NCBI GenBank assembly: GCA_028554645.1
Contig: JAQOOI010000076.1
Location: forward strand, 1-64,000
Reading direction: 5' to 3'
Source of the DNA: Omphalotus guepiniiformis
Lineage: Eukaryota; Basidiomycota; Agaricomycetes; Agaricales; Omphalotaceae
DNA: 64,000 nucleotides
Made by a program: the position numbers and the translations under genes. This document shows, piece after piece, positions 1-64,000 of the stretch; position 1 is the stretch's first letter; every line of letters begins with the position of its first letter. Under the pieces are notes generated by a model. That model ran no database searches and was not told the origin of the DNA. It was given only the letters and a program-made list of their open reading frames with translations.

Positions 1-240
1 ACTCTTACTTGTTCAAACATAATCCAGAAATTGACTGGCAGTACAGGGGAATGGGAGTTCACCAGGTGCCCAGTATACATGTGCCACTAGAGCCCGTAAA
101 AACATGAGTTATTAAAGCACCTGTGCCGATGAGCTTTTAACTCAAGGCGGATTTGCCATGGGGAATCTTCGCTGGACAATTTAGGAGAAGAAGACATGGA
201 CAATCCATATCTATTAACTGGGTCAATATTGAGAAACTCG

Positions 241-640
241 CAGAACATATGACAGGGCAAGACTACTTGCCACTGCAGAGTTTGCATATAATAACCAGGT
301 GCCTGAGGGGCGGGACAAAGGAGAGTCCCTTCTTCTTAGACTTATGGTCGTCATCCAAGAGCTAATCCAATGCTCACAAGAGACACTCAAGAAGTTTGAA
401 TCTCAATGAAATTATGCAAAAGAAGGCCATGAAGCACAGGAGCATGTGAACAGCAGCTCTTGTCCTAGCAGCAGAGTGCATGAAATGGTACTATGACTAA
501 AGCTTGTACAACATGTTCCACTTTAAAGTTGGGGACAAAGTACTGCCTGAAATCTCACAAATTACCAGACTACAGAACGGGCAACTTCAACCCTGATATG
601 AAGGTGCCTTATCACAATTCTTTACTCATCCTGCTACTTG
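241..640 (+). pseudogene. Ty3/gypsy integrase C-terminal fragment (chromovirus type)
   Basis: Seen in the sequence: broken frames that, read piecewise, give LLATAEFAYNNQV, then PFFLDYGRHPRANPM, then FHFKVGDKVLP. In that order these are the familiar tail of a Ty3/gypsy integrase core and its C-terminal domain. Stops and frame changes interrupt them, so no protein can be made. The fragment belongs with the chromodomain and the LTR further right, and an inverted LTR copy (about 710-1038) sits between them. The 5' part of the element is outside the window or lost. The family assignment is established knowledge of integrase motifs; the decay is seen directly. Confidence 0.7.
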
Positions 641-709
641 TTGCAAAGATTGGGGAAAAGAAGTTGAGCTTAGTGTGAGAGAAGGAGGATTGCTATTGAT
701 CAAAGACAA

Positions 710-1038
710 TAAGATTTATCTTGAGTCTGAGCTTAAGAGCTTAGACCTGTCCTACTTATATACTTGGGCATCAGGAACCCAGGGGAAATACCTTCTAAAG
801 ACCCATGATACCTAGGCTGGACTGATCAATGATGTCATATGCTGACTGATGCGCTGAACTGATGCCAAGACATAGCCCTGCCAAGGCTTGATGCAAAGGT
901 AGTCTAGACCATAGCCTATTCCCATATACCCTAAGTCCTATCTAATCTAATCTAATCTATTAATCTAAGCCTTATGGGCCATATGATAAAAGTCACTACA
1001 TGTCACAGATAAACAGAATAAGGAAAAAACTGTGGACA
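710..1038 (-). repeat. Inverted LTR fragment inside the chromovirus remnant
   Basis: This stretch is a near reverse complement of the LTR beginning at 1459. It contains the same TATA-like segment, the CTAATCTAATC repeats and the terminal TGTCACAG-like end, here at 1031-1038 with one extra base. It separates the integrase tail from the chromodomain. It is either a solo LTR inserted backwards or the product of a local inversion. The left boundary is approximate. Confidence 0.65.
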
Positions 1039-1215
1039 GTCCTTTTGAAATTGTTGAAAAGTTCTCTTTAGATTAGCTCTACCACCAAAAGTTCAGAGCT
1101 ATACACCCACGTAGTCTTTCAATGCTAGCAAGTTTAGCCACCTACGCGTGAAACCAAACCATCGCTGGTCAGAAGCAACCTACCCCTCATCCTTGTTTTA
1201 CTATTAGAGGAGAAG

Positions 1216-1419
1216 ATGGAGTGGGAAGTGGAAAAAATTCCTACAACACTGTCGTGTTTCGTGGGAAAATCAACCCAATATCTGGTACAATGGAAAGGTT
1301 TTGGACGTGAAAGTGACAGCTGGGAGCTGGAGAAGAAATTGAAGAATGCTCAGGAGAAGATTCAGGAGTACAAGAAACTTGGATTTCAGGCTGCACGTAC
1401 TATTGAGTTAACTGACTAA
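1216..1419 (+). pseudogene. Chromodomain of a chromovirus integrase
   Basis: The 67-residue reading frame has the chromodomain pattern EVEKI...QYLVQWKGF...DSWELEKKLKNA, with the aromatic and WKG residues of the fold. In chromoviruses this module sits at the end of integrase and directs integration toward modified histones. It ends 39 bp before the PPT and LTR, the expected place. The upstream sequence (about 1040-1215) still reads as an integrase tail in broken frames (PFEIVEKF, AIHPR). The true protein would have been continuous with pol, so the ATG at 1216 is probably not a real start. Confidence 0.75.
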
Positions 1420-1445
1420 ATATCTTCTCATTGGAGCTCGAACCT

Positions 1446-1458
1446 GAAGAGGGGGTAA
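1446..1458 (+). other. Polypurine tract of the chromovirus
   Basis: The purine run GAAGAGGGGGTAA lies immediately before the LTR start TGTCACAG, which is the standard position for plus-strand DNA priming. Confidence 0.6.
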
Positions 1459-1850
1459 TGTCACAGTTTTTCCTTATTCTGTTTATCTGTGACATGTAGT
1501 GACTTTTACCATATGCCCATAAGGCTTAGATATAGATTAGATTAGATTAGATAGGACTTAGATATATGGGGATAGGCTATGGTCTAGACTACCTTGGCAT
1601 CAGCCTTGGCAGGGCTATTATGTCTTGGCATCAGTCAGTGTATCAGTCAGCGTATGATATCACATATGACATCATTGACATCATTGATCAGTCAGCTAGG
1701 TATCAAGGGTCTCTGGGGTCCTGATGCCCAAGTATATAAGGGCCTGATCGGGTGAACGTGTTATGGCAACAAGAGCTTGCCTCAGCTCATTAGTCACATC
1801 ATTAGTCACATTAAGTCACCTAAGTAACACGTTACCAAGAATGTCTGCAA
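1459..1850 (+). repeat. Chromovirus 3' LTR
   Basis: It starts TGTCACAG directly after the PPT, has a TATA-like AAGTATATAAGG near 1730-1742, and is matched by the inverted copy at about 710-1038. The 3' end is not fixed because no second full copy is available; 1850 is an estimate. From there to about 2095 I see no gene. Confidence 0.55.
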
Positions 1851-2118
1851 GACTGAAAAAATGAGCTTTCTCATCTTCTTCCTTCCATGGTGTCACTGCG
1901 GCTTCAGTTGCAGACTCCACGAAGATCACTTTCAGCATTCTCCAGACACTATTTTATGAGAACAGAAGAAGCAGGAAGCCCGTCAACGCTTGCAGAGGCT
2001 GGCAGTTTTGGCTTCTATCTGTGCATCTGTTGCCTTTGCAGCGTCATCTGAGACTGCAATCCCTACACCCATCCCAATGTACACATCTGTACTCACTAGT
2101 CGCCGCTAGCTTGATGAC

Positions 2119-2152
2119 TGCTCAACGGACATCCATTACGCTTCCGTGAGCA
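2119..2152 (-). other. Candidate Helitron 3'-end hairpin
   Basis: The arms TGCTC(A)ACGGA and TCCGTGAGCA can pair over 10 bp with one bulged base. On the minus strand CTAG occurs 9 nt beyond it and again, followed by T, 19 nt beyond. Helitrons end in CTRR just after such a hairpin. The match is by eye and no empty site is available. Confidence 0.35.
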
Positions 2153-2313
2153 GCTCGGTATGCCTAAATATGTCTTTATGTGTCTACTAGGATTTGCATT
2201 ACGAGCTAGCTCCTACTGCATAATGGGTGAGCGTAATTTATCACGAAAAAGCATTTACTATATCTTTGTATGTAGTAGACAGAAATTAAGAACAAATTAA
2301 TCATCATAAAATT

Positions 2314-3272
2314 CTAAGTCACTAAGGTCAACTCCATAGTCATCAAGAACTTTAATCCCTCTCTTCTCTGAACATCATCCTGCAACATTTTTCTTGTTGG
2401 AGTTTCCTTGTCTTTACGCAAACGACCTTCTGGGAATGGATCACAGAAAGCAATTCCTTTCAAGGTCTTCACTCTGGATATGGCCACAAAGGACAATCCT
2501 GAGGCAAAATCCTTCTCACTAAGAGAAATCGTGGCCTTGTCTAGAGTCAAACCTTGACTCTTGTGAATTGTGATAGCCCAAGCCAGAGTAAGAGGTAGCT
2601 GTGTCCTGCTCAATTCAGTGTCCCCTCTAGTATGCCATCTGGCTGTCATAGGAGCAATTGGAATCCAGGAAGCATCAACTCCTTCCCAGCCCAGATTTGG
2701 AGGACCTATAATAGATCTCAGTACAATGCTTGTTTGCAGAAAATTTGTCATTTACCTGAATATCCTTCACATTCCACAAACACTACAGAAGGTAGATCTC
2801 CATGCTGAACATTTGCTGAGGGATCATACCAAATCTTCCTAACAAAGCCTCTTGCAAACCATTCACCAGACCTATATAAACATTAAAACATTACTTCAGC
2901 AAAGTAGAGCACTAGAAATCACCTTTAGAAGTCCACAAATTTCTTGTAATCATAACTTCTAGCACCTTCTGCCAAAAGAATTTCCTTTTCCAAACCCTTT
3001 AGCATCTTCTTCTGAAGCCTTTTTAGCTTCAGAGTTGTTGTGTTTTGCTTTACAGCGAACAACTGGCCCACCACAGTTGGCTAGATGCAAGTGATTAAGA
3101 GTCTTGACTTGTTCTCTCTGAGGAAGCAAATGAAGGGCTTTGTCATGTTCAGAATGTTCCTCAGGAGAGAGGTTTTCCCAAAAGCGAGTTCTGAATTGCT
3201 GATAATCAGCAGAAGTGGACTGATAGTCCTCGTAGACGGGGAAGCATATTTCTAAACAGCTCTTGCTCTGGA
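2314..3272 (-). pseudogene. Helitron PIF1-like helicase, C-terminal part
   Basis: The last 145 residues (2314-2751) are open and hold the late helicase motifs AWAITIHKSQGLTLDKA and GLSFVAISRVKTLKGIAFCD, which are diagnostic of the PIF1/RecD-like C-terminal core. Upstream, 2752-3272 translates only in short broken frames (for example RTRFWENLSPEEHS), so the middle of the helicase is damaged by several lesions. The role of the family is DNA unwinding during rolling-circle transposition; this copy cannot make a whole protein. Confidence 0.8.
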
Positions 3273-4641
3273 TTACCTCCAGCTTGACGGAAGATTTTGA
3301 GTGAGAGTAATAGACTTTGTGAAAGCATGGTATGTCTGAAACCCTTCAACCTTTAGAAGTGGTGGATGACTGTTTGGCTTTTGATGACTAGTGGAATAGA
3401 GAGGAGACTCTCCAACAGGAGGGAGCTGAGCAAAATCTCCAAATAGCAAAGTGGGAATATCACCCAAGACTTCATCATGAGTATCAGGCTGAGCTTGACG
3501 AAAGTTGTCTATCAACCTTTCCAAACTGCTTTTGGCCAATCATTGACTTCTCATCAATAATAAGCAGTTTAGCAGAGTTCCATCGAGATTGTATGCGCTT
3601 TGAAGAGTTGGGACCAAGCTGTTCAAACCCAGTAGTAGGATCCCTAACTGGAATATTGAGACCATAATTCAATGTCCAACCTCTAATACCAAACCCGGCA
3701 GCAACACCTGTTGGGGCTAGTCTAGCAACTGGATCACAATCATCTCCCAGCTCATCAGCAAAGTGCTCTCTAAGAGCATGTGTGATAGCCCATATCAAGT
3801 AGGACTTTCCAGTGCCTGCAGTTCCATCCACATTGATCCTAAGAGTAGGAGGCTTGTTTCCAGGGTCTTGCTTGAGTTTTCTGAAATAAGCCATGACTTG
3901 AAGGAACACAGTCCTCTGAGAGCCTTTCAGTGTCTGGTAGGGAGCCTCTGGTAGAACCTGCACAACATCATTGGGAGATTCCTTGACAGAGTCTATGAGC
4001 CATTTTGCTGCATCATTAGAGACATGTCTTGAAGGAGAATGCTGATGCCAATCATACAACAGATCCATGTCCCTTCTTCCAAGTGTAATCACATTGGTTT
4101 GAAGAACAGAATGTCCAGGAGCTTGAGCAGCCTCAACCATCCATTGAAGCTGAATTGGTGCATGGTCAGGGTCATCATCAGGAACAGATTCTGAGTCTGA
4201 GTCTTCCTGATCCTCCACCTCAGGAACCACTTTGGGTAAACTATCAATGTGGACATGGTCATTGTCCAGACATGAATTGACAAATGCATCTGTATAAGTG
4301 GTCCATCCATCTAGGATCTCCTCTGGACTCTTTTCAAATGGATGATGTAGAACCAATCTTGCATAGCAGTACTTCTCATATAGGTCTGGAGATGAGGGAT
4401 CTGGAGGATAGAGAGGTCAAACACTAACAACAAAGGGCAGTGCACAAGTGCGTTTGTGATAACCACCCTTCCAATCCCAGTTTGTAGCAAATTCCAGTAG
4501 AGACACATTCTTGAGTTCAGGTAGAGTAAGGACTGGGCGACTTGTGTAGTGCTTAATAATTGATTTTCTCTCCACAGTGGAATTTTCAAAGTTTAGAAAA
4601 GTGGTAGTGACACCTGGAGTAACACAGATACTGCGAATTTG
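3273..4641 (-). pseudogene. Helitron PIF1-like helicase, ATPase core
   Basis: Two overlapping frames cover the ATPase core. The upstream one (from about 4356) has the Walker A region NVDGTAGTGKSYLIWA, then APTGVAAG and the Walker B region LLIIDEKSMIG. The next frame (3273-3539) continues with LLFGDFAQLPPVGE (motif III). Reading shifts between DRQL and RQAQPD near 3500, consistent with a single-base indel. Between 4357 and 4641 the linker reads FENSTVERKSIIKHY, TLPELKNVSLLEFA and similar, typical of Helitron proteins between Rep and helicase, with a stop near 4425. Confidence 0.82.
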
Positions 4642-6087
4642 TCAAGAGGAAACTGTGAGAGGGCACTGAAATAGGATGTGACAGGTTTCCTGAGCTGATA
4701 TATCACGTTCAGCTACAAAAGTTGACAACATCTTCTGATAGGCAATTTTAGCAGGTGTTGTAGTGTCAAGTCGTGAGATAGCAGTGTGTAGAATGCTTTT
4801 ATAGATAGTGGATGTGGTCTCAGCCTTGCTTGCATACTTAGCAACATATGCAATGACAGCCTCTTTGTTGATAACAGGACGTATGTCAATGTTTGCACGC
4901 CATCCCAGAGTAAAAGCAGGATTATAAGAATTTAAGAGTGGGTCGTTTCTGCGAGTGTGAAGTTCAGCAAAGTCACGGCCAGGGTCCTTGACATATTTGG
5001 TTTTGTCACGAGTCTTGTGAGAGAATCCAAATCGACAGAATGTCTCACTTGTTCCTTTCTTGCGCCGCAGACAGTATCCAGTAGTACATTGTCCATGTCT
5101 TTGAAAGCGATTCAAGCACTGAGCTAGCTCTCGCTTAGTGTCCTGAAGTGTATCAAATAGCATAGCTGATGGATGGATTGCTGCAGGTGGACAGTTCTTG
5201 TCAGGATGCCAGGTAGAGACTCGCAGATCCCAAAAATCAATAAATGATTGCAGCTGCTCATTGTTTGAAATATCCAAGGTGTCAACAGATGGAGCATCAT
5301 GCAACCACAAAAAGCCATGTACATGACTACTGCCTCGATGCTGCCACTCATATTTCCACCACCAATCCTTGACTTTGAATTTGGGCTTTAAGAAGTGCTC
5401 AAAGTATATCTGCCATTGCTTTTGAAAGTAGTATGCTGCAATTGCGGGATTGTTGTTCAAGTCATGCAAACGTACACGGTATGAGTGTGGACCTTCAGGT
5501 GCTCCATGCGCATAGGATGGCATATGCTGGTGCATGTCTGGCCACTGTACATCTGCAGAAGATGCAGTGATGAATGTATGAGGTGAACCACATTCAGGAG
5601 ACCGAATTTGTGCGAGTAGGTCACTTCGAGCCTTCGACCAGTAGGGACGGGAACCTGGTAGTTTAGTTGCAGCCTTTGAAACACGTTGAGCCAAGTTCTC
5701 TACTTCTCCAGTTTCAAACATTTCCTGGATATCAGCCACAGTAAGTGCTCCATCATCTTTGTGAGTGGTAGTGTACCAGTTTGCTTCCTTTCTAGCCTTG
5801 TCCTGCATAATAGTATTAAGAACCCAATATCTAAAGCGTGGATGACGAGCAAAACGACCACCTCTCAGACGAAGCAAATGAGCAGCCCATTCAACCATTT
5901 TGACCTTTTGAGTGCGATTGGCATTGAAGTCTGCCTGCCTAGTGGGAAAGAGAGTGGGAAAGGCATCAATAGCAATTGGTAAGCCATGATGCTCATTAAG
6001 AGGAGTACCATGAACCACATGCATAGTAAGCACAACTGGAGTATCACTATGGAATGCTGCTGCTCTGAGCTGTTCTAGCTCAGTGTT
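4642..6087 (-). pseudogene. Helitron Rep (HUH nuclease) domain
   Basis: A long open stretch (463 residues from the first in-frame ATG; the frame is open a little further upstream to about 6087). It contains the HUH-type motif HRGSSHVHGFLWL near 5320-5340 and the two-tyrosine motif IAYVAKYASKAE near 4830-4855. Together these form the Y2 Rep endonuclease that nicks and rejoins DNA ends. The C-terminal part (RDISAQETCHILFQCPL) is the usual lead-in to the helicase. The frame ends at an in-frame TGA at 4642-4644 although homology continues, so this is a nonsense mutation. Upstream homology (SGQPLYSRGFVP) is cut off by a TAG near 6088. Confidence 0.85.
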
Positions 6088-6184
6088 CTAGTTGGTAGTA
6101 GCTGGAACAAAACCACGGGAATACAGAGGCTGTCCAGATGGATCCTCTGATGACTCAGTCTCATTTTCTTGAGGTGGGCCTTCT

Positions 6185-7334
6185 TCAGGAGGTTCCTCCA
6201 TATCCTCGTGTATAAACTGAGCTGTCTTCTGGTAACTGAGCCAAAGCATTTGGATCGACTGACACTCGACCTGATAGAAATGTGTGATGATTCTGCTGCA
6301 AATACTGCAACCATCTCTCTATAGGAGCACGCCATACACGGAAATCCTGAGTAGCTGCTAGATTGTTGTCGGTTTCCATTCCCTTGCGCCGCATAATCAA
6401 CACATCACAGTGCTCAGGCAGCAGAGGTACCTTTGCATGGAAAGAGGCAGTGTCTCTGGGGAAATTGCATGTATATCCAGTATATTTATACTGTCCTCCC
6501 TGCACCTGCCATACCTGGACCAATGCATGCACTGGAGAGATAAGCATTTCCTCCATCTGGGTCAATTCTGGTAACTCTGATAGATCAGGACCGGGATACA
6601 TGAGATTTATCTCCTGGAACTTTGTACTTCGTCTACACTTGGAGCAGCGACCATGCCAATCAACATCTAAGTCAAACCATTCCTCATGACAGTGTAGACA
6701 ATGCTCCATATGGATGTTCATAATCTTCTGACGGACATTATTGAGTAGAACTTTGTCCTCAGGAGAAACAGCAGACTGATCAAGGGGTGGGACAGGGTGA
6801 TTTGGAAGAGCAGAGTCATCAAGGCCATTAGGAGCCAACTGAGAAGGAAGTTGATTATTTGGATCAGGAGTAATCTGTTCTTGTTGCACCACTCTTTCAC
6901 GTGCTCGACGCTGTGCTCTTTGACGACGTGCATTCTCATTGCAGCGAGCACATTGTTGATTGGGCCCATAGATATCTTCACGGACCCAATGTTTGTTTCC
7001 ACAACAGTAAAGCAAGCCAGAGTGATCCGAGTCAGTATAGCGCGCAGGATGATGTCTGATATTTAAATCACGAGAGCGGCATGCATTACATGTATCCAGT
7101 TCACCGAACTGATGTGTGAGAACCCAATGATGACGTCTTGTACACCACAGAGACCCCACATGCTGACTATCAGTATAGCGAGCTGGATGCCGTACACACA
7201 TAGGATGCGGATTAGTTGTTCGGGTACCGGCCACTCTATGGGCTGGAGACAGACTGAGAAACAGATGGCTGAATAGATGGGCTAGCAGCTGGAGTGGGCA
7301 AAGGAGAAGAAGACTGAGGTGGTGGTGATGGATG
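6185..7334 (-). pseudogene. Helitron N-terminal region with duplicated zinc module
   Basis: The 349-residue frame opens with GTG at 7234, so the true start lies upstream, probably beyond the Copia-A junction at 7335. The first 90 residues hold two tandem copies of one module: HPARYTDSxHxGxLxC, then HWV, then Cx2C. Each looks able to bind a metal ion. Further on, LPELTQMEEMLISPVHALVQVW begins the domain that precedes Rep in many fungal Helitron proteins. The frame is lost near 6200 at VYTRGYGGTS; the homologous reading continues in another frame as an acidic linker. The zinc-binding role is inferred from residue spacing only. Confidence 0.65.
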
Positions 7335-7724
7335 TGTTAGAATCTAAGACAATGCACTACCAGTGATACACTGATCAGACACAATGAATAGAGTTCAATT
7401 ACAGTTCACTGAGATCACTAAAGCGTTGTAATAGTAGCTTAATGCACAAGAATTGCTTTCCAAGTGTCTTAGATTTCTCCAGACATGTAAGGATTTACAT
7501 ATTGTTTGGTCCTGTTGTGTCAGGCCGCGCATGAGGCGTGAAAATGAGTGTCCACATCTTTGCGCGCGCTCTAAACACTCCAGAATGACCCTACATACAT
7601 GGTATAACTATCTACAATAGGTATTAAAGTCATTAGTATAGTATTATATGTACTTGAAGGACTTTCTAATGATATGTACAGTATTTGTATAGTATCTACA
7701 AGTGTTCTAGCACTTCATTCAACA
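7335..7724 (-). repeat. Copia-A 3' LTR
   Basis: 390 bp, reading TGTTAGAATC...CATTCAACA on the plus strand. It lies against the Helitron on its left and the PPT-bearing internal end (CAGCCCCCTGATAG) on its right. Confidence 0.93.
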
Positions 7725-7846
7725 CAGCCCCCTGATAGAACACTTGTGTAATGGAGGTGCTCTATTGATGAAGTGTGTCATCACATATCCCTCAACCTCT
7801 GCACTTTCCTCAACTTCTTCACAGCCCCCTGATGATGCACTTCTTC

Positions 7847-10800
7847 AACCTAGGGGTTCTGTATTATGTGCAATCCCATCGTCTCCCTCAACTTCTCCAC
7901 CTTGGGCTTACTGAGAGGCTTGGTGAGCAAATCAGCTGCATTCTCATCAGTAGGCAGATATTCAGGAGCCATGACCTTGTATTCAACTTGGTCTCTCAGC
8001 CAGTAGTAATGCCGGTCAAGATGCTTCATCCTCCCATGATGCTCAGGATTCTTAGCAACCTTGATTGTGGATTGATTGTCCATTAGCAACCTGGCTGGCT
8101 GAGGTGTCTGGTATCCCAAATCTTGTAACAGGCTGTTCATGGCACAAATCTCCTTGCCAGCAGCAACACCTGCCACATATTCTGCCTCTGTAGAGGAGAG
8201 TGTTACAAAGGGCTGTAGCTTACTGCTCCAACTAACCACACCTGATCCAAGTTTGACCATATACCCACTAGTGGACTTTGAGTTGTCCCTGTTACCACCA
8301 AAGTCTGCATCACAGTATGTAACAAATAAATCTGGCTGGCAGGGATCAGGACCATATTCAAGCTTCATGTCCATTGTTCCCTTCAGATATCTGAATGCAT
8401 GCTTTACTGCAACCCAGTGTGCCATGCCAGGATTTGAATTGAACCGTGCCAATACACTAGCTGTGTATGCAATATCAGGATGACTGGTGGTAGCAAGATA
8501 CAACAAGGAGCCAACAGCACTAATATATGGAATTCTGGCCATCTCTTCCTTTCCTTCAGCAGTCTTTGGACACTGTGCAGTTGACAGAGCAGCTCCGAGA
8601 TTCATGGGTGTACCAACAGGTCTACAATCAGACATTCCAAACTCATTAAGTTTGTTGACAATATATTGTTTCTGACCCATATACAATTTTCTCTCCTTTC
8701 TATTTCTTGTGATTTCTATTCCCAGCAGATATGATGTAGGACCCAGGTCACGGAGTTTGAAGTGCTTTGCTAGCTCTGCCACAAAGTGGTCCAAAGATGC
8801 CTCTGACTTGGAAGCAAGAGTGATGTCATCCACAAAGACAGGTACAAAAACCTTAATGTCATCTTTCTGATAGACATATAGGTTTGGATCAGATTGGGTG
8901 CGACTAAAGCCCATTGATTGTAACACTCCTGCAAGCTTCTCACCCCAAAGTCTGGGTGACTGCTTCAAACCATACAGAGACTTGTTCAGCCTGCAGACAA
9001 ATCTAGGACCACACTCCTTGAACCCTTCTGGCTGTGTCATGAAGATCTCTGTATCAATGTCACTATTGATGAATGCATGAGAGATATCCACAGAGCGCAA
9101 ATGCAAGTCCTCAATGGCAGCCAGAGCAAGAATAGTGCGGATTGTAGTCTGTCTCATAGTAGATGAGAATGTCTCTAGATAGTCAAAACCAGGTCTTTGG
9201 CTGAATCCTTTGGCAACAAGTCTAGCCTTGAACCTTTCAATGGATCCATCAGCCTTGTGCTTTATCTTGAATACCCATTTAGATCCAATTGCTCTCTTAT
9301 CTGGTGGAAGTTCCACAACATCCCAAGTGCCATTGGTGAGGTGTGCATTCATCTCCTCCATCATGGCCTCCTGCCATTGTCTGGCATTAGGTCCATCCAT
9401 AGCCTGCTTGAATGTCAAAGGCTCTGGACCATTGTCAGTCATGATGTGGGCTTCCTCCATATTATCATCATCATCTGGCACATCTGCATCCTTGTTCCGC
9501 TTGGGAGCAGGGAGGTTCACTTTCCACCATTCACCAGGAGCCTGTCTCTTCCGCTCAGACCTACGGAAAGCAATTGGTCTATTATCTACAAGAACATCCT
9601 CAGGTGGTTCAATCTGTTCCTCCTCTGCAGAACTATCATTGTCATCAGCAGGTTCATTATTCTGCTCAGGGCCAGTATTGTCTTGTTCTGTAGAGGACTC
9701 ATGGTCAGGTTCAGGTAATGCAGGGTCATCTGACTCAGAGTCAGAGTCAGAGTGAGGATTATCATCAAGAGGAACATAGGAAGTATTGGGTGGTGTACTA
9801 GTTGAAGGTTTGGAAGGTGAAGGCTTGGAAGGTGGTTGTGAAGATCCAACTTTATAAGTGTACCTCTCATCAAAGTCAGCTCTCTCACTGATCACAACCT
9901 TCTTAGTGACAGGATTCCAGAACCTCCATCCCTTCACACCATCTGGATATCCAATGAAGATACACCTTTCCATATGGGATCCCAAGTGTTTCCTCTTATC
10001 CTTCTGAACATGCACATATGCAACACAACCCCAGACCCTCAGATGATCCACCTTTGGTTTCCTCTTGTACCATCCCTCATAGGGAGTGCAGTTTGGTACA
10101 GCAGATGTAGGGCAACGATTCCACACATGAACAAGTGCAGCCAGGCACTCTACTCAAAATGACTTTGGTAAACCAGACTCTTCTAGCATTGCAACAATCC
10201 TTTCTTCCATCACTCTATTTGCTCTTTCAGCAACACCATTCTGTTGAGGCCTATTTCTGACAGTGTATTGACGCTCTATTCCACAGCTGTCCAGAAATGC
10301 AATGAACTCCTTTGATATGTACTCTCCACCTTTATCACATCTAAAGATTTTGATTTTCTCTCCAGTGGTGTTCTCAGCCCAAGCTTTGTACTTCTTGAAT
10401 GCATCAAATGCATCACTCTTCTTCTTCAGAGGAAGTGCTGCACGGAAGCACCACTTGTCATCAATGAATGTGATCCAGTATCTGTATCCACTAGGAGAAT
10501 GTACACCAACATCATGGAGATCAGAATGAATGAGGCCCAACACAGTATCAGCTCTGGTGTGTGAGGAATGAAATGGATGTGCATGCATCTTGCCAGCCAG
10601 ACAAGGTTCACACACAGGATCTGGCTTTGCATTAGAGTCTAGTTTCAAGCCCTCTGCCAAATTATCCCTCAACATGCGCAATATATCATCGTGCCCATGA
10701 TGACAGAAGCGCCTGTGCCACAGCTTCAGATCCAGAGGTAGAGTTGTTGTCAAACAGAGGCTTTCAGACTTATCTATAGTATGTCCATTCAAGTATCCCA

Positions 10801-11803
10801 CATTATTTGCAGTAACACGCGCAGTAAAAAGAATAGGACCATTTCTATCAAATTCCATTCTATCAGACCAAATATGTACATGAAAGCCTTTATGTTTTGT
10901 TAAGTACAGAACAGAAAGCAGATTATTTTTAAGTGAAGGTACATGCAGTACTCTACTAAATTCAACATCCCTAGATACTTTTCCATCAATGATCGGTTTA
11001 AACACAACATTTCCTACACCTTCAGAATATATAATTCTATCATCAGCCAATTTAATAGGTACTCTATAGGGGGTATAATTCCTAATCCAATGGCGATGTG
11101 GTGTCATATGAGAAGTGGCCCCCGTGTCTGTATTCCAATCAAGTATGTCAGAAGATGAAGTATCATTAGAAGAGAATGTACTTGCACTGCCAGCACTTTC
11201 AACAACATCTTCCTCCTTCACTTCAGCCTTATTGGCCTGATATCTCCCATTCCCACTCTTTCCTTCATTCCTTGTTTTCAAGGTGGGACATTCAGCCTTC
11301 CAATGCCCTTCCTTCTTGCAGTAATGACAGAACCCCTTCTTCCAATTAGGCTTGATATAGCCTTGTGCTTTGGCAGCAGCATTGGCCTTGTTAACCTGCT
11401 CTGCCTGTCTTTTCAGATTTTGTTCTTCAGCAATGAAGTACTGAAGAATCTTGTCCTTGTCCAATGTGTCCAATAGCAGCAAGTTTGCAGTGAGGTTAGA
11501 TTCTGGGGGCAATGCACGGACCAAGGCCAAAGCCTGCAGCTCTGCATCAAGTTTCTCCAAGGTATATTCCTTGTCTCTGAGATTCCTAATGGTGAAGACT
11601 GCATTTTCAATCCTTGTCCCCAGATCAACTAAACTCTCATCCTCCTCCTTTGTGATGCTGAACAGAGCATCATAGGCATTGAAGCGTGCACCTGGTGTCC
11701 TGGACACATGCACTCTCTCTAGAGCTGACCACATGCCAACAGGATCACCACCAGCAAGATAGGACTTGACATGAACCTTCTGATCTTGTTCCAGAGAAAG
11801 GTA
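7847..11803 (-). pseudogene. Copia-A gag-pol, main part (nonsense mutation)
   Basis: This is the same 1381-residue polyprotein family as the copies at 45199-49344 and 53080-57225, missing its first 65 residues, which lie at 30030-30221 beyond the transposon. Visible in order are the CCHC knuckle (CHYCKKEGHWKAEC), protease DTGATSHM, integrase zinc region and DDE core, the RT box VFVDDITLA and RNase H CDADFGG/STEAEYVA. One lesion is clear: a TGG tryptophan codon in the integrase C-terminal region is TGA at 10154-10156, where both intact copies have SFWVECL. Otherwise the frame is open on both sides, so inactivation is recent. Confidence 0.93.
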
Positions 11804-11835
11804 TGGTGCCGGCCCGCTAGCCACCTCCACTTTTG
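11804..11835 (+). repeat. Left terminal inverted repeat (32 bp)
   Basis: It starts TGGTGCCGGCCCGCTAGC and matches the reverse complement of 29996-30027 without mismatch. TA precedes it. Confidence 0.95.
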
Positions 11836-11850
11836 GACAGTGGCTGTGCA

Positions 11851-11863
11851 GCGGCCAATTTGG
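11851..11863 (+). repeat. Left subterminal direct repeat
   Basis: GCGGCCAATTTGG followed by an A/T-rich run. The same 13-mer recurs in the same orientation near the other end at 29843-29855. Internal transposase-binding sites are known in longer Tc1/mariner relatives; that role here is an inference. Confidence 0.6.
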
Positions 11864-11963
11864 GATCGCAAAAAAAATTTTTGAGTACGCAGCACGCGGT
11901 GCAGTCGCGGGCGCCCTCGGATTTGTAGATACGATAACGCTCTTGTATTTCTATCCTATTCTC

Positions 11964-12473
11964 ATGTCTCGTCGTCGTGGGCGCCCGTCTAAAATACAAC
12001 TATCTGCTGCTCAACATGCTCGTAAAATTAGACACAGCCGAAACTCCAACATCGTTGACAACACTGCAACTGCAAACCATCGAGAAGTGCCGGAAAGCGA
12101 TCCTGAGCAGAGTAACGAAGATGATAAGGAGGAGAATTCAACAGAATGTGATTGGGATGGGACAGTGAATCACGTACCCTCAAGTTCTGAGTACGAGCCT
12201 CTCGAGACAGACTCTGAGTTTGAGCTCTCTGGGAGTGATGAGGGCTCGAGTGGCTCGGATTCTGAGCCTGATGCTCTTTTGGATGAATTGGAGGGCAGGA
12301 GACTGCTTGAAAGTCTTGAGGCTGAAGTGAGGATGGAGCTGGAGCTTCTGGAGGAGGTGACTGCATACGAAGAACTGAGCAGGAAGAAAATATCGGAGGT
12401 GGAGTGGAAAGCAGCAGAACAGGGAATGCGAGCTTGCAAATACAATGGCCAGGCTGAACGAACTGTACGCCGG
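11964..12473 (+). pseudogene. Transposase, first exon (AT-hook N-terminus), split by Gypsy-1
   Basis: The frame opens at 11943, but the second ATG at 11964 begins directly with SRRRGRPSK, an AT-hook-like DNA-binding motif, so I prefer it. A long acidic Ser/Asp/Glu-rich region follows. The exon runs into the Gypsy-1 LTR at 12474. Skipping the LTR element and one copy of the CCGG duplication restores the frame at 27586. In total 170 codons lie on this side. Only the retrotransposon insertion breaks the gene. Confidence 0.85.
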
Positions 12474-13966
12474 TAATAGCAGCGTAATGAGCACTCTAAG
12501 ACGTAGGAACTCGTCTAAACTCAAAGGTTGCCTTGTAAAAGCGAGTGTAGTCTGGCGTTGGCAAAGATTCCGCACGCAGAAAACTGACTAAAGTCGAGCT
12601 AGACTGTTGGAAAGACTATCTGAACTGTAAGATCACCGTCTAGACCCTTCGACGAGTACCAGAAACAGCAAACAGACAGACACAGACAGACAGACACAGA
12701 CAGACAGACACAGACAGACAGACAGACAGACAGACAGTTCAAACACAACAGATGTTCAGATATTTAGCACTCTATTAAAGCACTGCAATTCCTAATAGTC
12801 CGCCTCTACCAGCTCGAAGAACCGGGGCCTGACGTTCACAATCAAGAGGCCTTCTGCGATTTAACGCTCTAGAAGATACGTAAAGTTCTCCAATTTGGCG
12901 GGCAGTCGTAACCTGGGGCGCTCGACCCTATACATGACAGTATATGTACTCTACTGCTTGTAAGTATTTCATAAATAGATAGAAAACTGAGTGGAGTAAT
13001 TAAAAGGAACAGAGGGATAACATCGAGTATAAAATGGATATAAACAGAAACAATATGACTGAGTTGGGTAAGTAGGCACGTCTAGAGGGTAATTATGTGC
13101 AGTTCTTGGGTATATATGTGTAAGTATTATGTTTTAGTGATGTTTTTGGTACATCTAGACCCTTCTTATCATGCGCTCGAGCCATTCTAAACGAACTACT
13201 CCTATGCATTTCGTTATTATTCATCTTCGTAACTGTTTTACAGTGTACTTATAGGGGCGCCGAGGGCAGTTTCTAGTCATTTATCCCGTCGGGCTTCCGT
13301 ATTTTCTCCTATTTCGACATCTAGACCCCATAGCACCTCGTAGATATACCAATATCCAGCGCTCGAAGGTCAATTCTGTCATTACTTTACTAATAAGTTA
13401 TTATACAGTCATCGAGACTGATCATTTTCATAGCTTTGACCATCTAGTATCTCGGAACGGAATCGTTGATCATATATTTCCGATCATAAAGCGTTATCTC
13501 CAGTATATCATCAATCTGCAGGTTCTAGGAGGTCGGCTAAGTTTGAACAAACCATTTTGATGGCTCGGCGATACCTCTAGCTTTGTCCTTTCGACATTAT
13601 CGAGGCTCATGAGGCTATTACGCCTGTGTGTGTGTAGTTTCTTCCTTCCTAAGTCCCGTGGATTACACAGATACTTGAATAGCGACTTCCAGACGAAGGG
13701 CTCTTTGCCAGGCAGGGTGGGTCTGACCATACTGTACAGTCTCGCAGCAGGTAGTTACTTCGCCGAAGGTCTAGAGGCATATCAGCCATAAGGTCTTGAT
13801 GCATACTCGTACATCGTAGTCCTTTCACTTCGAGCCTTTAACTATTCGTGTTCTATGTTTTAGCTAGCACTATGGGACATAGTCTAGCCCTTTATTCCCA
13901 TCATATTCACAGTAGAAATCGTTTAATTTCAGGTATTTCAGGTGTGTATGCGTTTTCAGCGCAACA
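12474..13966 (-). repeat. Gypsy-1 3' LTR (1493 bp)
   Basis: A near-identical copy of 26075-27581. It includes a CAGACAGA-type microsatellite at about 12670-12737, 12-16 bp shorter than in the partner. No coding frame of note was found in it. Confidence 0.93.
12668..12737. repeat. CAGA/CACAGA microsatellite in the LTR
   Basis: An imperfect tandem of CAGA units with interspersed CACAGA. The 5' LTR copy (about 26270-26352) has one extra block of repeats, which explains most of the LTR length difference. Confidence 0.85.
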
Positions 13967-13979
13967 TCTCCCCCAAACC
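13967..13979 (-). other. Gypsy-1 polypurine tract
   Basis: On the element's sense strand this is GGTTTGGGGGAGA, directly before the LTR start TGTTGCGC. It is the expected primer site for plus-strand synthesis. A near copy lies inside the cargo region at 16913-16925. Confidence 0.85.
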
Positions 13980-13985
13980 AAATCT

Positions 13986-14001
13986 AGACCGTCCCCGGTC
14001 T
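13986..14001. promoter_or_regulatory. PPT-associated hairpin upstream of gene A
   Basis: AGACC-GTCCCC-GGTCT: a 5 bp stem with a six-base loop. Three further examples (16935-16948, 50583-50598, 58799-58816) keep the loop or a close variant, while the stem differs on both sides so that pairing is retained. Confidence 0.6.
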
Positions 14002-14060
14002 GGTGATCGGTCAGTCATACACCCAAAGATACATTCTAAAGCTTCGCAGACAGCCTGTTG

Positions 14061-14070
14061 ATTATATAAT
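14061..14070 (+). promoter_or_regulatory. Possible TATA element of gene A
   Basis: ATTATATAAT about 60 bp downstream of the hairpin and about 410 bp before the start codon. A likely 5'UTR intron, GTGAGTCG...TTTTCACTCAG (14349-14422), lies between them. A similar donor and acceptor arrangement is visible in the Gypsy-3 copy at 59091-59220. Confidence 0.4.
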
Positions 14071-14478
14071 ACTTATTCACACACATCTCAGAGTTCGCCG
14101 AAGCAGTGGTACACTGTTCATTGCTTTTTTTTTGCCGGTCTATGCCAATCATCAAACTTCAAACTCCGACCAAAATACTCTCGGCCAGTTGTTTGCCTTC
14201 GGCAATTGCCGTAGGTTCTTTTCAGGCAAGTGACTTTCCGTCTCTTTTCCTCTTTCACGTTTCTTATTCAGTTTCTTGCTTCTCTATTCTTTCTTTTCAC
14301 GCATCTCTCAGCCTTTCACTGGTCCGTGCGCCGTGGGAACGTGGTCAGGTGAGTCGTTCCATAAGTAAACGGACTTCAACTTTTTCACGCCCATTCTTCC
14401 TTTCTCTCTATTTTTCACTCAGAGTGGCTCTAGCCTTCTGTTTTTCTCTATACATACTTGTTCTTTTCTTTTCTTCTA

Positions 14479-16399
14479 ATGGCGCGAACTACCGGCAAAG
14501 CTTCCAAAGGGAAGGGCAAAGCAGCCTCTTCTTCTCAAATTTCGGCAGTGGCCAAGAAAACTCGAGCCGGTCGAAAGACCGCGCAGATCAACCCTCACGA
14601 ACAAGCCAATGAAGTCATCGCATGTATTGTCGACGTCTATCGTCGTTACTTTGATAAACCACGAAAGAATCCCCCCAAGGTCTCAGAAATGACCAAGGCC
14701 GTGGAAAGTGCCACTCCCTTCATGGTATGTTGTATTTCTTATAGTTTTAATCTTTCATTCTTACATTTTCTCTTCTAGGATACTCTCTTTGAGCACGTCG
14801 ACTTCGACATCGAGGATTTCTGTCCGCATGTGCGCCCGGTGTGGCTAGCTTTAGTGCGACTTTGCAACCCCCTCGAATCTCGACTCCCATCTCTTCACAA
14901 GACTGGTTGGTATATCTCGAAGGACGATCGACAGGAGAAACATAGTCTCGAGCCTGTAAGTCCTTATTCCACCGTAATCTTTTTAATCTTATTCAATATA
15001 ATTTCCTAGTTTCACGACTTCGATACCATCCTCAGCGACGATTGTGGCGACGACGATACCGTTCTTAGCAACTCAGAGGATGAGGTCCTCGAGTCTGACG
15101 ACGAGTCCGTCCAAGTCAAGCCTGAGGTTCGTTTTCTTCTTCCTATTCCCTTCAAATTTCTTTCTTATATCCTTTCATATTCTAGCCTGTTCTGACTTCG
15201 AAAAAGCGAGCGCTCGAGCTGCTAGAAGACGACGACGACATGGATCTCTTCTCTTTTAAGAAGCCTCGCGCGTCCACTCCTTCCAAAACACTCAAGACTG
15301 GTCCACCCGTTCGCGCAGTGAAGCCCAAACCGAAGCCCAAGCCTAAGGCAAAGGCCCCGACTCCCAAAGAGCCATCTCCTGTTGCTAGCGAAAGGTCGCC
15401 GACCCCTGCTCCTGCTTCATCAGCGAGGGCTGGTCCTTCTCATCAGGTCTCCGAGGCCGGCCTCTTCACACATCCTGCTAGCGACACGGTCTTCAACCTT
15501 GCCGACTTGCTCCATGCAACTCGAACCATCGACGCAGTAAGTCTCTTTCTTATTTATTTTATTACTCTTTCATTTATCTTTTATAGCTCACTGGCAGCTT
15601 GCCATGTACGCGATGTACCGCAGCTCACGCAGCAGAGAAGTGTGTCCCGCCCGAAATACAGAGCACCTCCTACAAATGCGCCGTCTGCTTCAAAAGCAGG
15701 CAACCTTGTTCATGGACCCTGACGCCGGCTCGTGCCCTCGAGATGCGAAATACGATCTACGGGTTGGCTCGTCAAGGTTCTCATAGTAAGTTTAATCATT
15801 TATTTCTTTTTATTTAACATCTTTTCTCATTTCCTCCTTATTCAGACCTCGGCGCAGAAGTTATTGGTCTCGTCGAGAAGATCTCTGTATACGACCAACT
15901 TCGCCGCAGCGTCTTGGACCTCGCCGACAACGCCAACAAGCTTCGCGAGTCCATCGAGCGGGACCAGGAGCACCTTCGTGGTTCAGTCACCGATCCTACC
16001 CTTCTTTTCAACATTCTTCATCGTAACGACCCTTCATTCAAGGACGAAATCGAAGATTTGAAGATGATAGGCGCGGGCTTGGGCTGGGACATGTCGGTTT
16101 TGGATCGAGACTCGAGCTTGGTGAAAACGGAGACTGGTTTTCAGATCCAACTGAGTTCGTCGCGCCTTCCCCTCGACTTCTCTAAATCCGACACTCGCAG
16201 CACCATCGAGCGCATGGTAACCTCGGCTCTCGTGCCTCTTCGCTCTTCGGCGAATGCTTCATCTTCCCGGGTACCTGCGTCGGCTAGTTCTTCCTTTCCA
16301 TCCTCCCTCCCTACCATTACGACACTCAACACCGCCCGTTCCCCGGTGGAGGAGGAAAGCGTTGGTCGGATCCTGGCAGAGGATAGTCCGGAGAGGTGA
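14479..16399 (+). CDS. Gypsy-1 cargo gene A: putative Zn2Cys6-like protein, antisense to gag-pol (six exons)
   Basis: Exons: 14479-14724, 14779-14955, 15010-15126, 15186-15536, 15587-15785, 15846-16399. All introns are 50-60 nt with GT...AG ends; intron 3 has the weaker donor GTTCGT. The joined frame is fully open, about 547 residues, ending TGA. Residues 1-35 are basic (KASKGKGK, KKTRAGRK). Two acidic stretches follow around 155-215, then a Pro/Lys-rich run (KPKPKPKPKAK). The cysteines at 304, 307, 316, 328, 331 and 338 give Cx2Cx8Cx11Cx2Cx6C, close to the fungal Zn(II)2Cys6 cluster. The C-terminal third is charged and helical-looking (VYDQLRRSVLDLADNANKL). A DNA-binding regulatory role is an inference from the cluster. 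It is not gag, env or a known retroelement enzyme. Confidence 0.75.
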
Positions 16400-16912
16400 C
16401 TCGGGATCTTCGTCGAGGCGTAGCCTACAGTCTTCGGACTTTAAATAATATTTTCATTACATCGCAGCAGGGAGTCTCTTTATAGAGCTCCAAAATCATT
16501 ATATCTAGCAAGGGTTCTCTTCATAGAGGCCCAAATATCTTTGTTTTTCATTTCTTGTACCATGTACATAGAAATCTCGTGGCCTTAGTGCCAAATAAAA
16601 GCTTTCATGTTCTTTCTTTATGTGTGAATCCATTGTTAAGTTCAAATTTAATTTAATATCTTTAAGATTGCCTTCGTCGAGGCTGTAAGTATGGACTCGA
16701 CTTAGAGAAATCCCAGCTCGAAGGTAATAAGTAGTAACTAGACCCCTTTATTTATAAGTCTCGTGCCCTTACTTATCACTTCTGTGCCTCAGGCACTTAT
16801 TTGTTCGTTTCAACCAATCTTAGATGTTGATTTATTGAAATCTAAAACACTTTAAGTTTCGTTTTTATGAAATCTTTAGAAATTTCAAAATTCTATGTCC
16901 TAGATGGACTCC

Positions 16913-16925
16913 TCTCCCCCAAACC
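16913..16925 (-). other. Internal PPT-like tract between genes A and B
   Basis: It has the same 13 bases as the LTR-adjacent PPT (sense strand GGTTTGGGGGAGA), but lies 2.9 kb inside the element with no LTR beside it. It could prime a second plus-strand start or be a relic of how the cargo was assembled. Confidence 0.65.
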
Positions 16926-16934
16926 AAAAGAAGT

Positions 16935-16948
16935 TCAGCGTCCCCGCT
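16935..16948. promoter_or_regulatory. Hairpin upstream of gene B
   Basis: CAGC-GTCCCC-GCTG. It has the same loop as the hairpin at 13986-14001 but a different, still self-complementary stem. It lies about 100 bp before the gene B TATA candidate. Confidence 0.6.
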
Positions 16949-17159
16949 GCATATCTCGGCTAGTCCTTAGTTAAGTCCAGGGTGCCTTAATCAGTCGGGC
17001 ATGTTACTTCGTCGAAGGGACCAGGAGTTCCGCTTTCAGTCAGAAAAGTATAAAGGAGGGTCGCCGAAGGTGGGTCCAAGTTATCAGTACTCTTTAAGAC
17101 CTTCAACCTGCATTCTCGACCTTACTTTCGTCTTCTTCTCGTTCATATTTCATCGTCAC

Positions 17160-18484
17160 ATGGCTCGAGGATCCAACAAGACCTGGCCCGAGAGGGATCA
17201 ATGGTTAAAGGAGACTCAAGAGGCCATTACTGCCGCTCAAGCCGTTCAAGCCTTCCCCAAAGCCAGTCCCAAGCTTCTAGGACCAGTCGTGACGGCTCTA
17301 GCCGATCATATGGTTTGTTTATTATATTCTTCAGGCTTCGTCGAGCTCATATTTCTTCATAGTCAAAGCCTTTGAATGCCAAAGTGGTGGCCAAGGATGA
17401 TATCGCCTTTGATACCTTCCAGAAAGGACTCAACACTGTGATAGCTATTACAGAGATTGATGGGGTAAATCGTCCCTACCATCTAAATGGGCTCGAGGAG
17501 TTCTTTGCCAAGCTCGAGGTGCTTCGACAGCCCACTCGCAAGCGCAAGGTAACTCTCCTCTTTCCTCATTAATCTTTACAAGCTTCATTCTATACTCTTC
17601 ACAGAACGTTAAATCTCCTCTTATCATCGAAGACGATGATGATGATGATGAGATCGAGTTCGTCGGAGGTCGGATTGCTTCTACTCCAGTAAGTATCCAT
17701 ATTTCTTAGGTCGAGACTCCGACTTGACCTAAGTTTAGGACTATAAAGCCGGACTCGCAGCCGCATTGGGTCTTTCTGCATCCATGCATGCCCCTTCTCA
17801 AGAATTAAGCCTTCCACCTGGCCTCAAGTTCAACAAGAAGGTCAGGGTAAGTGCGGTGTCTTCTTATCCATCATATTATAACTTCGCCGAACGTTCAGGA
17901 CGTCGCGAATCGTTCCTCTACTCTTTCATTGGCCCTCGGCGATGTACCTGGAATGGATGTACGTTCTCGTTCCTACCTCAAGGCCATGTATTACTTATCA
18001 GTTGCTCAGGATAACATTGCAGCTGCCAATGGCAAGCGCATTCGCCTTGAGCAACCCATTTCCGATCTTCGTGAGGATATTGAGGGTAAGTAAGCATGGG
18101 TTCTCCCTGTCTCGACCCTACTGATCATATTGACCAGAGGATAAGACCCTACGAGAAGCCGCCATTGCTACAACTTTCCGTCATATCGCGCTCACTCCAT
18201 ATCTCGAACTGCCCAAGCTTAGCGTCGAAGCTTTACGCTCAGTTCTCAATTTCCTTCGTACCGAACAAGTCACTCTTCAGCATGCTGTACATTTCCATGC
18301 CAATCAATACCAGTTCGTTGTTAAACAGATGGACAACATTCAACGAGAGCAATTTAGTCGTCTCTCAGTCGAGGACAAGCAAACCGCTGATTCTTCATCT
18401 TCGGAGACCCCTCAAGATGCTACCATGGAGGAGGCTGGATCTAGCTCAGCTGATACCACAGCTACCAACTCTAGCAGTGCCTAA
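17160..18484 (+). CDS. Gypsy-1 cargo gene B: conserved protein of unknown function, antisense to gag-pol (six exons)
   Basis: Exons: 17160-17312, 17363-17548, 17605-17688, 17739-17846, 17899-18085, 18138-18484. The introns are 50-56 nt with GT...AG ends. The joined frame is open for about 354 residues and ends TAA. I recognise no domain. Visible features: an N-terminal segment beginning MARGSNKTWPERDQWLKE; an acidic run (EDDDDDDEIEF) in exon 3; a long, probably helical C-terminal part (VLNFLRTEQVTLQHAVHFHANQYQF); and a Ser/Thr-rich tail. It converges tail to tail on pol, 191 bp apart. A homologue with matching exon sizes and phases lies in Gypsy-2 at 43790-50389, which argues for selection. 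Function unknown; a host-interaction or regulatory role is speculation. Confidence 0.78.
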
Positions 18485-18675
18485 GTAAGTTTCGTCGATC
18501 CCCGTAATCTAGTTCTTTCTAACTGAATTGTTGTGAGAATAGGCGCTAGACCCTGTATTCAGAGTCTCCAACCTACTTTACACTCCCAACTCATGATATA
18601 GTTCATATACCTTCATACATATAACTCTTTTGAGTTTCTTATTACTGTCATTACTTCGAGCCTTCAGAATATCGA

Positions 18676-21600
18676 TTAAGTACCACTTCGACGCAATAGA
18701 ACAAACTGTTTATTGCTTCTAGTTCGCACTCCAGTGATCTCTTCAGGTTCTGCGCTTAAATCCCTCTCAGGAGAAGGATGATCATCTTCTTCATCAGAAT
18801 CTTCTTCATATTCCTCATCTCGAGGCATTCTTAAGTTTGGAATGGAGTCAAAAATGTAATCTCGACTTTGTTCGTCGTAAGTATCCTCATCTTCGTTCAC
18901 CATACGTTCTAACTGTTCTGCAGTAAGGTCTATGAGGTCTAGCACGTTCGTAGGTAGGTCTATAGGCTCATATCTTGCAAAATGCGGCAGTACGCGAAAG
19001 GCAGCAATCTTTTCTTTAAGTACCGAGCCATCCATTTCAGCAATAATGTAGGCACCACCCTTAGTTCGTCTGATGACAATCATAGGTCCTCTATACCTTG
19101 GATACATCTTCCTGTCCAAGCTCTTCTCAATTTGAGTGTTTCGAACTTGTACTAGAGTTCCAGGTTTGAAATCATAGTCTTTTATTACATGTTCATAATC
19201 TTGTTCAAACTTCTTCATAGTTCTTCTTTTCTCTTCGTCGACCCTGGAAATCATGCCCATAACATGAGTTCTATGCTTTGCCAAGGCTCTAGCCCTGTAG
19301 CCGATCAATTCTTCGTAAGTAAGGACTCTATCTGGTACTTCTACCAACCAAGTTGATTCTATAAGGTCTAGAGGCAGTATTGGTTCTGCTCCAGTTACTA
19401 AGAAGTAAGGAGAACATCCAAATCCTCTTCTAGTTGTTACTCTGTCTGCCCAAAGCACATGTTTGAGAAACCAGTACCAACGTTTAAGATCACCTCCCGT
19501 TGCTTTTACTAAAGCTTGACGGATATCAAAGTGTGCTCTTTCAATCTTTCCATTGGCTTGAGAATTATAGGCTGAGATACGAATCCCTTTAATCCCATAC
19601 TTCTCTTCCAGCCATTTCAACATTGCAATCATGCTTCTAGCATTATCAGTTACCACTTCTTGAGGGCAACCCCATCTACATATTATATCTTCAAAGAACC
19701 ATTCGCCTAAGGCTCGAGCTGTCTCATCTCTGATTGCTCGTCCCTCTGACCAAGAAGATAAAGCACATCGGCCATGTACAACGTTCTTACAGCCATTACT
19801 AGCCGGAGATACTTTGAATACATCCACATGTACCTTCTGGAACAGAGAAGGGGTGTGAGTAAGGGTAGGTGGTATTTTCAATAGCGCTAGAGCTCGATCT
19901 TGACATGCCTGACACGTTTTCACGAACCAGTTGACATCTCGCTCCAGTTCTGGCCACCAGAACCTCTTTTCTATCACAGCCTTCGTAGCATACATTCCTT
20001 TGTGTCCCAAATGATCATGAGCACTATGCAGGATATACATACGGCGTCCTTTCTCAACTATTAGCTGATGTTGTCCACCAACTTCATCATTTCTTCGATA
20101 CATACGTCCTTTCTTGTCGACGAAGTATCGAGACGCCTTCGAAAGAAATTTCCTTCGAGCTCGAGCATCCATCTCATCCAGCATATCCGATTCAGGATGC
20201 ATTAAGAACTCTTTTATTCTTGGTAGCAGTCGATCTAGCTCAATCCCTATGGTAGTTCTATGTTCTTCCATATAAGGATGATCATGTTCCCATTCTTCTG
20301 TCGATTCAGGAGCTACTAGAACCTGTGCAAACTGGTCTAGAGTCTTTCCTTGTTCAAATAGTATGTGTTCTCGCCAGTAGGCGAATCTTCGTTCTTCTTC
20401 AATTAATTCTTGAATATCATCTTCGAAGTCTTCTACTGACAAGGCTAGACCCTGTAAGTATCCACCTCTAGAGTCTATCTCATGCTTAAAGTCTTCAAAG
20501 TCATAAGGGCCCTGCTCATTCTCATCTTCCTGACGAAATCGCAATGGTTCCCCATCATCTTTATCTAGATAATCTTCCTCTTCAGCAGGTAATCTCTCTG
20601 TTGGTTCACTACCCGGTGGTGGTCTAGATAGTCCATCAGGTCCATGTATAGACCCCTTGATATGTACCAATTCAAAGTGATACTTTCTTATTTCTTCAAT
20701 CCAACGATTAATAGTTGCATTTGGGCCACTACTTGGGTTATCTAACATCCCTTTTATGTAGCTAGCATCCGTTTCTACAGTTAGATCCCTACAACCATAA
20801 GTTTGGTAGTAAGTATGGGCTAGCGCGAGCTTGAGCCCATATAACTCTCTCTTAGGCTGTGAGAACCTTGCTTCTCGTTCATTTAATGTTATAGATCCAA
20901 AGTAGTTATAAAACTTCTTCTTAGGATCTTTAGGATCTCTTTGGTATAAATAATATCCTACAGCCATCCATGATGTATCCACTGCTAGAGTAATGCCGCT
21001 AGACAACGAATAATCAATTGGTTTCAATGCAGGAGCATTTCTAATGCCTTCTTTTAATAGCTCGACGGCTTCTAACTCTTTTTCTCCTATCTCAAAGGGA
21101 ACTTGTGAACTAGTCAACCTCGTGAGGGGTCTAGCCTTCTTTGCATAGTCTTTAATGAACATCCTGAGTTGTCCTGCAGTCCCCAAGAATGATTTAACGT
21201 GTGTACGCTTCGTCCATTGAGTTGCATCCCATGACAAAATGGTCTTAGCCATCTTTTCTTCAGGTAATTCACCCTCATACGAGACTCTATGTCCCACAAC
21301 ATTTCCTTCTGCGCAGCAAATGAATGCTTTAGGTCCTGAGAAGGTTCCTCCAGCATGTTTCATTCATTGAACAATTCTATTCATATTTTGCATGTGTTCC
21401 CATACAAATCTTCTAATTCCACTGTTCTCAGGAATTGTTTCGTATCCTCCACCTTCGAGCTCATATCTAGTAGACGGTCCTTTCACTGGAACATCATCTA
21501 TATAGGGTCTCGTTATGTGTGGAATTTCTTCTTTCAATATATAAGTGATATCATCATGATAGATTGGTACTGAGTTAGTCCAACCCATTGGTAGTTTTAC

Positions 21601-22749
21601 AAGTCGGTGAGGGCCAAAAGGAGTTTGAAACGTCGTCAAATCCCTCGATCCCTCATCTACGAGCCTTTCATCATAGCCTACAAATACATCTAGCAGTCCA
21701 ATACAAGATCTGCCTGCAAAGCTTCTAGCTATATCAGCCGTAGCAGGAGGTATGCCTGAGTGTTGAATTGTGACCTTATTTAACGGTTCTAGACTGTGTA
21801 CTAGCCGTAAACTTTTGCCATCTTTCTTCAAAACACAGAACCATCTGGATCTATAAGAGGAGCTCGAGGGTTCGTAGACCCCAGAATCAATCTTATCTTT
21901 AATTATTTTGCATACATCTCCATAGATCCCGGGCGGAATAGGTATATTCCTCTCGACCCATGGAGTATGTGGTATAACAGGAAATTTAACAGGTGGAAAG
22001 AACTCTGTCTTGAAAGTTCCCCCTTCTGAAGCTTCCCATGCAAAACCTTTCTCTTGTACCTTCATTAAGTGATGTACTAGCTTCATTTCTTCAGGCCATA
22101 AGAAGTCTTCATCATGATTCTTCTCAATAATAGCTTTTCTTTCTTCATTATAACGTTCTCCAGGTGTGAAGTCTGGTGGATTTGGTGACAAAGTCGGCAT
22201 CCCTTCTAGCGGGTCACCAGTTATGTGCCTTTCTATCCTGAACTCTTCTGGAAGCGTAGTTTTTACTGGTTTCACTTTTATTGCCACAGGTTTGTACTTA
22301 CTGCCGAATACTGCAAACGGTTTTCGAAATCTAGCCTTACTTCCACGAGGTAGGATCCTACAGTGTAAGTTTGGCATTCGCCGAACCATTTTCTCAGTTC
22401 GAGCAGCCGTATTGAATACAGTAGCTGCCTCGAGACCCTCATACGCAGGTCTCGAAGGTACTTTCTCATCCTGTACTCTAGCTTCACGCCAAGTACAATA
22501 TACCTTGCAATTATCTTCGGTTATTTCCTTCTTCATGTAGCTTTTAAGCATAAGGGCAGCCTTGGGATCACTCTCTTCAATGCTAGCTCGAGATGCATAT
22601 ACATATGCCTCAGCCTTCTCATTATTAGAGAATGTCTCCTCATCAGGCAGTCTATACCCAGTTATTTCATATCTACCATCTTTTCCTAGGCCAATACTTA
22701 CAGCAACCTCTCCCTGATGGCCTGTCAGATCTTCGAGGATTGAAAATTT
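18676..22749 (-). pseudogene. Gypsy-1 pol: reverse transcriptase, RNase H, integrase (one in-frame TGA)
   Basis: The frame is open from the overlap with protease (about 22749) to 18676, except for a TGA at 21364-21366. RT: SRWFCVLKKDG, LLDVFVGYDE, FGPHRLVKLPMGWTNS and the catalytic YIDDV near 21490. After the stop comes the RT connection, then RNase H with AVDTSWMAVGY, ELYGLKLA and ETDASYI. Integrase has the H2C2 zinc region (HDHLGHKGMYATK...CQACQ), then VDVFKV, TDNARSM and GKIERAH as the D, D, E residues. No chromodomain follows; the tail is acidic. In Gypsy-2 the stop position is AGA, so a point mutation is the simplest reading. One read-through codon would give a roughly 1350-residue product. 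Confidence 0.92.
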
Positions 22750-24095
22750 CCATCTTGTGGACTTCTTTCCTCTTCTGCAGCTTTTTGGGTAGCTGGTGTA
22801 AGTTTTTCTTCTCCTTCAGGCTTCGGTCCAATACCTCTGCCTCGTTCATATGTTCCCATTGTGCAGGTCATGCCAGAATTAGGGTCTCGAATCGTTAATT
22901 CTTGACTTCCATCCTTATTTGTCTTAATATTACTTTCTGTTAAAACATCGAAGGGTCTTCCCAACAGAACTTTATATGGAGCTTTATCCATCACATGAAT
23001 CTGCATATAAACGACTATTTCACCAAAGGTAAACGGTACGTTCCTAGCTAGACCCCTGGTTGGGCTTAGCTGTCCACTAGCACTTTGCATATGGATAACA
23101 GTCTTTGGATCCCAGGCTAGACCTAGTCCCATTGCTATATCCGTGTCCATTGATACTATTTGAGACCCACTGTCAAGTATACACTCGACTGGCCCTTGTT
23201 TATTAATATCAGGAAAGATAACTCGCAGACTATCACTTGGTCTGGCTACAATGATAATCTTTCCTCGTTCAGATGGCGGAACATCTTCGAGATATTGTTC
23301 TACAACATCTACATGGACTAAAGATCCTGTTTGCAAGCCGCTCGAGCCTTCGAGGACCTGTACAAAGCAGTCTCCCCATGCTAGATCATCAATATCCACT
23401 ACTTGAGTGTCATATGGCAAAGAGATAGAATCCTCAGGTAGATCAGTGTCTTCTGGGTTTTCCTCGTCTCTAATCTCTTGTACAAATGCCTTTAGAGGCC
23501 TCTTATATACTCGACTATTCTTAGTCTTTCTATTCAATATTTTCTGCAAAGTAGGGGAAATAGCAATTACTTCTTCCATACTTATAGGTATTTCACTCTT
23601 TAATATCTTCGTTGCAACTTCTTCAGCAACTCCAGGCCTGTACACGCCACTTTGTAGTTTGTATTCAGGTCCCTTAGGCAAATCAAATGTTACTTTCTTC
23701 TTCGCCGAGCCTCGAGACTCTTCTATATCCACACTAGGTGTTCTAGCGGTCACTGGGGACGTTTCTAGACCCTCCTTTGGTGGTTGGATTCGTCTCTCAA
23801 TAGGCTTTATGTTATCAAATGGTCTTTTATTTAAGTTTTTCGTTTCCGGGACGTTATGCGCGGGCGCCTCTTTGCCTAATTCGGGCTCAGGGGTTTCCAA
23901 CGACTCATCCGTCATGTTTATGGGTTTATACAAGTGTCGATTAAAGTTCTTAGGACGCTCTAGCACCACTTCGAGGCGTCTAGACGTCTTTCCAGCATTA
24001 TCTTCCTCCGGAGCTTTGCTGGGAACAGGGCTAGGTAACTTCTTTGCACCAACTAGCACCTGTTTAAGCTCCTTCATCGAAAGTATTAGTTTTTC
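22725..24095 (-). CDS. Gypsy-1 protease region (separate frame)
   Basis: About 450 residues from the first ATG at 24077. The frame is open back through the gag stop, and is entered from gag by a -1 step. The retropepsin signature ILDSGSQIVSMD is at about 23160-23185, with ARNVPFTFGEIVVYMQIHV and VLLGRPFDVLTESN following as the second half of the fold. The N-terminal 230 residues are a charged linker with no known fold. The frame ends at TGA 22725-22727, inside an overlap with the RT frame that contains AAATTTT (22743-22749) in exact -1 slip phase. Confidence 0.85.
   Translation of the reverse strand, partial: EKLILSMKELKQVLVGAKKLPSPVPSKAPEEDNAGKTSRRLEVVLERPKNFNRHLYKPINMTDESLETPEPELGKEAPAHNVPETKNLNKRPFDNIKPIERRIQPPKEGLETSPVTARTPSVDIEESRGSAKKKVTFDLPKGPEYKLQSGVYRPGVAEEVATKILKSEIPISMEEVIAISPTLQKILNRKTKNSRVYKRPLKAFVQEIRDEENPEDTDLPEDSISLPYDTQVVDIDDLAWGDCFVQVLEGSSGLQTGSLVHVDVVEQYLEDVPPSERGKIIIVARPSDSLRVIFPDINKQGPVECILDSGSQIVSMDTDIAMGLGLAWDPKTVIHMQSASGQLSPTRGLARNVPFTFGEIVVYMQIHVMDKAPYKVLLGRPFDVLTESNIKTNKDGSQELTIRDPNSGMTCTMGTYERGRGIGPKPEGEEKLTPATQKAAEEERSPQDGNFQSSKI
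22743..22749 (-). other. Candidate -1 frameshift site, protease to RT
   Basis: On the minus strand this is A AAT TTT in the protease frame, a full X XXY YYZ heptamer. Slipping back one base enters the RT frame seven codons before the protease stop. The same heptamer is kept in the separate fragment at 51879-52072. Confidence 0.6.
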
Positions 24096-25753
24096 GAACC
24101 TCCAGGAGTGTTTATAGACACTTGTCCATCAGACAAGGCCTTATACTCAACTCCCATCCTTTCTAGCTGTTCAAGTACTTGTACAGCCAATGTATCAACT
24201 TCATTATTTTCCATTCCCAGGGGGCTAGCTTCGTGCAGCTGCACCTGGTATGCATTTGGCATAGATTCTACTTCATATAAGAACTGATCTGGGTGGACTT
24301 CTACATCCCATCCCTTCTCTTTTGCAATTTTCTCAATCTTTTCTTTTCTAGTCTCTTTATCTCCTTCATTTATCCAAGGAAGTGGCGAACCATCCTTTAG
24401 TTCCCATCTATTCCTCGCATTTCGCTTCATCCATCCCTTACTTACAAAGTGATGTTGAGCTGGACAGTCTTGTGAACCATGTCCTCTGCCTCCACACATG
24501 GAACAAGCTAGATCACGGGCAGGCATAACTCTACTCGTGTCCAGAAGTCCTCTGTTAGGCATAGAAGACATACCAACATTCGTCGAAGACGCTAGACCCA
24601 TATTTCCAGTGTTTCTACTTGACATTTGTACCATCCTTATCAAGGACTTCATCATCTCTTGATTCTGGTTCGTCATAGTGTCTAGCTTCTGGTGAATGGT
24701 CTTAATTTTCGTCTCGTTATCATCTACTGTGTACGAAATCTTTCGTTCCCACTCATTCTGTGCTTCTTCCTGCTTTATAGCAGTTAACCTGTCAGTCATA
24801 GATGGTCGGCTCGAGAGGGGTCTAGCTCCAGTGTTTATGACACCTGGTAGGCTCCAACTCGCTCCTACATCATATAATTCCTCAGGAGGAATAGCACATA
24901 CAGCTTTTGCAGCTTTTACAACTTGCTCTAGAGTCCAAGGATCATCTCTTCGACGAACCCCTTCTCCAGTACCATTAGTTGATAATTTTCGAATAACTCT
25001 CTTTCTAAACTGTTCTTCTAGAGCAGCTAGATATCCTTGTACTGCCTCGAAGTTCGAGATGACAGCATGTCCACTCATTAACTTCTTTGCTTCAATCTGA
25101 TACGCCCTCGAGAAGGCCAAAAGCTTCTCTAGTTGACCAGATGGCACTAGCATGTACTTTTCAATTACACTCATGAGCCTCTGCTTCGAGCCATATCCGT
25201 CCTTATCACTAGAATCCGGATAGCAGTCAAGCAAGTCAACTCTAAATGTTTCCCAATCATCTCCTGAAGCTGCATCAAGCGTAGCTAGCTCCTTTCTCGT
25301 CTCATAAGTCATGTATTTCAAGGCTAGATGGATCTTCGCCATCTCAGATCTGATATTTAAAGTCCTAAAGATTTCCTCTAAGTCCTCGAGCCATCCTGCA
25401 AGTTTCTCAGGACGATCTCTATCAAATATGGGTGCCTTCTTTGAGACTTTCGGTAACTGCTCGTTTTGTACTTCGGCGAGCACCTCAGCAGGTAGCTCTC
25501 GTAAGTATGCATCTACTACTTCAGTTTGTTGAGGTCGGCGCGGCCGATTTCCTCCAGGATTTCGATTCGCCGCAGCCTCATCATTATTTGGTTGTCTCTG
25601 CTGCTGTGGGTTTCGCCCTTGACCAGCAGGTCCAGCAGTAGCATTATTTCCTTCATCAGGCATGTTTGTAAAATCAGAGAATTCAGGACTTGGTAGTCTT
25701 ATATCTCCTATAACTTCGTTTGTTCCTCTATACCTCTCTCTAGACAGAGGCAA
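24086..25753 (-). CDS. Gypsy-1 gag
   Basis: A 555-codon frame. It has no ATG in its first 30 codons; the first is at 25663 (NMPDEGNN), and the frame is open further upstream to about 25920, so the start is uncertain and a leader intron is possible. The body has the helical gag-like core (PEKLAGWLEDLEEIFRTLNI, YKALAY-type segments). Near residue 416 it has one zinc knuckle, CSMCGGRGHGSQDC (Cx2Cx4Hx4C). It ends with a TAA preceded directly by GAAAAAC. It forms the particle and binds RNA. Gag and protease look intact in this copy. Confidence 0.85.
   Translation of the reverse strand: MPLSRERYRGTNEVIGDIRLPSPEFSDFTNMPDEGNNATAGPAGQGRNPQQQRQPNNDEAAANRNPGGNRPRRPQQTEVVDAYLRELPAEVLAEVQNEQLPKVSKKAPIFDRDRPEKLAGWLEDLEEIFRTLNIRSEMAKIHLALKYMTYETRKELATLDAASGDDWETFRVDLLDCYPDSSDKDGYGSKQRLMSVIEKYMLVPSGQLEKLLAFSRAYQIEAKKLMSGHAVISNFEAVQGYLAALEEQFRKRVIRKLSTNGTGEGVRRRDDPWTLEQVVKAAKAVCAIPPEELYDVGASWSLPGVINTGARPLSSRPSMTDRLTAIKQEEAQNEWERKISYTVDDNETKIKTIHQKLDTMTNQNQEMMKSLIRMVQMSSRNTGNMGLASSTNVGMSSMPNRGLLDTSRVMPARDLACSMCGGRGHGSQDCPAQHHFVSKGWMKRNARNRWELKDGSPLPWINEGDKETRKEKIEKIAKEKGWDVEVHPDQFLYEVESMPNAYQVQLHEASPLGMENNEVDTLAVQVLEQLERMGVEYKALSDGQVSINTPGGSKN
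24089..24095 (-). other. Candidate -1 frameshift site, gag to protease
   Basis: On the minus strand G AAA AAC directly precedes the gag TAA. The codons AAA AAC can slip to GAA AAA, entering the protease frame, which is open here. It is close to the classical AAAAAAC but its first base differs. Confidence 0.5.
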
Positions 25754-25920
25754 GTTGTTTCGAACAGGGATTCTACTACGACGAGGGGGTCTAGACTCGA
25801 ATATTAATTCTTCTTGTCCAGCCTCACGGGAATTTCGTGTAGTTCTAGGTTTTCCACGACGGCTAGAGTCACTAATCTTTGCAAGAGACTCGAATTCGAA
25901 GTAGAATACCTTGAAGTGTT

Positions 25921-26052
25921 ATGCAAATGTACAATTTCCACTTCGAGAGGCAAATCAAATCGTCAATTCAATTCGCCGAGGTCAAAAGACAGCGATATTT
26001 AGACACAGAGGTCTTTCAAGAGTAAAACTCGATATAATTGTTTTCTGAAACT
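25921..26052 (-). other. Gypsy-1 5' leader
   Basis: Untranslated leader between the PBS and gag. No gene seen. Confidence 0.6.
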
Positions 26053-26072
26053 ACCCCTCGCGGTGGGCTCCA
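26053..26072 (-). other. Gypsy-1 primer binding site
   Basis: TGGAGCCCACCGCGAGGGGT on the minus strand, 2 nt (TC) after the 5' LTR. It starts with TGG, as expected for pairing with a tRNA CCA end. The same 20-mer and spacer occur in Gypsy-2 at 61066-61085. The tRNA was not identified. Confidence 0.8.
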
Positions 26073-26074
26073 GA

Positions 26075-27581
26075 TAATAGCAGCGTAATGAGCACTCTAA
26101 GACGTAGGAACTCGTCTAAACTCAAAGGTTGCCTTGTAAAAGCGAGTGTAGTCTGGCGTTGGCAAAGATTCCGCACGCAGAAAACTGACTAAAGTCGAGC
26201 TAGACTGTTGGAAAGACTATCTGAACTGTAAGATCACCGTCTAGACCCTTCGACGAGTACCAGAAACAGCAAACAGACAGACACAGACAGACAGACACAG
26301 ACAGACAGACACAGACAGACAGACACAGACAGACAGACAGACAGACAGACAGTTCAAACACAACAGATGTTCAGATATTTAGCACTCTATTAAAGCACTG
26401 CAATTCCTAATAGTCCGCCTCTACCAGCTCGAAGAACCGGGGCCTGACGTTCACAATCAAGAGGCCTTCTGCGATTTAACGCTCTAGAAGATACGTAAAG
26501 TTCTCCAATTTGGCGGGCAGTTGTAACCTGGGGCGCTCGACCCTATACATGACAGTATATGTACTCTACTGCTTGTAAGTATTTCATAAATAGATAGAAA
26601 ACTGAGTGGAGTAATTAAAAGGAACAGAGGGATAACATCGAGTATAAAATGGATATAAACAGAAACAATATGACTGAGTTGGGTAAGTAGGCACGTCTAG
26701 AGGGTAATTATGTGCAGTTCTTGGGTATATATGTGTAAGTATTATGTTTTAGTGATGTTTTTGGTACATCTAGACCCTTCTTATCATGCGCTCGAGCCAT
26801 TCTAAACGAACTACTCCTATGCATTTCGTTATTATTCATCTTCGTAACTGTTTTACAGTGTACTTATAGGGGCGCCGAGGGCAGTTTCTAGTCATTTATC
26901 CCGTCGGGCTTCCGTATTTTCTCCTATTTCGACATCTAGACCCCATAGCACCTCGTAGATATACCAATATCCAGCGCTCGAAGGTCAATTCTGTCATTAC
27001 TTTACTAATAAGTTATTATACAGTCATCGAGACTGATCATTTTCATAGCTTTGACCATCTAGTATCTCGGAACGGAATCGTCGATCATATATTTCCGATC
27101 ATAAAGTGTTATCTCCAGTATATCATCAATCTGCAGGTTCTAGGAGGTCGGCTAAGTTCGAACAAACCATTTTGATGGCTCGGCGATACCTCTAGCTTTG
27201 TCCTTTCGACATTATCGAGGCTCATGAGGCTATTACGCCTGTGTGTGTGTAGTTTCTTCCTTCCTAAGTCCCGTGGATTACACAGATACTTGAATAGCGA
27301 CTTCCAGACGAAGGGCTCTTTGCCAGGCAGGGTGGGTCTGACCATACTGTACAGTCTCGCAGCAGGTAGTTACTTCGCCGAAGGTCTAGAGGCATATCAG
27401 CCATAAGGTCTTGATGCATACTCGTACATCGTAGTCCTTTCACTTCGAGCCTTTAACTATTCGTGTTCTATGTTTTAGCTAGCACTATGGGACATAGTCT
27501 AGCCCTTTATTCCCATCATATTCACAGTAGAAATCGTTTAATTTCAGGTATTTCAGGTGTGTATGCGTTTTCAGCGCAACA
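26075..27581 (-). repeat. Gypsy-1 5' LTR (1507 bp)
   Basis: Partner of 12474-13966. It is longer because of the microsatellite. The four substitutions seen between the copies all fall in CG/TG pairs. Confidence 0.93.
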
Positions 27582-27585
27582 CCGG

Positions 27586-29793
27586 CACCATGCGAAGATT
27601 ACGGAGAAGGAAGTGGCAGACAAGAAGAGTCAAAAGACGTGAGTGAACTCTATTCAAGAATTGTTTTGAGACTGACCGAATATACAGTGAGAGTGCAAAT
27701 CTCTTCCGCAATTACTTCACGCAGCCTCAACGTCACTGCTCTCAGGCTCCAATCGAGTCCACTACAGCTTTGTCTGAGTCTCCTGAACCGTTTCACGAAA
27801 CTCCGGAAGCGGTATCGACACGAGTTCGAGCAAGATTGCAAGACCACCCCAATACAGTCTTCACAGGCTATGCTTCGGATGTTCAGACGGATGGCTCAGA
27901 GTCAGAAGAAAGTGATGCAGAAAGTGTCGATGTTGAACCCTCAGCTCCGAAACGACAGCGAAGAAAGCTGGAAGAGCCTGCCCGTGTCACTCGTCAGAAG
28001 GAAAAGCAGCAGCGTCATGCGGATATGGTCAAGGCTCTGTCAGATATCGAGAAGACCATCAAGTCCAGGAATTTCGAGTTCAAGGGAGGCGACCATGGGT
28101 TGCAGGCATATCGTGCCAGAGCCATCGCAAGCCATCTTCGTATGGTGTTGAAAAGTAATCGAAAATGGAAAGATGCGTCTGAGCGAGCTGCGGAAAGTCA
28201 AGGATTTGCAGCTGCATGGGGGGGGCGAATGGTGCGGAAATGGACACGAATGTGGCTTGTTTCACGGAAGCTTCCAGAATCCAATAGAGGCTGTCATTCG
28301 AAGACTTTTTCTCTGTTGGAGGATCCTCACATCCGTGCTGAGCTTCGATCGTTTCTACGGACAAACAAGTGGTCAATGAATCCAGCAAAGCTCGAGAAAT
28401 TTGTGCAGACGAACATTATTACACCTGAAACTCAAAAGTATGTTCAACGTCTCGTCAATCACGAAATGCCAAAAGGTTTACTTCGATACCTCGAGACCGA
28501 GCTCTTTCCTCGCATTCAACTGAAGGTCGCCCGCTCCATCAATATCCGCACTGCTCGCAAATGGCTTCATAAGGAGGGTTTCCGATATGTCGAGCACAAA
28601 AAGGCATTGTACTTTGATGGACATGAAAGGCCAGATGTGGTTGAGTATCGCCAGAGTAAGTTTCTTCCTGATATGAAGAGACATCAGGTGAAGTTGGTTC
28701 GTTATGTGGTGGGAGAGGTTGAACACGAAGTCATGCCAAAACCCGAGAATTTTGTCGAACGTCGCCTGGTGCTCTGTGCACACGATGAAATGACAGCACA
28801 AGCCAATGATGGTATGAGGAAAAGCTGGGTTCTGGAAGGCGAGCATGCACTAAAGAAGAAGGGACAAGGGCGTGGGCTTCATCAAAGTGATGTTATTTGT
28901 TCCACTGTGGGATGGCTGTCAGAGGCGAGTCAGACCTTGGAATATGGAAAAAATTATGAGGGATATTGGAACGGTGAACTCTTTGTCAAACAGGTTGGTT
29001 GGACATTATTGTTTCAAGTTCACATTCTCAATCTTCATTTCAGCTCAAAGAGAAAATCATTCCTGCATTTGAACATGCTCATGGCGCAGGATACCGGGCA
29101 CTATTCATGATTGACAATTCACAGGGACACTCCGCTTATGCTGCTGATGCTCTGCTCACTCAACGTATGAACTTTCGGCCAGGTGGAAAACAAGCACATA
29201 TGAGAGACGGCTGGTATTTTCGGGTCAATGGAGAGAGGGTTGCTCAGGCAATGATTTTCCCTGCTGACCACCCCATTTATCCAAATCAGCCAAAGGGTAT
29301 GAAGGAAGTACTGATTGAGCGAGGTCTCTGGAAGAATGGTCTTCTGATGGAATGTGCAGATCGAGCTTGCATCTTAGAGGGAAGGTTCAGCTGCTGTTGC
29401 AAAAGAATTCTGGACCTTCAGCCCGACTTTCAGGCACAACGTTCTCTTGTTCAAGAAGTGATTGAAGAAGCAGGACATCTCTGCATTTTTCTTCCGAAAT
29501 TCCACTGTGAATTAAATTTCATCGAGTTCTTTTGGGGAGCAGTAAAGTGTTATCTTCGTGAAAATTGCAACTATACCTTTGAAGGGCTGAAGGAGAATAT
29601 GCCAAAGGCTCTGGCATCTGTCGACATCAAGACCATTCGGAAGTGGGAGCATCGGATGTTTCGCTGGATGGATGCTTATGAGCAGGGTTTGGATGCAAAG
29701 GAGGCACAGTTTCATGTTCGTGCATTCAGTTCTAAGAGATATAAATCTCATCGACGTGTACCAGAGACACTGGCACAACAAATGGATATGTAG
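27586..29793 (+). pseudogene. Mariner-like transposase, catalytic part (three exons)
   Basis: Exons 27586-27638, 27688-28993 and 29044-29793; the two introns are 49 and 50 nt with GT...AG ends. Joined to 11964-12473 the frame is continuous, about 872 residues. Candidate catalytic residues: D554 in CAHDEMTAQAND, D647 in FMIDNSQGHSAY, E779 in HCELNFIEFFWGAVK. The last motif is the Tc1/mariner-type (P)ELNxIExxWG. The 131 residues between the second D and E are far more than the 34-39 of classical members, and this insert includes Cys-rich CADRACILEGRFSCCC. Apart from the Gypsy-1 insertion I see no lesion, so it was probably intact when interrupted. Confidence 0.88.
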
Positions 29794-29842
29794 TTTCCTT
29801 ATATGGTACTAGACCTTCCCAATTTAGGTATATATTACATAA

Positions 29843-29855
29843 GCGGCCAATTTGG
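29843..29855 (+). repeat. Right subterminal direct repeat
   Basis: GCGGCCAATTTGG again, same orientation as at 11851-11863, followed by an A-rich run. Confidence 0.6.
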
Positions 29856-29995
29856 TCTGCTAAAAAAAATATTCCTCAGCCATTTTTTGCGTGACCAAAA
29901 ATCCCTCTTGGGAATCAACTACTATAATGAAATATAGTGTTTTGGCAAGAGAACTAAGAATATCTTCAATGTCTTCATGTGGTATTTTTTTTGTT

Positions 29996-30027
29996 CAAAA
30001 GTGGAGGTGGCTAGCGGGCCGGCACCA
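29996..30027 (-). repeat. Right terminal inverted repeat (32 bp)
   Basis: Exact reverse complement of 11804-11835, followed by the TA duplication at 30028-30029. Confidence 0.95.
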
Positions 30028-30029
30028 TA

Positions 30030-30221
30030 GATGTCACCAGCAGCTTTACTGGCTTTAATCTCCCAATTGGCCAGAGGTGAGCCTTCAGTAGGCTTTGACT
30101 CTGCACCAGAGACCAATCTCCAATAGCCCATATGCATCAACCAAGCCATCATATCTCCACTCCATTCAGGATAGTTGGAGTTATTGAGAGGTTTAAATTT
30201 TGGTGTGTCTGAAGAAGACAT
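30030..30221 (-). pseudogene. Copia-A gag-pol, N-terminal 65 residues
   Basis: Starts MSSSDTPKFKPLNNSN exactly as in the intact copies and is cut at ASKAAGDIY by the DNA transposon. The rest of the gene resumes at 11803 and continues leftward. Confidence 0.95.
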
Positions 30222-30480
30222 AATTGTGAAGGAAGAATGAATGTGTTTGTGTGAATGTGTTCCAATAACCCAAGTGATTGTGTCCAGTCAATTAATGAAC
30301 TGGTAACAATGAATGACAGTAAATATCACAAATTCAATAGAGCCAACAATATTTTGTACAGTCAATAGATTGACTTGTAAGGGGTTTCAATAATTGACAA
30401 TAAATGTCACAGAGCCAACAATAGCAATTGAGCAAGATCAATCAGTTCTGTTCAAGTTTTAAAGGCCGGGGCCCATAACC
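30222..30480 (-). other. Copia-A 5' leader
   Basis: About 260 bp of untranslated leader, as in the other copies. The bases next to the LTR on the minus strand are GGTTATGGGCCCCGGCC; this is the position of a PBS, but it does not start with TGG, so the primer is unclear. Confidence 0.7.
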
Positions 30481-30870
30481 TGTTAGAATCTAAGACAATG
30501 CACTACCAGTGATACACTGATCAGACACAATGAATAGAGTTCAATTACAGTTCACTGAGATCACTAAAGCGTTGTAATAGTAGCTTAATGCACAAGAATT
30601 GCTTTCCAAGTGTCTTAGATTTCTCCAGACATGTAAGGATTTACATATTGTTTGGTCCTGTTGTGTCAGGCCGCGCATGAGGCGTGAAAATGAGGGTCCA
30701 CATTTTTGCGCGCGCTCTAAACACTCCAGAATGACCCTATATACATGGTATAACTATCTACAATAGGTATTAAAGTCATTAGTATAGTATTATATGTACT
30801 TGAAGGACTTTCTAATGATACGTACAGTATTTGTATAGTATCTACAAGTGTTCTAGCACTTCATTCAACA
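30481..30870 (-). repeat. Copia-A 5' LTR, possibly shared with a second deleted copia
   Basis: 390 bp. To its right the sequence continues as the 3' internal end of another copia, so this LTR is positioned as the 5' LTR of one element and the 3' LTR of another. Confidence 0.85.
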
Positions 30871-31166
30871 CAGCCCCCTGATAGAACACTTGTGTAATGG
30901 AGGTGCTCTATTGATGAAGTGTGTCATCACATATCCCTCAACCTCTTCACTTTCCTCACCTTCTTCATGACAGTAAATGCCACAGAGCCAACAATAGCAA
31001 TTGAGCAAGATCAACTAGTTCTGTTCAAGTCTTGAATGCTGAGCGTAACCTGGAATGTGTATTAAGCTACTATTACAACACTTTAGTGATCTCAGTGAAC
31101 TGTAACTGAGCTCTATTGTGTCTGATCAGTGTATCACTGGTAGTGCATTGTCTTAGATTCTAACCA
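30871..31166 (-). mobile_element. Collapsed copia derivative with an inverted LTR end
   Basis: 30871-30967 matches the PPT-side internal end of the copia family, 30968-31045 matches its 5' leader, and 31049-31166 is the last part of an LTR in the opposite orientation. The whole gag-pol region between them is missing. An internal deletion plus an inversion is the simplest account. Confidence 0.75.
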
Positions 31167-31661
31167 AAGGAACTGATAAATTTGGCCTAAGCTTGTACCA
31201 GTCTTTCAACAACCTTAGAACACTCTTCTGGGTCCTGGACAGGGAATCATGGCTAGTGCTCAAGAACAATTTGCTGCCATCTCAACTGCAGCTCTGAGAG
31301 TTGATTCACAGCAGTCAACCCATTTTTCTACATCTGCATTCAATGCACTCAATAATTATACTGGACTTCAGCAAGTTCAGATGCAGCCTTAGACTTGGGA
31401 CACATATGTCAACCCTATACAGCAATCCACTTCCTTTTCATCATTGCAGTCCTCCTACCTCCAGAATAAAACAAAACAGATTCTCCAGCTGGAACAATAA
31501 GAAATCCAGCAGCTTTGTCCACAACAATGCCTCAAGTTTCTGCAACAGCAGAGCCAGGCCACATGTGCTACTGTACAGCTTGTGGATGATAGTAATGACA
31601 GAGTAGGGTCTAGATGACCTCTGAGATGAATAAATAACCACTGGGTATGCTAGGACCCCTA
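31167..31661 (+). pseudogene. Gln-rich coding remnant of unknown origin
   Basis: From an ATG near 31249 the frame reads MASAQEQFAAISTAALRVDS and continues as a Gln/Ser-rich protein (LQNKTKQILQLEQ, LKFLQQQSQATCATVQLVDD) interrupted by two stops. I recognise no family. It could be the start of a host gene or the gag of an unseen element. No function can be given. Confidence 0.35.
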
Positions 31662-31920
31662 AGTGAATAGAGTTCAAGTACAATTCACTGAGATCACTAA
31701 AGTGTTGTAATAGTAGCTTAATGCACAAGAATTGTTAAGTGAGCAATGGAAGACCTGATGCTATTCCCACTTGATTAGAGCAGTTATGTGTGTTGGGTGT
31801 TGCTGGTTCAATCCCAGCTCATGCAAGTTATATGCATGGTATAACTATCTACAATAAGTATTGAAGTCATTACTATGGTATTCTATGTACTTGAGGGACT
31901 TTCTAATGATATGTACAGAC
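31662..31920 (-). repeat. Copia LTR fragment with its middle replaced by a tRNA-like repeat
   Basis: 31662-31735 and 31832-31920 are two parts of the same copia LTR. Between them the expected roughly 150 bp are gone and a tRNA-like segment (31736-31831) stands in their place. Confidence 0.65.
31736..31831 (+). repeat. tRNA-like dispersed repeat, degraded copy
   Basis: Contains TTAGAGCAG, TTATGTGTG and the B-box-like GCTGGTTCAATCCCAGC followed by TCATGC. It shares this, and the upstream GAGCAATGGAAGACCTG, with the better copy at 37426-37620. The 5' half of the tRNA part is deleted. Confidence 0.55.
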
Positions 31921-32655
31921 TCGGTACAAGCAAAGCCCATTGATTGTAATACTCCTGCAAGCTTCTCATCCCAATGTCTGGGCGACTTTAACCCATACAA
32001 GGACTTGTTTAGCCTGCAGACAAATCTAGGACCACACTCCTTGAACCCTTATGGCTGTGTCATGAAGATCTCTGTATCAATGTCACTATTGATGAATGCA
32101 TGAAAGATATCCACAGAGCGCAAATGCAAGTCCTCAATTGCAGCCAGAGCAAGAATAGTGCAGATGGTAGTCTGTCTCATGGTAGATGAGAATGTCCTTG
32201 GCTGAATTCTTTGGCAACAAGAGCATTGAACCTCTCAATGGATCCATCAGCCTTGTGCTTTATCTTGAATACCCATTTAGATCCAATTGCTCTCTTATCT
32301 GGAGTTCCACAACATCCCAAGTGCCATTGGTGAGGTGTGCATTCATCTCCTCCATCATGGCCTCCTGCCATTGTCTGGCATTAGGTCCTTCCATAGCCTG
32401 CTTGAATGTCAATGGCTCTGGACCATTGTCAGTCATCATGTGGGCTTCCTCCATGTTATCATCCTTCTAGCATTGCAACAATCCTTTCTTCTATGACTCA
32501 GTTTGCTCTTTCAGCAACACCATTCTGTTGAGGCCTGTTTCTGACAGTGTATTGACACTCCAATCCACAGTTGTCCAGAGATGCAATAAACTCCCTTGAT
32601 ATATACTCTCCACATTGTATCACATCTAAAAACTTTGATTTTCTCAGCTTTGGTG
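31921..32655 (-). pseudogene. Degenerate copia RT-integrase fragment
   Basis: Minus-strand reading matches the RT region of Copia-A (for example MEEAHMMTDNGPEPLTFKQA near 32454 and AIGSKWVFKIKHKADGSIER near 32290), then jumps from 32461 to the integrase C-terminal region. Several internal deletions and frame changes are visible. Confidence 0.8.
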
Positions 32656-33528
32656 TCATATCTGGAACCGGTCTGGAAAATCAAAAATTATGTTATAATG
32701 CATATGTAGAGCAGTTATATAAGCTGATTTAATGTAACTGTCTTGAGCACTTTCTGATTATGTAATTTTTGTGAGTTGCTGGTGCTCGGTTCAAATCTCC
32801 TGCATTTCCACTTCCTTTTTTGCAACAGGCTAGGTAGGTAAAAATACTGTCTCTGGGATACTAACATGTACACTCTTTTGGAGGAATGACACCGTCACAA
32901 GGGTGAAGGCTGTTGACAGTAATGCCTTTTCCAACTCTTCAGATGTCTTGTTGGAGGAACTGAACAAGATTTTGGGAAAGGATAATACTGGAACCATTCA
33001 TGATGCCCGTCTCTGGTTCCAGCAGTATCAGAGTCAAAGTTCCAACTCCAATGCTAGTCATGCAGAAAGGTGCAAATTAGTTAAGTTCTTTCTCATAGCT
33101 ATCCTCAGATTGGTTTACTTGGTGTCAATCATTGAGATTATACCATTACTGAAGCGGTAAGACAAGGAGTGAGTTCAGTTATGCTACCCTGTGGCACTGT
33201 GCTTTGATGGACTTGCTATGATCCTGTTTTATCTACATTTGTCTGGTTTAAACATATGTATGAATTACCAGATCTTGCATCTGATTTGTCTCCATGAGGT
33301 ACTTCTACTTTTAGCTGGTTCTAGCACCAAGCTATGGGCAGTATTATGTCCCAATGATTGCTAGTGCAGCTAGGATCAGGGGTACTATCTGCTACTATTA
33401 GTGTCAGTGAACAAAATGACTCAGATGGAACAGACATGATGGTGGTGGACCAGGAGGCACTCAATGAGAGTCTCATCTGTTCCCAACTCAAGTGAACAGC
33501 AGAGTACACTCTGTCCCTGTGGGTAACT
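32656..33528. other. Unassigned sequence
   Basis: No recognisable gene. An 85-residue plus-strand frame at 32903-33160 (NAFSNSSDVLLEELNKILGK) might be a gene remnant but has no known motif. GGTTCAAATC near 32789 resembles a Pol III B box without a convincing tRNA around it. Confidence 0.3.
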
Positions 33529-33607
33529 GTTAGAATCTAAAGCAATCTACCAGTGATACACTGATCAGACACAATGAATAGAGTTCAATTACAGTTCACT
33601 GAGATCA
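33529..33607 (-). repeat. Copia LTR fragment (79 bp)
   Basis: Begins TGTTAGAATCTAAAGC and follows the copia LTR up to CACTGAGATCA, then stops. Confidence 0.75.
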
Positions 33608-33745
33608 AAGAGAATACTGCTGGAAATGCTTCAGCAATACTTAGGAATAAACACTGGAAATGCTTCAGATGTCTTAGAGAATATCTGGGAATGCTTCAGA
33701 TATTATAGGTACAGTCACTGGTAGTGCTTCAGCAACACTTAGAGA
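33608..33745. repeat. Short spaced repeats of the type TGGAAATGCTTCAG
   Basis: Four degenerate copies of CTGGAAATGCTTCAG about 25-40 bp apart. The same word returns at about 38565-38695 in a different copia-flanked region. Confidence 0.55.
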
Positions 33746-34549
33746 GTAAAGAGTGCTTGAACTCACAAGACAGATTTACAAGATGGGGGTTAACAAGAAA
33801 AATAACTAGACTACTGTACACTAAGTTTCTGGGGCTTTATATACTACAAACCATGAAGCTGAACATGAATATGGTGGTGGAAGAAGTTGTTACTTGGCTT
33901 AACTACATGTCAGGCAATCTCTAGAAGAACTCAAAGTTGTGGGTCACTCCATTAATAGTGGATTGATAGGCCAGAAATCTGGGTGAGAAAACTATGGCAT
34001 CTTGTGCTGACACACAAGGATCTTTGAGTGATTTCTGCGCACAATCTAGTCTTGACTAACGAGGAAGCTCTCTTGATTTCATGCTCTTGAAAACTTGGGC
34101 CACAAGCACACTTACTGGTACAAGCCATCCTCATACTCTCCTTCATGTGTCTCCTCCGTATAGATGAGGTACTAAATCTCTGAACTGACAATCTTGACCT
34201 GTATGCAGAGGACGGTTTACATATTACTGTGGTACCCCGCAACATCCTTCTCCGCAGTATTGGCCCAAGAGTTGGATAAGATTTCTCCTGCGGACACCTT
34301 ATGCCACGTTGCGCGTTTTCAGTACGCAGCTGATCGAGTGGTTGCTGTTGATTTGTCGCTACTATTGTACTTCCTCATAGGGAGAATAAACCTAACAGTG
34401 GTAAGCACAATGTTTGGCCTGTAAGACAAAAATTGACTTTGGGCTAGATATTAAACTGTTTGATCTCTATGTACAAGAGCTGTGCAAGCCATAGCATTTT
34501 GGTTCAAAGCATTTGGTTTAGAGAGTGGATAACGTCTTCAGGCTAACAC
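33746..34549. other. Unassigned sequence
   Basis: Short frames only, without recognisable motifs. No feature supported. Confidence 0.3.
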
Positions 34550-35628
34550 CAGTGTCAACACATCAAGGACCAATCTTATCTTCTGATGGAATTAGTCCAG
34601 CTTCTTTTTTAGAATTATTTCGAATGTCCCTTCAATCCAGAAGGGAGCCTGTGGTGTATGAGGCATGGAGGCCAATATTACTCCTCTGTGCACAGATGGT
34701 CTCTTCAAACAATTTGCAAATGGGAAGGGTGGACTCTAGATAACCAGAACCTTACCATCGTCAAATATCCAAGAAGATTTTCTCAATCCTGATAAAGAGC
34801 TAGGAGTTTACTTTTACTGTGACATGTCATTAAATGACATGTGCCCAACTCCACAGCAATGTGAGCAAGGTCCAATTACTGCTTATATAGTAGATCCCAC
34901 AATGCTAGAACAAGGGGGAAGCATGATAATGATTAGTCAATCTAAATACAACAGTGTCCATGATTCCGTGGCAAAGGCCGTGTTGCATGACTGGGGGGCT
35001 ATGAGAGTTTCAAGTACCTCGGAAGAAGCTGGCTGCACCAAGGCAAGTCAACTTTGCAGATGCAGCAAAAGCAGTAGCTAGCGGGAATCACGGTGTTATC
35101 TACGTATTTGACAGACATAGCAGTGACCTTCATCAAACCCTTCAGACAAACACCAAGAACTGGATCCAGACACTTATAAGTGCAACATCATTGACTACTT
35201 CCTGTGACTTGACAGTTTGTCTGTCCATAGTAGCTGGAGAGGTGGCTTCTGAGGGGCATCTGAGTGCGATCTTCATCTTCAAGCAGGTCAGAGTAGGGAA
35301 GCTGACCCCTGGAAGCATTGGCACTGCGATAGACTTGCTCAAACAAGTGGCACAAGCACTTATCATCCTAGCGGCATTGATTGCTGTGTATCAAAATTTT
35401 GCAGTGAGACACCATATTTTAGCTGTACTATCCTCAAATCTCCAATTGCTGGAGAATCTGAGTCTTGAATTCAATATTACATGGTCTCCACCTCTTTCCA
35501 TCCCTTCCAACCACTTAACTCCCAATGACATTGGTACATACAAGGATGACATCTTCTCTGTGGCATTCACTGGGGTCTCAAAATTAGCACTGTCCCTCTT
35601 GAAGAACAGGTGTAAGGTTTATATGTGA
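34550..35628 (+). pseudogene. Broken WD40-repeat protein with C-terminal membrane helix
   Basis: Around 35010-35280 one frame reads KLAAPRQVNFADAAKAVASG, then NHGVIYVFDRHSSDLHQTLQ, then WIQTLISATS, the pattern of a WD40 blade. After a stretch that looks like retained intron or a frame change, 35300-35400 gives IDLLKQVAQALIILAALIAV YQNF, a hydrophobic helix at the end. Agaricomycete WD40 proteins with such a C-terminal helix are known to me as a family type, but no name is given. Upstream 34550-35000 is probably the same gene in broken frames. It is the only likely host-gene remnant in the window. Confidence 0.5.
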
Positions 35629-35825
35629 CTTTCATACATGGAAGGAGAAAAAAAGAAAGAATGGGCAACAAAATCAAATGCCACAGTTTAAAAATCTTGT
35701 GCCTGCGAAAAAGTGAAGAGTGAAGAAACAAAATGATTTGTATATATAGCAGCGACAGCTGGGAGTCTGAAAAACAGAAAATGTTTTGTGAGTGGGCAAG
35801 ATAAAACATGACAGGCTTACCAGAG
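35629..35825. other. Unassigned spacer
   Basis: No gene seen. It joins the WD40 remnant to a copia LTR fragment. Confidence 0.3.
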
Positions 35826-36047
35826 GTCATTCTGGAGTGTTTAGCACACGCACAAGAATGTGGACACTCATTTTCATGCCTCATGCACAACAGAACTAAA
35901 CAATATGTAAATCCTTACATGTCTGGAGAAATCTAAGACACTTGGAAAGCAATTCTTGTGCATTAAGCTACTATTACCATGCTTTAGTGATCTTAGTGAA
36001 CTGTAATTGAACTCTATTCATGATAGTACATTGTCTCAGATTCAAAC
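35826..36047 (+). repeat. Copia LTR fragment
   Basis: From GGTCATTCTGGAGTGTTTAG to the LTR end (CAGATTCAAACA), diverged from the intact copies by about one base in ten. Plus orientation. Confidence 0.75.
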
Positions 36048-36576
36048 ACCATTTCCTAGTAGTCATGCCATGGACACATCAAAATTTCTCAGAAGATGCA
36101 CACAAAGTTTGCCAATAGATATGCTCCTGTTGTTTCATGCCTGCTCACTTTAGCAGAATATTTGGATCCTTCTGATAAGCAGAAGATGAAGTTTGTGCAA
36201 CAGACTCTGCTTTCTAGACTTGTCTTGGAAAACTGTCATTTGGGAGATCACATCACTGATCCACCAACTTCTCCTCTTAACATCACTTCACTATTACCTT
36301 CTCCAGTCCACATTCCTCCACCTGTTCCCTCTGACCTACACTTTTGTCAGACCAAAATTCTCTGTCGCATCCAGGAATTTGAACCTATTCTCTTTGCTAC
36401 CAAGATTGGACTTGAACCCATTTGTAACAAGTTGAATGAGGAGGATCACAATGAGAGCTTGGGACTCACTGTCAAGGTGTCCCTGGAGATTAAAGACAGT
36501 TTGCTGTGTAGAGAAATTGTATCTGGACCTTGAGGTGATTCAGTGAAGACAAATGCAAGGGGTTTTAAAGCATATT
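36048..36576 (+). other. Unassigned sequence with a 145-residue frame
   Basis: The frame at 36096-36533 (MHTKFANRYAPVVSCLLTL) is Pro/Leu-rich and matches nothing I know. It ends just before a copia tail, so it may be a truncated host exon or a chance frame. Confidence 0.3.
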
Positions 36577-37150
36577 GGTGGAGAAGTTGAGGGAGATGAT
36601 GGGATTGCACATAATACAGAACCCCTAGGTTGAAGAAGTGCATCATCAGGGGGCTGTGAAGAAGGTGAGGAAAGTGAAGAGGTTGAGGGATATGTGATGA
36701 CACACTTCATCAATAGAGCACCTCAATTACACAAGTGTTCTATCAGGGGGCTGTATTGAATGAAGTGCTAGAACACTTGTAGATACTATACAAATACTGT
36801 ACATATCATTAGAAAGTCCTTCAAGTACATATAATACTATATACTATACTAATGACTTTAATACCTATTGTAGATAGTTATACCATGTATGTAGGGTCAT
36901 TCTGGAGTGTTTAGAGCACGCACAAAGATGTGGACCCTCATTTTCACGCCTCATGCGCGGCCTGACACAACAGGACCAAGCAATATGTAAATCCTTACAA
37001 GTCTGGAGAAATCTAAGACACTTGGAAAGCAATTCTTGTGCATTAAGCTACTATTAGAAGACTTTAGTGATCTCAGTGAACTGTAATTGAACTCTATTCA
37101 TTGTGTCTGATCAGTGTATCACTGGTAGTGCATTCTCTTAGATTCTAACA
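36577..37150 (+). mobile_element. 5'-truncated copia: 3' internal tail plus LTR
   Basis: 36577-36751 matches the last codons (EKLREMMGLHIIQNP) and the PPT of the copia family. 36752-37150 is its LTR, with a small TA-rich duplication. The rest of the element is missing. Confidence 0.85.
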
Positions 37151-37425
37151 TCAACGTGATAGTAAAGCATAATGACTTGACTTCTGTGACTATCTATCTA
37201 AAAAAGTAGTATCCAACGTCAATCTTATTTTACTTTGGGGGAGATGTTGCAACTAAAAGTGCTCTAGGCTTGAAATCATGCAGATTCAGAAATATTTTGG
37301 TTGTTTAAACATTGGAAACTGTTTGCAAGGAATGATGAGAATGAGCTCCATGTAAACAAGGCCAAATCAATGGCAGCAACTTGCTTACGGTCAAGTGACC
37401 ACATAACAAAGTAGGGGAAATATGT
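37151..37425 (+). other. Gypsy-type PPT/LTR start and unassigned flank
   Basis: TTTGGGGGAGATGTTGC near 37227-37243 repeats the PPT-to-LTR junction of Gypsy-1 (TTTGGGGGAGATGTTGC), but the LTR body after it differs. This is probably the 3' junction of another gypsy family. No gene. Confidence 0.45.
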
Positions 37426-37499
37426 TGGCATGAGCTGGGATTGAACCAGCGACTTCCAGCACACATAACTGGTGCTCTAACCAACTGAGCTACCATGCC
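37426..37499 (-). repeat. tRNA-like sequence (possible SINE head or tRNA pseudogene)
   Basis: A 74 nt cloverleaf can be drawn: acceptor GGCATGG with TCATGCC plus A, D arm GCTC/GAGC, anticodon stem CCAGT/GCTGG and a perfect T arm GCTGG-TTCAATC-CCAGC. The anticodon loop TATGTGT has A instead of U at position 33, unlike working tRNAs; the anticodon would read TGT (Thr). A second, shortened copy at 31736-31831 shares extra sequence beyond the tRNA, which favours a dispersed tRNA-derived repeat over a true gene. Confidence 0.6.
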
Positions 37500-37918
37500 G
37501 TTAGCAGAGTATGGAGGTTAGTCCATCTTGTTATGAGTGGTGTTAACACTCAATGGTGGAGTTAGCACCAGGTCTTCTATTGCTCATCCAACAAGGAAGA
37601 CTTTGAAAATTTGGACAAGATTGCTTGAGATGCTTGTCTTGGTTCCAATTTATCAGAATATCCTATTTCTTTATCACTTACCCGAGGAAAACTTTTAGAA
37701 TTGGACTGATTTTTATGTATCTGTTTGTTTTCTTTTTGTCATTTGATTAATATACTTGAATTCAATACTATCTACAAGATACAAATATCTAGAGCAGTTC
37801 TCCATAACAATCTACAAGATTTCATATCAACTCTATCATAATCAGGGAATTTCTAAAGTTGCTGAGAAAGTAATAGTTTCAATTCATTACTAGGTTCAAA
37901 TGAAAGGTGAGGTATTTC

Positions 37919-38308
37919 TGTTAGAATCTAAGACAATGCACTACCAGTGATACACTGATCAGACACAATGAATAGAGTTCAATTACAGTTCACTGAGATC
38001 ACTAAAGTCTTCTAATAGTAGCTTAATGCACAAGAATTGCTTTCCAAGTGTCTTAGATTTCTCCAGACATGTAAGGATTTACATATTGTTTGGTCCTGTT
38101 GTGTGAGGCTGTGCATGAGGCGTGAAAATGAGTGTCCACATTTTTGCATGCACTCTAAACACTTCAGAATGACCCTACATACATGGTATATCTATCTACA
38201 ATAGGTATTAAAGTCATTAGTATAGTATTATATGTACTTGAAGGACTTTCTAATGATATGTACAGTATTTGTATAGTATCTACAAGTGTTCTAGCACTTC
38301 ATTCAACA
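37919..38308 (-). repeat. Solo copia LTR with target-site duplication
   Basis: A complete 390 bp LTR flanked by ATTTC on both sides (37914-37918 and 38309-38313). This is the expected product of recombination between the two LTRs of a full element. Confidence 0.92.
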
Positions 38309-38313
38309 ATTTC

Positions 38314-38710
38314 AACATGAGCTAAAAAATAATTGAGAAGGTGTGATAGAAAAGGATTATCATCATGGTCAGTATCTGTTAGGGAATAGAAGGTAAGGGT
38401 TAGTTACTCTGATCCACAGTATGGGGGTTGGGGGCTAGGTTGTATTAATTGAGAATCTACTTAAAGAACACAAAGGAGAAACTGAAGTGATAATCTATAT
38501 CACAGGAAAGGATGATGTAAAGGGTGATGCATCAAATATCACTAGAAAATTAGGATTCATTTGGGAAAGCTTCAAGTGAGATTGGGATGTTTGATGATTA
38601 CTGGAAAAGCTTCAGTAACTAGGAAGGGTTTGAATACTTGGAAATGCTTCAACTAATCCGAGAGTGGTTAGAAAACTGGAAGTGCTTCAGTTTTTTAGGA
38701 AGAAAGTCTA
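38314..38710. other. Unassigned sequence with GCTTCAG repeats
   Basis: No gene. Contains at least four degenerate GGAAA(T/A)GCTTCA(G/A) words between about 38565 and 38695. Confidence 0.4.
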
Positions 38711-38833
38711 GAATAACTATCTACAATAGGTATTAAAGTCATTAGGATAGTATTATATATATACTTGAAGGACTTTCTAATGATATGTACAGTATTTGTA
38801 TAGTATCTACAAGTGTTCTAGCATTTCATTGAA
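38711..38833 (-). repeat. Copia LTR fragment
   Basis: Last part of the copia LTR (ATAACTATCTACAATAGG onward), ending GCATTTCATTGAACA. Confidence 0.75.
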
Positions 38834-38951
38834 CAGTTGACACCTTGTTATAGTGAACTGCCACTAGGCAGACTTCTCGATTGAAACACTGATCAGTATG
38901 TTTTTCATTCGGCATGCCTCGGCAATGCCCAATTTGGAGAAACCTGATTGA

Positions 38952-40503
38952 TGTAGTGACTATGAGATAAATGGAAGAGATACTCAAATTGAGCACAATC
39001 TAACTCAAATCAAAAATGATGGGATAAGGTGTGACTGGCATTGTCAGAGATTCCACACAGTTAGACACAACAAATGAACTCAAATCTGCAAAATACAGAT
39101 GTCTTTCTTTCAATCTGGATGAAAGATGGGCAGAGGATATCTCAAAACACAAGATTCAGACAGAAGGCAAGTGAGAGTTTTTCAAGGTTCAGGAGAGATT
39201 CAGGACAATCAATTTCAAAGTTAAACTTGATCCAATGGTCAGACAATGCAGGGAACAGTTTCAGATGCAGCACAGACAGTTTCAGCAGGCAGTTTCAGCA
39301 CAGACAGAACAGCAATTTCAGCAAAGATTCAGTATCTCTTTCAATTTATCTGCCACAAGGGACTTTATAGAAGTTTTCACAACTGGATCGGTAATTTTCC
39401 AGTTAGATAGTCAAAATGTAGGAACTTTGGGTATAGATTGGTATAAAAACAGAAATATATCACTTTGTCCGTGTTCTAGGTGTGTTTGGGCATACCCAGG
39501 GTATCTAAATAAAGGTCCAGAACCTGTAAATAGCAACCAGTATCATGACAGTTGTCTGATCCCCTATAAGTTTCTCCAAAATTGGCACATTCTCCTCTAC
39601 TAGGGCAGCATTAGGAGTTGTGTAGAAGCTCTAGAGCTTATCTAGACCATGCTTCATTGTTTCTACCAGCCACAGTAAGGTACAGTAACTGTTTATTTCA
39701 AGTCTTACCCCTGTACATTTCTTTTTGGTCAGATTTGTACTCAGGTTATATTTCTTGCTTAGGATAGCTCTCAGCTTCTCCTAGGACAGTATTCTATGCC
39801 ATAGTTCCGTCTAAGACCTCCTATTGGAGTGCCTTTATCTTTCATCAAGTTCAGAGGGTTACTAAATTTCAGAGAGATACTCAGATTCAGAGGGATACTC
39901 ATTTTCAGTATCTAACTCCTTTCATCATGAGTATTGAGTATCTATAACTTTTGAATCTATTATTACACAGATTGGCATTTCATCTTAGTGACATTATGTT
40001 CACATAGTACTCAATGTACAATATTTCTCTGGTAATACAATCTTCAAGATTGCCCATATCCTCAGCATTCAATCTTATAGTGCCAACCTAGTTAGCAAGA
40101 CCAGCTGGAACTTTTAATCAGTCCAAACTACTTAGATAGTTGTTTAATTGAAGTGAAATTCCATCAACCCCTTGGATTACAGTCAACAACACTTGGTAGA
40201 GTCTCTAGTTATTAGAGGGTGGGTCTGACCACCTCAATCTGGTATGGAACATTGGTATTTCAACACATCTGGAGAGGCATAACTAGTATCTCTTTGTATA
40301 ATCCATTGGTCACCGTTGCTTAGCCCCAGATTCAGTACTGTAGCAATCTCTACACTTAGGCATGGTGGATACAAGTATGTTTCATGTCTTAACTAGCAGT
40401 CTGGGGTGACTCTAGTCCTTTATGTTCAATTTCCAATGTTTGAACATGCAATATTTACTTCAATCTGATAGATTTCAGTACTGAAAGGCTTTTTGACACA
40501 ACA
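38952..40503 (-). repeat. Gypsy-2 LTR
   Basis: Plus-strand ends are TGTAGTGAC...CACAACA. It matches 59221-61063 in reverse but lacks an internal block of about 290 bp. Its right end abuts RT sequence rather than a PPT or PBS, so it does not sit as a normal terminal LTR. Confidence 0.8.
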
Positions 40504-40850
40504 ACGGTACATCTCCAGTTAAGATTGTTAAAGGTCTAGCTTTCTTAGCATAATCCTTTATGAACATTCTCATCTGACCAGCAGTGCCTAAAAATGACCA
40601 GATATCTTTATTTTCAGACCATTTTGATGCATCACAAGTCAGAACAACCTCAGCTAGCTGTTCAACTGGTTTTTTTCCTTCACTGACATGATGTTCAACA
40701 ACATCACCTTCAGCTACACAGATAAAAGCTTTGGTATCAGCAAAAGTACTACCAGCATGTTTTATTCTCTGTACAATTCTGTTCATATCCTGTAGATGCT
40801 CTCACACAAACCTTCTGATTCCAGAATTCTCCATCTGGAGTTTCATAACA
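40504..40850 (-). pseudogene. Gypsy-2 RT/connection fragment, inverted
   Basis: Reads ENSGIRRFV, stop, EHLQDMNRIVQRIKHAGSTF and continues to KKARPLTILTGDVP, homologous to the same part of Gypsy-1. The stop at 40802-40804 is TGA in place of tryptophan. It then runs into the LTR at 40503. Confidence 0.8.
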
Positions 40851-41190
40851 AAGATGAGAATGTTCATAAAGGATTATGCTAAGAAAGCTAGACCTTTAAC
40901 AATCTTAACTGGAGATGTACCGTTGTTGTGTCAAAAAGCCTTTCAGTACTGAAATCTATCAGATTGAAGTAAATATTGCATGTTCAAACATTGGAAATTG
41001 AACATAAAGGACTAGAGTCACCCCAGACTGCTAGTTAAGACATGAAACATACTTGTATCCACCATGCCTAAGTGTAGAGATTGCTACAGTACTGAATCTG
41101 GGGCTAAGCAACTGTGACCAATGGGTTATACAAAGAGATACTAGTTATGCCTCTCCAGATGTGTTGAAATACCAATGTTCCATACCAGAT
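40851..41190 (+). repeat. RT fragment joined to partial Gypsy-2 LTR, inside pol
   Basis: 40852-40925 encodes MRMFIKDYAKKARPLTILTG, then a truncated LTR (from TGTTGTGTC near 40927) interrupts and ends at 41190, after which pol resumes with AELEAVEMIKDG. This is the right arm of the palindrome. Confidence 0.8.
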
Positions 41191-43587
41191 TGTGCAGAAC
41201 TGGAAGCTGTAGAAATGATTAAAGATGGGATCAGAAATGCTCTGGCACTCTGTCCTATTGACTATGATTTAAGTACTGGAATCACCCTTTCAGTAGATAC
41301 TTCCTGGATGGCAGTAGGTTTCCAACTATATCAGAGAGACCCTGCAGATGCAAAGAAAAAGTTCTACAATTGGATGGGTTCTATTACCTTGAATAAAAGA
41401 GAAGCAAGGTTTTCTCAACCTAAGAGAGAACTATATGGCTTGATGTTGGCCTTACAACAAACATATTACCAGACATATGGATGTAGGGATCTTACTGTGG
41501 AAACAGATGCAAGCTATATTAAAGGAATGCTTGACAAACCCAGCAGTGGTCCCAATGCAACTATAAACAGATGGATTGAAGAAATAAGGAAGTTCCACTT
41601 CACCTTGGTACACATCAAGAACACTGAACATAAGGGACCAGATGGACTATCTAGACCACCTAGAGGAACCATACCAACTGAAAGAGCGGCATCTAGAGAT
41701 CCGGATTCATTTGTTGATGAAGATGATGGTCTGCCGGTGAAATTCAGAATGGGAGATGGTGAATCTGAGGTACCCTTTGATTTTGAAGCCTTTAAAGAGG
41801 AAATAGATACTCGAGGCGGCTACTTGCAGGAAGTTGCAAAGTCAATAGACAACTTTGAGGATGATTTGCAAGAAGCTCTTGAAGAAGAACGCCACTTGAA
41901 TTCCATTAGAGAGCTGTTAGCAACTCAACATCCAGTATCTAACTCGATGTTGCAATTTGCACAGACTTTGGTTATATCTGAAGGAGGTACTGAATGGAAA
42001 CATGAACACCCATATAGAGAGGATCACAGATCTGCATCTACAAAGGAACTGGATGAACAACTAGACCTAATCAAAGATTGGTATCTGCAGGGCAATCAGC
42101 CTCTAGCTCACCTAGGTGAGACTGCTAGAAAAAAGTTCATTTCCAGGGCTGTAAAGTTCTTTGTAGACAGAGGTGGTAGGCTCTATAGAAGGAATGATGA
42201 TACAGGAGGCCAGCATAGACTGGTTGTGCCTAAAGAGAAAAGGATGTACATGATGCATGCTGCTCATGACCATCTGGGACATAAAGGAATGTTTGCAACA
42301 AAAGCTCTCATAGAGAAGCGTTTTTGGTGGCCAGATTTGAATGGAGATGTCAATTGGTTTGTCAAATCCTGTCAAATCTGCCAGAACCGAAAATTAGAAT
42401 TGTTGAAGATTCCTCCCACTCTTACACACACTCCCTCCCTGTTTCAGAAGATTCATGTGGATGTATTCAAAGTATCACCTCCAAGTAATGGTTGCAAGGA
42501 TGTTGTACATGGCAGATATGCACTCTCATCCTGGTCTGAAGGAAGAGTCTTAAGATCTGACAATGCTAGATCATTGGGAGAATAGTTCTTTGATGATATT
42601 ATATGCAGATGGGGATGTCCTGATAGAGTAGTAACTGATAATGCACCCCAGATGCGAGCTATGCTTAAATGGCTAGAAGATAAATATGGAATTAAAGGAA
42701 TTACTATATCTCCTTACAATTCCCAAGCAAATGGCAAGATTGAGAGAGCCCACTTTGACATTAGAACTGCCTTGGCAAAAGCTACAGGTGAAGATCTAAA
42801 GAGATGGTGGTGGTTTCTCAAACATGTCTTCTGGGCAGGTAGAATTACAGCTAGAAAAGGACTTGGCTGTTCACCATACTTCCTTGTTACTGGAGCTGAA
42901 CCTATTCTACCCTTGGATATTGTTGAATCTACATGGTTAGTAAAACTTCCAGATAGAATCTTGACATATGGGGAACTCATTGGCTATAGGGCTCAAGCTC
43001 TAGCTAAGCATAGAACCCATGTGCAGGAAATGATAGCTAGAATTGATACTACCAAGAAAGAGACTCTTAGACAATATGAAGAAGAATACAAAAATGTTAT
43101 CAGAGATTTTGATTTCAAACCTGGTACACTTATACAAGTCAGAAATACACAAGTTGAAAAAAACTTGGACAGAAAAATGTATCCTAGATACTTGGGACCC
43201 ATAATTGTAATAAGGAGAACCAAAGGGGAATCCTACATTGTGGCCCAGATGGATGGTACAGTACTCAGAGAAAAGGTTGCTGCCTTCAGAATACTACCCC
43301 ATGTAGCTAGATATGAACCAATTGAACTGCCTGAGAACATTCATGAACTTATAGACTTGAATAGTGAACAACTAGAAAACATGGTCAATGATAACATTGA
43401 GTTAGATCCTGAACTTGGGAGAGATTATATCTTTGACAGTATTCCTCAACTAAGAATTCCTGCTGAAGATGAAGATCTTGATGAGTTCAGTGATGAAGAA
43501 CTACAATCTGCAAACGATGCAGATGAAGAAGAACCAGATTGGGACACTCCAATCCAGACTAGGTCTCAATCTTCACAAAATAAATGA
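41191..43587 (+). pseudogene. Gypsy-2 pol: RNase H and integrase (one nonsense codon)
   Basis: Homologous throughout to Gypsy-1 pol. RNase H: SVDTSWMAVGF, ELYGLMLALQ, ETDASYIKGM. Integrase: zinc region HDHLGHKGMFATK...CQICQ, core VDVFKV, VTDNAPQM and GKIERAH. The frame is interrupted once, by TAG at 42583-42585 where Gypsy-1 has tryptophan (ALGEWFFEDI). The acidic C-terminus ends at 43587 with TQSRSQSSQNK-like residues. The upstream junction with the LTR fragment means this copy lacks its own RT, protease and gag. Confidence 0.9.
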
Positions 43588-44549
43588 TAAACACACTATA
43601 TTTAAACAAAGTAGCTAGTTAGACACTGAAAAGTGACTATCTGACTGCAGGTGAAAGTAAAAAGTGGGTAACAGTAGTATGCACTACTAAGATAAACATA
43701 AAGGGTGTCTGAAGATGTCCTATACAGTGTACCAATACCGTGTAAACTGCCTATCAATGATACTGAGATGTCCAGATGTAACATTAAAGTCAGAGAATGT
43801 CTGCAGATGGGAAGGCATGGAAAGGAGCTGGATCATCAGCAGTATCTGGACCAGACTCCAAGAGACTCTGGTTGGCCCTGTAAGCCTTCTCCTTCTGTCT
43901 CCGGAGCAATTCCAGAAAGGAAAACTCCTTGTAGGTGAATCTGTACTGAGAATGATGGTACTGAATGACATGTTGGTGAACACTGAGCTCAGTCTTCAAA
44001 AAGTTCAAAATTGATTGAAGAACCTCAGGAGAGAAGTGGTCCAAGTCCATGAAAGGGAACAGAGCAGTGATATGAGTCACAATCTCTTCTCCACTCTTCC
44101 GGAGTTTGCACTCATCTGCAGGATAATTGAGTTAGATACTCGAAAAAGCCGCAGATTGGGTGAATACTCACGATCTGTCTCCTCTCTAAGGTTGACAATT
44201 GGGTTCTCAATACGAGGCTTCTTCATGACAATCACCCTGTGAGGCTCAGGAATAGGTCCATTCTTCAAATCATTTATGATTAGTATATGAAACTGCAGGA
44301 ACAACTCCAGATGGAATCAAAAACTTACATCTTTGGGTCCAACTGAGGTAGCCTGCTAAGTTACCATGGTACATCAGTCTAGATTGCTAGAGTCCTTGTT
44401 ATCCTTATTGGAAGCATGGATAGACACAGAAAGCCCAAGAGAAGATCCATCTGCCATCTGAGGAAAGAAATACCATGTTGAGAATTGAGTTAGATACTCA
44501 GTGACCAAGGAGTTAGATACTTACAGTAACGTCTCCGTCACCAGTAATG

Positions 44550-44939
44550 TGTTGAATGAAGTGCTAGAACACTTGTAGATACTATACAAATACTGTACAT
44601 ATCATTAGAAAGTCCCTCAAGTACATATAATACTATACTAATGACTTTAATACCTATTGTAGATAGTTATACCATGTATGTAGGGTCATTCTGGAGTGTT
44701 TAGAGCGCGCGCGAAAATGTGGACACTCATTTTCACGCCTCATACGCGGCCTGACACAACAGGACCAAACAATATGTAAATCCTTACATGTCTGGAGAAA
44801 TCTAAGACACTTGGAAAGCAATTCTTGTGCATTAAGCTACTATTACAACGCTTTAGTGATCTCAGTGAACTGTAATTGAACTCTATTCATTGTGTCTGAT
44901 CAGTGTATCACTGGTAGTACATTGTCTTAGATTCTAACA
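44550..44939 (+). repeat. Copia-B 5' LTR
   Basis: TGTTGAATGAAG...AGATTCTAACA, identical to the 3' LTR. Confidence 0.96.
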
Positions 44940-45198
44940 GGTTATGGGCCCCGGCCTTTAAAACTTGAACAGAACTGATTGATCTTGCTCAATTGCTATT
45001 GTTGGCTCTGTGACATTTATTGTCAATTATTGAAACCCCTTACAAGTCAATCTATTGACTGTACAAAATATTGTTGTTTCTATTGGATTTGTGGCATTTA
45101 CTGTCATTCATTGTTACCAGTTCATTAATTGACTGGACACAATCACTTGGGTTATTGGAACACATTCACACAAACACATTCATTCTTCCTTCACAATT

Positions 45199-48100
45199 AT
45201 GTCTTCTTCAGACACACCAAAATTTAAACCTCTCAATAACTCCAACTATCCTGAATGGAGTGGAGATATGATGGCTTGGTTGATGCGTATGGGCTATTGG
45301 AGATTGGTCTCTGGTGCAGAGTCAAAGCCTACTGAAGGCTCACCTCTGGCCAATTGGGAGATTAAAGCCAGTAAAGCTGCTGGTGACATCTACCTTTCTC
45401 TGGAACAAGATCAGAAGGTTCATGTCAAGTCCTATCTTGCTGGTGGTGATCCTGTTGGCATGTGGTCAGCTCTAGAAAGAGTGCATGTGTCCAGGACACC
45501 AGGTGCACGCTTCAATGCCTATGATGCTCTGTTCAGCATCACAAAGGAGGAGGATGAGAGTTTAGTTGATCTGGGGACAAGGATTGAAAATGCAGTCTTC
45601 ACCATTAGGAATCTCAGAGACAAGGAATATACCTTGGAGAAACTTGATGCAGAGCTGCAGGCTTTGGCCTTAGTCCGTGCATTGCCCCCAGAATCTAATC
45701 TCACCTCAAACTTGCTGCTATTGGACACATTGGACAAGGACAAGATTCTTCAGTACTTCATTGCTGAGGAACAAAATCTGAAGAGACAGGCAGAGCAGGT
45801 GAACAAGGCCAATGCTGCTGCCAAAGCACAAGGCTATATCAAGCCTAATTGGAAGAAGGGGTTCTGTTATTATTGCAAGAAGGAAGGGCATTGGAAGGCT
45901 GAATGTCCCACTTTGAAAGCAAGGAATGAAGGAAAGAGTGGGAATGGGAGATATCAGGCCAATAAGGCTGAAGTGAAAGAGGAAGATGTTGTTGAAAGTG
46001 CTGGCAGTGCAAGTACATTCTCTTCTAATGATACTTCTTCTTCTGACATACTTGATTGGAATACAGACACAGGGGCCACTTCTCATATGACACCACATCA
46101 CCATTGGATTAGGAATTATACCCCCTATAGAGTACCTATTAAATTGGCTGATGATAGAATTATATATTCTGAAGGTGTAGGAAATGTTGTGTTTAGACCA
46201 ATCATTGATGGAAAAGTATCTAGGGATGTTGAATTTAGTAGAGTACTGCATGTACCTTCACTTAAAAATAATCTGCTTTCTGTTCTGTACTTAACAAAAC
46301 ATAAAGGCTTTCATGTACATATTTGGTCTGATAGAATGGAATTTGATAGAAATGGTCCTATTCTTTTTACTGCGCGTGTTACTGCAAACAATGTGGGATA
46401 CTTGAATGGACATACTATAGATAAGTCTGAAAGCCTCTGTTTGACAACAACTCTACCTCTGGATCTGAAGCTGTGGCACAGGCGCTTCTGTCATCATGGG
46501 CACGATGATATATTGCGCATGTTGAGGGATAATCTGGCAGAGGGCTTGAAACTAGACTCTAATGCAAAGCCAGATCCTGTTTGTGAACCTTGTCTGGCTG
46601 GCAAGATGCATGCACATCCATTTCATTCCTCACACACCAGAGCTGATACTGTGTTGGGCCTTATCCATTCTGATCTCCATGATGTTGGTGTGCATTCTCC
46701 TAGTGGATACAGATACTGGATCACATTCATTGATGACAAGTGGCGCTTCCGTGCAGCACTTCCTCTGAAGAAGAAGAGTGATGCATTTGATGCATTCAAG
46801 AAGTACAAAGCTTGGGCTGAGAATACCACTGGAGAGAAAATCAAAATCTTTAGATGTGATAAAGGTGGAGAGTATATATCAAAGGAGTTTATTGCATTTC
46901 TGGACAACTGTGGAATAGAGCGTCAATACACTGTCAGAAATAGGCCTCAACAGAATGGTGTTGCTGAAAGAGCAAATAGAGTGATGGAGGAAAGGATTGT
47001 TGCAATGCTAGAAGAGTCTGGTTTACCAAAGTCATTTTGGGTAGAGTGCCTGGCTGCACTTGTTCATGTGTGGAACCGTTGCCCTACATCTGCTGTACCA
47101 AGCTGCACCCCCTATGAGGGATGGTACAAGAGGAAACCAAAGGTGGATCATCTGAGGGTCTGGGGTTGTATTGCATATGTGCATGTTCAGAAGGATAAGA
47201 GGAAACACTTGGGCTCTCATATGGAAAAATGTATCTTCATTGGGTATCCAGATGGTGTGAAGGGATGGAGGTTTTGGAATCCTGTCACCAAGAAGGTTGT
47301 GATCAGTGAGAGAGCTGACTTTGATGAGAGGTACACTTATAAAGTTGGATCTTCCCAACCACCTTCCAAACCTTCACCTTCCAAACCCTCAACTAATACA
47401 CCCCCGAATACTTCCTATGTTCCTCTTGATGATAATCCTCATTCTGACTCTGACTCTGAGTCAGATGATCCTGCACTACCTGAACCTGACCATGAATCCT
47501 CTACAGAACAAGACAATACTGGCCCTGAGCAGAATAATGAACCTGCTGATGACAATGATAGTTCTGAAGAGGAGGAACAGATTGAACCACCTGAGGATGT
47601 CCCTGTAGATAATAGACCAATTGCTTTCCGTAGGTCTGAGCGGAAGAGACAGGCTCCTGGTGAATGGTGGAAAGTGAACCTCCCTGCTCCCAAGCGAAAC
47701 AAGGATGCAGATGTGCCAGATGATGATGATAATATGGAGGAAGCCCACATCATGACTGACAATGGTCCAGAGCCTTTGACATTCAAGCAGGCTATGGATG
47801 GACCTAATGCCAGACAATGGCAGGAGGCCATGATGGAGGAGATGAATGCACACCTCACCAATGGCACTTGGGATGTTGTGGAACTTCCACCAGATAAGAG
47901 AGCAATTGGATCTAAATGGGTATTCAAGATAAAGCACAAGGCTGATGGATCCATTGAAAGGTTCAAGGCTAGACTTGTTGCCAAAGGATTCAGCCAAAGA
48001 CCTGGCTTTGACTATCTAGAGACATTCTCATCTACTATGAGACAGACTACAATCCGCACTATTCTTGCTCTGGCTGCCATTGAGGACTTGCATTTGCGCT

Positions 48101-49344
48101 CTGTGGATATCTCTCATGCATTCATCAATAGTGACATTGATACAGAGATCTTCATGACACAGCCAGAAGGGTTCAAGGAGCGTGGTCCTAGATTTGTCTG
48201 CAGGCTGAACAAGTCCCTGTATGGGTTAAAGCAGTCACCCAGACTTTGGGGTGAGAAGCTTGCAGGAGTGCTACAATCAATGGGCTTTAGTCGCACCCAA
48301 TCTGATCCAAACCTATATGTCTATCAGAAAGATGACATTAAGGTTTTTGTACCTGTCTTTGTGGATGACATCACTCTTGCTTCCAAGTCAGAGGCATCTT
48401 TGGACCACTTTGTGGAAGAGCTAGCAAAGCACTTCAAACTCCGTGACCTGGGTCCTACATCATATCTGCTGGGAATAGAAATCACAAGAAATAGAAAGGA
48501 GAGGAAATTATATATGGGTCAGAAACAATATATTGTCAACAAACTTAATGAGTTTGGCATGTCTGATTGTAGACCTGTTGGTACACCCATGGATCCAGGA
48601 GCTGCTCTGTCAACTGCACAGTGTCCAAAGACTGCTGAAGGAAAGGAAGAGATGGCCAAAATTCCATATATTAGTGCTGTTGGCTCCTTGTTGTATCTTG
48701 CTACCACCAGTCGTCCTGACATTGCATACACAGCTAGTGTATTGGCACGGTTCAATTCAAATCCTGGCATGGCACACTGGGTTGCAGTAAAGCATGCATT
48801 CAGATATCTGAAGGGAACAATGGACATGAAGCTTGAATATGGTCCTGATCCCTGCCAGCCAGATTTATTTGTTACATACTGTGATGCAGACTTTGGTGGT
48901 AACAGGGACAACTCAAAGTCCACTAGTGGGTATATGGTCAAACTTGGATCAGGTGTGGTTAGCTGGAGCAGTAAGCTACAGCCCTTTGTAACACTCTCCT
49001 CTACAGAGGCAGAATATGTGGCAGGTGTTGCTGCTGGCAAGGAGATTTGTGCCATGAACAGCCTGTTACAAGATTTGGGATACCAGACACCTCAGCCAGC
49101 CAGGTTGCTAATGGACAATCAATCCACAATCAAGGTTGCTAAGAATCCTGAGCATCATGGGAGGATGAAGCATCTTGACCGGCATTACTACTGGCTGAGA
49201 GACCAAGTTGAATACAAGGTCATGGCTCCTGAATATCTGCCTACTGATGAGAATGCAGCTGATTTGCTCACCAAGCCTCTCAGTAAGCCCAAGGTGGAGA
49301 AGTTGAGGGAGATGATGGGATTGCACATAATACAGAATCCCTAG
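45199..49344 (+). CDS. Copia-B gag-pol polyprotein (1381 aa)
   Basis: A single frame, typical for many fungal copia elements. Gag occupies about residues 1-250, with the zinc knuckle CYYCKKEGHWKAEC near 222. Protease DTGATSHM is near 287. The integrase HHCC region has LWHRRFCHHGHDDIL and CEPCLAGK; the core has HSDLHD near 489, FRCDKGGEYISKEF and NGVAERANRV as D, D, E. A Pro/Ser/Asp-rich linker follows (about 730-830). RT: AIGSKWVFKIKHKADGS and the catalytic FVDDITLA near 1053. RNase H: TYCDADFGG near 1227 and LSSTEAEYVAG. No stop or frameshift, and all catalytic motifs are present. The copy at 53080-57225 has the same length with few differences. Confidence 0.97.
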   Translation: MSSSDTPKFKPLNNSNYPEWSGDMMAWLMRMGYWRLVSGAESKPTEGSPLANWEIKASKAAGDIYLSLEQDQKVHVKSYLAGGDPVGMWSALERVHVSRTPGARFNAYDALFSITKEEDESLVDLGTRIENAVFTIRNLRDKEYTLEKLDAELQALALVRALPPESNLTSNLLLLDTLDKDKILQYFIAEEQNLKRQAEQVNKANAAAKAQGYIKPNWKKGFCYYCKKEGHWKAECPTLKARNEGKSGNGRYQANKAEVKEEDVVESAGSASTFSSNDTSSSDILDWNTDTGATSHMTPHHHWIRNYTPYRVPIKLADDRIIYSEGVGNVVFRPIIDGKVSRDVEFSRVLHVPSLKNNLLSVLYLTKHKGFHVHIWSDRMEFDRNGPILFTARVTANNVGYLNGHTIDKSESLCLTTTLPLDLKLWHRRFCHHGHDDILRMLRDNLAEGLKLDSNAKPDPVCEPCLAGKMHAHPFHSSHTRADTVLGLIHSDLHDVGVHSPSGYRYWITFIDDKWRFRAALPLKKKSDAFDAFKKYKAWAENTTGEKIKIFRCDKGGEYISKEFIAFLDNCGIERQYTVRNRPQQNGVAERANRVMEERIVAMLEESGLPKSFWVECLAALVHVWNRCPTSAVPSCTPYEGWYKRKPKVDHLRVWGCIAYVHVQKDKRKHLGSHMEKCIFIGYPDGVKGWRFWNPVTKKVVISERADFDERYTYKVGSSQPPSKPSPSKPSTNTPPNTSYVPLDDNPHSDSDSESDDPALPEPDHESSTEQDNTGPEQNNEPADDNDSSEEEEQIEPPEDVPVDNRPIAFRRSERKRQAPGEWWKVNLPAPKRNKDADVPDDDDNMEEAHIMTDNGPEPLTFKQAMDGPNARQWQEAMMEEMNAHLTNGTWDVVELPPDKRAIGSKWVFKIKHKADGSIERFKARLVAKGFSQRPGFDYLETFSSTMRQTTIRTILALAAIEDLHLRSVDISHAFINSDIDTEIFMTQPEGFKERGPRFVCRLNKSLYGLKQSPRLWGEKLAGVLQSMGFSRTQSDPNLYVYQKDDIKVFVPVFVDDITLASKSEASLDHFVEELAKHFKLRDLGPTSYLLGIEITRNRKERKLYMGQKQYIVNKLNEFGMSDCRPVGTPMDPGAALSTAQCPKTAEGKEEMAKIPYISAVGSLLYLATTSRPDIAYTASVLARFNSNPGMAHWVAVKHAFRYLKGTMDMKLEYGPDPCQPDLFVTYCDADFGGNRDNSKSTSGYMVKLGSGVVSWSSKLQPFVTLSSTEAEYVAGVAAGKEICAMNSLLQDLGYQTPQPARLLMDNQSTIKVAKNPEHHGRMKHLDRHYYWLRDQVEYKVMAPEYLPTDENAADLLTKPLSKPKVEKLREMMGLHIIQNP

Positions 49345-49469
49345 GTTGAAGAAGTGCATCATCAGGGGGCTGTGAAGAAGTTGAGGAAAGTGAAGAGGTT
49401 GAGGGATATGTGATGACACACTTCATCAATAGAGCACCTCCATTACACAAGTGTTCTATCAAGGGGCTG

Positions 49470-49859
49470 TGTTGAATGAAGTGCTAGAACACTTGTAGAT
49501 ACTATACAAATACTGTACATATCATTAGAAAGTCCCTCAAGTACATATAATACTATACTAATGACTTTAATACCTATTGTAGATAGTTATACCATGTATG
49601 TAGGGTCATTCTGGAGTGTTTAGAGCGCGCGCGAAAATGTGGACACTCATTTTCACGCCTCATACGCGGCCTGACACAACAGGACCAAACAATATGTAAA
49701 TCCTTACATGTCTGGAGAAATCTAAGACACTTGGAAAGCAATTCTTGTGCATTAAGCTACTATTACAACGCTTTAGTGATCTCAGTGAACTGTAATTGAA
49801 CTCTATTCATTGTGTCTGATCAGTGTATCACTGGTAGTACATTGTCTTAGATTCTAACA
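49470..49859 (+). repeat. Copia-B 3' LTR
   Basis: Identical to 44550-44939. It is preceded by the purine-rich AAGGGGCTG, the likely PPT. Confidence 0.96.
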
Positions 49860-50389
49860 TAATGACCTCAATTTCTTCATCATTGTCATCATCATCCTCA
49901 ATAAGTTTGGGAGTTTTAGCTGGCTGTACAAAGATAGGCAGTTAGATACTCGAAATGAGAGGGATGGTCAATAAAAACGTACTTTGCGCTTCTTAGACCC
50001 ACTGAGAGTCTCTCTGCGTTTTGTCAAGTTGTCCTGGAAAGCTTTAATGGCGGAGAAAGTGTCAGGTTCACCTACAGATGGGAACTTCTTGACTGCATCT
50101 GCAACCAGATTGACACCTTTGTTGAACAAAGTGAACACTTCCTCGGACTTAGCAACTGCATATGCAGGCAGAGACTTCTTCTGTGATAAGAAATCAAGTT
50201 AGATACTGGACCTGGAAGCAAAGATTGAAGATTTACAAGATGACTAGCAAGGGCTGTAATAAGCATCCCAAGCAGTTCAGTATCCGCATCTTTGGCCTCC
50301 ATGGCTCCAGTAGCACAAGAAAGATATCGCTGTGTTGTGGCAACCCATTCAGGACACTCAGGCCAAGTCTTGGGACCTTTAGGGGCCAT

Positions 50390-51088
50390 AACAGTAAAAT
50401 ATAGAGATAGGGAAATGATAAAAGTGGAAGGGAAGTAGAATCAAGTGATAGATGGTGCTGAGCCGTTCTGAATCTGCGCAGCACCTTTATATCTGGTCTA
50501 CCCCGTCTACATCTGCAAGTTGGTCATTACTCCTATGCTGTTCAAACAGGCACAATGTGGCCTAGACAGCGTAGCAGATTGATCAACAGGAACGTTGAAG
50601 TTAATTTACTTGGGTGGAGAGAGCACACAAAATTTACAAGGCCAAAATTTTGAATTTTTGAAATTTCAAATATCTCAAATCTGGAGATCTAGACAGCTTT
50701 CACCGCAGAGGACTTAGCCAAATAGCATTGCCGAGTAATTGTGAGCTCTCAAACTTGACAGAAAGGACTTATTAAACTCAATATATCCTCAAAAAGAAAT
50801 GATACTTATTGAAATTTGTGGGCTTAAGTCATTTAAAGAATTGTTTCTCTCTCAAATCGAGTTAGATACTCAGTTTGAAGGAGAATCTCAATTCAATTTC
50901 TTATGTTTCACACCAGATGCATACCAAGAAAAATGAAACATATATTTTGAGCTTGAAAGCTCAGTACTGCTATGAAGATACTTCAACCTATACTACTATA
51001 AAGTGAGTACAGGGAGTATCTGGGATAAACTATGTATAAAAAATAATATATTGGGCAACCCGGTGTGTTGAACACCAAGGTTACCCGA
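50390..51088 (-). promoter_or_regulatory. Upstream region of the Gypsy-2 gene B homologue
   Basis: No coding frame. On the minus strand a TATAAAGG element lies at 50484-50491, about 100 bp before the ATG. A hairpin (50583-50598) and a PPT-like purine tract (about 50606-50623) follow at the spacing seen in Gypsy-1. The flank GAATTTTTGAAATTTC near 50651 also matches Gypsy-1 near 16880, confirming homology. A small hairpin GGTGT-GTTGA-ACACC sits at about 51070. Confidence 0.6.
50583..50598. promoter_or_regulatory. Gypsy-2 hairpin beside PPT-like tract
   Basis: TCAAC-AGGAAC-GTTGA in the gag-pol sense. The loop is close to GGGGAC of the Gypsy-1 and Gypsy-3 hairpins (same strand), while the stem bases differ on both sides. 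Confidence 0.5.
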
Positions 51089-51878
51089 TGTAGTGTCTAT
51101 GAAATAAACGAGAGAGATACTCAAATGAGCACAATCCAACTCAAATCAAAAATGATGTAGGGTGAGGTGTGACTGGCGTTGTCAGAGATTCCGCACAGTT
51201 AGACGCAACAATTGAACTTCAAATCTGCAGGGTTAAAGATGTCTTTATCTCAATCTGGGTGAAAAATGGCAGAGGGTATCTCAAAACACAAGATTCAGAC
51301 AGAAGGTAAGGGTGGTTTTCAGGGTTCAGGAGGGTTTCAGGACAATCAATCTCGAAGTTAAACTCGATCCAATGGTCAGACAATGCAGGGAACAGTTTCA
51401 GATGCAGCACAGACAGTTTCAGCAGGCAGATTCAGCACAGACAGAACAGCAGTTTCAGCAAAGATTCAGTATCTCTTTCAATTTATCTGCCACAAGGGAC
51501 TTTACAGAAGTTTTCACAACTGGATATTTCTCAAACTGAACTCTAAAGAGCCAGGCTATATTCCGTCTAAGAAGGGTTTCCTGCTTTGGCTTGTAGCTTT
51601 GAGCAGTACTTGCTTAAGGAAATCTAAATAGATACTCTGTAAGCTATATATACTAAATCATAAAATCAAACATATATCTCGAAATTAAAAGAGTAATCTG
51701 AACAGTAAATGAGTCAAAAGTAAGTAAATATCAATTGAGCAGAAATTAGATTCTTTTTAGGTAGTTTTCTAGGTAATTTTCCAGTTAGATAGTCAAAATG
51801 TAGGAACTTTGGGTATAGATTGGTATAAAAACAGAAATATATCGCTTTGTCCGCGTTTTAGGTGTGTTAGGGCGTACC
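51089..51878 (-). repeat. Partial Gypsy-2 LTR
   Basis: Reverse of about 60277-61063. It starts TGTAGTGTC and is cut at the other end where a Gypsy-1-type fragment begins. Confidence 0.85.
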
Positions 51879-52072
51879 CAGATACTTACAGCGATGGCCT
51901 GTCAGATCTTCGAGGATTGAAAATTTCCATCTTGTGGACTTCTTTCCTCTTCTGCAGCTTGTTGGGTAGCCGGTGTAAGTTTTTCATCTCCTTCAGGCTT
52001 TGGTCCAATACCTCTGCCTCGTTCATATGTTCCCATTGTGCAGGTCATGCCAGAATTAGGGTCTTGAATCGT
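51879..52072 (-). pseudogene. Gypsy-1-type protease/RT junction fragment
   Basis: Closely matches 22706-22900 of Gypsy-1 (DPNSGMTCTMGTYERGRGIG...), including the AAATTTT heptamer. It is interrupted at 52073 by the Gypsy-3 LTR. It shows that a second Gypsy-1-family copy once existed here. Confidence 0.85.
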
Positions 52073-52564
52073 TGATGAGAATGAATCAGGGAAATGAACT
52101 GCTAAAGGGCTAATGACCAAAAACCCAAAAACAACCAAACAACCAAGTCACTCGAAAGGTGCGAGTCTGAGGGGGTGTTGTCGAAGGTTCTGCACGACCA
52201 AACTTATGGCTTCTTTATTAGAACTTTATATCTTTATCACAAGGACTTTATAGTTGAGCTTTTTAAAAAGCACTAAGGCAAAAAGTAGCACAAGACGGTT
52301 TTTGAACAAGACAGGTGTTCACTGCACAATCACAACCAATTGACCACAAGATCAAACAACCAATTCCAATAACACAACCAGTTCAATTTAACCAACAATG
52401 ATCTTTATATAATATCGCAATAAACACTGGACTATAAACAGACCAGGGCAACTTTATGTTTTTAGTAGGATTTCCCTTCACAGGCACGATTCACGTTATA
52501 AAGACAATCCCCAGTGACCCTGTGACTCTATGGTACTCTCCTGCATTTTCTCTCTCCAAGTTAC

Positions 52565-55500
52565 TGTTAGAATCTAAGACAATGCACTACCAGTGATACA
52601 CTGATCAGACACAATGAATAGAGTTCAATTACAGTTCACTGAGATCACTAAAGCGTTGTAATAGTAGCTTAATGCACAAGAATTGCTTTCCAAGTGTCTT
52701 AGATTTCTCCAGACATGTAAGGATTTACATATTGTTTGGTCCTGTTGTGTCAGGCCGCGCATGAGGCGTGAAAATGAGGGTCCACATTTTCGCGCGCGCT
52801 CTAAACACTCCAGAATGACCCTACATACATGGTATAACTATCTACAATAGGTATTAAAGTCATTAGTATAGTATTATATGTACTTGAAGGACTTTCTAAT
52901 GATATGTACAGTATTTGTATAGTATCTACAAGTGTTCTAGCACTTCATTCAACACAGCCCCCTGATAGAACACTTGTGTAATGGAGGTGCTCTATTGATG
53001 AAGTGTGTCATCACATATCCCTCAACCTCTGCACTTTCCTCAACTTCTTCACAGCCCCCTGATGATGCACTTCTTCAACCTAGGGGTTCTGTATTATGTG
53101 CAATCCCATCATCTCCCTCAACTTCTCCACCTTGGGCTTACTGAGAGGCTTGGTGAGCAAATCAGCTGCATTCTCATCAGTAGGCAGATATTCAGGAGCC
53201 ATGACCTTGTATTCAACTTGGTCTCTCAGCCAGTAGTAATGCCGGTCAAGATGCTTCATCCTCCCATGATGCTCAGGATTCTTAGCAACCTTGATTGTGG
53301 ATTGATTGTCCATTAGCAACCTGGCTGGCTGAGGTGTCTGGTATCCCAAATCTTGTAACAGGCTGTTCATGGCACAAATCTCCTTGCCAGCAGCAACACC
53401 TGCCACATATTCTGCCTCTGTAGAGGAGAGTGTTACAAAGGGCTGTAGCTTACTGCTCCAACTAACCACACCTGATCCTAGTTTGACCATATACCCACTA
53501 GTGGACTTTGAGTTGTCCCTGTTACCACCAAAGTCTGCATCACAGTATGTAACAAATAGATCTGGCTGGCAGGGATCAGGACCATATTCAAGCTTCATGT
53601 CCATTGTTCCCTTCAGATATCTGAATGCATGTTTTACTGCAACCCAGTGTGCCATGCCAGGATTTGAATTGAACCGTGCCAATACACTAGCTGTGTATGC
53701 AATATCAGGACGACTGGTGGTAGCAAGATACAACAAGGAGCCAACAGCACTAATATATGGAATTCTGGCCATCTCTTCCTTTCCTTCAGCAGTCTTTGGA
53801 CACTGTGCAGTTGACAGAGCAGCTCCTGGATCCATGGGTGTACCAACAGGTCTACAATCAGACATTCCAAACTCATTAAGTTTGTTGACAATATATTGTT
53901 TCTGACCCATATACAATTTTCTCTCCTTTCTATTTCTTGTGATTTCTATTCCCAGCAGATATGATGTAGGACCCAGGTCACGGAGTTTGAAGTGCTTTGC
54001 TAGCTCTGCCACAAAGTGGTCCAAAGATGCCTCTGACTTGGAAGCAAGAGTGATGTCATCCACAAAGACAGGTACAAAAACCTTAATGTCATCTTTCTGA
54101 TAGACATATAGGTTTGGATCAGATTGGGTGCGACTAAAGCCCATTGATTGTAACACTCCTGCAAGCTTCTCACCCCAAAGTCTGGGTGACTGCTTTAACC
54201 CATACAGGGACTTGTTCAGCCTGCAGACAAATCTAGGACCACGCTCCTTGAACCCTTCTGGCTGTGTCATGAAGATCTCTGTATCAATGTCACTATTGAT
54301 GAATGCATGAGAGATATCCACAGAGCGCAAATGCAAGTCCTCAATGGCAGCCAGAGCAAGAATAGTGCGGATTGTAGTCTGTCTCATAGTAGATGAGAAT
54401 GTCTCTAGATAGTCAAAGCCAGGTCTTTGGCTGAATCCTTTGGCAACAAGTCTAGCCTTGAACCTTTCAATGGATCCATCAGCCTTGTGCTTTATCTTGA
54501 ATACCCATTTAGATCCAATTGCTCTCTTATCTGGTGGAAGTTCCACAACATCCCAAGTGCCATTGGTGAGGTGTGCATTCATTTCCTCCATCATGGCCTC
54601 CTGCCACTGTCTGGCATTAGGTCCTTCCATAGCCTGCTTGAATGTCAATGGCTCTGGACCATTGTCAGTCATGGTGTGGGCTTCCTCCATATTATCATCA
54701 TCATCTGGCACATCTGCATCCTTGTTTCGCTTCGGAGCAGGGAGGTTCACTTTCCACCATTCACCAGGAGCCTGTCTCTTCCGCTCAGACCTACGGAAAG
54801 CAATTGGTCTATTATCTACAAGGACATCCTCAGGTGGTTCAATCTGTTCCTCCTCTTCAGAACTATCATTGTCATCAGCAGGTTCATTATTCTGCTCAGG
54901 GCCAGTATTGTCTTGTTCTGTAGAGGACTCATGGTCAGGTTCAGGTAATGCAGGGTCATCTGACTCAGAGTCAGAGTCAGAGTGAGGATTATCATCAAGA
55001 GGAACATAGGACGTATTGGGTGGTGTACTAGTTGAAGGTTTGGAAGGTGAAGGTTTGGAAGGTGGTTGTGAAGATCCAACTTTATAAGTGTACCTCTCAT
55101 CAAAGTCAGCTCTCTCACTGATCACAACCTTCTTGGTGACAGGATTCCAAAACCTCCATCCCTTCACACCATCTGGATACCCAATGAAGATACACTTTTC
55201 CATATGAGAACCCAAGTGTTTCCTCTTATCCTTCTGAACATGCACATATGCAACACAACCCCAGACCCTCAGATGATCCACCTTTGGTTTCCTCTTGTAC
55301 CATCCCTCATAGGGAGTGCAGTTTGGTACAGCAGATGTAGGGCAACGATTCCACACATGAACAAGTGCAGCCAGGCACTCTACCCAAAATGACTTTGGTA
55401 AACCAGACTCTTCTAGCATTGCAACAATCCTTTCCTCCATCACTCTATTTGCTCTTTCAGCAACACCATTCTGTTGAGGCCTATTTCTGACAGTGTATTG

Positions 55501-57874
55501 ACGCTCTATTCCACAGCTGTCCAGAAATGCAATGAACTCCTTTGATATGTACTCTCCACCTTTATCACATCTAAAGATTTTGATTTTCTCTCCAGTGGTG
55601 TTCTCAGCCCAAGCTTTGTACTTCTTGAATGCATCAAATGCATCACTCTTCTTCTTCAGAGGAAGTGCTGCACGGAAACGCCACTTGTCATCAATGAATG
55701 TGATCCAGTATCTGTATCCACTAGGAGAATGTACACCAACATCATGGAGATCAGAATGAATGAGGCCCAACACAGTATCAGCTCTGGTGTGTGAGGAATG
55801 AAATGGATGTGCATGCATCTTGCCAGCCAGACAAGGTTCACAAACAGGATCTGGCTTTGCATTAGAGTCTAGTTTCAAGCCCTCTGCCAAATTATCCCTC
55901 AACATGCGCAATATATCATCGTGCCCATGATGACAGAAGCGCCTGTGCCACAGCTTCAGATCCAGAGGTAGAGTTGTTGTCAAACAGAGGCTTTCAGACT
56001 TATCTATAGTATGTCCATTCAAGTATCCCACATTATTTGCAGTAACACGCGCAGTAAAAAGAATAGGACCATTTCTATCAAATTCCATTCTATCAGACCA
56101 AATATGTACATGAAAGCCTTTATGTTTTGTTAAGTACAGAACAGAAAGCAGATTATTTTTAAGTGAAGGTACATGCAGTACTCTACTAAATTCAACATCC
56201 CTAGATACTTTTCCATCAATGATTGGTCTAAACACAACATTTCCTACACCTTCAGAATATATAATTCTATCATCAGCCAATTTAATAGGTACTCTATAGG
56301 GGGTATAATTCCTAATCCAATGGTGATGTGGTGTCATATGAGAAGTGGCCCCCGTGTCTGTATTCCAATCAAGTATGTCAGAAGATGAAGTATCATTAGA
56401 AGAGAATGTACTTGCACTGCCAGCACTTTCAACAACATCTTCCTCTTTCACTTCAGCCTTATTGGCCTGATATCTCCCATTCCCACTCTTTCCTTCATTC
56501 CTTGCTTTCAAGGTGGGACATTCAGCCTTCCAATGCCCTTCCTTCTTGCAGTAATGACAGAACCCCTTCTTCCAATTAGGCTTGATATAGCCTTGTGCTT
56601 TGGCAGCAGCATTGGCCTTGTTAACCTGCTCTGCCTGTCTTTTCAGATTTTGTTCTTCAGCAATGAAGTACTGAAGAATCTTGTCCTTGTCCAATGTGTC
56701 CAATAGCAGCAAGTTTGCAGTGAGGTTAGATTCTGGGGGCAATGCACGGACTAAGGCCAAAGCCTGCAGCTCTGCATCAAGTTTCTCCAAGGTATATTCC
56801 TTGTCTCTGAGATTCCTAATGGTGAAGACTGCATTTTCAATCCTTGTCCCTAGATCAACTAAACTCTCATCCTCCTCCTTTGTGATGCTGAACAGAGCAT
56901 CATAGGCATTGAAGCGTGCACCTGGTGTCCTGGACACATGCACTCTTTCTAGAGCTGACCACATGCCAACAGGATCACCACCAGCAAGATAGGACTTGAC
57001 ATGAACCTTCTGATCTTGTTCCAGAGAAAGGTAAATGTCACCAGCAGCTTTACTGGCTTTAATCTCCCAATTGGCCAGAGGTGAGCCTTCAGTAGGCTTT
57101 GACTCTGCACCAGAGACCAATCTCCAATAGCCCATATGCATCAACCAAGCCATCATATCTCCACTCCATTCAGGATAGTTGGAGTTATTGAGAGGTTTAA
57201 ATTTTGGTGTGTCTGAAGAAGACATAATTGTGAAGGAAGAATGAATGTGTTTGTGTGAATGTGTTCCAATAACCCAAGTGATTGTGTCCAGTCAATTAAT
57301 GAACTGGTAACAATGAATGACAGTAAATGCCACAAATCCAATAGAGCCAACAATATTTTGTACAGTCAATAGATTGACTTGTAAGGGGTTTCAATAATTG
57401 ACAATAAATGTCACAGAGCCAACAATAGCAATTGAGCAAGATCAATCAGTTCTGTTCAAGTTTTAAAGGCCGGGGCCCATAACCTGTTAGAATCTAAGAC
57501 AATGCACTACCAGTGATACACTGATCAGACACAATGAATAGAGTTCAATTACAGTTCACTGAGATCACTAAAGCGTTGTAATAGTAGCTTAATGCACAAG
57601 AATTGCTTTCCAAGTGTCTTAGATTTCTCCAGACATGTAAGGATTTACATATTGTTTGGTCCTGTTGTGTCAGGCCGCGCATGAGGCGTGAAAATGAGGG
57701 TCCACATTTTCGCGCGCGCTCTAAACACTCCAGAATGACCCTACATACATGGTATAACTATCTACAATAGGTATTAAAGTCATTAGTATAGTATTATATG
57801 TACTTGAAGGACTTTCTAATGATATGTACAGTATTTGTATAGTATCTACAAGTGTTCTAGCACTTCATTCAACA
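52565..57874 (-). mobile_element. Copia-C: complete, intact Ty1/copia element
   Basis: 5310 bp. The LTRs 52565-52954 and 57485-57874 are identical over 390 bp. GTTAC is duplicated at 52560-52564 and 57875-57879. The gag-pol frame is open. It is opposite in orientation to Copia-B, 2.7 kb away. Confidence 0.96.
53080..57225 (-). CDS. Copia-C gag-pol polyprotein (1381 aa)
   Basis: Same architecture as the Copia-B protein: knuckle CHYCKKEGHWKAEC, protease DTGATSHM, integrase D, D, E motifs, RT FVDDITLA, RNase H CDADFGG and STEAEYVAG. It differs from Copia-B at scattered positions (for example AMEGPNA against AMDGPNA, DSCGIE against DNCGIE), so the two are sister copies, not a fresh duplication of one another. 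No lesion seen. The start MSSSDTPKFKPLNNS is shared by every copy with an intact 5' end. Confidence 0.97.
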   Translation of the reverse strand: MSSSDTPKFKPLNNSNYPEWSGDMMAWLMHMGYWRLVSGAESKPTEGSPLANWEIKASKAAGDIYLSLEQDQKVHVKSYLAGGDPVGMWSALERVHVSRTPGARFNAYDALFSITKEEDESLVDLGTRIENAVFTIRNLRDKEYTLEKLDAELQALALVRALPPESNLTANLLLLDTLDKDKILQYFIAEEQNLKRQAEQVNKANAAAKAQGYIKPNWKKGFCHYCKKEGHWKAECPTLKARNEGKSGNGRYQANKAEVKEEDVVESAGSASTFSSNDTSSSDILDWNTDTGATSHMTPHHHWIRNYTPYRVPIKLADDRIIYSEGVGNVVFRPIIDGKVSRDVEFSRVLHVPSLKNNLLSVLYLTKHKGFHVHIWSDRMEFDRNGPILFTARVTANNVGYLNGHTIDKSESLCLTTTLPLDLKLWHRRFCHHGHDDILRMLRDNLAEGLKLDSNAKPDPVCEPCLAGKMHAHPFHSSHTRADTVLGLIHSDLHDVGVHSPSGYRYWITFIDDKWRFRAALPLKKKSDAFDAFKKYKAWAENTTGEKIKIFRCDKGGEYISKEFIAFLDSCGIERQYTVRNRPQQNGVAERANRVMEERIVAMLEESGLPKSFWVECLAALVHVWNRCPTSAVPNCTPYEGWYKRKPKVDHLRVWGCVAYVHVQKDKRKHLGSHMEKCIFIGYPDGVKGWRFWNPVTKKVVISERADFDERYTYKVGSSQPPSKPSPSKPSTSTPPNTSYVPLDDNPHSDSDSESDDPALPEPDHESSTEQDNTGPEQNNEPADDNDSSEEEEQIEPPEDVLVDNRPIAFRRSERKRQAPGEWWKVNLPAPKRNKDADVPDDDDNMEEAHTMTDNGPEPLTFKQAMEGPNARQWQEAMMEEMNAHLTNGTWDVVELPPDKRAIGSKWVFKIKHKADGSIERFKARLVAKGFSQRPGFDYLETFSSTMRQTTIRTILALAAIEDLHLRSVDISHAFINSDIDTEIFMTQPEGFKERGPRFVCRLNKSLYGLKQSPRLWGEKLAGVLQSMGFSRTQSDPNLYVYQKDDIKVFVPVFVDDITLASKSEASLDHFVAELAKHFKLRDLGPTSYLLGIEITRNRKERKLYMGQKQYIVNKLNEFGMSDCRPVGTPMDPGAALSTAQCPKTAEGKEEMARIPYISAVGSLLYLATTSRPDIAYTASVLARFNSNPGMAHWVAVKHAFRYLKGTMDMKLEYGPDPCQPDLFVTYCDADFGGNRDNSKSTSGYMVKLGSGVVSWSSKLQPFVTLSSTEAEYVAGVAAGKEICAMNSLLQDLGYQTPQPARLLMDNQSTIKVAKNPEHHGRMKHLDRHYYWLRDQVEYKVMAPEYLPTDENAADLLTKPLSKPKVEKLREMMGLHIIQNP

Positions 57875-58779
57875 GTTACTGCCCTTTTATACATACTGCC
57901 AGTCCAAAATTAATAAAAACGGAAATTATAGCTAAACTGTCCTGTTTTATATATATACCTATATCCGTGTATGTAGGTTGTAAGTATCTGTGTCAAGTAT
58001 GTCCATTATTACTTGTTATAGATCTATTTTATGGGGCCAACCTCAAAATGCGTTTTAATTCCATTATTTTTATTGTGGGCAATATTCAGCCCCTTTATTT
58101 CATTTTTACAGATTTCCTTGACATTTCTCGGGCATCTGGGTTCCATAGGATTAATCACCTGATAGAAATTATACCCCTCAAAGTATCACATTGTTTCGTC
58201 AAAGGAACTCCTTCAATTCAGTAGTATTCCGAGAAATTTTACTGATCGAGTTTTTACACCTCCTAACCGGTTTCTTGTCAAGCAATTTTTACCGGACAAT
58301 TAATCGAAGCAAATTAATCGAAGCAAATTTCCTCGATCAACTTTTTGTTCCTGGCGATTAATTAAGGAGTAAATACCCCAAAACTATTCTAGATCCATTA
58401 TTTCGACTCTATTTCGCGTTCCATCCATTTCTAGTTTCCGCCGGGTTTTTAATCTTTATTGACCGGAGGAAGATGTTCCCCTAATAATTATATGATGCAA
58501 TTGACGTTGTGATGTCAGAGTTCTCGTTACGAGATTGGGTGAGTCTGATTCAACAGTGGATGGCTATTGAACAATTCTCTACATCACAACTGTACTGACT
58601 AGCCTAGAACCTTGATACACATGTTGTACTGTAGGTAATAGAACATGCTTTATTACTCAATTCACAACACATTTTGATTGACAAGGCAGGCACCTTTCAA
58701 CCCTCTAATACCTCACTGCAAATGCCTAAAATGATTAATCACCTGGCTTTTAATGCAGGTGCCGAAAATCAGCGCATCA

Positions 58780-58791
58780 TCTCCCCCAAAC
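58780..58791 (-). other. Gypsy-3 polypurine tract
   Basis: Sense strand GTTTGGGGGAGA, directly before the LTR start TGATGCGC. Confidence 0.75.
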
Positions 58792-59220
58792 TAAAATCTT
58801 GACCGTCCCCGGTCAATTCTTCAGCCAATCTACTGACTTTATTTTATAGCACAGCAGTTGTTAAGAGTTCAATAAAATTTTCCTTCAACATTATTCATCT
58901 GGTCAATATTCCATTATTCAAACACCGGATCAAAAGCTGCTATGGCACGATCACGTGACTTTTTGCCGAACTGCCGGAACTGAATACAAACAGCTTTGGC
59001 CTCACGAACTCAGAAGTGTGTTTTCCTAACTCGTTCATTTTAAAGTTTTTCTGGAATATCGGCCCTCAACATGAGCTATTTCCCATCATAGGTGAGTCAT
59101 TATTACCTTATACGTTGTCATGTCTTTTATTCACATCTTTTTGCTTTTCACGCCCGTCACTTCATTATATATGGGCTCAACTTCGCTTTTTCTCTCTTCC
59201 TATGATTCCTCTCCCTCCGA
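58792..59220 (+). promoter_or_regulatory. Gypsy-3 internal end: hairpin and likely cargo promoter
   Basis: Hairpin TTGACC-GTCCCC-GGTCAA at 58799-58816. Farther on, GGTGAGTCATT near 59091 and TTTTCACGCCC near 59147 resemble the 5'UTR intron region of Gypsy-1 gene A. No open gene remains, because Gypsy-2 inserted at 59221. Confidence 0.5.
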
Positions 59221-61063
59221 TGTTGCGTCAAAAAGCCTTTCAGTGCTGAAATCCATCAGATTGAAGTAAATATGGAATGTTCAAGCATTGGAAACTGAAC
59301 ATAAAGGACTAGAGTCACCCCAGACTGCTAGTTAAGACATGAAACATACTTGTACTCACAATGCCTAAGTGTAGTGATTGCTACAGTACTGAATCTGGTA
59401 CTAAGCAACTGTGACCAATGGGTTATACAAAGAGATACTAGTTATGCCTCTCCAGATGTGTTGGAATTCCAATGTTCCATACCAGATTGAGTTGGTCAGA
59501 CCCACCCTCTAATAACTAGAGACTCTACCAAGTGTTGTTGACTGTAATCCAAGGGGTTGATGGATTTTCACTTCAATTGAACAACTATCTAAGTCCTTTG
59601 GACTGATCAAAAGTTCCAGCTGGTCTTGCTAACTAAGTTGGCACTATAAGATTGAATGCTGAGAATATGGGCAATCTTGAAGATTGTATTACCAGAGAAA
59701 TATTGTACATTGAGTACTATGTGGATATAATGTCACTGAGATGAAATGCCAATCTGTGTAATAATGGAAGTAGATTCAAAAGTTACATCTGCACAAATGA
59801 GTTAGATACTCAATACTCATGCTGGAAGGAGTTAGATACTGAAAATGAGTATCTCTCTGGATCTGAGTATCTCTCTGAAATTCAGTAACCCTCTGAACTT
59901 GATGAAAGACAAAGGCACTCTAATTGGAGGTCTTAGACGAAACTATGGGATAGAATACTGTCCTAGGAGAAGCTGAGAGCTATCCTAAACAAGAAATATA
60001 ACCTGAGTACAAATCTGACCAAAAAGAGATGTATAGGGGTAAAACTTGAAATAAACAGTTACTGTACCTTACTGTGGCTGATAGAAACAATGAAGCATGG
60101 TCTAGATAAGCTCTAGAGCTTCTACACAACTCCTAATGCTGCCCTAGTAGAGGAGAATGTGCCAATTTTGGAGAAACTTATAGGGGACCAGATTTGCAAT
60201 GCACTAAGGAGAATGTCACCTGTCAGGATACTGGTTGCTATTTACAGGATCTGGACCTTTATTTAGATACCCTGGGTACGCCCTAACACACCTAGAACGC
60301 GGACAAAGCGATATATTTCTGTTTTTATACCAATCTATACCCAAAGTTCCTACATTTTGACTATCTAACTGGAAAATTACCTAGAAAACTACCTAAAAAG
60401 AAGCCAATCTCTGCTCAATTGATACTTACTTACTTTTGACTCATTTACTGTTCAGATTACTCTTTTAATTCCGAGATATATGTTTGATTTTATGATTTAG
60501 TATATATAGCTTACAGAGTATCTATTTAGATTTTCTTAAGCAAGTACTGCCCAAAGCTACAAGCCAAAGCAGGAAAACCTTCTTAGACGAAATATAGCCT
60601 GGCTCTTTAGAGTTCAGTTCGAGAAATATCCAGTTGTGAAAACTTCTGTAAAGTCCCTTGTGGCAGATAAATTGAAAGAGATACTGAATCTTTGCTGAAA
60701 CTGCTGTTCTGTCTGTGCTGAATCTGCCTGCTGAAACTGTCTGTGCTGCATCTGAAACTGTTCCCTGCATTGTCTGACCATTGGATCGAGTTTAACTTCG
60801 AGATTGATTGTCCTGAATCCCTCCTGAACCCTGAAAACCACCCTTACCTTCTGTCTGAATCTTGTGTTTTGAGATACCCTCTGCCATTTTTCACCCAGAT
60901 TGAGATAAAGACATCTGTAACCCTGCAGATTCAAAGTTCAATTGTTGCGTCTAACTGTGCGGAATCTCTGACAACGCCAGTCACACCTCACCCTACATCA
61001 TTTTGATTTGAGTTGGATTGTGCTCATTTGAGTATCTCTCTCGTTCATTTCATAGTCACTACA
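59221..61063 (+). repeat. Gypsy-2 5' LTR (1843 bp, most complete copy)
   Basis: TGTTGCGTCAAAAAGCC...CATAGTCACTACA. It is followed by TC and the PBS. It contains two GAGTTAGATACT words near 59800-59841 and a CAG-rich stretch near 60700-60750. Q-rich frames across this part are simple-sequence effects. Confidence 0.85.
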
Positions 61064-61214
61064 TCTGGAGCCCACCGCGAGGGGTGGCTTTAGACTTGAT
61101 AATTGAACTATCTGTGTATTTACACGTGTCTGGAAATAAATCTGGACTTTTCCTGTGTTGAACTTTGCCCTGTTCCTCACTTAGCAACAATTTCCTTGAA
61201 GTTGTTGAACCATC
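61064..61214 (+). other. Gypsy-2 primer binding site and leader
   Basis: The PBS at 61066-61085 (TGGAGCCCACCGCGAGGGGT) is identical to that of Gypsy-1. About 130 bp of leader follow, then Copia-D interrupts. Confidence 0.8.
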
Positions 61215-64000
61215 TGTTAGAATCTAAGACAATGCACTACCAGTGATACACTGATCAGACACAATGAATAGAGTTCAATTACAGTTCACTGAGATCACTA
61301 AAGCGTTGTAATAGTAGCTTAATGCACAAGAATTGCTTTCCAAGTGTCTTAGATTTCTCCAGACATGTAAGGATTTACATATTGTTTGGTCCTGTTGTGT
61401 CAGGCCGCGCATGAGGCGTGAAAATGAGTGTCCACATTTCCGCGCGCGCTCTAAACACTCCAGAATGACCCTACATACATGGTATAACTATCTACAATAG
61501 GTATTAAAGTCATTAGTATAGTATTATATGTACTTGAAGGACTTTCTAGTGATATGTACAGTATTTGTATAGTATCTACAAGTGTTCTAGCACTTCATTC
61601 AACACAGCCCCCTGATAGAACACTTGTGTAATGGAGGTGCTCTATTGATGAAGTGTGTCATCACATATCCCTCAACCTCTGCACTTTCCTCAACTTCTTC
61701 ACAGCCCCCTGATGATGCACTTCTTCAACCTAGGGGTTCTGTATTATGTGCAATCCCATCATCTCCCTCAACTTCTCCACCTTGGGCTTACTGAGAGGCT
61801 TGGTGAGCAAATCAGCTGCATTCTCATCAGTAGACAGATATTCAGGAGCCATGACCTTGTATTCAACTTGGTCTCTCAGCCAGTAGTAATGCCGGTCAAG
61901 ATGCTTCATCCTCCCATGATGCTCAGGATTCTTAGCAACCTTGATTGTGGATTGATTGTCCATTAGCAACCTGGCTGGCTGAGGTGTCTGGTATCCCAAA
62001 TCTTGTAACAGGCTGTTCATGGCACAAATCTCTTTGCCAGCAGCAACACCTGCCACATATTCTGCCTCTGTAGAGGAGAGTGTTACAAAGGGCTGTAGCT
62101 TACTGCTCCAGCTAACCACACCTGATCCAAGTTTGACCATATACCCACTAGTGGACTTTGAGTTGTCCCTGTTACCACCAAAGTCTGCATCACAGTATGT
62201 AACAAATAGATCTGGCTGGCAGGGATCAGGACCATATTCAAGCTTCATGTCCATTGTTCCCTTCAGATATCTGAATGCATGCTTTACTGCAACCCAGTGT
62301 GCCATGCCAGGATTTGAATTGAACCGTGCCAATACACTAGCTGTGTATGCAATATCAGGACGACTGGTGGTAGCAAGATACAACAAGGAGCCAACAGCAC
62401 TAATATATGGAATTCTGGCCATCTCTTCCTTTCCTTCAGCAGTCTTTGGACACTGTGCAGTTGACAGAGCAGCTCCTGGATCCATGGGTGTACCAACAGG
62501 TCTACAATCAGACATGCCAAACTCATTAAGTTTGTTGACAATATATTGTTTCTGACCCATATACAATTTTCTCTCCTTTCTATTTCTTGTGATTTCTATT
62601 CCCAGCAGATATGATGTAGGACCCAGGTCACGGAGTTTGAAATGCTTTGCTAGCTCTGCCACAAAGTGGTCCAAAGATGCCTCTGACTTGGAAGCAAGAG
62701 TGATGTCATCCACAAAGACAGGTACAAAAACCTTAATGTCATCTTTCTGATAGACATATAGGTTTGGATCAGATTGGGTGCGACTAAAGCCCATTGATTG
62801 TAACACTCCTGCAAGCTTCTCACCCCAAAGTCTGGGTGACTGCTTTAACCCATACAGGGACTTGTTCAGCCTGCAGACAAATCTAGGACCACGCTCCTTG
62901 AACCCCTCTGGCTGTGTCATGAAGATCTCTGTATCAATGTCACTATTGATAAATGCATGAGAGATATCCACAGAGCGCAAATGCAAGTCCTCAATGGCAG
63001 CCAGAGCAAGAATAGTGCGGATTGTAGTCTGTCTCATAGTAGATGAGAATGTCTCTAGATAGTCAAATCCAGGTCTTTGGCTGAATCCTTTGGCAACAAG
63101 TCTAGCCTTGAACCTTTCAATGGATCCATCAGCCTTGTGCTTTATCTTGAATACCCATTTAGATCCAATTGCTCTCTTATCTGGTGGAAGTTCCACAACA
63201 TCCCAAGTGCCATTGGTGAGGTGTGCATTCATCTCCTCCATCATGGCCTCCTGCCATTGTCTGGCATTAGGTCCATCCATAGCCTGCTTGAATGTCAATG
63301 GCTCTGGACCATTGTCAGTCATGATGTGGGCTTCCTCCATATTATCATCATCATCTGGCACATCTGCATCCTTGTTTCGCTTGGGAGCAGGAAGGTTCAC
63401 TTTCCACCATTCACCAGGAGCCTGTCTCTTCCGCTCAGACCTACGGAAAGCAATTGGTCTATTATCTACAAGGACATCCTCAGGTGGTTCAATCTGTTCC
63501 TCCTCTGCAGAACTATCATTGTCATCAGCAGGTTCATTATTCTGCTCAGGGCCAGTATTGTCTTGTTCTGTAGAGGACTCATGGTCAGGTTCAGGTAATG
63601 CAGGGTCATCTGACTCAGAGTCAGAGTCAGAGTGAGGATTATCATCAAGAGGAACATAGGAAGTATTGGGTGGTGTACTAGTTGAAGGTTTAGAAGGTGA
63701 AGGTTTGGAAGGTGGTTGTGAAGATCCAACTTTATAAGTGTACCTCTCATCAAAGTCAGCTCTCTCACTGATCACAACCTTCTTAGTGAAAGGATTCCAG
63801 AACCTCCATCCCTTCACACCATCTGGATACCCAATGAAGATACACGTTTCCATATGAGATCCCAAGTGTTTCCTCTTATCCTTCTGAACATGCACATATG
63901 CAACACAACCCCAGACCCTCAGATGATCCACCTTTGGTTTCCTCTTGTACCATCCCTCATAGGGGGTGCAGTTTGGTACAGCAGATGTAGGGCAACGATT
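61215..64000 (-). mobile_element. Copia-D: copia element running off the window
   Basis: Its 3' LTR is 61215-61604 (390 bp). The left flank is CCATC; the partner duplication would lie outside the window. It inserted into the Gypsy-2 leader. Confidence 0.92.
61730..64000 (-). CDS. Copia-D gag-pol, C-terminal part (partial)
   Basis: The frame is open from the window edge (NRCPTSAVPNC) to the stop at 61730-61732, about 756 residues. It covers the end of integrase, the acidic linker, RT (FVDDITLA) and RNase H. No stop or frameshift in the visible part. Differences from Copia-C are few (for example GSHMETC against GSHMEKC, PEYLSTDEN against PEYLPTDEN). Whether the 5' half is intact cannot be seen. 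Confidence 0.93.
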   Translation of the reverse strand, partial: NRCPTSAVPNCTPYEGWYKRKPKVDHLRVWGCVAYVHVQKDKRKHLGSHMETCIFIGYPDGVKGWRFWNPFTKKVVISERADFDERYTYKVGSSQPPSKPSPSKPSTSTPPNTSYVPLDDNPHSDSDSESDDPALPEPDHESSTEQDNTGPEQNNEPADDNDSSAEEEQIEPPEDVLVDNRPIAFRRSERKRQAPGEWWKVNLPAPKRNKDADVPDDDDNMEEAHIMTDNGPEPLTFKQAMDGPNARQWQEAMMEEMNAHLTNGTWDVVELPPDKRAIGSKWVFKIKHKADGSIERFKARLVAKGFSQRPGFDYLETFSSTMRQTTIRTILALAAIEDLHLRSVDISHAFINSDIDTEIFMTQPEGFKERGPRFVCRLNKSLYGLKQSPRLWGEKLAGVLQSMGFSRTQSDPNLYVYQKDDIKVFVPVFVDDITLASKSEASLDHFVAELAKHFKLRDLGPTSYLLGIEITRNRKERKLYMGQKQYIVNKLNEFGMSDCRPVGTPMDPGAALSTAQCPKTAEGKEEMARIPYISAVGSLLYLATTSRPDIAYTASVLARFNSNPGMAHWVAVKHAFRYLKGTMDMKLEYGPDPCQPDLFVTYCDADFGGNRDNSKSTSGYMVKLGSGVVSWSSKLQPFVTLSSTEAEYVAGVAAGKEICAMNSLLQDLGYQTPQPARLLMDNQSTIKVAKNPEHHGRMKHLDRHYYWLRDQVEYKVMAPEYLSTDENAADLLTKPLSKPKVEKLREMMGLHIIQNP

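Follow-up and report, generated by a model that had tools for sequence, protein, structure and literature searches.

Antisense accessory genes recur among the LTR retrotransposons of plants, where they have no settled function (PMC7264820). In plant Ty3/gypsy elements, such antisense additional open reading frames (ORFs), termed aORF-3R, have been described as gene23 of Grande, in RIRE2 and as TRP28 of Retand; they lie between pol and the 3′ LTR in most copies, their products are suspected to be nuclear or DNA-binding, and the ORF of Grande has its own promoter (PMC7264820, PMC11963269). Among fungi, the gypsy element Boty of Botrytis carries an additional antisense gene, brtn, in the same interval (PMC7264820, PMC8365987). 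Here we analyse a 64,000-nucleotide stretch of one contig of the basidiomycete Omphalotus guepiniiformis (hereafter the window), in which a gypsy element carries two genes, A and B, in antisense orientation between pol and the 3′ LTR. A preliminary description of this DNA was right that antisense ORFs are known from plant Ty3 elements; it knew of no comparable multi-exon pairs from fungi, where an antisense gypsy gene, brtn, was already in print.

Results

The element is 15.1 kb long, occupies 12474–27581 on the minus strand of the window and is a Ty3/gypsy LTR retrotransposon with two LTRs, a target-site duplication and a polypurine tract. Its 3′ LTR (12474–13966) and 5′ LTR (26075–27581), both on the minus strand, are 98.8% identical in an alignment of 1507 columns that includes 14 gap columns, and CCGG stands at both outer LTR ends, a duplication of four bases where five are usual. 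All coding parts of gag-pol are on the minus strand. A gag-type ORF of 610 amino acids from stop to stop (24086–25918) contains C-x2-C-x4-H-x4-C, which we take to be a knuckle, and matched nothing in Pfam over the cut-off. The next ORF (22725–24128) contains DUF4100 (PF13352) and an aspartyl protease (PF13650), both over the cut-off, and is followed by pol (18676–22815), in which Pfam recognised RNase H and the zinc domain of the integrase. The integrase part matches the Ty3 (Ty3-G) Gag-Pol chain (E = 2.2e-25) and the N-terminal part of pol matches reverse transcriptase/RNase H chains. The upstream pol ORF, expected to contain the reverse transcriptase core, had no Pfam match, and we assign the enzyme to it from its position and a YIDD motif. 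The gene order is protease, reverse transcriptase (putative), RNase H, integrase. In the window copy, pol has one in-frame stop codon and is split at the 21363/21364 junction; its comparison with IMG/VR gave three pattern matches, none of which was confirmed.

The polypurine tract adjoining the 3′ LTR (13967–13982, minus strand) has an 11-base core, CTCCCCCAAAC, in 33 of 34 copies and is followed by the inverted repeat GACCG-TCCC-CGGTC (plus strand). An exact 16-base copy of the tract lies between genes A and B (16913–16928, minus strand), with an inverted repeat of its own, CAGCG-TCCC-CGCTG; this is the only exact repeat of at least 15 bases within 13967–18675. The internal core is present in 31 of the 34 copies, the three misses including L015, whose alignment row stops short of the site, and in one copy of a sister family.

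Genes A and B lie on the plus strand and have six exons each, with introns of 50–60 nt that are all GT..AG; their splicing is predicted, as read from these borders and their conservation. Gene A (14479–16399; 547 codons when joined) comprises exons 1 to 3 (14479–14724, 14779–14955 and 15010–15126), an acidic and Lys/Pro-rich exon 4 (15186–15536), exon 5 with a six-cysteine cluster (15587–15785) and exon 6 with the stop codon and perhaps a coiled coil (15846–16399). Gene B (17160–18484; 354 codons) begins 111 nt after a TATAAA and comprises exon 1 (17160–17312), exon 2 ending in RKRK (17363–17548), exon 3 with an acidic run and a hydrophobic motif that we take to be SIM-like (17605–17688), exons 4 and 5 (17739–17846 and 17899–18085) and exon 6 with the stop codon (18138–18484).

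The 5′ part of gene A and gene B were each listed at 38 places, fragments counted. The gene models were lifted onto an alignment of 34 copies, all from one genome, namely the window and 33 of the 37 other places; L036, L043, L044 and L045 gave no alignable copy. Seven places (L036, L044, L045, L047, L048, L049 and L052) were inspected by BLAST, L036, L044 and L049 also by their ORF lists, while L043 and L046, outside the alignment, served for the comparisons with sister families and older backgrounds. All 170 gene A intron slots of the 34 copies are filled, 169 with GT..AG at the lifted ends, as are all 165 gene B slots of the 33 rows reaching that gene, 164 of them with GT..AG; the row of L015 stops short of gene B because of an insertion. 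Of 28 rows carrying the gene A allele of the window, 19 have an open joined frame, as do 4 of 5 carrying a second allele; for gene B the frame is open in 25 of 33 rows. Models and copies thus agree on the two antisense six-exon genes with open joined frames of the preliminary description, which had allowed that no copies might exist elsewhere (33 others were aligned). Its account of introns retained through antisense orientation also fits: none of the 34 copies shows intron loss in the stretch covered.

Gene A occurs as two deeply diverged alleles, A1 (that of the window) and A2. They went unmentioned in the preliminary description and are the most unusual part of the locus. The two proteins are identical at 317 of 534 residues (59%), with dS of 1–2 and dN/dS of about 0.15. 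All five introns stand at the same columns and phases and are 41–43% different, about as diverged as the exons. The backgrounds of A2 and A1 copies differ by 1–2% in the 5′ flank and by 2.5–4.5% in the spacer, with gene B dS of 0.02–0.08; the segment that differs in five A2 copies spans 14522–16530 (plus strand, ends approximate). These five have a pol 99–100% identical to that of the window, one being matched along part of the query sequence. Among the 40 LTR matches listed, from which the other three A2 copies are absent, the U3-side half of the LTR is at least 99% identical in two A2 copies, L040 and L041, as well as in L038. L038 is a chimera, A2 as far as exon 5 and A1 after it, with a shifted frame. 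Identities listed for gene B and for pol (40 of 134 candidates in the case of pol) showed no split comparable to that between A1 and A2. On older backgrounds, compared in exon 6 only, dS between young and old copies is 0.22 within A1 and 0.20 within A2, against 1.2 between A1 and A2. A2 is represented by five copies, the chimera and an old copy that is truncated. In a tree built from 31 rows of the gene B region (L013, L015 and L023 left out), well-supported branches require at least three allele changes for A2, which may include losses, and the sequences indicate that gene A alleles have changed places at least this often among otherwise near-identical elements.

Comparing dN/dS across copies, as had been proposed, gave 0.09–0.21 for gene A and 0.04–0.20 for gene B in eight A1 rows set against the window copy (dS of at least 0.04). 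Some other pairs reach up to 0.5: gene B among L033, L034 and L035 is at 0.26–0.48 (gene A in those pairs, 0.17–0.23), and gene A is at 0.33 for L038–L037 and at 0.32 for L040–L041 (two changes). For exon 6 alone, young–old pairs gave about 0.25 for gene A (A1 and A2) and 0.37 for gene B, as also for gene A of L034. This weaker constraint can be explained in part by decay after insertion. Taken together, the substitution patterns indicate purifying selection on both genes across many rounds of retrotransposition.

Homologues of gene B are present in two other gypsy families in this genome, with 93/330 and 97/266 identical residues (28–36% at the protein level). Introns 1, 2 and 5 of gene B share columns and phases across families, while introns 3 and 4 gave no alignment between them, and TATAAA precedes the start of gene B by 111, 89 and 102 nt in the three families. 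One of the two further families also has a gene-A-like exon. Within the window, another gypsy family has a pol of two adjoining ORFs (41035–43587, plus strand; 67–70% amino acid identity to that of the first element) and gene B homologues on the minus strand at 43790–44259 (exons 44259–44172 and 44115–43790) and 49858–50389 (exons 50389–50237, 50180–49983 and 49923–49858), the latter interrupted by a copia element at 44548–49859. Because gene B recurs in two related families and a gene-A-like exon in one, A and B seem to be long-standing accessory genes belonging to a clade of retrotransposons, and the earlier label of 'cargo' does not suit them.

Gene A of family 2 looks largely two-class as well. 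In 26 A–B pairs, its BLAST identity to one copy, by which the classes are defined, is 95–100% in 14, 88% in one and 72–77% in 11, and gene A places without a paired gene B, at 83, 85 and 85%, make the gap less distinct; in the 11 pairs, gene B is at 91–98%, and at 95% or more in 7 of them. This pairing used 33 of 40 gene A places and 31 of 34 gene B places, short fragments being dropped; a further comparison drew on 28 gene B places out of 41 and on 29 gene A rows out of 69.

The cysteines of gene A are spaced C-x2-C-x8-C-x11-C-x2-C-x6-C, whereas the Zn2Cys6 pattern is C-x2-C-x6-C-x5-12-C-x2-C-x6-8-C; A1, A2 and the family 2 exon all have x8 in place of x6. Three members of the gene A cluster did not match PF00172 at E up to 10, nor did the whole protein match a zinc cluster in Pfam at E up to 1. 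The description 'Zn2Cys6-like' is thus an approximation. Pfam gave no significant domain for either gene (best for B, PSME4_C at E = 0.076), which for gene B accords with the preliminary description, and no match to plant aORF products (TRP28, PF04195) at E up to 1. A piece of gene A found nothing under E = 0.039 among PDB sequences, the best, non-significant matches being coiled coils. AlphaFold models had a mean pLDDT of 59.5 for exon 5 of gene A alone and of 70.7 for exon 6 of gene B alone, the latter with long helices. As neither protein has a recognised domain, a role as nuclear regulators rests on the cysteine cluster, basic runs and acidic motifs, which we read by patterns presumed to apply here.

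Discussion

Chance alone might explain the alleles of gene A: A2 would have come from another element lineage by neutral recombination, and both would have persisted through chance amplification. We regard this as a serious possibility, if not the probable one. Retroelements recombine readily, the young copy L038 is itself recombinant and frame-shifted, and the counts are small; against it are the three or more changes on the gene B tree, the presence of both alleles on young and older backgrounds, the lack of a similar split in the identity lists for gene B and pol (for pol, 40 of 134 candidates) and the similar pattern in a second family. Should the nucleotide difference matter and not the protein, the alleles could serve escape from homology-dependent silencing, because antisense transcripts can form double-stranded RNA with genomic RNA. 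A transcript of gene A would run antisense to the genomic RNA, introns and exons of the two alleles have diverged to about the same degree, and antisense retrotransposon transcripts have been discussed as sources of siRNA (PMC7264820), but gene B, in the same orientation, lacks such a split and the protein of gene A is conserved between alleles (dN/dS about 0.15), so that we think silencing escape unlikely.

It is more doubtful still that gene A encodes a trans-activator with alleles matched to different LTR promoters. The cysteine cluster, the region with weak, non-significant coiled-coil matches and the inverted repeats adjoining both polypurine tracts would suit such a protein; the U3-side LTR half, at least 99% identical in L040, L041 and L038 among the matches listed, and a 5′ flank differing by 1–2% only would not. 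Nothing beyond the lack of named domains favours the view that host genes were captured, or noncoding DNA misread, and that these sequences drift as passengers. We dropped this reading on account of the low dN/dS and the intron retention; with frames kept in many copies and low-identity homologues with matching introns in sister families, it is scarcely credible.

Taken as a whole, the locus is probably best explained by a clade of fungal Ty3/gypsy retrotransposons with an antisense accessory pair of its own, exchanged gene A alleles and a role in nuclear regulation. Both genes would be spliced from their own plus-strand transcripts, and their introns would survive because they are in the wrong orientation for splicing in the genomic RNA. 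Exchange of alleles may come about through template switching, when two genomic RNAs are packaged together, or through gene conversion among insertions. Least surely, A and B could act in the nucleus as regulators of the element, with gene A determining some property that differs between classes, for instance which copies repress one another and which tolerate or escape one another; the rarer class might therefore gain and both persist. A more specific version makes gene A a self/non-self specificity module, its two or more alleles under negative frequency dependence, with copies restraining others of their own class but not those of the other, and the module moved between elements by template switching; we offer it tentatively, as somewhat improbable. 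If true, it would mean a balanced polymorphism of retrotransposons within one fungal genome, arisen or kept in at least two families.

To the antisense accessory genes of plants, this case adds selection, introns matching across families and a natural allele-swap experiment; since A1 and A2 elements differ in little else, function is testable by comparison. Exchange of old alleles between elements that are nearly identical would suggest that diversity can be maintained by selection acting among the transposons of a single genome, and the locus offers a test of intron survival through retrotransposition in antisense orientation. Genes A and B share with plant aORF-3R their orientation, their position, their presence in most copies and a suspected nuclear or DNA-binding product, but here there are two six-exon genes without a TRP28 match, and gene A has two exchanged alleles. 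The fungal brtn is reportedly, by the title of a paper by Zhao from 2011, an antisense gene of Boty-like gypsy elements. Like A and B, it is an extra gene in antisense orientation that follows pol and precedes the 3′ LTR, although its accounts mention one gene where we find two, and it is likened here by description, not by sequence (PMC7264820, PMC8365987). For the plant ORFs, the word 'intron' is absent from the main text of PMC11963269.

In the Env swapping of (endogenous) retroviruses, too, a gene near the 3′ end is replaced by a divergent version while gag-pol is kept, with template switching as a proposed route (PMC10536682). Gene A, in contrast, is antisense, intron-bearing and not recognisably envelope-like, and within a single element family it switches between two alleles that both persist. 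The message of HBZ, an antisense gene of HTLV-1, is spliced. HBZ resembles A and B in being antisense and, as proposed for A and B, nuclear and active in the life cycle of its retroelement (PMC11963269), with a promoter that lies antisense in the 3′ LTR (PMC7264820). Genes A and B, by comparison, each follow an upstream region of their own, and gene A comes in two forms.

Highly diverged versions of a regulatory module on near-identical backbones are found in the heteroimmune modules of lambdoid phages and the mating-type idiomorphs of fungi, where self/non-self effects maintain them. The polymorphism of gene A would be comparable to these under the self/non-self reading, although no segment resembling an operator was seen to vary with the allele in the sequence outside gene A. 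We know of no other dimorphic, exchanged antisense ORF, and searches of open PMC papers, as far as their listings and passages show, brought up no fungal LTR element with a pair of spliced antisense genes or with exchange of alleles. The antisense extra ORF is of a kind already known; the dimorphic, exchanged gene A is, to our knowledge, the new aspect of this locus.

Results

Two antisense genes conserved across element copies

One genome of 42.5 Mb (80 contigs) was searched; its contig C77 opens with the 64 kb that form the window. The gypsy element lies on the minus strand between LTRs at 12474-13966 and 26075-27581, with the four bases CCGG flanking its outer ends, and encodes on that strand a gag-type ORF, another with DUF4100 and a protease, and pol, which has a single in-frame stop in this copy. 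Between pol and the 3' LTR the plus strand carries gene A (14479-16399, 547 residues) and gene B (17160-18484, 354 residues), each of six exons with GT..AG introns of 50-60 nt, and the joined exons bear out this layout as drawn in the preliminary description. Elsewhere in the window, ORFs at 4642-7336 (minus strand) resemble a Helitron replication protein, and two copia elements in inverted orientation occupy 44550-57874 (arms of 5310 nt, 99% identical, 2.7 kb apart). STE3 pheromone-receptor matches exceeded the cut-off on six contigs (C6, C8, C19, C39, C55 and C61), which would fit mushrooms with complex mating types. Taken with the short introns, these matches would point to a mushroom-forming basidiomycete.

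DNA searches, in which place counts are lower bounds, listed at least 38 places with the 5' portion of gene A and at least 38 with gene B; these numbers count the window itself and include some fragments. Of 37 other gene A places fetched, 33 could be aligned, giving 34 rows with the window. Introns were retained in all 170 gene A slots (169 GT..AG at the lifted ends) and in all 165 gene B slots of the 33 rows reaching that gene (164 GT..AG). The gene A frame is open in 19 of 28 rows with the window's allele (A1) and in four of five rows with a second, deeply diverged allele (A2); that of gene B is open in 25 of 33. Against the window copy, dN/dS was 0.09-0.21 for gene A and 0.04-0.20 for gene B in the eight A1 rows computed (dS at least 0.04); a ninth, L010, was too close to be informative. 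Pairs among copies L033, L034 and L035 gave 0.26-0.48 for gene B and 0.17-0.23 for gene A, and gene A gave 0.33 between L038 and L037 and 0.32, from two changes, between L040 and L041. Exon 6 alone, compared between young and old backgrounds, gave about 0.25 for A1, about 0.25 for A2 and 0.37 for gene B. Every value computed was below one, including those from L033, which has stops, and from the chimera L038. Both proteins are under selection, and the genes recur in many element copies with non-neutral dN/dS. Chance ORFs or passengers are rejected by the unbroken intron retention, the mostly open frames and the low dN/dS.

Two alleles of gene A, repeatedly exchanged

A2 is present in five copies (L037 and L039-L042). 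About 40% of its bases differ from A1, in introns as in exons (dS about 2, dN 0.3, dN/dS 0.15-0.16), whereas the 5' flank shows a difference of 1-2%, the spacer one of 2.5-4.5%, and gene B a dS of 0.02-0.08. The L037 allele is a full gene of 539 residues; it matches A1 at 317 of 534 aligned residues and has every one of its five introns in the corresponding column and phase. The exchanged segment starts about 43 bases past the ATG, and its far end falls somewhere from the stop codon to about 130 bases downstream. Pol of the five copies is 99-100% identical to that of the window, in one case over part of the query. Among the best 40 LTR places listed, the U3-side half is at least 99% identical in L040, L041 and L038; the other three A2 copies are absent from that list. 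L038 is itself a chimera, A2 through exon 5 and A1 thereafter, with its frame shifted.

When 31 rows (three were dropped) are placed in a tree by their gene B region (16620-18675), A2 copies fall at three positions (L037/L040/L041, L039 and L042), and the well-supported branches give at least three allele changes, whether gains or losses. On older backgrounds, with gene B about 8% diverged, L046 carries A2, truncated by a nested element, and L043 carries A1 beside a gene B recognised by place and 92% identity. Exon 6 dS between young and old copies is 0.20 within A2 and 0.22 within A1, against 1.2 between A1 and A2; on these sequence comparisons both alleles appear older than the divergence of the backgrounds. 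At 2179-3672 of L046, an LTR 99.7% identical to the window's adjoins gag, apparently a young element copy that has landed within the A2 gene of an older relative.

Related gypsy families

The pol of a first sister family is 76% identical to that of the window element in DNA and 69% in protein. Its gene B shares 93 of 330 residues and agrees in column and phase at introns 1, 2 and 5; the remaining two, 3 and 4, lie where the sequences cannot be aligned. Coordinates were compared at 28 places, and at 23 of them a cysteine exon like that of gene A sits 1.2-1.6 kb away from the gene B match; its six cysteines match those of gene A, with one spacing different. The window's other gypsy element, with pol at 41035-43587, also carries gene B (97 of 266 residues identical), in which introns 1, 2 and 5 again share their columns; no gene A turned up for this element with E values up to 0.01. 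Its pol and antisense gene B fall within 41035-50389, the latter in pieces around a copia insertion (44548-49859). Identity across families is 28-36% for gene B and 67-70% for pol, gene B thus evolving far more quickly.

The first sister family gave 26 A-B pairs, and gene A was 95-100% identical to the family copy L050 in 14 of them, 88% in one and 72-77% in 11, two groups that mostly hold with some rows partial. Gene B in those 11 pairs remained at 91-98% (at least 95% in seven), and the spacer was 78-84% identical, so part of it changes along with gene A. A distinct gene-A-like cysteine protein at 8354-9125 of L050 (minus strand), near the sister element, perhaps belongs to yet another gypsy family.

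Sequence signals

The polypurine tract adjoining the 3' LTR recurs exactly, over 16 bases, in the stretch between genes A and B (at 16913). Behind each copy comes an inverted repeat centred on four bases (GACCG/CGGTC and CAGCG/CGCTG), whose arms differ between the two, yet pair. This is the only exact repeat of at least 15 bases in the zone, and since any such repeat arose in two of 200 single-base shuffles, the case rests also on place and conservation, L050 having a near copy of the box at the corresponding position. The stretch 16913-16950 is a possible central polypurine tract, which would give plus-strand synthesis a second starting point. The CTCCCCCAAAC box occurs in a third place, within a homologous stretch of another element, at 58781 and in L050 (reverse strand).

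TATAAA lies 111, 89 and 102 nt upstream of the gene B start in the three families, and all three proteins have an RKRK or KKRK run, reminiscent of a nuclear signal, and after it an acidic stretch and a V/I-x-V/F-V/I motif, reminiscent of a SUMO-interaction motif. At residue 177, a psi-K-x-E site occurs in both A1 and A2.

Discussion

Genes A and B would be spliced from plus-strand transcripts and would keep their introns because the genomic RNA cannot splice them. Alleles may be exchanged by template switching or gene conversion. The least sure step is that both products are putative nuclear regulators with class-specific action.

The persistence of A1 and A2 on young and older backgrounds, with a parallel pattern in the first sister family, suggests balancing selection on gene A, to judge from sequence. 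The chief rival is that recombination moved the alleles and both have persisted by chance. Unpaired sister-family gene A places at 83, 85 and 85% blur the gap between the two groups and slightly lower the already low probability that gene A is a self/non-self specificity module.

What appears to be new here is a dimorphic, exchanged antisense gene, of which we found no case in the open-access literature. Antisense extra genes are themselves known: antisense additional ORFs are described in plant Ty3/gypsy elements (PMC7264820, PMC11963269) and an antisense additional gene in the fungal element Boty (PMC7264820, PMC8365987). Env genes are swapped in retroviruses (PMC10536682), and extra ORFs are common to different retroelement types in rotifers (PMC5408684).
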